Source: Turneriella parva (GTDB lineage: Bacteria; Spirochaetota; Leptospiria; Turneriellales; Turneriellaceae). Taken from it: DNA of 41,091 bases. The stretch lies in the NCBI GenBank assembly GCA_020719945.1, contig DYPL01000012.1, positions 1-41,091 of the forward strand, given 5' to 3'. Below are positions 1-41,091 of this stretch, in pieces. A program made the translations under genes and the position numbers. The notes beneath the pieces were generated by a model. It was not told the origin of the DNA and searched no databases. It was given only the letters and a program-made list of their open reading frames with translations. The number at the start of each line of letters is the position of its first letter. Within the stretch, counting starts at the first letter, position 1.

Positions 1-209
1 AAGGTAGCGCACATTCTCTTTGGATTAACCCCAAAAATGGTGTGGTGGAAGCGGTTCCACGGCATAATGAAATCAAGGAGCCATTGGCAAGAAAAATCTT
101 AATGCAGAATGAGCGTCAAATTTCAATCCCACACATCCTGTATGGCAGAACCGGGCAGGTTTTCTTCGGAGCGGTCGACAAGACAGGTAATAAAATCAAC
201 GGTGATTAA
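1..209 (+). CDS. hicA: HicA-family toxin, C-terminal part (gene starts outside window)
   Basis: An open frame enters from the left edge (first full codon at base 3) and ends at TAA 207-209. Its first 35 residues read like the end of a HicA mRNA interferase: a GSAHSLWINP strand carrying the GS-H motif, then VPRHNEIKEPLARKIL. HicA is a small dsRBD-like toxin that cleaves mRNA and is neutralised by HicB, which would lie outside the window if present. HicA proteins normally stop a few residues after this last helix. Here the frame continues for about 34 more residues with no resemblance to the family, and this tail overlaps the 3' end of the convergent flaA-like gene by 87 bases. The native stop may have been lost. 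The family match rests on a short segment. Confidence 0.6.
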   Translation, partial: GSAHSLWINPKNGVVEAVPRHNEIKEPLARKILMQNERQISIPHILYGRTGQVFFGAVDKTGNKINGD

Positions 210-854
210 AGACACCCCGGGATCTTCTTTGAGATGCGAATGAATAGACAAACCATAAATAGTAAATTCCATTCTTTTCTCGCGGGAAATATTGCGTCGG
301 TGAAGATAGGGTGGAATTGCAACCTCAAACCGCTCCCAACCTTCATAATCCATTCTTGCAATGGGGAGTTCCCGCTGCGGAACTCCGGGCGCAGAAACGA
401 CGAGATTCAATAGATCGCGGCGACCATTTCCGCGCACCCACAGAGCGCAGGCGCGCACGCGACCTGTGGTCAACCAAGGGGAATTGGGAGTTACCAGAAG
501 ATTTTCGCGCCCGGGCCGGGAGAAAAAAAGTCTCATTTCAAGAGATTGCTTTTGATCACTTTTAACGGCGCGATTTCTTGCCTGTGCATAATATATGGCG
601 GTCTCAATGTCGGCAGAATACAGAGCAGACAGCTTTTCTTCTTCGGGATTTTGAGGCTCGGTAAAAAACGGGCGGCCTTGGGACAAAACAACGGATGACT
701 GAACAATCGTTTCGGAGATGACGTGCCAGGGAGTAGATGAGTCAAAGTCTGCTACAATCTGCACGTCGTACCGATCGCTGAGGCGGATTCCTTTATATAT
801 GTCTGGGTTTGCCTGTATGGACAAAGCTGTGATCAAAAACAAGAGCAACCGCAT
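123..854 (-). CDS. flaA: FlaA-family flagellar filament sheath protein
   Basis: This is a 243-residue protein with an N-terminal signal peptide (about residues 1-16, hydrophobic LLLFLITALSIQA). FlaA proteins form the sheath or outer layer of spirochaete periplasmic flagella. The family pattern is visible: an early acidic segment ADFDSSTPW, then the central block MRLFFSRPGRENLLVTP, a V-R-A-ALWVRGNG strand, a GWERFEVAIP segment, and a C-terminal VDFITCLVD strand resembling the family's YFDQIKVLTD. Length is at the short end for FlaA. No convincing Shine-Dalgarno sequence precedes the ATG, but a 25-codon open frame with a good one stops 12 bases upstream, so coupled translation is possible. The 3' end overlaps the convergent hicA-like frame. 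In leptospires flaA genes often occur in pairs; no second copy is in this window. Confidence 0.7.
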   Translation of the reverse strand: MRLLLFLITALSIQANPDIYKGIRLSDRYDVQIVADFDSSTPWHVISETIVQSSVVLSQGRPFFTEPQNPEEEKLSALYSADIETAIYYAQARNRAVKSDQKQSLEMRLFFSRPGRENLLVTPNSPWLTTGRVRACALWVRGNGRRDLLNLVVSAPGVPQRELPIARMDYEGWERFEVAIPPYLHRRNISREKRMEFTIYGLSIHSHLKEDPGVSLITVDFITCLVDRSEENLPGSAIQDVWD

Positions 855-865
855 ATTCTTGTATC

Positions 866-890
866 GTCAGATATCTCTCCGGGTCGCATA
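866..890. repeat. Dispersed 25-bp repeat, copy 1
   Basis: The 25 bases starting GTCAGATATCTCTCC and ending GCATA match bases 1028-1052 with a single C/T difference. A shortened copy lies at 8112-8131. This copy overlaps the stop codon of the small frame upstream of flaA. Confidence 0.75.
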
Positions 891-944
891 GGTTTCCTTC
901 AAATTTTGCTGGATTTTTCTACGTATTTCTTTCAATGTTTCCAT
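867..944 (-). CDS. Possible 25-residue leader peptide or gene remnant upstream of flaA
   Basis: A 25-codon frame begins METLKEIRRK and ends TYATRRDI. It is preceded by a strong AGGAGAAAGGG ribosome-binding site and stops 12 bases before the flaA start codon. The last eight codons fall inside a 25-bp sequence that occurs again 162 bp away. The peptide is short, basic and amphipathic. It could be a translated leader coupling ribosomes into flaA, or the surviving N-terminus of a small antitoxin-like gene. Only the ribosome-binding site and spacing argue for expression. Confidence 0.3.
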   Translation of the reverse strand: METLKEIRRKIQQNLKETYATRRDI

Positions 945-1027
945 GTCCCTTTCTCCTGGTTTTTATATTTTGCACCTCAATATTGGGAAAGGAATTTTAC
1001 TTTTCAAGCAAAATCCTTCAATAATCT

Positions 1028-1052
1028 GTCAGATATCTCTCCGGGTTGCATA
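1028..1052. repeat. Dispersed 25-bp repeat, copy 2
   Basis: Same sequence and orientation as bases 866-890, 24 of 25 identical. It lies in the upstream region of fabG. The 137 bases between the two copies are AT-rich and contain the small minus-strand frame and its ribosome-binding site. Confidence 0.75.
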
Positions 1053-1118
1053 AAGTGGAACCATAAAAGAAGGTGACAGAATGCAGGAACTGTGTTTACT
1101 GGCTTTCTGGAAACAGCT

Positions 1119-1880
1119 ATGGAAAATCCATTCTCTGAACTCAAAGGAAAAACAGTTCTCGTGACGGGATCAGGGCGCGGTATCGGCAAAAGCATTGCCG
1201 AACATTTTGCGTCTGTCGGTGCCAACGTTGTCATTACAGACATTGACGAGGCCACCGCAAGCGCTACGGCCACCGAAATAGCGGAGCGCTACGGCACGGC
1301 CACGCTTGCCGTTGTATCGGATGTTTCTGACGAAGTTTCTGTAGATTCTCTGTTCGCAAAAATATCCGAGAAGTTTGCGACTCTCGACGTACTCGTGAAC
1401 AATGCCGGCATTACCATGGATGGTCTTTTTATCCGCATGAAAACCGAGCAGTGGAAAAAGGTCATCGATATCAACCTGACCGGCACATTCCTTTGTTCGC
1501 AGCGCGCCTCCAATATTATGCGCAAGCAGCGCAGTGGCGTCATGGTCAATATTTCGTCCATTGTGGCCATGGGCAACCCCGGCCAGGCAAACTATTCTGC
1601 CTCCAAGGCCGGCGTTTTAGGGCTCACGAGAACCCTTGCAAAAGAGCTTGCACCCATGGGCATTCGCGTGAATGCTGTTACTCCCGGCTTTATTCATACC
1701 CCCATGACCGATAAAATTCCCGAAAAAAGACGGGAAGAAATGGTATCCCATATACCGCTTGGTCGCATGGGAGAACCGGAAGACATTGCAAAGGCAATTC
1801 TCTTCCTCGCCACGAATTCATTATCCGGTTATATAACCGGAGCAGTTCTTGAAATCAGTGGCGGGCTTACCGGCCTATAA
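1119..1880 (+). CDS. fabG: 3-oxoacyl-ACP reductase FabG
   Basis: This is the NADPH-dependent ketoreductase of type II fatty-acid elongation, acting on 3-oxoacyl-ACP in the cytoplasm. It is a classic short-chain dehydrogenase. The Rossmann motif TGSGRGIG lies at about residues 16-23, followed by NNAGI, the catalytic Ser in VNISSI, the YSASK catalytic Tyr/Lys pair, and PGFIHTPM. It ends in the usual SGYITGAVLEISGG. From ATG 1119 it is 253 residues, normal for FabG. A GTG at 1092 in the same frame would add nine residues and has an AGGA nearby, so the start is uncertain; ATG 1119 gives the family's usual short lead-in to the Rossmann strand. acpP follows 49 bases later, the common fabG-acpP arrangement. 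Confidence 0.95.
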   Translation: MENPFSELKGKTVLVTGSGRGIGKSIAEHFASVGANVVITDIDEATASATATEIAERYGTATLAVVSDVSDEVSVDSLFAKISEKFATLDVLVNNAGITMDGLFIRMKTEQWKKVIDINLTGTFLCSQRASNIMRKQRSGVMVNISSIVAMGNPGQANYSASKAGVLGLTRTLAKELAPMGIRVNAVTPGFIHTPMTDKIPEKRREEMVSHIPLGRMGEPEDIAKAILFLATNSLSGYITGAVLEISGGLTGL

Positions 1881-1929
1881 TTTATAAACAAATCAAATTA
1901 TGGCAAACCAACAAAATTAGGAGATTTAC

Positions 1930-2160
1930 ATGGCAGACATGGATAAAATCAAAAAGATAATCTCTACGCAGCTTGGCGTAGACGAGGCAGAAATTACTCC
2001 GGAGTCTCACTTTGTAGATGATCTCGGAGCAGATTCTCTGGACACTGTAGAACTGGTTATGGCTCTCGAAGAAGAGTTTGGAATTGAAATTCCAGACGAA
2101 GACGCGGAGAAAATCCAGACCGTAGGCGATGTAGCGAAATATATCGACGACCACGCCTGA
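1930..2160 (+). CDS. acpP: Acyl carrier protein
   Basis: This 76-residue acidic protein carries growing acyl chains on a 4'-phosphopantetheine arm in fatty-acid synthesis. The attachment motif [10 protein letters not shown] is present, with the modified serine at residue 36. The four-helix pattern and length are typical. A strong ribosome-binding site (TAGGAGATTTAC) precedes ATG 1930. It sits between fabG, which acts on its thioesters, and rnc, an order seen in many bacteria. A strong intrinsic terminator directly after the stop suggests that most transcription ends here, consistent with the high abundance usually needed for ACP. Confidence 0.98.
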
Positions 2161-2168
2161 TTGCAAGC

Positions 2169-2190
2169 GTCCCCGAAAGGGGACATTTTT
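2169..2190 (+). terminator. Intrinsic terminator after acpP
   Basis: A perfect 6-bp stem GTCCCC/GGGGAC closes on a stable GAAA tetraloop (2169-2184) and is followed by A and five T residues. It lies nine bases after the acpP stop codon. It should uncouple acpP from rnc at least partly. Confidence 0.85.
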
Positions 2191-2253
2191 CCATGAACGA
2201 CCATCGAACATGCTACAGGTACAGTACCGATACAATTTCTACTGTTGTAGATC

Positions 2254-2985
2254 ATGAACTCATCCCGTAAAATAGAACTCGAGCAATTCTGCTCCGAAAA
2301 CCATTTTAAAGTTTCGGATTTGTCTCTGCTCAACCTCGCCCTCACTCATAAAAGTTTTGCCAATGAGCAGAGCCGCAAAATAGATCACGGTATTCACAAC
2401 CGCCACAACCAGCGACTGGAGTTTCTGGGCGACGCTATTTTAGGTGCCGTGGTGGCAGAGCATGTATATCAGCAGTTTGAAACCGAAGACGAGGGAGACC
2501 TTACCCGCAAAAAGGCTCAGCTCGTATGCGAGGCTTCGCTGGTAGCCGTCGGAAACCGCATCCAGCTTGGCAGTGTTCTTTTGCTTGGTCGCGGAGAGCT
2601 GTCTACCGGTGGATCTACCCGCGATTCCAATATTGCCGATGCCATGGAATCCGTGGTTGGTGCCATTTTTTTATCGGACGGATTTGAAGCTGCTAAAAAG
2701 CTCATTCTCAATCTATGGGAGCCCCTCCTCGAAGAGCTTGGCGGGAGCACAGGTTCTTTCTATGACTACAAATCTTTTTTACAGGAATATCTGATGCGCA
2801 CCATACGGCAGCGCCCGGAATACGATGTCACAGGGTCAACCGGCCCGGAGCACGAGAAAACCTATATGGTATCTCTCTCGGTAAATGAGAGAGTGGTATC
2901 CGAAGGTAGCGGCAAGAACAGAAAGGCGGCAGAACAGGATGCCGCCAAAAATTATGTTCTGGAACACAACATACCGTTGCATTGA
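2254..2985 (+). CDS. rnc: Ribonuclease III
   Basis: This is a double-stranded-RNA endonuclease that matures rRNA and processes mRNA. The RNase III signature HNQRLEFLGDAILG is present, with metal-binding E and D residues, followed by the second acidic site in DAMESVVGAIFLSDG. The C-terminal dsRNA-binding domain spans about residues 168-240 (DYKSFLQEYL, then GSGKNRKAAEQDAAK). At 243 residues it has normal length. No clear Shine-Dalgarno sequence precedes ATG 2254. It follows the terminator after acpP, so it probably relies on read-through or a weak promoter in the 60-base gap. Confidence 0.96.
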   Translation: MNSSRKIELEQFCSENHFKVSDLSLLNLALTHKSFANEQSRKIDHGIHNRHNQRLEFLGDAILGAVVAEHVYQQFETEDEGDLTRKKAQLVCEASLVAVGNRIQLGSVLLLGRGELSTGGSTRDSNIADAMESVVGAIFLSDGFEAAKKLILNLWEPLLEELGGSTGSFYDYKSFLQEYLMRTIRQRPEYDVTGSTGPEHEKTYMVSLSVNERVVSEGSGKNRKAAEQDAAKNYVLEHNIPLH

Positions 2986-3018
2986 GCGTAGTGCCCGTCA
3001 AGGAGACGTTATCTCAAA

Positions 3019-3129
3019 ATTTATGCATCCAATGGGAAAAAGCCGATAAAGCAATACAAAGCCAAGGCTTGGAACCAGCCAGCCTATAAACGATCAATAA
3101 TTATTGGGTGGACCTGTTTCCGAATTTAA
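3019..3129 (+). pseudogene. Possible IS5-type transposase N-terminal remnant
   Basis: One frame reads KQYKAKAWNQPAYKRSI, resembling the N-terminal YK-x3-W-x2-Y-x3-L segment of IS5-group transposases, where it usually precedes a RGxLT motif. The frame closes at TAA 3127-3129 with no catalytic DDE region after it, and no terminal inverted repeats were recognised. If real it is a tiny fossil. The match is short and could be chance. Confidence 0.22.
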
Positions 3130-3311
3130 AAGATTCTGAACCATCGCCATTGCAGCAATCAATTTCCCCACGCATGTAGGGATGAACCGCAAGCGACGTG
3201 CAAGGTGCCGCAGTACGCGCGAGAGGGAAAGGTCTGTGACAAAAATAGTGTCTTATTTTATTTTTGATGCAACTCCAACATTCTACCGGACATTATTGAG
3301 AGAACCTGACA

Positions 3312-3337
3312 ACAGGAGAAGCTCAAATTTTTCCTGT
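3312..3337 (-). terminator. Hairpin downstream of the FlhG/MinD-like gene
   Basis: ACAGGAGAA pairs with TTTTCCTGT (nine pairs, one G-T) around an 8-base loop. It lies about 33 bases past the stop of the minus-strand ATPase gene. A T-run in the transcribed direction is lacking, so termination strength is doubtful. Confidence 0.35.
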
Positions 3338-3370
3338 GACGAAATCCACATGTGACCTGCAAAATTCTCC

Positions 3371-4219
3371 CTAATCGCTGCCAATCAATAATTTTTCAAA
3401 AAAGGAATCGACATTCTTCACGATATTACTTTTGGCAATATAATCGGCGATTCGTTGAAACGACTGTTCGTAATGCGACCCAGGAAAAAGAATGACAGCG
3501 GGAATGCCACGCGATAGGGACTGCGTAAACAAACCTTTATCGAGGTAAACGATACCCGCCATAAAAGTTTTGATTTTCACGCCAAATTTCATCTTGGTAT
3601 TTTCCAGAGTGCTGTAGGTCTTTTGCGCTTCTTCGAGCGATTCAGTTTTATTGATAACAATATTAAGTGATTTTGGCCGATTTTTTTCCAGTTGAATAAA
3701 TTTAATTAACTTGTATGTGTCGAGCAGGGATGTGCTTTCCGGATTTAAAACAAGAAGCGCATGGTCAGCAAAAACAATCTGGTTTAAAATTGTTCTGTTT
3801 AAACCCGCACCTGTATCAACAATAATCCAGTCATAAAATTCTTCGAGCATTTTTAATTCTACCAAAACAGCGTCATTAAATTTTCCATCGGCATCGGAGA
3901 CTTTTTTGTCGTCTCCGCCAAAGGAAAGCAAATCGATTCCAAAATCGGTTTCTGAAATGAATTCTTTAATATCCAGTTCTCTATCAATAATTTTGTCCAG
4001 ATAATTGTGCTGTTTTACACCCAAAAGCAAGTGCGTATTTCCAAGATGATAATCCGCATCAATAAGCAACACGCGGTTGCCAGAAATAACATCTGTTTTA
4101 ATTTCTCGTGCTGGCAATGTCGAGGCCAATAACGCCGCAAGATTTACGGAAACAAATGTTTTCCCTGTACCACCTTTGCCACCGCTGACTGTAATTACTT
4201 TAGCTTTTCTTTTAAACAT
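3371..4219 (-). CDS. FlhG/MinD-like ParA-family ATPase
   Basis: This is a 282-residue P-loop ATPase of the deviant Walker A type. GGKGGTGKT lies at residues 13-21 and carries the signature lysine; then come LLIDADYHLGN (Walker A') and DWIIVDTGAGL (Walker B). The spacing and the segments LLLGV, INKTESLEEAQ and a closing FPGS-YEQSF resemble FlhG/FleN, which sets flagellar number, more than chromosome-partition ParA. It lacks an N-terminal DQAxxLR helix, and no clear C-terminal amphipathic membrane helix was recognised. It is the last gene of a four-gene minus-strand cluster, six bases after the HD-GYP gene. No flhF is adjacent. MinD/FlhG membership is firm; a flagellar role is inferred from similarity and from the sigma-28-type promoter in front of the cluster. 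Confidence 0.8.
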   Translation of the reverse strand: MFKRKAKVITVSGGKGGTGKTFVSVNLAALLASTLPAREIKTDVISGNRVLLIDADYHLGNTHLLLGVKQHNYLDKIIDRELDIKEFISETDFGIDLLSFGGDDKKVSDADGKFNDAVLVELKMLEEFYDWIIVDTGAGLNRTILNQIVFADHALLVLNPESTSLLDTYKLIKFIQLEKNRPKSLNIVINKTESLEEAQKTYSTLENTKMKFGVKIKTFMAGIVYLDKGLFTQSLSRGIPAVILFPGSHYEQSFQRIADYIAKSNIVKNVDSFFEKLLIGSD

Positions 4220-4225
4220 TGTTGA

Positions 4226-5575
4226 TCAGTTTTCCACAGTATCTTCTAATTTCGTTGCCAGTGCATCGATCAATTTTTCATCAAATAAATCCTGTTCCGC
4301 AACTATTTTCTCAAAAGCTTCTGTCGGGTTCATTATTGGTTTATATGGTTTTTGTGTAGTCAAGGCAACATACGTTTCCGCAAGCCCGACAATGCGAGAA
4401 TACAGCGGAATTTCTTTGCCAATCAATCCATACGGATAACCGGAACCATCGCTGCGTTCATGGTGATGCAAAACCGATTGGATCACGCGATCGGGTAAAT
4501 TCATTCCAGAGAGAATATCAACAGAATTCTCGGGGTGCTTAATGATCTCCATGCGTTCCTGTTCTGTCAGATAATCTGGCTTGAGCAGAATTTCTTCCGG
4601 AATAAGAAGAAATCCAATATCGCGCAGCGTCGCTGTCATTCTCAATTCATTCATTTGCTCTGGAGTCAATCGAAGAATATTCCCCAGCTCATGGGAGAGA
4701 TTCCGTACGCGCCGCGTATTTTCCCCGCGAAAATACTTTTTCTCCAGCAAATAGACAAAACCTTTTGTAAACGAATCTGCGGTGTATTCTCTAACCAGTG
4801 CATTACTTTCACCCGGATTGGAACCTTTAGGTAAAACAAGTCCTGTCGTGAAATTGTCCGCACGATGCCCGGGTTGTTGGGGAAGGAGAAGTGAATTGTT
4901 TAATACAGGAAGATTGGCTGACGATTGGGGAAGTCCCAATCCAGGGGCAGAGTTTCCAATTTCGCGGTATTTTTTCTTCTTTCCACGAATGATGGAAATC
5001 AAAAACACCAGTATAATAATGATTGATCCAAGTAAAATACTCAAAATTAATTCGGGTCCTTTAAGTGATGGAAACGCAGTGGCGGCAGGTTCTCTCTCGA
5101 TGATTCTTTCTTTCACCTGTTCTTTTGCATTTTTAATAGCTTCCAGATTGCGTTCAATATTCGCAAGCTTGCTGTTTAATTCGCGGATTTTAACGCTCTC
5201 CCCGGCAGAACGCGAAACGCTATTTCGCTTCGGTTTTTTCTCCGGAATTTTTTCCGCAGGGGGTTCTACTTTTGTGATTTCTTTCGCTGGCTCGGTAACT
5301 TCCGCAGGAGGTTCCTTTCCAGCAATGCTGCGTCCACTGTCGGTAAGGCGGCTAACATCGAATTCTTTTTTCATTTTCCAATACCAGGACATTGCTTCCG
5401 TGTGATTGGGATTGATTTTCATCGCTGCTTTAAATGTATCATATGCCGTTTTATAATTTTCAACGGCATAGTTTGCCTTTCCCTCTGCAATGAGCGTATC
5501 TATATCCGCCTGAGCATAAACATTTTGCAACGCAAACGCAAAGAGTATCGTAAATATAAAATTCATCAGTCGCAT
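4226..5575 (-). CDS. Membrane protein with TPR repeat and degenerate HD-GYP domain
   Basis: The chosen ATG (5575) has AAAGGA upstream and begins a signal peptide (MRLMNFIFTILFAFALQ); an upstream in-frame ATG would bury it. In order: signal peptide; a TPR-like unit (about 24-60); a Pro/Glu/Lys-rich and coiled-coil stretch (85-165); a transmembrane helix (about 175-197); a linker; then an HD-GYP domain (about 267-445). HD-GYP domains normally hydrolyse cyclic di-GMP. Here the first metal histidine position is Asn, and the HD-x-GK motif reads RDIGF (R318, D319), so ligands are missing. The HP, HHER and GYP (379-381) elements remain. The domain is therefore probably a sensor or scaffold rather than a phosphodiesterase. 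It sits between the kelch lipoprotein and FlhG-like genes, 11 and 6 bases away. Confidence 0.85.
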   Translation of the reverse strand: MRLMNFIFTILFAFALQNVYAQADIDTLIAEGKANYAVENYKTAYDTFKAAMKINPNHTEAMSWYWKMKKEFDVSRLTDSGRSIAGKEPPAEVTEPAKEITKVEPPAEKIPEKKPKRNSVSRSAGESVKIRELNSKLANIERNLEAIKNAKEQVKERIIEREPAATAFPSLKGPELILSILLGSIIIILVFLISIIRGKKKKYREIGNSAPGLGLPQSSANLPVLNNSLLLPQQPGHRADNFTTGLVLPKGSNPGESNALVREYTADSFTKGFVYLLEKKYFRGENTRRVRNLSHELGNILRLTPEQMNELRMTATLRDIGFLLIPEEILLKPDYLTEQERMEIIKHPENSVDILSGMNLPDRVIQSVLHHHERSDGSGYPYGLIGKEIPLYSRIVGLAETYVALTTQKPYKPIMNPTEAFEKIVAEQDLFDEKLIDALATKLEDTVEN

Positions 5576-5586
5576 TTTTTTGTCCT

Positions 5587-7008
5587 TTAATACGCTTTCA
5601 GCGCGGTATGCCCCATGCGCGGATTTGGCATTGGAGCTTTTGTGCCCCATGTTCCCGAAAGCCCGGTCGTCAAATCATACGAATAGACAGTGCTCACCGG
5701 CGTGGTTAGCCCACCCCCAAAGTGATACAGAGTATTTTCATAAATTTTGGCAGACCCAAATCCCAGGGAAGCTGGCAGGATAGTTGCCCCCTGCCAAGCA
5801 TTGGCTGCAGTGAATGGATACGCCAGCCAGTGATGATAGTTCTGTGTAACCGGTGTTCCTGTATTCAAAGCATAATTGGAATTGGTGTTGATTGTAGTGT
5901 ATCCGCCCAGGAGAATTGCATAATGCTCTCCGGATGGAGATTCCCAAACAGCAGAGGCACTTCCGGCCCGCGCCCCGACTAAAACTACTTCGGTAGCACC
6001 GCTTGTCAGGGAACCACTGCCATCTTGCAGGTTTGGGACAATATAGCCATCGTGTTCATTGACAACGGCGGCACTCGTGCTGCGCCCACCAGAATTGTAA
6101 ATGACATCACCGTATACAAAAGTAATTCTATTAGAGCGATTGGCAGCAAAATTGTCGCGTTGCGTCCATGTGTCGCTGGCAATGTGGTATTCGTATGTAA
6201 TAGCTGAACTCACCCAAGCCACATTGGCCGCACCGGTTGTTCCACCAAGAACAAAGATTCTACCATGGACAACCTCCGCCGAAATATTCGCCCGTGCGGA
6301 GGTCATTGTCGCACCACTCGTCCAGGTATTGGTTTCAACATCGTAAATCTGCACAGCATTCATATTTGCACCCAATGCGTTAAATCCACCTATCACATAA
6401 ATTTTACCACCAGTACCGGCAACTCCCGCAAAACTTACCGGCGTTGGTACAGAGGTGAGAATTGTATACCATGTGTCTATTACGGGATCGTACAGGTCAA
6501 CCTCGGCGACGGGTGTGTTTATATTGTTTCCACTGAGTCCACCAACAAGCCAGATTCCGCGCTTCTTTTGGGCAAGAGTGGGAATTGTTTCCGCCAGCGT
6601 AAAAGTATTTTCTGTTCCTACCGTAAACCCAAGCGTTTCGTGAAAATTGCGGACGCGGTAGTAGTAGGCAGTGTTGGAAGAAAGTGAAGTAAGAGTTTCG
6701 CTGTGACTGGTCGATGCCGTTGAACTTGTGAGGGTAGAAGCAGTGTACGTGCCAGAAACCGTGCCGTATTCGATGATATGGGTTGTCGCGACATTTGTCG
6801 TCCATGTGATTGTCACCGAGTTTGTGCTCACAGTCGTTGCCGTCAGGTTTGTCACTTCAATGACCTGAACAGTGCTCGGCGTTTCTACAGTGCTCGGCGT
6901 TTCTATATTGGCGTTCGGTTGATTGGTGAGTAAATCGGTATTACAACCATAAAAAAAAGCGAATACACTGCCAAGGAGGATGATCCCCATTTTTCTGTTA
7001 AATTCCAT
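5587..7008 (-). CDS. Lipoprotein with fibronectin type III domain and kelch repeats
   Basis: This 473-residue protein has a lipoprotein signal (hydrophobic stretch then FFYGC, Cys22). A Thr/Pro-rich linker contains a duplicated ETPSTV. One fibronectin type III-like domain follows (about 48-137; ITWTTNV, YGTVSGTY, NTAYYYRVR). The rest (about 150-470) is a kelch-type beta-propeller with repeats such as IYVIGGF, IFVLGGT and AILLGGY, each followed by Y-x-x-x-x-x-TW. Such proteins bind proteins or glycans at the cell surface or in the periplasm; the ligand is unknown. Its start overlaps the end of the upstream outer-membrane-type gene by 11 bases, so the two are probably translated together. An in-frame ATG six codons later is an alternative start. 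Confidence 0.85.
   Translation of the reverse strand: MEFNRKMGIILLGSVFAFFYGCNTDLLTNQPNANIETPSTVETPSTVQVIEVTNLTATTVSTNSVTITWTTNVATTHIIEYGTVSGTYTASTLTSSTASTSHSETLTSLSSNTAYYYRVRNFHETLGFTVGTENTFTLAETIPTLAQKKRGIWLVGGLSGNNINTPVAEVDLYDPVIDTWYTILTSVPTPVSFAGVAGTGGKIYVIGGFNALGANMNAVQIYDVETNTWTSGATMTSARANISAEVVHGRIFVLGGTTGAANVAWVSSAITYEYHIASDTWTQRDNFAANRSNRITFVYGDVIYNSGGRSTSAAVVNEHDGYIVPNLQDGSGSLTSGATEVVLVGARAGSASAVWESPSGEHYAILLGGYTTINTNSNYALNTGTPVTQNYHHWLAYPFTAANAWQGATILPASLGFGSAKIYENTLYHFGGGLTTPVSTVYSYDLTTGLSGTWGTKAPMPNPRMGHTALKAY
6869..6904. repeat. Tandem duplication, two 18-bp units
   Basis: Two perfect 18-bp copies (each beginning ACAGTGCTCGGC) lie head to tail inside the kelch lipoprotein gene and encode the repeated ETPSTV of the linker after the lipid-anchor cysteine. 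Copy-number change would lengthen or shorten the tether in steps of six residues without a frameshift. Confidence 0.9.
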
Positions 7009-7888
7009 AGTTTACTCCCGCTTCTATTGTTATGTCCTGAAAATGAATACTTTTTTGAAAAAGTATTTCATATTGAAATAAAGTTCTTATATTGAGATGT
7101 TCCGATACTCTGAAATCAGATCCACTGCCCATGGCATATGCAGGCAAAATTGTGTCGTCTGCGGCAACAATCGCATTTTCTCGGTTATCCTTCATCGACA
7201 CAGAAGCGATGCCACCCTGGAAAAAAACAAATGGTGAAACCCTGGAAAGAAAATAGGCGGTTTTTTTAAAGTCGAGAAACGAGTACAAGACATACGGTTT
7301 CAACGAAAGAATAGAATACTCAACGTTTTTTTCCAGAGAATAGTTTGTGTAAAGATACGCAAGGTTAAGCCCTGCAAACCATCCGCGATAAGGCGTTTTA
7401 AACTCCCCATATCCGCTGATTCTAAGCGAGGGCTCAAACGCTCCAGATAAATCACCTATAACGGAGTAGTATCCCAAATTTCCACCAAAGGTAAAATTGT
7501 ACCCATGGTACGCTGTCTTTTGTCGCGGAATATAAATTTCCTGAATGGAATTTGCGGGAATGGTAATTTGTCCAAAACCAGTATTCAGCAATAAGCCGAT
7601 ATCCTCGTCAAAATCATTTATTTTACCGGAAATAACAGAGTGATCCCCCAAAACAATATTGATAGAAATTTGTGCAATCTGGTCATGTGTGGGCAGGTTT
7701 TTTTCCAGACGACTGGTTGGAATCGTTGTTTCCTTGCCAAAACTTGCAATGACAGTCTTTTCCGCGTTGACGTCTTTTACCTGGCCTAAATAGATTGTTC
7801 CGTCATCGCGAATGATTGTATTCGCAAGCAAAATATGGTTGGTAAAGATAAGTAATAGTATACCCAAAATGCGCCAGGTTCTTTTCAT
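6998..7888 (-). CDS. Probable outer-membrane beta-barrel protein, first gene of the minus-strand cluster
   Basis: This is a 296-residue protein from ATG 7888, which has a GAGG ribosome-binding site nine bases upstream; an in-frame GTG at 7903 is less likely. A signal peptide (MKRTWRILGILLLIFTNHILLA) is followed by a region of about 100 residues with short beta segments (IYLGQVKDV, ISGKINDF, GQITIPANSIQEI) like small LSM/SH3-type folds. A C-terminal half of alternating aromatic strands (FTFGGNLGYYSV, GWFAGLNLAYLY, PFVFFQGGIASV) ends VNYGI, as expected of an eight-to-ten-strand outer-membrane barrel. I do not recognise a named family. A sigma-28-type promoter lies about 55 bases upstream, and the 3' end overlaps the kelch lipoprotein gene. 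Confidence 0.75.
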   Translation of the reverse strand: MKRTWRILGILLLIFTNHILLANTIIRDDGTIYLGQVKDVNAEKTVIASFGKETTIPTSRLEKNLPTHDQIAQISINIVLGDHSVISGKINDFDEDIGLLLNTGFGQITIPANSIQEIYIPRQKTAYHGYNFTFGGNLGYYSVIGDLSGAFEPSLRISGYGEFKTPYRGWFAGLNLAYLYTNYSLEKNVEYSILSLKPYVLYSFLDFKKTAYFLSRVSPFVFFQGGIASVSMKDNRENAIVAADDTILPAYAMGSGSDFRVSEHLNIRTLFQYEILFQKSIHFQDITIEAGVNYGI

Positions 7889-7942
7889 AATCAGTAGCCT
7901 CACTATAGATAAAACGAAAGTTAATCCAGTTTTATTACAACT

Positions 7943-7969
7943 TTATCGGCTCTACTTGCTTCCAACTTA
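7943..7969 (-). promoter_or_regulatory. Sigma-28 (FliA) type promoter for the four-gene minus-strand cluster
   Basis: Read on the minus strand the sequence is TAAG-N15-GCCGATAA. The -10 matches the FliA consensus GCCGATAA in all eight positions, the spacer is the exact 15 bases, and the -35 differs from TAAA by one base. Predicted transcription start is near 7936, giving a leader of roughly 48 bases before ATG 7888. Confidence 0.65.
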
Positions 7970-8111
7970 GACTAGGATAAAAAAAAATGGATTTTACAAA
8001 AATCTATCTAATTTCAGAGTGAAATTATCCATCATTAGAGTAAAAATACGGTAATACAATTTTATTTATTATTCAATTCACCCTAACCTATGGCCAGGGA
8101 CTGCACCCCCT

Positions 8112-8131
8112 GTCAGTCTCCGGGTTGCATA
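8112..8131. repeat. Shortened copy of the dispersed repeat
   Basis: These 20 bases match the 25-bp repeat at 866 and 1028 after loss of five bases (GATAT or equivalent) near one end. It lies just upstream of the clpC promoter, next to a partial hairpin CAGGG/CCCTG at 8096-8111. Confidence 0.55.
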
Positions 8132-8150
8132 GTAGAAGTAACATTTTTTC

Positions 8151-8180
8151 TTGACATTGTAAAAGGTACTGCTGTAAAGA
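8151..8180 (+). promoter_or_regulatory. Sigma-70 type promoter of clpC
   Basis: A perfect -35 TTGACA (8151-8156) is followed after 18 bases by TAAAGA (8175-8180). The expected transcription start is at about 8187, immediately before the clpC ATG at 8188, so the message would have essentially no leader. No Shine-Dalgarno sequence is present, which fits. Confidence 0.55.
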
Positions 8181-8187
8181 TGTACAG

Positions 8188-10764
8188 ATGCTGGACTATA
8201 CAAACCGAGTAAAAAAAATAATCAACGAATATGCACCGAACGAAGCCAAACGTCTGGGCCACGAATACATGGGGCCTGAGCATATCCTCATGGGTATCAG
8301 CCGGGCGACAGATTCAGTAGCCATGAAATTGCTGATGAGCCTTGGCATTGACCCGGTGGAGCTTAGAAACCAGATAGAGGCCCGCACGGCTCTCGATGGC
8401 AATACCATGCTGGTAGACCCCGCTGCCAGAGATAAAGTGCAGCGCATCCTGGAGTATTCCCGGGAAGAGGCCCAGCGTTTTCAGCACACGTATATTGGGT
8501 CGGAACATTTGCTGCTGGCCCTGATGCGCGAAACGCAGAGTCCTGCGGCTGCGGCTCTGGCCGATTTTAACGTAACCTACCAGATTGTGCGAAACGAGCT
8601 CAACGAAAAAACTCTTGGCATTCAGGGCTCTTCTGTTCCCTCGGGCAAACAGCCGCCTCCCAAAAAAGAGGCAAAAAATACTCCCATAATCAATGAATTC
8701 GGGCGCGATTTAACGCGCAGAGCCCAGGAAAAAAAGACAGATCCCGTTATTGGCAGGGACAAAGAGATTGAAAGGCTTACGCAGATTCTAACCCGTCGCA
8801 CTAAAAATAATCCCATTTTAATTGGAGAGGCCGGCGTGGGGAAAACTGCCGTGGTAGAAGGCCTTGCTGCTAAAATTGCGAATAAAATGGTTCCAGAAAT
8901 TCTGTTCAACAAGAGAATTGTCACTATTGATATGGCCGCTATGATTGCCGGAACAAAGTACCGGGGTGAGTTTGAAGACAGGATTAAAAAACTCATGAAA
9001 GAAGTGCGTTCTTCTCCGGACATTATTTTGTTTGTCGATGAGCTACATACCATCATCGGTGCTGGCGCAGCCGAAGGTGCCATGGATGCAGCCAATATGC
9101 TCAAACCGTCCCTGGCAAGGGGAGAGCTCCAGATGATCGGAGCTACTACACTGCGCGAATATAAAAAATACTTTGAAAAAGATTCTGCCTTGGAGCGCAG
9201 ATTCCAGACGGTTATGGTAGAGGAGCCTAACCTTGAAAATTCCATCCGCATTCTCGCTGGTTTGCGGCACGCTTACGAAAAGCACCATGGTGTGGCGTAT
9301 ACGCGCGAGGCCATTAAGTCTGCCGTGACCCTTTCGCGACGCTTTATTAACGATCGCCATTTGCCGGACAAGGCAATCGATATTATCGACGAAGCCGGTG
9401 CCCGGGCCCGCCTTTGCTCTTCTGTGCTTCCCGATGAAATCCGCGATCTGGAAAAAGAAGTCATAAAATTAACGCGTGAAAAAAATGAAATGGTTCGCGA
9501 ACAGTTGTACGAAAAGGCAGCTAAGCTTCGCGACAGAATTGTGTCAATAGAAAAAGATCTCGAAGAGCAGATGCAGAACTGGCGGAAAAAGCAGAAAGAA
9601 GATGTAATTCGCGTGGACGAAACCCAGATTGCCTCTGTCATCAGTTCGTGGACGGGAATTCCTCTGGAGCAGCTGAGCGATGCTGAAACGGCCAAACTGC
9701 TAACCATGCACGAAGAACTTACTTCGCGCGTGGTGGGACAGACCAAAGCAGTAGAAAAAATATCCAGAGCGATTCGCCGCGCCCGAACGGGTTTAAAATC
9801 TCCCAAACGGCCGGCGGGCACATTTATTTTTCTGGGTCCAACCGGAGTGGGAAAAACTCAATTGGCCAAGGAAATAGCAAACTTTCTGTTTGGTTCGTCC
9901 GACAGCCTGATTCGGTTTGACATGAGCGAATACATGGAGCCGCATTCGGTTTCCAAATTTATAGGTTCTCCTCCCGGCTATGTAGGCCACGATGAGGGAG
10001 GCCTGCTTACAGAAAAAGTGCGCCGCAAGCCGTACAGCGTGGTCCTCTTTGACGAAATTGAAAAATCACACCGCGATATTCAGAACATTCTGCTGCAGGT
10101 TCTCGACGAAGGGGAACTGTCAGATGGCGCTGGTCGAAAAATCAGCTTTCGCGAGACAATCATTATTATGACTTCCAATCTGGGTGCGGAGTACTTAATG
10201 AAGGGCGGACGACTCGGTTTTAATGACGATTCTGAAAAGGTTTCTTCGCGCTATGACCAGGTGCAGGATGAATTGCGAAAATATTTTTCTCCGGAATTTT
10301 TGAACCGCATTGACGAGGTTGTTTTGTTTGAATCTCTGCAGCGTTCCGATGTTGGAAAAATTGTAGAGATCATGATTCGAGAAATCAACCAGAACATACT
10401 CTCGCGCGATATATTCATTGAGCTTGAAGATTCTGCCTTAGCCTATTTTGCGGAAAAAGGCTACGACGAAAAAAATGGAGCGAGGCCTCTCGGAAGACTT
10501 CTCCAGAACGAACTCGAAGATGCCGTTGCCATGCTTTATCTGGAAAAGACGGTAAGCCCTGGATCCCGCGTGATCGTATCTGCGGATCAGAAGGTTTTAT
10601 CTTTTCGATCCGAAGAAATGCCGGGAGAGACGCTGCGCAACCTTAAAAAAGAATATTTAAGCCAAGAAGAACTGATTGATTCTTTCTGGGATGAAAGTTT
10701 TACGGCTGACGAAAATGTGAGTCCAGAGGGAAGTGCAGAAGCGAGGACGACAGCGATTGTCTGA
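8188..10764 (+). CDS. clpC: ATP-dependent Clp protease ATPase subunit ClpC
   Basis: This 858-residue Hsp100/AAA+ unfoldase feeds substrates to ClpP. In order: two Clp_N repeats (about 1-145; EHILMG and EHLLLA are the paired signature strands); AAA-1 with Walker A GEAGVGKT (213-220), Walker B ILFVDELH and TTLREYKKY; a short middle region with a UVR-like motif (about 434-451), diagnostic of ClpC rather than ClpA or ClpB; AAA-2 with GPTGVGKT (550-557) and FDEIEK; and the C-terminal D2 domain. No clpP is in the window. The last 32 bases overlap rsmH, starting a run of five overlapping genes. The start is supported by the normal distance to the first Clp_N motif and by the promoter position. Confidence 0.96.
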   Translation: MLDYTNRVKKIINEYAPNEAKRLGHEYMGPEHILMGISRATDSVAMKLLMSLGIDPVELRNQIEARTALDGNTMLVDPAARDKVQRILEYSREEAQRFQHTYIGSEHLLLALMRETQSPAAAALADFNVTYQIVRNELNEKTLGIQGSSVPSGKQPPPKKEAKNTPIINEFGRDLTRRAQEKKTDPVIGRDKEIERLTQILTRRTKNNPILIGEAGVGKTAVVEGLAAKIANKMVPEILFNKRIVTIDMAAMIAGTKYRGEFEDRIKKLMKEVRSSPDIILFVDELHTIIGAGAAEGAMDAANMLKPSLARGELQMIGATTLREYKKYFEKDSALERRFQTVMVEEPNLENSIRILAGLRHAYEKHHGVAYTREAIKSAVTLSRRFINDRHLPDKAIDIIDEAGARARLCSSVLPDEIRDLEKEVIKLTREKNEMVREQLYEKAAKLRDRIVSIEKDLEEQMQNWRKKQKEDVIRVDETQIASVISSWTGIPLEQLSDAETAKLLTMHEELTSRVVGQTKAVEKISRAIRRARTGLKSPKRPAGTFIFLGPTGVGKTQLAKEIANFLFGSSDSLIRFDMSEYMEPHSVSKFIGSPPGYVGHDEGGLLTEKVRRKPYSVVLFDEIEKSHRDIQNILLQVLDEGELSDGAGRKISFRETIIIMTSNLGAEYLMKGGRLGFNDDSEKVSSRYDQVQDELRKYFSPEFLNRIDEVVLFESLQRSDVGKIVEIMIREINQNILSRDIFIELEDSALAYFAEKGYDEKNGARPLGRLLQNELEDAVAMLYLEKTVSPGSRVIVSADQKVLSFRSEEMPGETLRNLKKEYLSQEELIDSFWDESFTADENVSPEGSAEARTTAIV

Positions 10765-11710
10765 TTCGTCTCTGAATTCCGCACTGCCGGGACATATTTC
10801 CGTTCTGTACAACGAGTTTCTGGCCAACAGCCAGTCGGGTGGTCGCCTTCTCGATGGCACCCTTGGGCTGGCTGGCCACACCATTGGCTGGCTGAAACAC
10901 AATCCCCAGGGGCGCGCGTGTGGAATAGACCAGGATGAGGCCATGCTTGCAAGGGCACGCAGTCGTCTGGAACAAGAAGGCTTAACGGCTCGCGTCGAGA
11001 CATGCCATGGCAGTTTTGAGGATCCCTGCTGTACGGGCAGCTTTGACACGATTCTTCTGGACCTTGGGATTTCTTCCCTGCACATAGACAGCTTGGAACG
11101 CGGTATAAGTTATCGCGAAGATTCTCTCCTCGATATGCGCATGGACACATCCAGTGGCGAACCGGCATGGGAGTGGCTCAAGAAAGCGACAGAAAAGAAA
11201 ATTCGGGAAATTCTCTGGAAATACGGAGAGGAAAAGTTTGCCCCTAGGATTGCTGCTGGAATAGTGCGCCGCGCAGCCGCTACGGAAAAACTTAGAACTA
11301 CCGATATTGTGGAGATTTGCGAACAGGCCGTTCCCGCCAAAATCCGTTACGAAGGCAAAACGCACAGTGCGCGCAATCCAGCCGTAAAAACATTTCAGGC
11401 TTTGAGAATTGTCACGAATCGTGAACTCGAAAAACTTGAAAAAGCCCTTTTCCACCTGCCACAAATTCTGACTACTGGCGGCAGCCTGATTATTATTTCT
11501 TTTCACTCGCTGGAGGATAGAATGGTAAAACAGAGTTTTTGGGAGCGTTCCCGCATCAAAGATGAAAGTCCTTTTGCCAGATCCAATTTTCTTCCCGGAG
11601 ATTACGAGCTGGTAACCCCAAAAGCAATTATGCCAACCGAAGACGAGATTGAACAAAATCCAAGATCGCGCAGCGCCCGCATGAGAATTTTAAGGAAGGT
11701 TCGTTCATGA
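10733..11710 (+). CDS. rsmH: 16S rRNA (cytosine-1402 N4) methyltransferase RsmH
   Basis: RsmH (formerly MraW) is the SAM-dependent methyltransferase of the ribosomal decoding centre. GHISVLYNEFL at the start, LLDGTLGLAGHT (SAM motif), GIDQDEAML, DTILLDLGISSLHID and the long C-terminal signature (AVKTFQALRIVTNRELEKLE, then IISFHSLEDRMVKQSF) are all present. Length is 325 residues. The start is GTG 10733 with AGAGGGA just upstream, inside the end of clpC. RsmH normally heads the division/cell-wall cluster and is followed by ftsL. Here a solute-binding-like gene follows instead, with an ATGA overlap. Confidence 0.96.
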   Translation: MQKRGRQRLSDSSLNSALPGHISVLYNEFLANSQSGGRLLDGTLGLAGHTIGWLKHNPQGRACGIDQDEAMLARARSRLEQEGLTARVETCHGSFEDPCCTGSFDTILLDLGISSLHIDSLERGISYREDSLLDMRMDTSSGEPAWEWLKKATEKKIREILWKYGEEKFAPRIAAGIVRRAAATEKLRTTDIVEICEQAVPAKIRYEGKTHSARNPAVKTFQALRIVTNRELEKLEKALFHLPQILTTGGSLIIISFHSLEDRMVKQSFWERSRIKDESPFARSNFLPGDYELVTPKAIMPTEDEIEQNPRSRSARMRILRKVRS

Positions 11711-12486
11711 AAAAAATAATGTATGCTCTACTGCTGGTTTTTCTTTTTCCGCTTTTAGCAGAGGACGATGACGATACTCTGCGCGTGGGCATTTCTCTGG
11801 GATACCCTGTTCTGCATTTTTCTGAAAATGGAGCAAGAGAAGGCCTGGAGATAGAACTCGCAAAAGGCTTTGCCGATTATATTGGAAAAAACATTGTTTT
11901 TGTTCCGATTTCTATCCAGGATATTCCCGAAGCCTTGGAAGATAAAAAAATTGATATTGCCTTTGCTGGTTATTCACGCTCCATCAAGCGCGGAAAAAAA
12001 GTCTGGTTTTCTGATCCTTATCTGGAGATTTCGTCTGCTGCTCTCGTTCATGAACGGGCCGTGCCGAAATCTTCGTACGGTTCAGAATTTGAAACAAAAA
12101 AATTCAAAACAGTATCGGATCTTGCCCAGCTGCCCCGGCTGCGCATACTGCTCAAAAAGGATTCTGTCTATGAATCATCTGCAGCCCTACAGTTTCCCAT
12201 GTTCGATATTTCTGCCGTAGCAAGCATAGAAGAGGGGCTCTCTGAACTGCTTTCCGGAAAAGGAGATGCCCTTCTGCACGATTCGCTGTATCTGGAATAT
12301 CTATACCAGCGCAGGGCAGAACTTCAGGGAAGATTTCTGCTGCTCAAAGAGAATTCCCGCGAGCATATTTCTGCAGTGTTGCCCAGAGAGGAAGAAGAAC
12401 TTTTGTACGAAGTCAATTTCTATCTGTCTGAATTAAAGCGAACCGGACAAATCCAGAAATGGCTGGAGGAGTATTCTAAAAAATGA
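11707..12486 (+). CDS. Periplasmic solute-binding protein, SBP_bac_3-like, without transporter partners
   Basis: This 259-residue secreted protein has a signal peptide (about 1-18). Its fold resembles the amino-acid-binding family: LRVGISLGYPVLHF, a GLEIELAKGFADYIGK segment, KKIDIAFAGYSRS and VWFSDPYLEISSA are the usual landmarks of lobe 1, followed by lobe 2 and a return. The ligand cannot be deduced. There is no permease or ATPase gene nearby. It starts inside the rsmH stop (ATGA) and its own stop overlaps the next gene the same way, so it is probably translated with both. It may serve as a stand-alone periplasmic sensor or as a partner of the following outer-membrane protein. Confidence 0.75.
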   Translation: MKKIMYALLLVFLFPLLAEDDDDTLRVGISLGYPVLHFSENGAREGLEIELAKGFADYIGKNIVFVPISIQDIPEALEDKKIDIAFAGYSRSIKRGKKVWFSDPYLEISSAALVHERAVPKSSYGSEFETKKFKTVSDLAQLPRLRILLKKDSVYESSAALQFPMFDISAVASIEEGLSELLSGKGDALLHDSLYLEYLYQRRAELQGRFLLLKENSREHISAVLPREEEELLYEVNFYLSELKRTGQIQKWLEEYSKK

Positions 12487-13775
12487 AATTTCTGAGAATT
12501 TCTCCCAAAACGTGGGGATTGATTTTCTTTCTGCCCGTTGCACTATTCGGGATTTCCGGGCTGACAGCTCTCGACATAGAGCAGGTTGAAATCGACGGAT
12601 ATTTTCGCGCGCGTGGATATTATCTTTCCGGCGAAAATCTTTTTCCCTATCCAGATAATGGCAAAGAACATGTAGCCTTCCAGGATTTATTTTTTCGCAA
12701 CCGCCTTACAATACCGGCGCAGCCATCGTTTCGCATTATTACTGTAATCGATATTGGCGAAAAATTTGGAGATAATGCCCTGCGACTCGGAGAGGCCTCT
12801 GCCAATATTATTGCCAGAAATGCCTACGCTGAGTATTCTGTTTCTGACAACACTGTTTTTACAATTGGCTTAATGCCCGTAAGTCTGGGAAAGGGGATCA
12901 TACTTGCCGCCGATGGAGCCGGAATCCAGGCTGTGCAGAAATTCTTTAGTGGCCGCTGGGTAAATACGTTTACGTGGGTGAATGCCTACGATGCTTCTCA
13001 CACCTTGGAGCTGGAGTCTGCCGCCGCTACAGATTATCGGGAAGATACAATTTACTGGTACCATACCGCAGTGTCCCCGCTGCGTAATCTTCTTTTCGAG
13101 TTTTTTGCGGGGGGAGAGCGTGACACCTATGTTACTGCTAACGACTATTCAAAAGATCCTAAAAAAAGCCTTTTGTTTTGGTCGGGAGTATCGCTGAAAT
13201 ATAGAAACGGTGTTTTTTTGTTTTCGGGCGATGCGTTCATAAATGCGGGTGAACTGAACTTATATAATACGGATGTATTCGCTTTCCAGAAAAGAACTGT
13301 TCTGGCAGAGTACTACTCTCTCGAATCCGGTTATGATTCTGCTGCGAGCGGTTTTGGAATTACCGCTGCCGGGGCCACGGGGAATCCTGCGGACGGTTCG
13401 GCTGGATCTTCTTTTCAGGATATTAAAGCATCGAGTGGATTTTCTCGAATCATGATAGACGACTCGGGTGGAATCGCTCTGCGGGGATACGGCGAATCGC
13501 CGTTTTACGGTCTTGCCGCTTTAGGCTTGTATTCCCGGTTTTTGTTGTTTCATAAGCTCAATGTCCAGGCCAAAGTTCTTCGCTTTTTTGTCGCAGAAGA
13601 AGGCGTTGCCGGAGATGAATTTTTTACGGAGGGCTTCATCGAACCTTCCCCCGGTTTGCAGGCGTTTGGCCAGTTTGCCGTTCTCTCTGTTGGCCGGGGA
13701 GCGGAAGCGTTGAGCGGGGCTCAGGGCGGAAATATTCTGTTTGATACCATGATGGGTGTTCGTTTCTATTACTAA
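12483..13775 (+). CDS. Outer-membrane beta-barrel protein, porin/Alg_export-like
   Basis: This 430-residue protein has a signal peptide (cleavage probably near residue 30, LTALD) followed by alternating polar/aromatic strands over its whole length. It starts QVEIDGYFRARGYYLSG, continues LFFRNRLTIPAQPSF and NAYAEYSV, and ends in a strand closing with Tyr-Tyr (GVRFYY), as outer-membrane barrels end in an aromatic residue. The early GYFRARGYY-x-x-RNRL pattern recalls alginate-export-type porins. The substrate is unknown. It overlaps the binding-protein gene by four bases and the next gene by one (TAATG). This implies one envelope unit made with ClpC and RsmH. Confidence 0.7.
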   Translation: MKFLRISPKTWGLIFFLPVALFGISGLTALDIEQVEIDGYFRARGYYLSGENLFPYPDNGKEHVAFQDLFFRNRLTIPAQPSFRIITVIDIGEKFGDNALRLGEASANIIARNAYAEYSVSDNTVFTIGLMPVSLGKGIILAADGAGIQAVQKFFSGRWVNTFTWVNAYDASHTLELESAAATDYREDTIYWYHTAVSPLRNLLFEFFAGGERDTYVTANDYSKDPKKSLLFWSGVSLKYRNGVFLFSGDAFINAGELNLYNTDVFAFQKRTVLAEYYSLESGYDSAASGFGITAAGATGNPADGSAGSSFQDIKASSGFSRIMIDDSGGIALRGYGESPFYGLAALGLYSRFLLFHKLNVQAKVLRFFVAEEGVAGDEFFTEGFIEPSPGLQAFGQFAVLSVGRGAEALSGAQGGNILFDTMMGVRFYY

Positions 13776-14500
13776 TGCGCAATTGGCTGATTATCGCAGC
13801 CCTGTTCTGGCCAGCGCTTTTGCAGGCTCAGGTATTTTATTCGCTTTCATTAGACGGGCGATCTTACCGGTTTACTCCAGAAGGCAGGATAGAGTTTTCT
13901 CCAGAGGCTGTTGCTCAAACCTGGTTTGTTCGTCCGGAGCAGTTTTACCTGTTGCCCCGGATAGTTGAAAAACAGCAGCGAGAAAACTGCGTCTGGATTA
14001 ATTCTGTTTCCTACTATCCATGCCATCTGCTAAATGGAGATACAAATAAGTATTATTGCGAAAAAGAAAAGTCTTTTGTGATGCGCAAGCGTTTGACGGA
14101 GTGCGGAGCAACGGAGCCTGCATACTATCTACTGAACGACCTCTTTGTAGCAGATGATATTTTTTTTCGCATTCGGTTTTATTTTGAGACCCCTCCCTCT
14201 GTAAGCGTGAAAAGGGGAGAAAGTTCTGTTCCTTCAAGAACCTGGAGTTTTGGAAGTTTTTTTGTTGTCGTGAGAGATTCTCTGCCGCTTGCAGAAGAAG
14301 CCGTGAGCGCAGCGTACTGGCGGCAGCGATTATACCCGACGAGAGATGCCACAGTAGAAAAGCTGGCAGTGATCAGCTGGCTGCCCGGGGCAGGCACGGG
14401 GATGCTTCGCATCGGAGACTGGACAGTATACCTGGCCAAAGACAAAAGCCTGTTTGCAAGGGGCCAACCGCCGGAAGGCTTTTTCGCTGAATTGTATTAA
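13775..14500 (+). CDS. Secreted protein of unknown function with four clustered cysteines
   Basis: This 241-residue protein has a signal peptide (MRNWLIIAALFWPALLQA). I recognise no family. Four cysteines lie within 39 residues (72, 83, 95, 110), suggesting two disulphides or a small metal site in the periplasm. The remainder is rich in aromatic beta segments. The start codon overlaps the stop of the porin-like gene (TAATG). The 3' end overlaps the convergent regulator gene by four bases, leaving no room for a terminator. It probably acts with the upstream binding protein and porin; the function is open. Confidence 0.65.
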   Translation: MRNWLIIAALFWPALLQAQVFYSLSLDGRSYRFTPEGRIEFSPEAVAQTWFVRPEQFYLLPRIVEKQQRENCVWINSVSYYPCHLLNGDTNKYYCEKEKSFVMRKRLTECGATEPAYYLLNDLFVADDIFFRIRFYFETPPSVSVKRGESSVPSRTWSFGSFFVVVRDSLPLAEEAVSAAYWRQRLYPTRDATVEKLAVISWLPGAGTGMLRIGDWTVYLAKDKSLFARGQPPEGFFAELY

Positions 14501-15390
14501 TTCAAGTATTTTACCAGCTCCACGCTGTTGCCTTTGTCGTTGTAACGAATTTCGTCCATATTGATTTTGGTAATAAAAATTCCGCGACCGTTAAGGTTTT
14601 CAAGATTTTGAGCGTCTTTGGGTGAAGGTATTTTAGACACATCAAAACCTTCCCCCTCGTCAGTAATTTTGAAAGAAAGCTTCTGGTCTATATAGTGATA
14701 GGAAACGGTAACTTTTCTGTTTCTGTATTTTTCTTCCTGCGCTCTTTGCTGCAAAAAGGAGTGGTAATCGACTACTCTTTCCAGAGTATCTTTTTTTTCG
14801 TCGTAAGTAATGCCCAAGTTTCCGTGTTCCATGGCGTTCACAATAATTTCGTAAACTGCCAAGCGAATGACGAGAATCTTTTTTTTGTCCATTCCATTAA
14901 ACGGACGAATCACTTTAATGAGCTCGTTAATGAAGGGATTGATCATCGCAAAATCTGTAGGCAGAATAAAGGTCCTTTTTTCTTCTGTAAGATTTCCTAA
15001 TAGATTAATCTCTTTGCGGAGGTTGCGTGAAATGGAAAAGAATTTTTCAATGACGAGAGCAAAATCCTCAATAGTGAACGGTTTTATGAGAAAGTCAAAG
15101 GCACCACTGCGCAGTGCCTGTATGGCATCCTGAAGAGTCGCGGATCCTGTGATCACGAAAATCTGCGTATCCTGAGAACGATGCTTTATTTTTTCGATAA
15201 ATTCCAGGGAGTTTTCGCTGGCCACTTTGATGTCGGTAATAATGAGATCAAAATCCTGTTCTTTTGTCTTTCGCAGTGCATCTTGGATGGAGTTACTCGC
15301 AACTGTTTCCATTCGCTGCGAAAGCAAATCCCTCATGAGTTCCTGAAAACTTTCATCCGGGTCAAGGATCAGGGCGAGAGGTTTGGTCAT
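14497..15390 (-). CDS. Response-regulator receiver fused to an RsbW-like HATPase domain
   Basis: This is a 297-residue cytoplasmic protein. Residues 1-120 form a receiver domain: acidic pocket D10/D12, phospho-acceptor D53 in IITDIKV, switch Thr/Ser in VITGSA, and Lys in LIKPF. Residues 150-297 form a GHKL ATPase like the anti-sigma kinases RsbW/SpoIIAB: N-box EIIVNAMEHGN, G1 box DEGEGFD and G2 box NGRGIFI. No dimerisation/phospho-histidine domain is present, so it is not a histidine kinase. Phosphorylation of the receiver probably controls binding or Ser-kinase action on an anti-sigma antagonist or sigma factor. Neither a cognate sensor kinase nor a STAS protein is in the window. Confidence 0.85.
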   Translation of the reverse strand: MTKPLALILDPDESFQELMRDLLSQRMETVASNSIQDALRKTKEQDFDLIITDIKVASENSLEFIEKIKHRSQDTQIFVITGSATLQDAIQALRSGAFDFLIKPFTIEDFALVIEKFFSISRNLRKEINLLGNLTEEKRTFILPTDFAMINPFINELIKVIRPFNGMDKKKILVIRLAVYEIIVNAMEHGNLGITYDEKKDTLERVVDYHSFLQQRAQEEKYRNRKVTVSYHYIDQKLSFKITDEGEGFDVSKIPSPKDAQNLENLNGRGIFITKINMDEIRYNDKGNSVELVKYLN

Positions 15391-15450
15391 AAAGGAAAAA
15401 AAAGATTTACCGGCATATTGTCAACAATAAAGTGAATTGAGCTAAAGTGA

Positions 15451-15717
15451 ATGGCGAAACCTATGACTACGGGCGAAGAAAAAAGGGAAAAATTTACGGA
15501 AATCCTGCACGATGCGCAGCAGGCGCTGTCTGTAACCGATAACCCGGTTGATCGTTTTTTGGACAAGCTGGAGCGCAGACAGGTTTTTGAACAAGGCGAG
15601 CCTGGGAAAATTGCCGTAGAAATTGCGAGGCTGCAGGAGCGAAACCAGGATCATTTGTCCCGGCTTTCTGAGCTTTTAGATGGCTTGACTCCTCCTAAAG
15701 ACAATGTATCCAGATAA
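15451..15717 (+). CDS. Small hypothetical protein
   Basis: This 88-residue, highly charged, mostly helical protein has no signal peptide or membrane segment; it begins MAKPMTTGEEKREKFTEI. I do not recognise a family. It is divergent from the receiver-HATPase gene (60 bases between starts), and its 3' end overlaps the convergent AsmA-like gene by 67 bases. Ribosome-binding sequence is poor (GCTAAAGTGA). Codon use looks like the neighbours, favouring a real gene. Confidence 0.5.
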   Translation: MAKPMTTGEEKREKFTEILHDAQQALSVTDNPVDRFLDKLERRQVFEQGEPGKIAVEIARLQERNQDHLSRLSELLDGLTPPKDNVSR

Positions 15718-17594
15718 AGCCTGCCGTCGCGAGCAGCAAGGTATACGATTGCTTTTTGCGCGAGAGCCTGATCAGCTGTAAATACCAACCCTGAATCTGG
15801 TTTTTTGCTGCCTAACTGGTCCGGTGGGCCTATCTCGAGTTTCAATTTTCCGGATTTACTGTTTAATAAGTAAGATCCGGAGACCAAAAAATTGGCATAA
15901 CTTGTATTGAATACAGATGGCATAAGAAGCAGCCGGGATTGTTCAATATTTCCGCTCATTTGCAGTTTATGTACCGTTACATTTCTTTTTTCCGCAAAGG
16001 GTTGCAGTCGTGGAAAATTATTCGGGAAGAATTTTTTCGTAAGCGATGACACCGCATTCTGGGAAATAATTCCTCCCTCATTTTCAACAGAGAAATAAGA
16101 GTTTTTGCAGACTGGTTCCCGCACAAAATTGCAGTAAAAGCGGGAATCAATTTGAGCGATACCAGAAACTCCCGGATACAGATCTCCCAAGAACAGAGTG
16201 CCGTGGGGAGCTAACTGAAAATTACCATTCAAAAACCATGTTTTAGTATTTCCAAAACGGACAAAACTGTTTTCAGAAAAAAGGCGAAGATTGTTAAACG
16301 CAGCATAGGTGTCGGTTCCCTCTATTTCTCCGCGCACGATCAGATTTTTGTTCTCTGGAAGGCTGTCGTGAATTTTTTGCGGTTTAAAAGAAAATCCAGT
16401 TTTGTACCAGGTTTTGGCGTGCCAGGGATCCAGGGTCATAACAGCAGGAGAAAGCGTTCCCGTAGAAGTCTGTACAATTTTGTGAACAAATGGATCGTAT
16501 GCATTTCCAATGATGCTTTGCAGTTCAAGAAACGGAACAGCATCTTTAAGGAACATTTCCAGTTTATATTGTTCATAGATCCATCGAAACCCAGCCGCGT
16601 ACTTTCGACCCTTGATGGAAATGTGCGCCTTGTCGAGTTCAATGCGCCCTATATCGGCAAAACCGGATGCGATGAGTTTCAGCTTATGCGATTTGTAAAA
16701 ATTTGCGAGCCGTGCGTGCGGTTCTCCCAGTGTAAACGATTCAAAATTCAGATTATGGGTATGGAATATTTTCTTCAGCGGAATGGAAAAAGTTGCGTAG
16801 TGGTGCGTGGTGGCCTTTCCCTGAACCAGATCTGGCATGCCGTGAAGCTGTCTGGGGAGTTTTCCCAAATCGAACTTTCCATCGGCATGCAAATCTGCCC
16901 TTTCTATGACAGAAAATTTTCCAGGTGCGGCGCGCAGTTTTTCGTCTGGGCGCAGCCATAGTTTTACATTAGCGCTCACATCCATCCATTCTCCCATATA
17001 TACAGAGCCACGAAATGTAAGAGCGTTGTTTCTGTTTCTTCCGGTAAAATCGCGAACGATCAAAAGCTCATTTTTGGGATCAATTTCTTCTACGATGAGG
17101 CGAAATGCGGCAATCTCGGCTGTATCTGGCAGAGAGAGTTTTTCTGTAATGACTGTAATAAAAAGCCTAATATCGGACATTAATTTATTTAGATCGAACT
17201 TATAGCTGGGAAGATTTTCCGGACGTTCTGCTAATGGAATATAATGAACCTGCAGAAGCGAGTCTTCTAACCCTATGTGGGCTATTTTTTTTTCGCGACT
17301 GAAAATAAGAGCCCATAGATCCGGGCGCAGACGAAAATGGGTTATAGTGAGAGTGAGTCCCGGTTCTATTTTCATTTCAAAAGAACGCGAATAAATGTGT
17401 GGGTAGGGTAGAAGGCGGGTTTCAAACGGATCGTGCTTTATGACAATGTTGTTCTTAGCCAGTGTCTGGAGAATATTCTCTGGGATTTTAATCTGGTATT
17501 TTTTGGTTAAAAATATTAGCGCTCCAACGAGTAAAGTGACGGCCAGAATAAAGCCGACTGTCAGTTCAATTAGATGGAGCAGTCTCTTGTTCAT
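15651..17594 (-). CDS. AsmA-like envelope protein
   Basis: This 647-residue protein has one N-terminal transmembrane helix (about 12-32) and a long periplasmic beta-rich body. The first 130 residues carry the AsmA/TamB-type opening: helix, short FETRLLPYPHIYSRSFEMKI segment, then LTITHFRLRPDLWALIF, like the LxVxxxxLxxxLxPLLxG pattern. The C-terminal part contains LLMPSVFNTSYANFLVSGSYLLN, like the AsmA C-terminal strand pairs. AsmA-type proteins act between inner and outer membrane in lipid transport or outer-membrane assembly. It begins 43 bases after the pcrA stop on the same strand, so the two probably form an operon. Confidence 0.65.
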   Translation of the reverse strand: MNKRLLHLIELTVGFILAVTLLVGALIFLTKKYQIKIPENILQTLAKNNIVIKHDPFETRLLPYPHIYSRSFEMKIEPGLTLTITHFRLRPDLWALIFSREKKIAHIGLEDSLLQVHYIPLAERPENLPSYKFDLNKLMSDIRLFITVITEKLSLPDTAEIAAFRLIVEEIDPKNELLIVRDFTGRNRNNALTFRGSVYMGEWMDVSANVKLWLRPDEKLRAAPGKFSVIERADLHADGKFDLGKLPRQLHGMPDLVQGKATTHHYATFSIPLKKIFHTHNLNFESFTLGEPHARLANFYKSHKLKLIASGFADIGRIELDKAHISIKGRKYAAGFRWIYEQYKLEMFLKDAVPFLELQSIIGNAYDPFVHKIVQTSTGTLSPAVMTLDPWHAKTWYKTGFSFKPQKIHDSLPENKNLIVRGEIEGTDTYAAFNNLRLFSENSFVRFGNTKTWFLNGNFQLAPHGTLFLGDLYPGVSGIAQIDSRFYCNFVREPVCKNSYFSVENEGGIISQNAVSSLTKKFFPNNFPRLQPFAEKRNVTVHKLQMSGNIEQSRLLLMPSVFNTSYANFLVSGSYLLNSKSGKLKLEIGPPDQLGSKKPDSGLVFTADQALAQKAIVYLAARDGRLYLDTLSLGGVKPSKSSESRDK

Positions 17595-17637
17595 GTAGTT
17601 TCAAGATTGTTTTGGTGAAGTCCGTGTCAAAGGATTT

Positions 17638-19674
17638 TCAAAAGGAGTCGATCAGACTCAAAAGGTCCTCGACTGAATTGGTCGATTCTGTTGGTTCCCA
17701 GTTCATGAGATCACCCGGGAGCTCCGAGAGAAACCGGGATGCAACGGCTTCTGTTTCCACGCCATACGATCTTCTCATGCGGGCATAGGAAAAGAAGAGA
17801 TGTTCTTTCGCGCGAGTAATGCCCACATAAAACAGTCTGCGTTCTTCTTCGAGAGAATGGCCTTCGTCCGAAGTATCTTCGTCAATGGAGCGCCTGTGTG
17901 GCAGAATTCCGTCTTCCATGCCAGTCAGGAAAACAGCGCGAAATTCCAGCCCCTTGGCAAGGTGCAAAGTCATGAGCTGCACTTTTTCTGTGATGGTTTC
18001 GTCTTCCCTGTCTGCCGTTACCAGGGAGAGATAGTGCAGGTATTCAAACAATCCCTGTTTACCCTCTGCTCCAGGCAGTGCTTTTTTTTGGTTTTCAAAA
18101 TAATACATGGAATTGACGAGTTCCTTGATATTATACATTTTCCCCTGGATTTTATTTTCTTCTACGCCCTGTTTCATAAATTCGGTTTCAAGGGACATGT
18201 CTTCTAACATGGCAGTGAAGGCGCGGCTCAGATTTCCCGGGCGACGCAAGCCATGCTCATGCTTTTGTATAAAATCGCGGAACTCGAGAAGGCCAGAAAA
18301 TGCTGGAGCGGGGAGGGTGATTTCGAGAGCTTCGAGTTCCAGGATTATTTCCCACAATTTTCTTTTTTCTAAAAGGGCCATGGTGCGCAGTTTTTGCAGA
18401 CTGGAATCGCCCACATTTCGTCTTGGAAAATTGATGATGCGCAACAGGGATCGTTCGTCCGATGGATTGGCAATAAAGCGCAGATAGGCAATGAGATCCT
18501 TGATTTCCTTGCGGTCAAAAAACTGGTAACCTCCGCTCAGATGATACGGTATATTGCGGCGCCGGAGTTCTTCTTCAAAAGGGCGGGACTGAAAATTGGT
18601 GCGGAATAGAATGGCAATTTCACTAAGAGGGATTTTATGAATTCCCTGGAGCAGGGCAATCTGGTCTGCAATGAGCTCGGCTTCGTTTTCGGATGTATCG
18701 GCTTCGAGAACCTGCGCATTTTCGCCGCGCCCCCTGGCCGACCAGAGTTTTTTTTCATGGCGGCTGGAATTGTTGGCAATGGTGGCGTTGGCCAAATCGA
18801 GAATCGTTTGCGTGGACCGATAGTTTTGTTCCAGGTAAATAATTTTTGCAGACGGAAAAGATTCTCTAAAATTGAGTATGATCCGGATATCGGCTCCGCG
18901 CCATCCATAAATGGACTGGTCGTCGTCGCCTACGGCACAAAGATTGTGGGGGGGGGGGATCAGCTGGTGCAGAAGATCAAATTGGAGTGGATTGGTGTCC
19001 TGAAATTCGTCCACGAGAAAATGCTGCCATCGGTTTCTGTACTTTTGCCGAATCTCGGGTTTCTGCTGCAGCAGATCTCGCGTCATTAAAATAAGATCGT
19101 CAAAATCGACAGAGTTTGTATTGCGCAGATAGTTCTGGTAGCGATCAAAATAATCGGCCCAGGGCGTTCCATATTTTTCTTCTAACAGGCCGCCAATTTT
19201 CCATTGGGGCAGACCAGAATTTTTCGCCTGAGAAATGTTCCATATAATCACTTTGTCCGGCAGCATTTCCGGATCAATGCCAAATTCTTTTTGTATGTCC
19301 GACGCAATTGCGTACTGGTCGTCTTGTCCCTGTATGGTAAAATTTTCGGAGAGCGGAAGTTCCTCAATATTTTCGCGAAGTATGCGCAGTCCCAGAGAAT
19401 GGAATGTGCCGACAAAAATCCCCTGCAGTTTTTTGCCTGTCATGGAACGCAGGCGGCCTTTCATTTCTTCTGCTGATTTATTGGTAAACGTGACGGCGCA
19501 AATGGATCGTGGCGAAACCCCTTCGGCATCAATGAGATTTCGGATGCGGTTGGTAATTACGCGTGTTTTTCCACTGCCCGCTCCTGCGAGAATCAGCAGA
19601 GGTCCTTCTTGGTGGTAAACCGCTTCATTTTGCTCGGGGTTGAGCTGCATACCACCGTTTCCGGAATACGACAT
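17638..19674 (-). CDS. pcrA: UvrD/PcrA/Rep-type DNA helicase
   Basis: This is a 678-residue superfamily 1A 3'-5' helicase used in repair and in removing replication blocks. Motifs: Q-motif LNPEQNEAV; I AGAGSGKT (30-37); Ia TFTNKSAEEM; II VDEFQDTN (221-228); III GDDDQSIYGWRG (249-260); IV YRST; V VQLMTLHLAKGLEF; VI EEERRLFYVGITRAKEHL. The length is slightly short for PcrA (about 720). The start may be ATG 19674 or the in-frame ATG at 19650. An 11-base C homopolymer (G on the plus strand) encodes IPPP directly before motif III; any one-base slip would truncate the protein near residue 240. Confidence 0.93.
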   Translation of the reverse strand: MSYSGNGGMQLNPEQNEAVYHQEGPLLILAGAGSGKTRVITNRIRNLIDAEGVSPRSICAVTFTNKSAEEMKGRLRSMTGKKLQGIFVGTFHSLGLRILRENIEELPLSENFTIQGQDDQYAIASDIQKEFGIDPEMLPDKVIIWNISQAKNSGLPQWKIGGLLEEKYGTPWADYFDRYQNYLRNTNSVDFDDLILMTRDLLQQKPEIRQKYRNRWQHFLVDEFQDTNPLQFDLLHQLIPPPHNLCAVGDDDQSIYGWRGADIRIILNFRESFPSAKIIYLEQNYRSTQTILDLANATIANNSSRHEKKLWSARGRGENAQVLEADTSENEAELIADQIALLQGIHKIPLSEIAILFRTNFQSRPFEEELRRRNIPYHLSGGYQFFDRKEIKDLIAYLRFIANPSDERSLLRIINFPRRNVGDSSLQKLRTMALLEKRKLWEIILELEALEITLPAPAFSGLLEFRDFIQKHEHGLRRPGNLSRAFTAMLEDMSLETEFMKQGVEENKIQGKMYNIKELVNSMYYFENQKKALPGAEGKQGLFEYLHYLSLVTADREDETITEKVQLMTLHLAKGLEFRAVFLTGMEDGILPHRRSIDEDTSDEGHSLEEERRLFYVGITRAKEHLFFSYARMRRSYGVETEAVASRFLSELPGDLMNWEPTESTNSVEDLLSLIDSF
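18948..18958. repeat. G11 homopolymer inside the pcrA-like helicase gene
   Basis: Eleven consecutive G residues on the plus strand (C on the coding strand) encode the end of Ile and Pro-Pro-Pro at helicase residues 239-242. The present length keeps the frame open. It is the longest G/C mononucleotide run that I see in the window. Confidence 0.95.
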
Positions 19675-19754
19675 AATCTGTCAGCAAGTTTGAGTGATAG
19701 GGGTGCCCTGCTCCGGATATTTTTTCCACAACCACGGAACGAGATAAAAATAAA

Positions 19755-19784
19755 TTGACTTACGACAAGAAAAGATGATAACGA
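19755..19784 (+). promoter_or_regulatory. Possible promoter of the decayed toxin-antitoxin module
   Basis: TTGACT (19755-19760), an 18-base spacer and TAACGA (19779-19784) lie just before the toxin remnant. The -10 is weak. Confidence 0.3.
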
Positions 19785-19791
19785 ATGAGTG

Positions 19792-19942
19792 GTGATTCAG
19801 TTTTATTTCGATCCGGAATTGAACGATATACATATACACGAGCATGGCGTTTCTGAGAAAGAAGTTATTGAATTCAAAACGCTATCTTCGGCTTGCCTAC
19901 ATACGACCAGCAAAAAATGAAATATTTATTATCACTTATTAG
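19792..19942 (+). pseudogene. Broken toxin gene of a BrnT/DUF4258-like type
   Basis: From GTG 19792 the frame reads VIQFYFDPELNDIHIHEHGV then SEKEVIEF, the N-terminal half of small RelE-fold-like toxins (FDPE, HGVS-EEV). The continuation in that frame is nonsense to TGA 19918. Another frame from about 19878 reads SKRYLRLAYIRPAKNEIFII then TY and stops at 19942, which is the family's C-terminal GRYLRVIYxPxxxxxFIITAY. About 20 residues between the halves are missing together with the frame. The toxin is therefore inactive. It lies directly before the small antitoxin-like gene. Confidence 0.6.
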
Positions 19943-19951
19943 AGGACGAAT

Positions 19952-20134
19952 ATGAAAATTATTGAAAAAATGGAAATTCAATATGTTATTCCCGAAGGCG
20001 AAGAGGAAGCAGCTCAATTAAGGGATCTGGTCTCTGAATTTGAGAACGCTCCTCCCGTGACCAGTTTAGCAGGATTTACCCGCATTCATAAGGATGAGCG
20101 GATGGAAAATGGAGTCTGGCAAAGCCTGCCCTGA
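19952..20134 (+). CDS. Antitoxin-like small protein downstream of the broken toxin
   Basis: This is a 60-residue acidic protein with a good ribosome-binding site (AGAGGACGAAT) ten bases after the toxin remnant's stop; it begins MKIIEKMEIQYVIPEGEEEA. The order toxin-then-antitoxin, size and acidity suggest the cognate antitoxin of the adjacent decayed toxin. The last residues (VWQSLP) and stop codon fall inside a REP-like sequence, so the native C-terminus may have been replaced. I recognise no domain. It may be an orphan antitoxin or no longer functional. Confidence 0.45.
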   Translation: MKIIEKMEIQYVIPEGEEEAAQLRDLVSEFENAPPVTSLAGFTRIHKDERMENGVWQSLP

Positions 20135-20148
20135 GCCCGTCAAAGGGG
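20124..20148. repeat. REP-like dispersed sequence
   Basis: GCCTGCCCTGAGCCCGTCAA followed by AGGGG closely resembles the interspersed repeat CCCTGAGCTTGTCGAAGGG found in many bacterial genomes. Only one copy occurs in this window, so repetitiveness cannot be shown here. Confidence 0.35.
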
Positions 20149-20310
20149 CGGCGCTTTCTCGCATGCAAGTTTTGTCGATAGAGGGGGAGTCGTTCTATTG
20201 GACTTTATTTCTATATTTCCGGTTTGTTTTGTTGGGTGTGCGTATTGCAGGCATTCAACCATTAAGAATACGAAGTCAGGTTTGAACGAAAAAGAACCGA
20301 TAATGAGATC

Positions 20311-21918
20311 ATGAAAAAATTTCTTCTCCTTTTTCTCATTGTGTCTTCCATGCTGCATAGCCAGACAGGGGTTAACCAGCCAGAACTGGAAAAAAGTAAA
20401 CCGGTTGAGTTCATCAATAATACGAAAACGACAGGAAAAGGAGAGGCCGTTTCTGCTATTCAATCGATCGGCAAAAGTCTGGCCGGAGCAAAAGGCGATC
20501 GGTACACGCTGAGCGGCAAATATACCATTCTGCACCGAGTAGATCCATCTTCCCCGCTGCTGTCCGCAGACGTTTTTATTCTGGAAAAAAATGCACGCGT
20601 GGACCACATTAAGAATGTGCGCAGAATCCTTTCTGGCTATCTCGTGAACCGCTACAAGTACAGCCAGAGCGATGCGAATGCAATAGCCGTTTTTATTACG
20701 TACTACAATGCCGTGTATCGTGGCGATATGAATACTATTAAGGAGAGATACTCTCCCGTAGTGGTTTCTGTCCTCGATGCAAAGAAAGCAGGCATTGCTC
20801 TCAACTACCGCGAATGGCCGGGAGCTACGCAAATGCTCATCCCCCTTGGGGATACAAGGAAACCGGATGCCATAGAAATTTCGGATGAAAAAGTAATCGA
20901 TGAGTTGCGCAAGGAAGATAAAAAGGGAATAGAAGAGCGGGAAAAAATTGTAGAGCTGCGCGAAAAAGAAACCGAGCGCGAAAAAGAAAAAATTAAAAAA
21001 GACAAAGAAGAAATTAAAAAAACAGAAACGCGGATAGAAGAAGAGAAAGAAAAAATAGAAAATAAAAAAGAAGAGATTGAAGAGAAAGAAAAAGAAATTG
21101 AAAAGACAGAAGATCCCGTTAAGCAGAAAGAAGAAGAGGAAAAGCTTGCAGAGGAAAAAGAAGAGCTCGTTAAAGAAGAAGAAAAGCTGAAAGAGGAAGA
21201 AGCTAAAGTAGAAGAAAAGAAAGAAGAAATAGAATCGCGCGAAAAAGAAGTTACGGAAGAAGAAAAAAAGACTGAGGAAATAAAAGACGATATAGAAGAT
21301 GACAAAAGCTCGCTCAAAGATCCAGAAGAGCAGCGCGAGGAGCTTCGCGAAAAAGAAAAAGAGCTCGAACAGAAAGCAGATGAGCTGAAGCAGGATAATC
21401 TGTACGAAGGCAAAATTTATTATCTGCGCAAGGTAACCTATACCACCGGCGGCCACTACAATAACGAAATGTACATCATCGATCCGGTTTCCCGCAAGGT
21501 GGTATTGAAATCACCGTATCGCTCAATTTCCGGTACAAAGTACAATGTCTTTGGTGGTGGCGTCGTCGTGATTGGCCATTCCGACAAGGCAGGCTTTGAG
21601 CAAAAGGAACATTATCTGGTTCGCCTTGCTTTAAATACCCTTAAAGTAGATAAAACGGGCGCGAACAATATATTCTGGCGAAGCTTTATAGAAATCCATA
21701 ACGATCACATTTTTGCTATTACGGAAAAAGAAGGGAAATATTATGTCGGTCGCTTTAACGCAGATCTGCAAATGGTGGCGGTTTCTTCTGTGGCCATAGA
21801 TCCCGATACATTTGTAACGTTCTTTGAAAAAACTGTTTTTGTGAACTCCGCAGATGGTGGCATAGTCGTTCTGAACGAAGACGATCTTTCTCTCGCAGCG
21901 CCCATAGAGTTCCGCTGA
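20311..21918 (+). CDS. P83/100-family spirochaete protein
   Basis: This 535-residue exported protein has a signal peptide (MKKFLLLFLIVSSMLHS). Residues about 30-185 form a globular N-terminal domain (SGKYTILHRVDPSSPLLSADV, YLVNRYKYSQSDANAIAVFI). Residues about 195-370 are an almost pure Glu/Lys coiled coil. The C-terminal 165 residues are a beta-rich domain (KIYYLRKVTYTTGGHYNNEM, YIIDPVSRKVV, FFEKTVFVNSADGG). This three-part layout is that of Borrelia P83/100 and its relatives in other spirochaetes, found at the cell envelope; the molecular role is not settled. ACCGATAA, seven bases upstream of ATG, resembles a FliA -10, but no TAAA is at the right distance. The antisense strand of the coiled coil gives long Phe- and Ser-rich frames that are artefacts. 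Confidence 0.88.
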   Translation: MKKFLLLFLIVSSMLHSQTGVNQPELEKSKPVEFINNTKTTGKGEAVSAIQSIGKSLAGAKGDRYTLSGKYTILHRVDPSSPLLSADVFILEKNARVDHIKNVRRILSGYLVNRYKYSQSDANAIAVFITYYNAVYRGDMNTIKERYSPVVVSVLDAKKAGIALNYREWPGATQMLIPLGDTRKPDAIEISDEKVIDELRKEDKKGIEEREKIVELREKETEREKEKIKKDKEEIKKTETRIEEEKEKIENKKEEIEEKEKEIEKTEDPVKQKEEEEKLAEEKEELVKEEEKLKEEEAKVEEKKEEIESREKEVTEEEKKTEEIKDDIEDDKSSLKDPEEQREELREKEKELEQKADELKQDNLYEGKIYYLRKVTYTTGGHYNNEMYIIDPVSRKVVLKSPYRSISGTKYNVFGGGVVVIGHSDKAGFEQKEHYLVRLALNTLKVDKTGANNIFWRSFIEIHNDHIFAITEKEGKYYVGRFNADLQMVAVSSVAIDPDTFVTFFEKTVFVNSADGGIVVLNEDDLSLAAPIEFR

Positions 21919-21964
21919 TTGTATTGGCAAAAGGCAACGGTCTCCAATGTTAAAGGCGGAACAA

Positions 21965-23275
21965 ATGGTACTCAGCCAGAACAACAGATTCCGGGAAATC
22001 TGGGAGCTGTTGATTCTGGTCGTAACCGTTTACGCATCCATTGAAATCCCTTTGCGGCTTGCCTTTCCCGCTGCCAATGGCAGCCTTGGATATTTTTCGG
22101 ATATTCTTTTTACCATACTGTTTTCGATCGATATTGCGATCAATTTTTTCTTTACCTATAAAGAAAATGTCCGAGAGATTTTCAGTAGAAAAAAAATAGC
22201 ATTAAACTATCTTCGTGGCTGGTTCTGGTTTGATCTGCTTGCCGCCTTTCCGTTCTTTCTTTTATCTGGTCAATCCTGGGTGGATGTAGCGAAATTTATG
22301 CGTGCTCTGCGCCTGTTAAAAATGGGCCGGGTTCTCAAAGTTACCAAAATAGCAGAATTGTCTAAGCACTGGCAAACGCACCACATGGTGAATCCTTCTC
22401 TGCTGAGGATTGTATTCTTCCTTTTTATTATTTCACTCGTTACGCACTGGATTTCCTGCGGCTGGATTTTATTGCGGCCAAGGGAAGAAGGGCTCTCTGA
22501 TGCGGATGCGTATTCGCTGGCCTTGTACTGGGCCGTAACGACGTTAACGACGGTGGGCTACGGAGATATAACTCCCAAAACTCTCTGGGAGCGCTATTAC
22601 ACCATTGCCGTGATGATTGTGGGCGCGGGCAGTTTTGGTTACATTATTGGTAACGTTGCAAGCTTTCTGGCCAACATGGATATTGTTAAGGCCAACTACC
22701 GCAAAAAGTTAGAAGAGATCACAGCCTTTTTAAATTACCGTGCCATTCCTCTGCCTTTGCAAAAACAGGTGCAGGATTATTATGAATATCTCTGGGAAAG
22801 CCGTCTGGGCAATGACGAAAAGACGCTGCTTGAGGAAATACCAGAGCCGCTGCGAACCGATATTGCCATGCACATGCGCAAAGATTTGATCAAAAAAGTT
22901 CCGTTTTTTCAGAAAGGAGAAGAATCTCTTTTGAGAGATATTGTATTGTCGCTTTCTCCCCGCGTGTATCTGCCAAAAACGAATATTATTCGTAAGGGGG
23001 ATGCGGGTACATTTATGTTTATAATTTCGACCGGTACCGTAGATGTTGTATCCGAGGATGAAGAAACCGTTTACGCTACTCTCGGAGAGGGCAGTTTTGT
23101 AGGTGAAATGTCTCTCGTGCTCGACCAGCCACGCACGGCAACTGTTGTAACTCGTACCTATTGCGATGTGTATATTCTGGAAAAATCTGATCTCGATAAT
23201 GTCCTTTTGCGCTATCCTCGCTTTGCTTCTCATCTTCGCGAAATGGTGGCAGAACGGCTGCGAAACCATAGTTAG
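21965..23275 (+). CDS. Cyclic-nucleotide-gated K+ channel, SthK-like
   Basis: This 436-residue inner-membrane channel is unusually close in layout to SthK of Spirochaeta thermophila. S1-S4 carry an S4 with regularly spaced basic residues (FMRALRLLKMGRVLKVTK). The pore has THWISCGW and the K+ filter TTVGYGD (195-201). A long C-linker (about 240-315; TAFLNYRAIPLPLQ, YYEYLWESR) resembles eukaryotic CNG/HCN channels. The cNMP-binding domain has the phosphate cassette GEMSL and PRTAT (E381, R390, T391), so cAMP/cGMP contacts look intact. Start chosen at ATG 21965 because AAGGCGG precedes it at five bases; ATG 21947 in frame is possible. A hairpin follows the gene. It lies just before the flagellar operon. 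Confidence 0.9.
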   Translation: MVLSQNNRFREIWELLILVVTVYASIEIPLRLAFPAANGSLGYFSDILFTILFSIDIAINFFFTYKENVREIFSRKKIALNYLRGWFWFDLLAAFPFFLLSGQSWVDVAKFMRALRLLKMGRVLKVTKIAELSKHWQTHHMVNPSLLRIVFFLFIISLVTHWISCGWILLRPREEGLSDADAYSLALYWAVTTLTTVGYGDITPKTLWERYYTIAVMIVGAGSFGYIIGNVASFLANMDIVKANYRKKLEEITAFLNYRAIPLPLQKQVQDYYEYLWESRLGNDEKTLLEEIPEPLRTDIAMHMRKDLIKKVPFFQKGEESLLRDIVLSLSPRVYLPKTNIIRKGDAGTFMFIISTGTVDVVSEDEETVYATLGEGSFVGEMSLVLDQPRTATVVTRTYCDVYILEKSDLDNVLLRYPRFASHLREMVAERLRNHS

Positions 23276-23326
23276 CGGAAAATGGAAATTGCGATAGTAT
23301 GAGAACGAAACGCTTTCACTTTGCAT

Positions 23327-23352
23327 AACGGGCAAGGTAGCAGTTGCCCGTT
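23327..23352. terminator. Hairpin between the channel gene and the flagellar operon
   Basis: AACGGGCAA and TTGCCCGTT form a perfect 9-bp stem with an 8-base loop, 52 bases after the channel stop codon. Only a short T-run follows (TTT), so it may terminate weakly or with a factor. Confidence 0.55.
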
Positions 23353-23421
23353 TAACAAAAAAATAATTTCTACCGGCGGTTCTCTAAGCTTTCCTGATTT
23401 TCCTTCCTGCTTAAAACTCTA

Positions 23422-23448
23422 TAAAGCTTTTTTGAATTTTGTCGATAA
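23422..23448 (+). promoter_or_regulatory. Sigma-28 (FliA) promoter of the flagellar operon
   Basis: TAAA (23422-23425), exactly 15 bases, then GTCGATAA (23441-23448): one mismatch from the FliA consensus TAAA-N15-GCCGATAA. The transcription start should fall near 23455, two or three bases before the flgB ATG. Confidence 0.7.
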
Positions 23449-23457
23449 TGTGACAGA

Positions 23458-23892
23458 ATGTTATTCGAAAACGGAAGCTGGGGTAAAACGCAATATCTTC
23501 TCGAAAAGGGGCTCGATGTTTCGATGCTCCGCAGGAATGTGATTGCCGACAATATTGCCAATGCCGACACCCCCCATTTTAAGCGCAGCGAAGTGAGCTT
23601 TGAAGCTGAGCTGCGCCGCGCCCTCGATTCGCAGCGCCATGTGAAGGAAAACGCAGTTCCGGCTTTGATGACGCAAGAGCGCCATATTCCCTTTTTTCGC
23701 GCACGCGATTATCATGATGTAAAAGCGCGCACGCATGTAGATTACCTTTCCACGATGCGCAACGACGGCAACAATGTGGATCCGGAACACGAAGTAGGCG
23801 AGGCTCTCAAAAACCAGTTGAGCTACCAGGCCCTGGCTACGGCCCTCAATAATAATTACAAAATGCTGAACATAGTACTTAGAACGGTTTAA
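23458..23892 (+). CDS. flgB: Flagellar basal-body rod protein FlgB
   Basis: This 144-residue protein is a proximal rod subunit exported by the flagellar type III system. The N-terminal rod signature is clear: LRRNVIADNIANADTPHFKR; so is the C-terminal helix ending in LNNNYKMLNIVL. It heads the operon behind a sigma-28-type promoter and has no Shine-Dalgarno sequence. The ATG lies almost at the predicted transcription start, so it is probably translated from a leaderless or very short-leader mRNA. flgC follows after ten bases with a strong ribosome-binding site. Confidence 0.96.
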   Translation: MLFENGSWGKTQYLLEKGLDVSMLRRNVIADNIANADTPHFKRSEVSFEAELRRALDSQRHVKENAVPALMTQERHIPFFRARDYHDVKARTHVDYLSTMRNDGNNVDPEHEVGEALKNQLSYQALATALNNNYKMLNIVLRTV

Positions 23893-23902
23893 GGAGATAT
23901 AG

Positions 23903-24358
23903 ATGTTTCGCGCGATTAATACAGCAACGACCGGACTCACTGCCCAGCGCCTCAAGATGGACGTAATATCCAACAATATTGCCAATGCCACGACGACGCG
24001 CACTACTGAGGGAGACGGAGCCTACCACCGCAGGCGCGTGATTTTCCAGCCCGTGAATCTGCGCACGCGCTGGAATTCTCCGGTGTATCCTTTTGGACTT
24101 CGCACGGGCGAGGGCCAGGGCGTTCGCGTCGTAAAGGTAGAGCGAGACGATAAAAGTCCCATGCGGATGGTGTACGATCCATCGCACCCGGACGCCATTA
24201 AAATTGGCCCCCAAAAGGGCTATGTGGAGTATCCCAACGTCGATGTGGTGACCGAAATGGTCGACATGATTTCGGCGCAGCGCGCTTACGAAGCCAATTC
24301 CCAGATTATTAACGGCGTAAAGACAATGTTTCAGGCTGCGATGGGCATAGGACGATAA
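23903..24358 (+). CDS. flgC: Flagellar basal-body rod protein FlgC
   Basis: This 151-residue proximal rod protein has the N-terminal signature TAQRLKMDVISNNIANATTT and the C-terminal PNVDVVTEMVDMISAQRAYE plus a final coiled segment, both typical of FlgC. The middle contains the expected HPDAIK-GPQKGYVEYPN stretch. AAGGAGATATAG precedes the ATG. It is the second gene of the operon and assembles with FlgB and FliE onto the MS ring. Confidence 0.97.
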   Translation: MFRAINTATTGLTAQRLKMDVISNNIANATTTRTTEGDGAYHRRRVIFQPVNLRTRWNSPVYPFGLRTGEGQGVRVVKVERDDKSPMRMVYDPSHPDAIKIGPQKGYVEYPNVDVVTEMVDMISAQRAYEANSQIINGVKTMFQAAMGIGR

Positions 24359-24421
24359 AAAAGTATTATGTCTCATGAAAATGCATTGACGTTATAATTT
24401 ATAATTATAAAGGGGTAAAAG

Positions 24422-24769
24422 ATGAAAATAACGGACAGCATGTGGACTATACCGAATGATCTCGTAAAAGGAGACATAATAGGGTTGAAAACGACGCGCG
24501 AGGGACACCAGAATGGGTTACCCCTTGCGGCAGGCGTGGAAAATCCTGCGGGGACCTTTGCAGAAGCTCTCAACCGAGCCTTTGCATCGGTAAACGACCA
24601 GCAGATTATGGCAGAAGAACTCTCCACTAAAATGGCAACGGATCCTGCCTCTGTCGATGCCCACACCGTTATGATCGCGGGCGAAAAAGCCAGGATTTCC
24701 CTGACTTTCGCCAAGGCAGTCGCAGATTCAGTCGTAAAAACATATAGAGAGCTGGTTAATCTGCGGTAA
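24422..24769 (+). CDS. fliE: Flagellar hook-basal body complex protein FliE
   Basis: This 115-residue protein is the adaptor between MS ring and rod. The C-terminal half shows the FliE pattern: FAEALNRAFASVNDQQIMAE, then DPASVDAHTVMIAGEKARIS and LTFAKAVADSVVKTYRELVN. The first 45 residues are variable, as usual. AAAGGGGT precedes the ATG at a good distance. The 63-base gap after flgC is strongly AT-rich, but I see no well-spaced promoter in it. Confidence 0.93.
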   Translation: MKITDSMWTIPNDLVKGDIIGLKTTREGHQNGLPLAAGVENPAGTFAEALNRAFASVNDQQIMAEELSTKMATDPASVDAHTVMIAGEKARISLTFAKAVADSVVKTYRELVNLR

Positions 24770-24825
24770 AAAAAACCAGTGGCTTCCGGGCTTGTTGGAT
24801 AAAACTCGGAAAGGGGAACTTTGGT

Positions 24826-26523
24826 ATGCCGCCATTTTTACAAAAGTACTGGGGCCAGTTTCAAGAGATACTCCGCAAACTGGATAACCGCCAAAAAATT
24901 ATTCTCGGGGTTGTCGCTGCTGTCTTGGTAGGGGCCATAGTGGTCGTTACTTCCATGTCTTCTACGGAGGGCAAGGTGGTTCTGTACAAGGGCATGGAAC
25001 CCACGGATTTTGCAGCCGTTACGGGAAAACTGAAAGAGCTCGATTATTCGTTTTCAACATCTGGTACGAATGCCATTTTTGTTGCGCCCGAAAAAAAAGA
25101 CGAAATTCTGATGGTTCTTGCCCAGGAGGATTTAATTCCCAAAGGCATAGCCGGCTGGGAACTGTTTGATCTCGATAAGTGGTCAGAAACCCAGTTCGAA
25201 AAAGAAGTCAAAAAACAGCGAGCCATGAAGGGTGCCCTCTCGCGCACTTTGTCTACTCTGAGTTCCGTTGAATCGGCGGAGGTCAATATTGCCTTTCCCG
25301 AAGACGGCCTGTTCGAAGATAATCTGATACCCGTAACGGCAGCTGTTTTGCTGCGTTATAAACCGGGCGTAGAATCTCTTACCCGCAAAGAAATTAAGGG
25401 GATTGAGACTCTCGTCTCCCGCTCCATTCCCGGGCTAAAGCGCGAAAACGTTTCCATTGCCGGTCCCGATGGCAATATACTGAACGATTTTGACGACGAT
25501 ATTGAAAAAGACAAATGGGAGCTTAAGCAGGTTACCGAAAAACTCAAAATCCAGGAAGTACAGCGCCTTAAACTTCTCAATGATATAAAAAGTTCCCTCG
25601 GTAAATTTTACGGAGAAGGAATGTATGGCGAACGATTTGAAGTGGTTCGCCTTGAAATAGCACTCAACTGGGACAAAGAAAAAATTGAGGCAAACGAAGT
25701 GTCTCCGGTTGTGATGACACCCGATAATCCCGAAACGCCCTACTCTGAACGCGTCGTCCAGGATTCTCTTGAGGTTTCTTCTAAAGAGACGACAGAAAAA
25801 TTTGAAGGTAACGGTTTTACTCCCGAGGGCCCCGCCGGAACCGAGCCAAATATTCCTCCGGGATATAAAGACAAAGATTACCAGCGTGCCTCTTACGAGA
25901 AACGTGAAAATATAAAAAACAGTGAATTCAATAAAACGCACCGCCAGATAGAAAAGCAACCCTGGGAAATAGAAGGGGTTTCTCTCTCCGTGATTCTGGA
26001 CGGGCACTGGGAAGTACTCGGAGAAAAAAAAGACGGATCGGGTTTTGAGCGCAAATATTTTTCCGTTTCTGAAACAGATCTTGAAAACATTACCGATGTT
26101 CTCAAAAAGGCTATCAGTTACAATCGCGCTCGTGGTGACCAGATTTCCGTCCGCCATATCCAGAAAGACCGCTCGGCACAGTTTGCGAAAGAAGACGCAG
26201 AACTTAGAAGAGAAAAAGCATTCCGCAGAACTCTCTTGGCAACTCTGATTACGCTTGTAGGGTTGGCTCTTGCAACGATTCTCTTCCATGCCATTCGTAA
26301 AGAAATGGAGCGTCGCAGAAGACTGCGCGAAGAAGAACTGGCAGCCCAGCAGCAGATGATGCGCGAGGCAGCCCTGCGCGCCATTGAAGAGGAAGGCGTA
26401 GAGGTAGAAATGTCTCTTGAAGAAAGAGCGCGCAGAGAAATGCTTGAAAATGCCATTAACCTGGCCAAAGAACGACCAGAAGATGTTGCGCATCTTCTCC
26501 GAACTTGGCTTTCTGAAGAGTAA
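24826..26523 (+). CDS. fliF: Flagellar MS-ring protein FliF
   Basis: This 565-residue protein forms the membrane-embedded MS ring. Two transmembrane helices flank the periplasmic part: about 24-45 (IILGVVAAVLVGAIVVVTSM) and about 465-487 (LLATLITLVGLALATILFHA). Ring-building motifs are visible (LYKGMEPTDFAAVTGKLKEL, VNIAFPEDGLF, LVSRSIPGLKRENVSI). The final 35 residues (MLENAINLAKERPEDVAHLL, then RTWLSEE) are the FliG-binding tail. AAAGGGGA precedes the ATG. fliG begins five bases after the stop. Confidence 0.97.
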   Translation: MPPFLQKYWGQFQEILRKLDNRQKIILGVVAAVLVGAIVVVTSMSSTEGKVVLYKGMEPTDFAAVTGKLKELDYSFSTSGTNAIFVAPEKKDEILMVLAQEDLIPKGIAGWELFDLDKWSETQFEKEVKKQRAMKGALSRTLSTLSSVESAEVNIAFPEDGLFEDNLIPVTAAVLLRYKPGVESLTRKEIKGIETLVSRSIPGLKRENVSIAGPDGNILNDFDDDIEKDKWELKQVTEKLKIQEVQRLKLLNDIKSSLGKFYGEGMYGERFEVVRLEIALNWDKEKIEANEVSPVVMTPDNPETPYSERVVQDSLEVSSKETTEKFEGNGFTPEGPAGTEPNIPPGYKDKDYQRASYEKRENIKNSEFNKTHRQIEKQPWEIEGVSLSVILDGHWEVLGEKKDGSGFERKYFSVSETDLENITDVLKKAISYNRARGDQISVRHIQKDRSAQFAKEDAELRREKAFRRTLLATLITLVGLALATILFHAIRKEMERRRRLREEELAAQQQMMREAALRAIEEEGVEVEMSLEERARREMLENAINLAKERPEDVAHLLRTWLSEE

Positions 26524-26528
26524 AAAAT

Positions 26529-27545
26529 ATGGCACTGGCAAAGTCAAATGAATTATCGGGCAAGCAGAAGGCGGGTATCTTTCTGCTTGCCATTGGTCCG
26601 GAAATCTCTGCCGACGTAATGAAGCGTCTCAATGAAGCAGAGGTAGATACGATTACGTATGAAATTGCCCGCCTCGACAAGATAACGCCAGAACAAAAAG
26701 AAATGGTGCTCCAGGAATTCCAGGAGCTTATGATGGCTCAGGAATTTATTACCCGTGGTGGTATAGACTCCGCGCGGGCTATTCTCGAGAGAGCTCTGGG
26801 CAGCCAAAAAGCCATTGATATTGTAAACCGTTTAACGAGTTCCCTTCAGGTCAGGCCATTTGATTTTGTGCGTCGCCAGGATCCTTCCCAGCTCATGAAC
26901 TTTATCCAGAATGAGCACCCCCAGACGATTGCGCTCATTTTGTCTTACCTAGATCCTCAAAAGGCAGCTCTCATATTATCGAGTTTGCCGCACAATATAC
27001 AGCCAGACGTAGCCCGCCGCATTGCCAAGATGGACCGCACATCTCCGGAAGTTTTGCGCGAGGTAGAGCGCGTTCTTGAAAGAAAGCTTTCTACTTTGTC
27101 TAACGAAGATTATACTCTTGCCGGTGGTGTTGAGGCCATCGTGGAAGTATTGAACCAGGTTGACCGTGGTACAGAAAAAAGTATTATTGAAGCTCTCGAA
27201 GAAGAAGATCCTGAACTTGCCGAAGAAATCAAAAAGAAAATGTTCGTCTTTGAAGACATTGTTCTTCTGGACGATCGCGCTATCCAAAAGATTATGCGCG
27301 AACTTGATGCGCAGGATCTTGCCAAATCTCTGAAAGCTGTTGATACAGAGGTGCAGGAAAAGATTTTCAGAAATATGTCCAAGCGTGCAGCCAATCTGTT
27401 GCGCGAAGATATGGAATTCATGGGGCCAATTCGTCTCAAGGACGTGGAAGATGCGCAGCAGAAAATTGTGAACATCATCCGTAAACTCGAAGAAGATGGA
27501 GAAATTGTCGTTGCGCGGGCCGGAGAAGACGAACTCGTCACCTGA
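26529..27545 (+). CDS. fliG: Flagellar motor switch protein FliG
   Basis: This 338-residue protein joins the MS ring to the C-ring and contacts the stator. The N-terminal domain begins LSGKQKAGIFLLAIGPEISA; the middle carries the EHPQTIALILSYLDPQKAA motif; the C-terminal domain has VFEDIVLLDDRAIQKIMREL and the torque helix ELDAQDLAKSLKAVD, with conserved charges. Length is normal. Spirochaetes often have two FliG proteins; this one, directly after fliF, is most likely the functional switch copy. Confidence 0.97.
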   Translation: MALAKSNELSGKQKAGIFLLAIGPEISADVMKRLNEAEVDTITYEIARLDKITPEQKEMVLQEFQELMMAQEFITRGGIDSARAILERALGSQKAIDIVNRLTSSLQVRPFDFVRRQDPSQLMNFIQNEHPQTIALILSYLDPQKAALILSSLPHNIQPDVARRIAKMDRTSPEVLREVERVLERKLSTLSNEDYTLAGGVEAIVEVLNQVDRGTEKSIIEALEEEDPELAEEIKKKMFVFEDIVLLDDRAIQKIMRELDAQDLAKSLKAVDTEVQEKIFRNMSKRAANLLREDMEFMGPIRLKDVEDAQQKIVNIIRKLEEDGEIVVARAGEDELVT

Positions 27546-27557
27546 TAGGAGTGAACC

Positions 27558-28481
27558 ATGTCGAAACTTGTTTTTTCTGAAAAAGAAGTATCCCAGCAAA
27601 AAAAAGCATTTATTCTGGAGATGCCCGAGAAATATAAAAAATACCAGCAGATAGATGAGCTGGCTGAATTTGAGCTCGATGCAGAAGGCAATATTGTAGA
27701 GCAGTATACGGGCCCTTCTATTGAAGAAATTGAGGCCGAGCTCCAGCGCTACCGCGAAGAAACCGAAGAAGAAATTAAGCAGCGCCTTAAGGACGCAGAG
27801 ACAGAGCGGCAGAAAATTATAGACGCAGGCAAATCGGAGGCGTTTCGCCTGATTCAGGATGCCAAAGAAAAAGTTCGAAAAGAAGAAGAATCTGCCCGCT
27901 TAGAATCTCTGCAGATAGTAGAGAGAGCCAAGCTGGAAGTAGAGCGCATGGTAAAAGAAGCCGAAATGCGCGTTGCCGATATTGAACACGAAGCCTACCA
28001 GAAAGGGTACAACGCTGGGCGCGAGATTGGCTACCGCGAAGGCCAGGGAGAAGTGCGCCGCCTTATAGATCGACTTGGTACTATTTTAGGAAACGCCATT
28101 GACGTTCGCGAGCAGATTGTGCGCGAATCAGAAAAGCTGATGGTGGAAATGATTCTGATGATTGCCAGAAAGGTAATTAAAGACGAAATCATAGAGCGCA
28201 AAGAAGTTGTGCTCAATAATATTCGTGAAGCTCTTGCGCGCATTAAAGAAAGAGACCGGGTGGATATTCGCGTGAACTTTGCCGACTTGGAGTTAACGAC
28301 GGCCCACAAAGACGAAATTGTCAAGATGATGGAATCTCTGCGCAAAGTGAATATTTACGAAGACTCCCGCGTGGATCGCGGTGGCGTAATTATAGAAACA
28401 GACGTGGGTGCTATCGATGCACGCATTTCTACACAGCTTAAAGAGATCGAACAGGCTATACGCGACGCGAAGCCGCTTTAA
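27558..28481 (+). CDS. fliH: Flagellar assembly protein FliH
   Basis: This 307-residue regulator of the export ATPase FliI shows a long acidic, coiled-coil N-terminal half (about 50-155) and a C-terminal FliH/YscL domain (MILMIARKVIKDEIIERKEV, VDIRVNFADLE, RGGVIIETDVGAIDARI). TAGGAGTGAACC precedes ATG 27558, and fliI begins eight bases after its stop. In spirochaetes FliH forms the spokes joining FliI to the C-ring. Confidence 0.93.
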   Translation: MSKLVFSEKEVSQQKKAFILEMPEKYKKYQQIDELAEFELDAEGNIVEQYTGPSIEEIEAELQRYREETEEEIKQRLKDAETERQKIIDAGKSEAFRLIQDAKEKVRKEEESARLESLQIVERAKLEVERMVKEAEMRVADIEHEAYQKGYNAGREIGYREGQGEVRRLIDRLGTILGNAIDVREQIVRESEKLMVEMILMIARKVIKDEIIERKEVVLNNIREALARIKERDRVDIRVNFADLELTTAHKDEIVKMMESLRKVNIYEDSRVDRGGVIIETDVGAIDARISTQLKEIEQAIRDAKPL

Positions 28482-28489
28482 GGAATTGT

Positions 28490-29851
28490 ATGATAGCGCG
28501 AAAAATAATCAAATCTGAAAACGTGATAGAAAAGTACCGCGCTATCATAGAGAATACCGAAACGATTCGCTCTCTTGGAGTCGTGAGAAAAGTCCACGGC
28601 AACACGGTGTATTCTATAGGGCCAGATGTTCATCTTGGCGAGGTATGCTATATTGAACGCATTGAAGATGATGAATACTACATTCCTGCCGAAGTGACCG
28701 GATTTGAAGGCAACGAGGTTATTTTGTCTCCTCTGGAAAGTGTTCTTGGAGTGTACTCTGGATCGCGTGTGGTGGGAACGGGACAGTTTCCAGGAATGCG
28801 CGTTACCGATAAAGTTATCGGCAGGGTTATTAATGGGACCGGTGTTCCCATGGACAGGGCCGGAAAAATTTCCGAAGGGGAATTTCGTACACTACAGGCT
28901 TCGCCACCGAATCCCGTGGAGAGACCTTTGATTCGAGAGAGAATGGAAACAGGCGTGCGCGCCATTGACGCTATGCTCACGATTGGAAAAGGCCAGAGGA
29001 TAGGAATTTTTGCTGGATCCGGTGTTGGAAAAAGTACACTCCTTGGAATGATTGCGCGCTACAGCAAGGCAGACGTAAATGTGATAGCCCTGATTGGAGA
29101 ACGGGGCAGAGAAGTATCAGAATTTATACAGAAAGAACTGGGTGAAAACGGGATGAAAAAATCTGTCGTTGTGGTAGCGGCAGCCAATGAATCTCCCATG
29201 CATCGGGTACGCGCTTCTTTCCTCGCGACCACGATTGCAGAATATTTTCGCGATCAGGGAAAAAATGTCATGCTCATGATGGATTCTCTGACCCGTCTCG
29301 CCATGGCACAAAGGGAAGTGGGATTATCCGTAGGCGAGCCAGCAACTACGCGTGGTTATCCGCCGTCGGTTTTTTCCATGCTGCCCAATCTTCTCGAAAG
29401 AGCAGGTTCTGCCAAAAAAGGCAGTATCACCGGGATCTATTCTGTTCTGGTCGAAGGGGACGATCTCAATGAACCTATTACGGACGCTGTGCGAGGTATT
29501 ATAGATGGACATATCGTTTTGTCTCGAAAACTTGCGGGAAGCGGTCATTATCCCGCCATAGATATTGTTTCTTCTATCAGCCGACTCATGCCATTTGTAG
29601 CGGGAGAGGGGCATATGGCCACTGCAAACTATATGCGCGAAATGCTTTCCGAATACAGAGATAACGAAGAGATCATCAATCTGGGCGCGTACGCGAGAGG
29701 AGCCAATCCACTTCTCGACGAAGCTATTTCTGCCTATCCAGAAATAAAAAGTCTTTTGCGACAGAGAATGGATGAGTATTCTAACTGGAACGATAGCATT
29801 GAACGATTGCAGAATATTGCGATGAAACAACGCCGTGGAGGTAATCGTTAA
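28490..29851 (+). CDS. fliI: Flagellum-specific ATPase FliI
   Basis: This 453-residue ATPase energises flagellar type III export. It is a relative of F1-ATPase beta. Walker A is AGSGVGKST (175-183); Walker B is the VMLMMDSLTRLAMAQREVGL segment; GLSVGEPATTRGYPPSVFSM is the FliI/YscN signature. AAGGAATTGT precedes the ATG. Its stop overlaps the fliJ start as TAATG, so the two are translationally coupled. Confidence 0.98.
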   Translation: MIARKIIKSENVIEKYRAIIENTETIRSLGVVRKVHGNTVYSIGPDVHLGEVCYIERIEDDEYYIPAEVTGFEGNEVILSPLESVLGVYSGSRVVGTGQFPGMRVTDKVIGRVINGTGVPMDRAGKISEGEFRTLQASPPNPVERPLIRERMETGVRAIDAMLTIGKGQRIGIFAGSGVGKSTLLGMIARYSKADVNVIALIGERGREVSEFIQKELGENGMKKSVVVVAAANESPMHRVRASFLATTIAEYFRDQGKNVMLMMDSLTRLAMAQREVGLSVGEPATTRGYPPSVFSMLPNLLERAGSAKKGSITGIYSVLVEGDDLNEPITDAVRGIIDGHIVLSRKLAGSGHYPAIDIVSSISRLMPFVAGEGHMATANYMREMLSEYRDNEEIINLGAYARGANPLLDEAISAYPEIKSLLRQRMDEYSNWNDSIERLQNIAMKQRRGGNR

Positions 29852-30282
29852 TGAAATTGCCCTACGGTGGACTGCTTAAAATTCGCGAAGCAAAAGAGAA
29901 AGAAAAGCTTATGCAGTTTTCGAAAATTTCAGGGGACATGGAGAAAGCGCGTCGAGGAATTGCAGAGTATTATACAGAAACAGATGCAGTACTGCGGCAG
30001 CAGGCTATGGTACTGAAATCAGCGGATGGCATTGCAGCGCGGCAGCTCCACGATTTTCAATTGTATCTTACCATGCTGGCAAAGCGCAAAGAAGCCGCAG
30101 AACGAAAAATAAAAGAAATAGAAACAGAATATGAGGAAAAAAAATCAGAGCTTTTAGAGGCCAGGAAACAGCGCAGAATTATCGAGATCCTCCGCGAAAA
30201 AAAGAAAGCGGAATGGGATTACAATGTGCAGCGATCTGTGGCCAATGAACTTGACGAGTTTAACCAGAAGAGGAAACGATAA
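29851..30282 (+). CDS. fliJ: Flagellar export protein FliJ
   Basis: This 143-residue protein is almost entirely alpha-helical coiled coil (LLKIREAKEKEKLMQFSKIS at the start; KKSELLEARKQRRIIEILRE near the end), like FliJ, which is the stalk inside the FliI hexamer. Sequence conservation in this family is low, so the call rests mainly on position after fliI, length and coiled-coil pattern. It has a good ribosome-binding site (GGAGGTAATCGTT) inside the end of fliI. Its stop codon overlaps the start of a 56-residue gene (TAATG). Confidence 0.88.
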   Translation: MKLPYGGLLKIREAKEKEKLMQFSKISGDMEKARRGIAEYYTETDAVLRQQAMVLKSADGIAARQLHDFQLYLTMLAKRKEAAERKIKEIETEYEEKKSELLEARKQRRIIEILREKKKAEWDYNVQRSVANELDEFNQKRKR

Positions 30283-30452
30283 TGAAAATGATAAGGCATA
30301 AAACAAAGTCCTTTGTCGAAATTTCGGGGATGTTTGCGCATGTCAGCCTAGGATTTTTATACCGAAAGATGAAAAAGATAATCCGTAATTTATATACGCT
30401 GGAAAAAAATCTCTACCGCATCCGTCGGCGAATAGAAATGCTCGGAGGTTAA
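30282..30452 (+). CDS. 56-residue basic protein between fliJ and flbB
   Basis: The frame starts at the TAATG overlap with the fliJ stop and ends at TAA 30450-30452, one base before the flbB start codon. It begins MKMIRHKTKSFVEISG and ends RIRRRIEMLGG. It is strongly basic, with about a third Lys/Arg and few acidic residues, and has a short hydrophobic patch (MFAHVSLGFLY). The last codons contain the GGAGG ribosome-binding site of flbB. The tight packing on both sides suggests a translated gene rather than a spacer. No family was recognised. Possible roles are coupling of flbB translation or a small basic partner of the export gate or membrane. It is easily missed because of its length. Confidence 0.6.
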   Translation: MKMIRHKTKSFVEISGMFAHVSLGFLYRKMKKIIRNLYTLEKNLYRIRRRIEMLGG

Positions 30453-30453
30453 C

Positions 30454-31074
30454 ATGCAGGAAAAGCGCACAATCTTAATACTCTTACTCACTATCCTTTT
30501 TTTTGCAGGGGCTACATTGTATATATTCGATCAGATTGGCGTTTTATCTCTCGAAAAGTATTTGCCTTTCTTAAAGCAGAAAAATCCTCATGTAATTGAA
30601 GACAAAGAGTACCCAACGGAAGTAGAAAAAATGGAGTTTGCCAAATGGCAGGAACAACTTCTTGGGAAAGAGGAAGAACTCGAAAACCGTCGAGCAGATC
30701 TTGCATCCAAAGAAGCCGAGCTCGGTGCCAAACTCGCAGAAATTGAAGAGCTGAAAAAGGGAATACAGGCAGAGCGCGAAAAGCTTGCCGTTTTTTCTTC
30801 GGATCTTATGGATCGACAGAAAAAGGTAAAAGATTTAGCCGGAAAAGTAACAAATATGCCACCGGATAAAGCGGCGGAGATGATGGTAAACTGGAAAGAT
30901 TTTGACGTTATCGATGTCCTCCGACAGATTGACGAAAATGCCCTCCGGGAGGGCGCACCTTCTTTGACCCCATATCTTTTGACTTTGTTTACGCCAGAAC
31001 GCCGCGCAGAAATTACGCGCAAAATGCTGTTGCCGCCAGTAGAGGCAGAAATCGCAGAACCTGGCGCTCCGTAA
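30454..31074 (+). CDS. flbB: Periplasmic flagellar collar protein FlbB
   Basis: This 206-residue protein has an N-terminal transmembrane helix (about 7-30), a long Glu/Lys coiled coil (about 65-130) and a C-terminal MgtE-N/MotE-like helical domain (MPPDKAAEMMVNWKDFDVID, LRQIDENALREGAP, LTLFTPERRAEITRKML). FlbB is the base of the spirochaete-specific collar around the periplasmic flagellar motor, and in Borrelia it lies in the same place after fliJ (flbA). GGAGG is correctly spaced before ATG 30454. It is the last flagellar gene of the operon here; flbC, flgD and flgE do not follow. Confidence 0.82.
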   Translation: MQEKRTILILLLTILFFAGATLYIFDQIGVLSLEKYLPFLKQKNPHVIEDKEYPTEVEKMEFAKWQEQLLGKEEELENRRADLASKEAELGAKLAEIEELKKGIQAEREKLAVFSSDLMDRQKKVKDLAGKVTNMPPDKAAEMMVNWKDFDVIDVLRQIDENALREGAPSLTPYLLTLFTPERRAEITRKMLLPPVEAEIAEPGAP

Positions 31075-31117
31075 CAAAAATTCATCTACATGCTGTCTGC
31101 GCCTGCGGAAACGGACT

Positions 31118-31561
31118 ATGGCCATCGTAAACAAAAAAGCGCGTTTTGATTACGAAATCGAAGAAGAAGTAGAAGCAGGTATTGTGCTGGTCGGCAGCGA
31201 GGTGAAATCCATTCGTGTCGGCAAAATTAACATTTCAGATTCCTACGCCGTCTTCCGCCGCCACGAACTCTACCTTATCAATTTAAGAATTGAACCCTAC
31301 GCCAACGCGAGCCATTTTAACCACGAGCCGGAGCGCTCGCGCAAACTGCTGCTGCACCGCAAAGAGCTTGACCGCCTTGAGACAAAACTTAAACTCAAAG
31401 GATATGTCATCGTAGGTTTAAAAATGTATTTTAAGGGCAGCACGGTAAAAGTTTTGCTGGGCCTTGGGCGTGCCAAAAAGAAATACGACAAAAGAGAAGT
31501 AATAAAGGAAAGGGAAACAAAGCGGGAGATGAACCGTGAACTTAAAAAGTATTCGCGATAA
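31118..31561 (+). CDS. smpB: SsrA-binding protein SmpB
   Basis: This 147-residue partner of tmRNA acts in trans-translation. The full signature is visible: NKKARFDYEIEEEVEAGIVL, GSEVKSIRVGKINISDSYA, RKLLLHRKELDRLETKLKLK, GLGRAKKKYDKREVIKERE, and a basic C-terminal tail that enters the decoding centre. Normal length. No ssrA gene was seen in the window. It follows flbB by 43 bases, and its 3' end overlaps the next gene by 26 bases. Confidence 0.97.
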   Translation: MAIVNKKARFDYEIEEEVEAGIVLVGSEVKSIRVGKINISDSYAVFRRHELYLINLRIEPYANASHFNHEPERSRKLLLHRKELDRLETKLKLKGYVIVGLKMYFKGSTVKVLLGLGRAKKKYDKREVIKERETKREMNRELKKYSR

Positions 31562-32429
31562 TCTGCTTTTTCTCGCGCTGTTCTTATTTGCGGGGTTCGC
31601 AGATAGAGCAGAAGAACCTCTGGATTTTAAGACCCGTCCTGCGGTCGATTTGTTCTCATTGCATCCCGGCGTCTATTTTGCGCGCCAAGGTAATTATTTT
31701 GAAGCCATTACCGAATTCAGGCGAAGTGCCCACGAAGATCCAAAAAATGCCGGAATGTATCATCTTGCTGCCGGCGACGCGTATTTTTTTTCGGGCAGTT
31801 ATTCTGCTGCACGGCGCATGTATTCAGTTGCCCCTAAAACGGCAGAATCGGATCTTCGCGAACTTGATATGCTCTACCGCGAAAAAAAACTTTCGGTCTC
31901 GGACCTGCAGACATTTCTAAAAAATGATCCGGCAGCAAATGCCGATTTTTTTCGACTGGAGTCTGCGCGCGCATTGGCTGCACGTGGCAGTTACGAAAAG
32001 TCTAAAATACTTTTGTCTTTAGCTCCTTTTACAGATTTGCAGTATGAGCAGCGGCGTTTAGCGTTGCTGTCTCTGATGCAGCAGAGGCCGCGCTACCATT
32101 CCTCTGGCCGCCTTTTATTTGCGGTGATTCCGGGAGGAGGTTATGCAGCACTTGGAGATGCGCCCCGGGCCATGCTATCCTTTGCTACGGTAGGCCTTCT
32201 CTCTGCCGTTTCCGTGGTTTCGTTTTCTTCTGGTATGGACGTGCTTGGTCTTATTTCCGGGGTGTTTGCGGCGCGTTATTATTACGATTCTATTCGGCTT
32301 TCTTTTTCTTTGCGCGAAGAACAAAACCATTTGTTTCGCGAGGAGTATAACCGAACTTTGCTCTCTGTTTCTGGGGGGGACATATATTTCTCCCGCCATG
32401 TCGATTTTATTTCTACCGTCCAGCGCTGA
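31536..32429 (+). CDS. Secreted TPR protein with C-terminal membrane pair
   Basis: This is a 297-residue protein from GTG 31536, with GGGAG seven bases upstream, inside the end of smpB. A signal peptide (LLFLALFLFAGFA) is followed by TPR-like helix pairs (about 45-105; GVYFARQGNYFEAITEFRRS, YHLAAGDAYFFSGSYSAARR). The C-terminal third has the pattern IPGGGYAALGDAPRAMLSFA, two hydrophobic helices, then YYYDSIRLSFSL. This layout recurs in uncharacterised spirochaete and Bacteroidetes envelope proteins. Function unknown; TPRs suggest a scaffold. Confidence 0.7.
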   Translation: MNLKSIRDNLLFLALFLFAGFADRAEEPLDFKTRPAVDLFSLHPGVYFARQGNYFEAITEFRRSAHEDPKNAGMYHLAAGDAYFFSGSYSAARRMYSVAPKTAESDLRELDMLYREKKLSVSDLQTFLKNDPAANADFFRLESARALAARGSYEKSKILLSLAPFTDLQYEQRRLALLSLMQQRPRYHSSGRLLFAVIPGGGYAALGDAPRAMLSFATVGLLSAVSVVSFSSGMDVLGLISGVFAARYYYDSIRLSFSLREEQNHLFREEYNRTLLSVSGGDIYFSRHVDFISTVQR

Positions 32430-32617
32430 GGCCCGCCAAGGGGAGGGGTCCCTCGTTCTGCTCCTCGACGGAGCTCAAAGTAAATTAAGCTGCTTGCGTC
32501 GCCGCTTGGCAACGGGAACGCCTCACAGTGTAATAAGAGCAGAAAGCCAAAATGATGTGAACGCACAAAGAACCGGCAGCCTCTTTAGCGAATACGTAAT
32601 TCCTGCCGGGGGGAATC

Positions 32618-33247
32618 TCAGCCTCCCTTATTTGGAGAATCTAATGACGAATTCTTTTGGCTTCGATAGTGAAAAATATCGTAGAGCGCGAGATAGCGTG
32701 CAAAGTGTTCGCGGAAATACGCCTCGGGAGTATCCCTTGCACGGCCCATATCGGAGCAGAATCCAATGGCTTCTATTCCTGCTGCATCGGCAAGCATGAG
32801 GGCGCGGGGCATATAGAGTTCCTGCGTTACAATGACAGCTGAATCTATGTTGAATTCTGATTTGGCCCGCAGCATGGTTTCAAACGTGCGCAGGCCCTGG
32901 GTATCGGTGAGGATATTTTCTTCTGGTACTTTGTAGCGCATAGCGTAGCGCTTCATTACGATGACTTCGTTGTAATTTTTTTGCTGGCCGTCTCCCGACA
33001 GTAAGAGTCTGGAGATTTTTCCTGCACGGTACAGGTTGACGCTGCTCTCTAATCTCTCGAGGAGAATTGCGGATGGTTTTTCGTTGGATACGACCGAAGC
33101 CCCGGGAATGATCGCTGTATCGTGGTAGGGAATTTTAGCGGCTACTGTAACCATTCGCGCTGAATAGTATAACGGCATGAGAACATTCCACAGAATCGGT
33201 GCAGAAAGGAGGGCGAGGGGGGAAAGAATGAGAACCCATTTTTTCAT
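32618..33247 (-). CDS. SanA/YdcF-family (DUF218) membrane protein
   Basis: This 209-residue protein has an N-terminal membrane anchor (about 5-28) and a DUF218 domain: DTAIIPGASV, RLESSVNLYRAGKISRLLLS with GDG, YNEVIVMKRYAMRYKVPEEN, DTQGLRTFETMLRAK, VIVTQELYMPRALMLADAAG. The order matches SanA (vancomycin-exclusion protein of E. coli), which affects the envelope permeability barrier; the catalytic role of the family is not established. The C-terminus (SPNKGG) runs into a GC-rich stretch. It is divergent from the ftsL-like gene (27 bases). Confidence 0.85.
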   Translation of the reverse strand: MKKWVLILSPLALLSAPILWNVLMPLYYSARMVTVAAKIPYHDTAIIPGASVVSNEKPSAILLERLESSVNLYRAGKISRLLLSGDGQQKNYNEVIVMKRYAMRYKVPEENILTDTQGLRTFETMLRAKSEFNIDSAVIVTQELYMPRALMLADAAGIEAIGFCSDMGRARDTPEAYFREHFARYLALYDIFHYRSQKNSSLDSPNKGG

Positions 33248-33274
33248 AAAACGCTTTCCGGACAGAAGAGTTCA

Positions 33275-33658
33275 GTGAAACGTGCTGAAAAGAACAATAC
33301 CTTTTTTGGATTGGCCTTGAAACATAGCAGCATGATAAACAAGGATTATCGCAACGACCTGAAAAATATGATTGCTCTTTCGGGCGTTGTAGCTTTCTTT
33401 TTTCTTCTGGTTCTGCTGCATCTGGTGAGCAGCATTCGACTGAGCAATGTTCGCTATGAAATGAGCCACCTCGAGAAAGAGAAAAAGAAACTGCAGCTTG
33501 AAGTGCAGAGTCTGCGTTTTCAGGTTGCCACGGTTTCCCGGATGGACCGTGTAGATTCCCTGTTTCGCGAAAAATATGGATATCTTCCGGTGCAGTTATC
33601 CAATCATATCGCTACGATAAAACTTCCCCGGGAGCCTGCAGCAGGAGAAACAAAATAA
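33275..33658 (+). CDS. FtsL/FtsB-like division protein
   Basis: This 127-residue bitopic protein has a short cytoplasmic N-terminus, one transmembrane helix (about 33-52; LSGVVAFFFLLVLLHLVSS) and a periplasmic coiled coil (EMSHLEKEKKKLQLEVQSLR), then a short FREKYGYLPVQ tail. This matches FtsL/FtsB/DivIC, which link FtsQ to the FtsWI synthase. FtsL normally follows rsmH; here rsmH is over 20 kb away. The start is GTG 33275 with AGAAGAG upstream. The stop codon overlaps the presumed uvrB start (TAATT). FtsL versus FtsB cannot be decided by eye. Confidence 0.7.
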   Translation: MKRAEKNNTFFGLALKHSSMINKDYRNDLKNMIALSGVVAFFFLLVLLHLVSSIRLSNVRYEMSHLEKEKKKLQLEVQSLRFQVATVSRMDRVDSLFREKYGYLPVQLSNHIATIKLPREPAAGETK

Positions 33659-35634
33659 TTTTTACATTACAGGCTCCGTTTGCCCCGGCCGGAGACCAGC
33701 CCAAAGCCATAGAAGAACTCTCTGTCGCACTGCTGCCAGCCGACGGCAAGGCCACCTTGATTGGCGTTACGGGTTCTGGCAAAACGCTCACGATGGCTGG
33801 CGTCATCGAAAAACTGCAGCGCCCCACATTGGTCATGACGCACAATAAAACTCTTGCGGCCCAGCTCTACCGCGAATTTAAAGATTTTTTTCCTGACAAC
33901 GCAGTAGAATTTTTTATTTCGTATTACGATTATTACCAGCCAGAGGCCTACGTTGCATCGAGCGATACTTTTATAGAGAAAGAATCTTCCCGGAATGATG
34001 AGATTGAAATGCTTCGGCTGCGGGCAACATCGTCTCTTTTGGCCCGCAGAGATGTCGTCGTGATTGCGTCAGTGAGTGCCATCTACGGCCTGGGTTCTCC
34101 CGAGGAATACCGGGAATCGCGGTTGTTTCTGCAGAAGGGCGAAGAGATTTCGCGGGAAAGAGTCATGAAGAATCTCCTTCGGATGGGGTATGCGCGCAAT
34201 GACACAGATTTTTCGAAGGGGAATTTTCGGGTGAGGGGAGATATTCTGGAAGTGTTTCCGTCCTATGATTTTGAAGGGATCCGCCTCGATTTTTTTGGTG
34301 ACGAAATTGAGAATATCTCGACGTTTCATCCGGTGTCTGGCATACGCAAAACGGGCTACACGATGATTGCGATTTATCCGGCGCGGCACTTTGTGACCAG
34401 TCGTCCAAAGTTAGAGGCAGCCATGGAAAAAATTCGCGCTGAACTAGAGGAACGTCTCGACTATTTTGTTAAGTCTAATAAACCTCTGGAAGCAGAGAGA
34501 ATTCGCCAGCGAACCATGTACGATCTTGAGATGTTGCGAGCCATGGGAACATGCCCCGGTATTGAAAATTATTCGCGGCATATAACAGGGCGGGAAGAGG
34601 GCGAACGGCCTGCCTGTCTTATCGATTATTTTCCAGAGCCTCCTCTCATTATCATAGATGAATCTCATGTGTCTATTCCCCAGATTGGCGGCATGTATGC
34701 GGGCGATAGAAGCCGCAAGGAAACTCTCGTCAATTTTGGTTTTCGATTGACCTCTGCTCTCGACAACAGGCCGCTCAATTTTACGGAATTTGAATCTTTG
34801 GCCAGTAACATATTATATGTCTCCGCTACTCCGGCAGATTACGAGCTCAACCACACTGATTTCCACGTGGAGCAGATTGTGCGGCCAACCGGCCTTCTCG
34901 ATCCCGTAATCGAAATTCGCCCTGTAGAAGGACAGGTAGACAATCTTGCTCGTGAAATTACACTGCGTGCAGAAAAGGGCGAGCGCGTTCTAATTACCAC
35001 CCTGACCAAGAAAATGTCCGAGGAGCTCACGGATTATTATCTGAATGCGGGTTTGCGCGTTCGCTATTTGCATTCTGACATTGATGCGATTGAGCGCGTG
35101 GAGATTATTCGCGATTTGCGCAAGGGCGAGTTTGATGCGCTGATCGGAATCAACTTGTTGCGGGAGGGGCTGGATATTCCCGAAGTATCTCTAGTTGCCA
35201 TTCTCGATGCAGATAAAGAAGGATTCCTGCGCAGCCGTCGCTCTTTAATCCAGACGATGGGTCGTTCTGCCCGCAATCTGAATGGCCGCGCAATTTTATA
35301 TGCCGATACCATTACCGACTCCATGCGTGCCGCCATGGAAGAGACAAGTCGCCGGCGCGAAATTCAGCAGAAGTATAATGAGGAGCATGGTATTACCCCA
35401 GCGAGCATTGTAAAAAAAATTGGCGACATTATTGAGCGCGAGCTTATTGTATCGGAGCAGGACACCCGCGTTGTAGACGAGTATCTTGCAAAATACGATC
35501 GATCCAAATTTTCTACAGAAAAGGAGTGGCGAGAGACTCTGGAACAGGACATGCTTGCTTTGGCAGAAAAACTTGAGTTCGAGAAAGCCGCCTTGCTTCG
35601 TGACATTCTCATCCACGCGGAAAAGAAGAGTTGA
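33658..35634 (+). CDS. uvrB: Excinuclease ABC subunit UvrB (apparent ATT start)
   Basis: UvrB is the damage-verifying helicase-like subunit of nucleotide excision repair. Visible: an N-terminal segment FTLQAPFAPAGDQPKAI required by the family, Walker A GVTGSGKT, the beta-hairpin region YYDYYQPEAYV, motif LIIIDESH, C-terminal helicase motifs (LINLLREGLDIPEVSL-like, QTMGRSARN) and the C-terminal UVR motif (LAEKLEFEKAALLRDIL). The conserved N-terminus is in frame, but there is no ATG, GTG or TTG between the ftsL stop and TTG 33757, which would delete it and sit just before Walker A. ATT 33658 (or ATA 33655), with AGGAGA upstream, is the plausible start, giving 658 residues. Confidence 0.9.
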   Translation: MFTLQAPFAPAGDQPKAIEELSVALLPADGKATLIGVTGSGKTLTMAGVIEKLQRPTLVMTHNKTLAAQLYREFKDFFPDNAVEFFISYYDYYQPEAYVASSDTFIEKESSRNDEIEMLRLRATSSLLARRDVVVIASVSAIYGLGSPEEYRESRLFLQKGEEISRERVMKNLLRMGYARNDTDFSKGNFRVRGDILEVFPSYDFEGIRLDFFGDEIENISTFHPVSGIRKTGYTMIAIYPARHFVTSRPKLEAAMEKIRAELEERLDYFVKSNKPLEAERIRQRTMYDLEMLRAMGTCPGIENYSRHITGREEGERPACLIDYFPEPPLIIIDESHVSIPQIGGMYAGDRSRKETLVNFGFRLTSALDNRPLNFTEFESLASNILYVSATPADYELNHTDFHVEQIVRPTGLLDPVIEIRPVEGQVDNLAREITLRAEKGERVLITTLTKKMSEELTDYYLNAGLRVRYLHSDIDAIERVEIIRDLRKGEFDALIGINLLREGLDIPEVSLVAILDADKEGFLRSRRSLIQTMGRSARNLNGRAILYADTITDSMRAAMEETSRRREIQQKYNEEHGITPASIVKKIGDIIERELIVSEQDTRVVDEYLAKYDRSKFSTEKEWRETLEQDMLALAEKLEFEKAALLRDILIHAEKKS

Positions 35635-35648
35635 TTTTGAGGAAATCT

Positions 35649-36226
35649 ATGAAAAATTTCGCAATCATTTATTGGGGTTTATGATTCTCTTTCTGCAGTG
35701 GCAAATCTGACCCCAATGATTCCGCACGCTTACATTCTTACAATACCATAACAAGACGCTGCAAAGTATTATCAGAATTAAAATATTTTCATTTTACCGA
35801 ATTGAACGATGGATGGCATCCCGATGTATTTTCTTCTTGGGAAAAACAGGGCTGCTTTGATGATATAGAAGCCCAATTAAGCTATCGATTTTCTTTGAAA
35901 AATATTGTAACTACGCAAACGGTTTCTCCCGGCGGCATATTGGAAATGTCTTTTACGATAGAGAATGACGGCTTTGCAGCACCCGTCAATGAACGCATCG
36001 CTTGCGATTGCCATACGCTTCTCCTGCAGGAAAATACAAAATTGGCCTTTGGCTGCCAGATAAGGAACCCAGCTTAAAAAATAGTCCATGCTATTCCATT
36101 GCCGTAAGCGGGGAGAATATTTGGGATTCTACAACGGGTGTGAATTTTATGGCAGAGGTTAGCATAGATCCAGCGGCTGGGGGAGAAATAGACTCCACTG
36201 CCACGGCACTCTTTGTGCAGGTATGA
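35649..36226 (+). pseudogene. Remnant of a DUF4832-domain lipoprotein gene
   Basis: A GAGGAAATCT ribosome-binding site and ATG 35649 begin MKNFAIIYWGL, then an in-frame TGA (35682-35684). The same frame continues FSFCSGKSDPND and YFHFTELNDGWHPDVFSSW, ...GCFDDIEAQLSYRFSL, GFAAPVNER. These are hallmarks of the C-terminal part of DUF4832 proteins. The frame is lost near 36020 and resumes one frame over as GKYKIGLWLPDKEPSL, YSIAVSGENIWDSTTG. So the gene lost most of its N-terminal half, has a nonsense codon, and has an internal deletion with frameshift. Intact members are large secreted proteins, probably carbohydrate-related. It fills the gap between uvrB and carA and does not encode a functional protein. 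Confidence 0.65.
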
Positions 36227-36260
36227 GATTACTTACCACGGCTGCCTGGTCAGATTGATA

Positions 36261-37454
36261 TCAGCCGAGCATTTCGGCAAATTCGTCAAAGACTATGTGA
36301 GCGTCGTGGGGGCCGGGAGATGCTTCGGGATGGTATTGGATGCTGAGTATCCGCGAGCCACCACGCGTGAGAAAATATCCCTCTGCCGTGGAATCGTTGG
36401 GATTAAATTCGAACTGGTTGGCTACCGATGGCTCTACTGCGCGCAAGGAGTCTTCGTTTACGGCAAAGCCGTGGTTCTGTGCGGTAATGAGAACATTGCG
36501 GCGGTGGGCAGCGCGAACTGGCTGGTTCCCTCCATGGTGGCCAAATTTTAATTTATATGTTTTGGCACCAAGCGAAAGGGAAAGCATCTGGTGACCCAGA
36601 CAAATGCCAAACATGGGGCGCGTGAGGTCCTGAATTTTGCGGATGTTTTCTACGCCCGTGGTAACAGCAGCGGGATCGCCCGGACCGTTAGAGAAGAAAA
36701 ATCCGTCGTACTCTGCTGCATTAAAAGCTTCCCATTGTTCCAGAGGCGTGTTCCCGGGAAACACTGTGGGCAAAATATTGCGTTCAAGAAAATTATCTAA
36801 AATAGCAAATTTAATTCCAAAATCGAGAACAGCGATTTTTTTCCAGCCATCCGGATTTTTCGGATTTTTTTGAAAGTAGCGCTGTACATACGCATTGGCT
36901 GCTTTACCATCGAACACATCGGTGAGATTCAGGCCTTCCATACTGGGGGTAGATGCAATGGCCGCTACATTTTCCTGGAGCCATGCCGATTTATCTTCTC
37001 CCGGCTGCGGGCAGAAAAAGAGGCCACCCATCAGAGAACCGTGGCTGCGGATATGGCGCACCAGAGAACGCGTATCAATCCCGGAAATACCCGGAAGATT
37101 TTTTTGAAGGAGATACTCTTCGAGAGTCATGGTGGAGCGGAAATTGGACGGGGTGGGGCAGTAGTCCCGCATGATAACGCCCTCCAGCCAGGGATGGTCG
37201 GACTGGTCGTCTTCTGCGTTGATGCCGTAATTGCCTATGGAGGGGTACGTAAAGCAGACCATCTGGCCCCGGTACGATGGATCGGTGATGATTTCTTGGT
37301 ATCCGCTCATGCTGGTATTAAAGACGATTTCTCCAATTTTGCCATCTTGGTCCAACGAGCCAATGAGCTCTCCCTCGTAAACGGTACCATCTGAGAGCAC
37401 GAGGGCAATTTTTTTGCGGGGTGTATCCATTGCAGTTAATTCAGTGGAGGCCAT
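36261..37454 (-). CDS. carA: Carbamoyl-phosphate synthase small subunit
   Basis: This 397-residue glutaminase subunit supplies ammonia to CarB for pyrimidine and arginine synthesis. The N-terminal domain shows GELIGSLDQDGKIGEIVFNT and SGYQEIITDPSYRGQ; the glutaminase domain has the nucleophile Cys in MFGICLGHQ, and QYHPEASPGPHD with the catalytic His/Glu pair. The start is either ATG 37454 (overlapping the EAL gene by 14 bases) or ATG 37430, eight codons later; neither has a strong ribosome-binding site. carB is not in the window. It is probably co-transcribed with the upstream EAL gene. Confidence 0.95.
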   Translation of the reverse strand: MASTELTAMDTPRKKIALVLSDGTVYEGELIGSLDQDGKIGEIVFNTSMSGYQEIITDPSYRGQMVCFTYPSIGNYGINAEDDQSDHPWLEGVIMRDYCPTPSNFRSTMTLEEYLLQKNLPGISGIDTRSLVRHIRSHGSLMGGLFFCPQPGEDKSAWLQENVAAIASTPSMEGLNLTDVFDGKAANAYVQRYFQKNPKNPDGWKKIAVLDFGIKFAILDNFLERNILPTVFPGNTPLEQWEAFNAAEYDGFFFSNGPGDPAAVTTGVENIRKIQDLTRPMFGICLGHQMLSLSLGAKTYKLKFGHHGGNQPVRAAHRRNVLITAQNHGFAVNEDSLRAVEPSVANQFEFNPNDSTAEGYFLTRGGSRILSIQYHPEASPGPHDAHIVFDEFAEMLG

Positions 37455-38820
37455 GTTCTTTGGCTACAATAAAAATGTTTCCTGTGCGGTCAAGTTCCTG
37501 GGAGAGTTCATCGCTTTCGAGAATCATTTTTACTACTTCGTCCGGGAGATCCTGCATGCGCGCGTATTGATCGCGGTACTCCTGTATTGCCATTTTTCGG
37601 GCAAAAATATTTGCTTGAAAATAATGAACCTGGTGGGCAATCAAAAAATGCAGCGTATCGTAATCGTCTACGGCCTCTGCCGTAATAATGGCGTCCCGGT
37701 TTCCAGCGAGTCGCGCACAATAGTCAATAAAGGCAAGGTTGTCGAGAAATTTGGTATGGTCTTCTTCTGGTTTAAAACGAAAGCTGATGGGATCGAGTTT
37801 AAACTCTTTAATCATTTCTCCGAGATCGAGAACCACCTGGTGGGACTGACTTTTTACGCCAAAATCGTCGGCAGCAAATGTAATGCCGAACTGAAAAAAA
37901 TAGCGGCACACATTTTTTAGCGACTGCTCCTCTTCCTCTTCGTATGGTTTTTCTACGAGTTCAAGCCTGACATTATGGGGAGACAGTTTTTCCTTGAGAA
38001 GCAGCTCGTTAAACCGGTAAACTTTTTCTGGCGAATTAAATGTATCGATCAGAGTCTGCGGCGATATATTAAATTTCAAAAGACCGGGAGCATCGTGGCA
38101 GGCCATGACGAGTTTTTCAAGAATCAAAAGTTCAATCCGGTTAAGATCCTGCTCCTGTGGAATATCGCGGATGAGTTCGGCATAGCTCTGGTAGAGAGCA
38201 CCGCCTACAAAGACTTCGCCACCTTTGAGTGAGTATGTTTCCGTTTTATGATTGTAACGGATCACGGGTTGTATTACGGCGTTGGATTCAATATTCGCAA
38301 AGTAATCGTTTGCGCGGTTCAGGTATGTCCAGCTCCAGCGCACGAGATTGTCGCGCAGATTTTTTTCGGAAGCTTTTTCCAGGTCTTCGTAAATTTCATC
38401 GACCGTAGATATATAATTGCACTGCGTTCTACCGATTCCAAAATCGAACGTGCACCAGGCGTTGCGCAGGGCCTCTTCGTGGAGTTTTCCCACCGCTCCG
38501 TCTATATTGGGCAGAATACCGGGTTTTGAATCGGGAGTGGGCGCTACACCCAGGATAAGAGTGTTCTCGTCCCCGAGAATATAATAATGCAGGCGAATGG
38601 GTTTTCCGGAATTTGCCTTGTCGATATACTCCGGAATTTTTTCAATAAATTTATCTGCCTGGGTTCCGCGCAGATTGCGCACGCGCAGCAGGAAAAGGGG
38701 CTTGCCACGGTTTTCGTCTATAAATGATGTTTTAAATGAATCGAGAGCATTCCGGAATCCAAAATTGCTGACGCTGTGTCCGTCGCGGAGATGGTTAACG
38801 GGTACTTCTTTTCTTTTCAT
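37441..38820 (-). CDS. EAL-domain protein, putative cyclic di-GMP phosphodiesterase with EVF signature
   Basis: This is a 459-residue cytoplasmic protein. Residues about 180-415 form an EAL domain. The signature EAL is EVF (E202), but the other active-site positions look complete: N251 (FNISPQ), E287 (LELVE), D318-D319 (ADDFG), K341 (FKLD), E382 (AEAV), Q402 (YFQANIF). It may therefore hydrolyse cyclic di-GMP. Residues about 40-155 ([37 protein letters not shown]) resemble a GGDEF domain lacking the catalytic motif; this is inference. No membrane segment. It begins close to a palindrome shared with divergent leuC, and its end overlaps carA. Confidence 0.8.
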
Positions 38821-38849
38821 TCACCTTACAGCAAGAATGAAACGATTGG

Positions 38850-38880
38850 GGTTGTCAAATCATTTCCTCGATTGACAACC
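38850..38880. promoter_or_regulatory. Inverted repeat with a TTGACA in each arm, between the EAL gene and leuC
   Basis: GGTTGTCAA (38850-38858) and TTGACAACC (38872-38880) are perfect 9-bp inverted repeats, 13 bases apart. Each arm reads TTGACA outward. The right arm can serve as -35 for leuC with GATTCT (38894-38899) as a weak -10 after 16 bases, placing the start at about 38906. On the left side no good -10 is seen. It could be a divergent promoter and/or an operator for a dimeric regulator. Confidence 0.5.
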
Positions 38881-38907
38881 TGTCTTTGTTCGCGATTCTG
38901 CCAGATT

Positions 38908-40335
38908 ATGGGAAAAACACTGTTTGAAAAAGTATGGGATGCCCATCTCATTGACATCTGGAAAAATCCTGCCGCACCCGATAAGGCTGCCAACAAAAAT
39001 TTAATTTATATTGATTTACATTTAATCCACGAAGTGACCTCGCCGCAGGCATTCGACGGATTGCGCCTGGCCGGCAGAAAAGTCCGCCGAGCGGATCTCA
39101 CGTTTGCCACAATGGATCACAACACGCCAACGACAGATCCGGCGCTTGGAGTAAAAGATCCCATTTCCCGCAAACAAATGGAAACTCTCGTCATGAACGG
39201 AGAGCAGTTTGGCATTCCCGTTTTTAAGCTTGGAGACTACGACCAGGGAGTAGTCCACGTGATTGGTCCGGAACTTGGTCTCACGCTGCCGGGAAAAACA
39301 ATCGTTTGCGGAGACTCCCATACGGCAACACATGGAGCGTTTGGAGCTCTCGCTTTTGGTATTGGAACATCCGAGGTGGAGCATGTTCTCGCGACGCAGA
39401 CTCTAGTGCAGGCTAAGCCAAAAACCATGCGCGTAATTTTTACGGGAAAGCTATCCAGGGGAGTTTACGCTAAGGACATGATTTTGGCTCTCATCGGAAA
39501 AATTGGTACTGCCGGTGCTACGGGATATGTCCTTGAATACGCGGGCGAGGCGATTGAAAATCTTTCCATGGAAGGCCGAATGACGATTGCCAACATGTCC
39601 ATTGAAGCGGGCGCGCGTGCAGGGATGATTGCTCCCGATCAAAAAACATACGACTATATTCGCAACCGCGAGTATGCTCCCAAAGGGGCAGACTGGGAAA
39701 AGGCAATGGAATACTGGAAAACCCTGTATACCGATGCCGATGCCAAATTTGATACCGAAATTGAAATTGATGTGTCGCAACTTAAGCCGCAAATTACCTG
39801 GGGTACCTCGCCGGGAATGGTCATCGATGTGGATCAGTATGTTCCTCGCGTAGAAGATGGAAAAACAGAAGTTGAGAAAACGGGCATTCGCCAGGCTCTC
39901 AAGTACATGGATCTTTCCGAGGGAACAGACATTAAGCAAATGCCGCTCGATAAAGTGTTCATTGGCAGTTGTACCAATTCCCGCATTGAAGATCTGCGCG
40001 CTGCTGCGTCTATCATTAAAGGGCGCAAAAAAGCCGCCAACATTAAACAGGTTCTCGTGGTTCCCGGATCGCACCGCGTAAAAGACCAAGCAGAAAAAGA
40101 AGGCCTCGATAAAATTTTTTTGGATGCTGGTTTTGAATGGCGCGAACCAGGCTGCTCCATGTGCTTGGCCATGAACGACGACGTGCTTGAACCTGGCGAA
40201 CGCTGTGCATCTACGTCCAACCGCAATTTTGAAGGACGGCAGGGCAAGGGCTCGCGCACGTATCTGGTGTCGCCCGTAATGGCTGCACTCGCTGCCGTGC
40301 ACGGACATTTTGTAGACGCAAGAGAAGAAGCCTGA
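38908..40335 (+). CDS. leuC: 3-isopropylmalate dehydratase large subunit
   Basis: This 475-residue aconitase-family enzyme isomerises 2- to 3-isopropylmalate in leucine synthesis with LeuD. [4Fe-4S] ligands are present in [16 protein letters not shown] and GCSMCLAMN. Other landmarks: [12 protein letters not shown] at the start, [62 protein letters not shown] 38908 matches the family start; the frame is open further upstream, but without homology. No Shine-Dalgarno sequence is seen, and the predicted transcription start lies one or two bases before the ATG. leuD follows after 110 bases of hairpins. Confidence 0.97.
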
Positions 40336-40346
40336 TTAACAGGCTT
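40328..40346 (+). promoter_or_regulatory. Hairpin 1 between leuC and leuD
   Basis: AAGCCTG/CAGGCTT, seven perfect pairs with loop ATTAA. The stem includes the end of leuC and its TGA stop. Confidence 0.65.
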
Positions 40347-40347
40347 A

Positions 40348-40380
40348 TAGGTAGACTGTTGAAGAACAACAGCCTGCCTA
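40348..40380 (+). promoter_or_regulatory. Hairpin 2 between leuC and leuD
   Basis: A 14-position stem from 40348 to 40380 closes on the loop AAGAA. It has six perfect inner pairs CTGTTG/CAACAG, one A-C mismatch, then seven more pairs including one T-G. No T-run follows. Confidence 0.7.
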
Positions 40381-40381
40381 A

Positions 40382-40401
40382 CCGGTACATGGATGTACCG
40401 G
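40382..40401 (+). promoter_or_regulatory. Hairpin 3 / palindrome between leuC and leuD
   Basis: CCGGTACAT/ATGTACCGG, nine perfect pairs around GG. The leuD start is 45 bases further on, with CAGGAGG as ribosome-binding site. Confidence 0.7.
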
Positions 40402-40445
40402 CAAAACGCGGAGGGACTTTTTAAGATGTTACTTCAGGAGGAACC

Positions 40446-41042
40446 ATGAAACCATTTACAACCATAGAAAGCCAGATAGTGCCGTTAGATGTGCCTAATA
40501 TAGATACAGATCAAATTATTCCAAAGCAATTTCTTAAAAGAATAGAGCGGACGGGCTTTGGCCAGTTTCTTTTTTACGACTGGAGATTTCTTGAAAACGG
40601 ACAGCCAAACCCGGATTTTGTCATCAATAAGCCGGAATACCAAGGAGCCAGAATACTGTTGGCCCAGGATAATTTTGGTTGCGGTTCATCCCGCGAGCAT
40701 GCTCCGTGGGCTCTTCTCGATTACGGCTTTCAGGTAATTATTGCGCCGAGTTTTGCCGATATTTTTTACAACAACTGTTTCCAGAACGGCATCCTCCCGA
40801 TTGTTCTTGGATCCGACAAAGTAAACAGCCTGTTTGCCGCTTCGCAACAAAATCCATCCTTACAATTTGTGGTGAACCTTCAGGAGCAGACTATTGCTGC
40901 GTCCGATGGTTCGATCCAGATTTCTTTTGAAATAAAACCGGATTTGCGCGAGAAGCTTCTGAAGGGACTGAACGATATTGGCTGGACCTTGCAGTTCGCG
41001 GATCAGACTTCTGAATACGAGAAAACCCGCGTCTTTGCGTGA
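40446..41042 (+). CDS. leuD: 3-isopropylmalate dehydratase small subunit
   Basis: This 198-residue swivelling subunit partners LeuC. Family landmarks: PLDVPNIDTDQIIPKQFLKR at the N-terminus, GARILLAQDNFGCGSSREHA, PWALLDYGFQVIIAPSFADI, FYNNCFQNGILPI, and DIGWTLQ near the C-terminus. Length is typical. CAGGAGGAACC gives a strong ribosome-binding site at ATG 40446. After the stop only 49 bases remain in the window, with no further feature. Confidence 0.97.
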   Translation: MKPFTTIESQIVPLDVPNIDTDQIIPKQFLKRIERTGFGQFLFYDWRFLENGQPNPDFVINKPEYQGARILLAQDNFGCGSSREHAPWALLDYGFQVIIAPSFADIFYNNCFQNGILPIVLGSDKVNSLFAASQQNPSLQFVVNLQEQTIAASDGSIQISFEIKPDLREKLLKGLNDIGWTLQFADQTSEYEKTRVFA

Positions 41043-41091
41043 TCATTGTTTGCTGGCGCCTCTGCATAAACGTTCAGCTTTTGATAGCGTT

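Follow-up and report, generated by a model that had tools for sequence, protein, structure and literature searches.

BcsQ and CpaE/TadZ are MinD-like ATPases of envelope machines. The N-terminal DQAxxLR enhancer helix of FlhG/FleN activates FlhF (PMC12826062). LapD is an inside-out receptor for c-di-GMP in Pseudomonas (PMC3032553). In the HD-GYP phosphodiesterase PmGH (4mcw), alanine at K225, H189, H221, or D222 abolishes activity, R314 and K317 contact the guanine base, and alanine mutants of the GYP/R/K residues stay active; degenerate HD-GYP domains can work through protein contact (PMC4159591).

The window, that is, the whole stretch of DNA analyzed here, is 41,091 nt in length and corresponds to the forward strand of Turneriella parva contig DYPL01000012.1 (GCA_020719945.1). 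A cluster of four minus-strand open reading frames runs from position 7888 to 3371 with intergenic gaps of −11, +11, and +6 bp. The encoded proteins are, in order, an OmpX/NspA-like barrel, a kelch lipoprotein, a protein with signal peptide, TPR, transmembrane (TM), and HD-GYP segments, and a FleN/FlhG/MinD-type ATPase. The reading frames and gaps match exactly those given in an earlier sequence-only reading of this DNA, and its view of the run as a single transcription unit is supported. Its suggestion that the proteins jointly span the envelope is likewise supported.

As interpreted here, the cluster would share with LapD an inner-membrane protein, a catalytically dead cytoplasmic domain of the c-di-GMP type, and a periplasmic output to a surface protein. 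LapD is built from GGDEF-EAL and HAMP domains and acts with the protease LapG, whereas the cluster encodes an HD-GYP domain, a TPR arm, a barrel, a kelch lipoprotein, and a MinD-type ATPase. TPR, TM, and HD_5 are the only domains found in the gene 3 product. As an analogy, the resemblance to LapD is limited to the working principle. A MinD-family ATPase is encoded together with an envelope-spanning apparatus, as for BcsQ and CpaE/TadZ, but the cluster contains no synthase, secretion ATPase, or pilin. Each part comes from a known family and the four-gene unit itself looks undescribed, in agreement with the earlier reading, to which no described system with this gene set was known; no description was found in full-text searches of the literature available without subscription. 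Among papers on kelch, lipoproteins, and Leptospira screened by title and abstract, none appears relevant.

The Four Predicted Proteins

All features described below lie on the minus strand. Gene 1 (positions 6998 to 7888) is predicted to encode an outer-membrane protein in which a signal peptide and a tandem pair of small beta units precede an 8-strand barrel. The likely start is the ATG at 7888, and an in-frame GTG is located at 7903. No Pfam family was matched by the product, and profile matches to OmpA/NspA were obtained with E values of 0.003 to 0.15. Eight long C-terminal strands appear in the AlphaFold model, which is of low confidence (mean pLDDT of 53), and the barrel region comprises residues 133–295 (positions 7004 to 7492). 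The best Foldseek matches of the model are NspA, OmpA, Ail, OmpX, and OmpW. The two SH3-like beta units (residues 23–119; positions 7532 to 7822) are predicted to be periplasmic and correspond to strands 23–57 and 75–119 of the model, at low to medium confidence; the tandem repeat is also visible in an alignment. The C-terminal part is a candidate 8-strand outer-membrane barrel. This part resembles the OmpX/NspA/OmpA-type barrels in its predicted fold, but gene 1 differs from them by the two small beta units in front and by the neighboring kelch lipoprotein.

Gene 2 (positions 5587 to 7008), with a likely start at the ATG at 7008, was compared with Pfam and with the kelch proteins of other clusters. 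Kelch_1 was matched in four stretches (8.8e-26), and the N-terminal FN3-like domain was matched by PF16656 above the cutoff and by fn3 below the cutoff. The lipobox cysteine, Cys22, is invariant across 16 aligned cluster kelch proteins. Together, the kelch repeats and this cysteine identify the predicted product as a kelch beta-propeller lipoprotein.

Gene 3 (positions 4226 to 5575) likely starts at the ATG at 5575, which gives a protein of 449 amino acids, and the open reading frame reaches to 5650. The predicted product has a signal peptide, a periplasmic TPR/coiled-coil arm, one TM helix, and an HD-GYP-like domain on the cytoplasmic side, consistent with the nucleotide-signal domain proposed in the earlier reading. 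Matches to HD_5 (4e-36) and, weakly, to one TPR were obtained from Pfam. The TM helix (residues 177–195; positions 4991 to 5047; hydropathy of 3.12) is followed by IRGKKKKYR, in accordance with a positive-inside orientation. In 13 of 13 orthologues scanned, basic residues closely follow a strongly hydrophobic helix, and the N-terminus is hydrophobic in most orthologues.

The HD-GYP domain of gene 3 (positions 4271 to 4735) was compared with PmGH residue by residue and is degenerate. In PmGH numbering, H189, H221, K225, D305, and D308 are replaced by N, R, F, E, and V, respectively. D222, H250, H276, H277, the GYP motif, I294, and basic residues at the R314 and K317 equivalents are retained. 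The equivalent of K225 is F or Y in all 14 cluster HD-GYPs and K in 12 of 14 control HD-GYPs. Of H189, H221, D222, H277, and D305, one or more are altered in 12 of the 14 cluster proteins, and G284, Y285, P286, I294, and the basic R314 and K317 positions are retained in every one. Every tested metal ligand is intact in G056 and G196, where only K225 (and D308) is lost. The structure models of two HD-GYP sequences were poor (pLDDT of 45). The set of seven metal ligands plus K225 that marks an active HD-GYP phosphodiesterase is thus incomplete in gene 3, and the HD_5 match, the GYP motif, and the basic nucleotide-contact positions expected of an HD-GYP fold or cyclic-dinucleotide binder are present. 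With the catalytic K225 and metal ligands lost, the domain is very probably not an enzyme, and a receptor without catalytic activity is the better interpretation. The attached TPR and TM segments further distinguish it from PmGH.

Gene 4 (positions 3371 to 4219; likely start at the ATG at 4219) matches the AAA_31/CbiA/ParA families of Pfam. The deviant Walker A motif GGKGGTGK (positions 4160 to 4183) is invariant in the intact-ATPase group and reads GGKGGTGKT in gene 4, as is characteristic of the MinD type. The nearest solved relatives in profile matches are FleN (5j1j) and FlhG (4rz2), followed by MinD. The conserved C-terminal amphipathic segment (KNVDSFFEKLLIGSD; positions 3374 to 3418) is a candidate MinD-like membrane-targeting element; an SFFE[KR] tail is kept in the intact ATPases, and the orthologue tails have a high hydrophobic moment. 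The identification of gene 4 as FlhG was rejected. The protein begins with MFKRKAKVITVSGGKGG and lacks the DQAxxLR motif, the cluster ATPases form a clade separate from FlhG (support of 96/93) with no linkage to flhF, and a standard flhA-flhF-flhG locus elsewhere in the genome (L212) encodes an FlhG that does carry DQAxxLR. Outside the intact group, most clusters (G061, G130, G196, G285, G305, and G379) encode an ATPase with a degenerate P-loop, and therefore ATP-driven localization is not general. The only named match in the ATPase profile scan was G131, Spirochaetes bacterium RBG_16_49_21.

Conservation of the Cluster

The co-occurrence in related genomes on which the earlier reading depended was observed. 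The order of barrel, one to three kelch genes, HD-GYP gene, and ATPase-like gene was found in 14 sampled Spirochaetota genomes from nine families, with gaps mostly below 40 bp, and a gene 1 orthologue is first in every complete cluster. The G001 cluster has no barrel gene because the contig begins inside the kelch gene. Cluster orthologues are often just 15–30% identical. The pairwise divergences of the four proteins are correlated (Mantel r of 0.28–0.71, p ≤ 0.035), which would fit long shared descent and would also be produced by ordinary vertical descent. The flanking genes are mostly unrelated and vary between clusters, and no barrel-kelch neighborhood was found outside spirochaetes among the 80 loci of the ATPase scan. 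Since the same order occurs in at least nine spirochaete families, the cluster looks like an undescribed trans-envelope machine.

Barrel and kelch genes, accompanied in some cases by a short TPR-TM protein or a small lipoprotein, were also found without the HD-GYP and ATPase genes in Turneriellaceae and other Leptospiria-type families. Because this half survives alone, the envelope genes appear to form the core, to which the cytoplasmic half adds a control module. Related barrels adjoin other giant lipoproteins at L106, L108, L111, and L116.

A Predicted FliA Promoter

A predicted FliA (sigma-28) promoter, TAAG-N15-GCCGATAA (positions 7943 to 7969), is located 54 bp upstream of the ATG at 7888 and matches the motif at 12 of 12 positions. 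The score was reached by no shuffle of the gene 1 upstream region. This site is the sole exact match in the window, where two sites with at most one mismatch were found and 0.45 were expected. Four exact matches occur in the 2.42 Mb genome, three of which lie between genes, in the sense orientation, and <60 bp upstream of a start (P ∼ 1e-4, assuming ∼2300 genes). Across the genome, one-mismatch sites show no enrichment over a reversed-pattern control (26 vs 43), and thus the signal is carried by the site positions only. The gene for FliA is present in the host genome, and other FliA-type sites precede flaA, an MCP gene, and flgB; the motif was not seen when the flagellin promoters of this genome were inspected by eye. 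Upstream of the other clusters, the motif was not seen, the best candidates matching 8–10 of 12 positions and mostly being equaled by shuffles. The upstream regions of the G002 and G004 clusters have in common a TAAGTTTT-N-GTCGAAAA look-alike. The FliA promoter of the earlier reading is credible for the host genome, where the exact motif and fliA are both present. In the host organism the operon is probably transcribed by FliA with the motility genes.

Proposed Mechanism and Alternatives

The reading preferred here, to which a probability of roughly 40% is assigned, is a trans-envelope module for inside-out signaling. It builds on what was observed: which genes are present, how their order and spacing are kept, the topology signals, the relationship of the ATPase, the promoter motif, and the loss of catalytic residues alongside the retention of nucleotide-recognition residues. 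The cytoplasmic, non-catalytic HD-GYP domain would bind a cyclic dinucleotide, most likely c-di-GMP, and would then switch the periplasmic TPR/coiled-coil arm via the single TM helix. The arm would contact the outer-membrane barrel together with one or more associated kelch lipoproteins, and the intracellular signal would thereby set the state of the surface propeller, which might act in adhesion or in some other interaction at the surface. Placement or clustering of the complex along the cell would fall to the FlhG/MinD-family ATPase, tethered to the inner membrane through the amphipathic helix at its C-terminus. The ligand, the physical complex, the direction of signaling, the surface exposure, the localization, and the biological outcome are proposed elements of this scheme. 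The retained GYP/R/K residues could instead be structural, the kelch protein and barrel could be wholly periplasmic, and a shared operon is no proof of a complex. Put more broadly, a tentative suggestion is an undescribed Spirochaetota machine in which control and positioning of a barrel/kelch surface complex are shared by a dead HD-GYP receptor and a MinD-family ATPase, with wiring into the flagellar regulon in some species.

The identical anatomy would be expected if the kelch protein bound a surface ligand and the signal, relayed inward by the barrel and the TPR arm, reached the HD-GYP protein and ATPase, which would act on the cytoplasm or on the chemotaxis/flagellar machinery. The FliA-type site shared with an MCP gene and flaA and the capacity of degenerate HD-GYP domains for protein contact (PMC4159591) are consistent with such a sensor. 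It is nevertheless rather unlikely, since several lineages keep the envelope half alone, so that its output is not always internal, and the conserved nucleotide-recognition residues indicate an input from inside.

The barrel and TPR arm might instead deliver kelch lipoproteins to the outer membrane or hold them there, the cytoplasmic parts regulating delivery or being vestigial. A single barrel with one to three kelch copies, and related barrels beside other giant lipoproteins, would suit such a role in surface lipoprotein or outer-membrane protein assembly or retention. This function is unlikely, however, given that export would need a lumen, which an 8-strand barrel lacks, and that the conserved nucleotide-recognition residues would be left unexplained.

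The flagellar positioning proposed in the sequence-only reading, in which the ATPase is an FlhG-type controller of number or position tied to the envelope, draws on FleN and FlhG as closest solved relatives and on the FliA-type promoter. Flagellin is also present in 25 of 25 tested genomes with a kelch or barrel-kelch locus, but this count is uninformative against the base rate of 349 in 393 sampled Spirochaetota. The cluster kelch gene occurs in 28 of the 393, and the cluster is missing from >90% of the flagellated spirochaetes sampled. This patchy distribution, the DQAxxLR-containing FlhG encoded beside flhF and flhA, and the separate clade of the cluster ATPases, many of which are degenerate, make flagellar placement improbable, and it was rejected as the leading reading. 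A chance or loosely functional neighborhood of unrelated envelope genes, which would account for the mostly unrelated, cluster-specific flanking genes and the loss of parts, is refuted as coincidence by the order and tight spacing kept in 14 genomes of nine families despite extreme divergence and has only a minimal likelihood.

The maintenance of gene order across at least nine families despite this divergence is good evidence for a real system. With inside-out signaling, the cluster would be a candidate for c-di-GMP control of the spirochaete surface through a dead HD-GYP protein. An FlhG/MinD-like gene with a FliA promoter next to it should not be read as a flagellar placement gene on that ground, and if the proposal is true, an FlhG-like ATPase was recruited away from the flagellum. 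Wiring into the flagellar regulon might then, for example, match attachment to surfaces, or crawling, to the rotation of the endoflagella.

Gene content and conserved gene order

The four-gene minus-strand run of the sequence-only reading was re-found by ORF reading: a barrel gene (6998-7888), a kelch lipoprotein gene (5587-7008), a TPR/HD-GYP protein gene (4226-5575) and an ATPase gene (3371-4219), with gaps of -11, +11 and +6 bases. The kelch, HD_5 and MinD/ParA assignments are backed by Pfam and NCBIfam. The barrel protein has no family match in Pfam. Its low-confidence model contains two tandem small beta units followed by eight long strands, with NspA, OmpA, Ail and OmpX as the best structural neighbours, and a profile built from barrel orthologues weakly matched OmpA/NspA; both agree with the outer-membrane-type barrel proposed earlier. 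A lipobox cysteine is present in 16/16 aligned kelch proteins. The window also encodes an EAL-domain protein (37441-38820, minus strand), a cyclic-nucleotide-gated ion channel (21947-23275, plus strand) and a Borrelia P83/100-like protein (20311-21918, plus strand).

Relatives were searched with each cluster protein and the phylum with profiles, and the resulting neighbourhoods were inspected gene by gene. Fourteen genomes of nine families share one gene order, in which the barrel is followed by one to three kelch copies, the TPR-TM-HD-GYP gene and an ATPase-like gene (G000, the source genome, G056, G061, G068, G130, G131, G193, G196, G220, G285, G305, G332, G379 and G001, followed as far as its contig end). 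Intergenic gaps are mostly <40 bp and overlaps are common. Median pairwise identities are 24% (barrel), 30% (kelch), 24% (HD-GYP) and 16% (ATPase), and the distance matrices of the four proteins are correlated (Mantel p ≤ 0.035 for each pair). Such a cluster is no chance neighbourhood. By kinship, the source genome probably belongs to Turneriellaceae.

Reduced loci occur as barrel, kelch and small lipoprotein in Turneriellaceae-type relatives (G002, G004, G006, G008), and as barrel, kelch and short TPR-TM protein in G026 and family f5 (G047, G035 and G019, where the barrel would lie past the contig start). The envelope half is thus able to exist without the cytoplasmic half. At locus L055 (G002:C236), the reduced pair is divergent from two flagellin genes. 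Related barrel genes at L106, L108, L111 and L116 adjoin other lipoproteins instead of kelch, some of them giant (1391 and 1827 aa), which suggests a wider barrel-lipoprotein pairing. Giant kelch-repeat open frames of ~2690, 5497 and 6449 aa were seen in one genome (G040:C10:254093-280744).

The HD-GYP protein and the ATPase

Cluster HD-GYP residues were mapped onto PmGH, whose catalytic and ligand residues are described (PMC4159591). The window protein carries H189→N, H221→R, K225→F, D305→E and D308→V. Position K225 is F or Y in 14/14 cluster orthologues and K in 12/14 control HD-GYP domains; at least one tested metal ligand is missing in 12/14 orthologues, at positions that differ by lineage. 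The cluster domain is probably non-catalytic. G284-Y285-P286, I294 and basic residues at R314 and K317 are kept in 14/14. This pattern is what would be expected if a phosphodiesterase had given rise to a receptor that binds nucleotides. In PmGH, however, single mutants of the recognition residues kept catalysis, so that none of them is essential for it individually (PMC4159591). In a scan of 13 orthologues, the N-terminus was hydrophobic in most, and every one showed a single strong TM helix with basic residues behind it, so the TPR and coiled coil are predicted to be periplasmic and the HD-GYP domain cytoplasmic.

The solved structures closest to the cluster ATPase are FleN and FlhG, then MinD, as the earlier FlhG/MinD-like call had implied. 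Identity as FlhG itself is ruled out: the cluster ATPase lacks the FlhG motif DQAxxLR (PMC12826062), intact cluster ATPases form a separate clade (support 96/93), and the genome's own FlhG carries DQATGLR and adjoins flhF and flhA. A conserved C-terminal segment, SFFE[KR], is a candidate membrane-targeting helix. The P-loop is degenerate in G061, G130, G196, G285, G305 and G379; Pfam found no ATPase in these six proteins, which are tied to ATPases solely through position and weak profile similarity. Energy-driven localisation therefore cannot be universal among the clusters. Lineages with an intact P-loop (L101/L132) tend to have a broken HD motif, whereas those with a broken P-loop (L104/L105/L110) tend to retain HD without H189 and D305, as two different modes of degeneration.

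Promoter and flagellar association

The predicted FliA motif, TAAG-N15-GCCGATAA, is an exact match and lies 54 bp before the barrel ATG. The genome contains fliA and four exact matches, three of them intergenic, sense-oriented and <60 bp from a start. The other two intergenic exact sites lie before the gene of a 7TMR-DISM membrane protein that ends in a cyclase-like region (L069, G000:C64:62205) and before that of an uncharacterised secreted protein of 252 aa (L071, G000:C99:38897). Of 22 one-mismatch sites, six are likewise intergenic and in sense, no more than 60 bp from a start; they lie upstream of FlaA, an MCP-type protein, a protein judged M23-like by eye, flgB and two others. The flgB site (23422-23448, plus strand) lies 10 bp before the flgB-flgC-fliE-fliF-fliG-fliH-fliI run (23458-29851, plus strand). 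A sigma-28 motif is reported for L. interrogans FlaA1 (PMC12655853), and CCGATAA occurs in the flaB2 promoter mapped in T. denticola (PMC9481697). Together with fliA and the well-placed sites, these make the proposed promoter credible in this genome. It did not extend to the other clusters, upstream of which no motif was recognisable, and the motility link may therefore be restricted to the source lineage.

Flagellin was found in 25/25 genomes tested and the FliA cut-off was passed by 22/25; the former says little because 349/393 sampled Spirochaetota have flagellin. The kelch profile matches in only 28/393, and an accessory system, not a flagellar core function, is indicated. Downstream of the cluster, at a distance of 2.5 kb, is a FlaA2-like gene (123-854, minus strand); its match to NCBIfam FlagFilOutFlaA2Lepto (37.6 bits) is far under the cut-off.

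Proposed mechanism

The best mechanism, a tentative one with a confidence of 0.4, is inside-out signalling. The non-catalytic HD-GYP receptor would take up an intracellular signal and pass it to a barrel/kelch surface complex, for which the MinD-family ATPase would act as placement factor. The likeness to LapD, an inside-out c-di-GMP receptor of Pseudomonas, is one of working principle and is kept apart from membership; the cluster is not LapD, FlhG or an active HD-GYP enzyme. The operon is real and conserved, and it is apparently undescribed.
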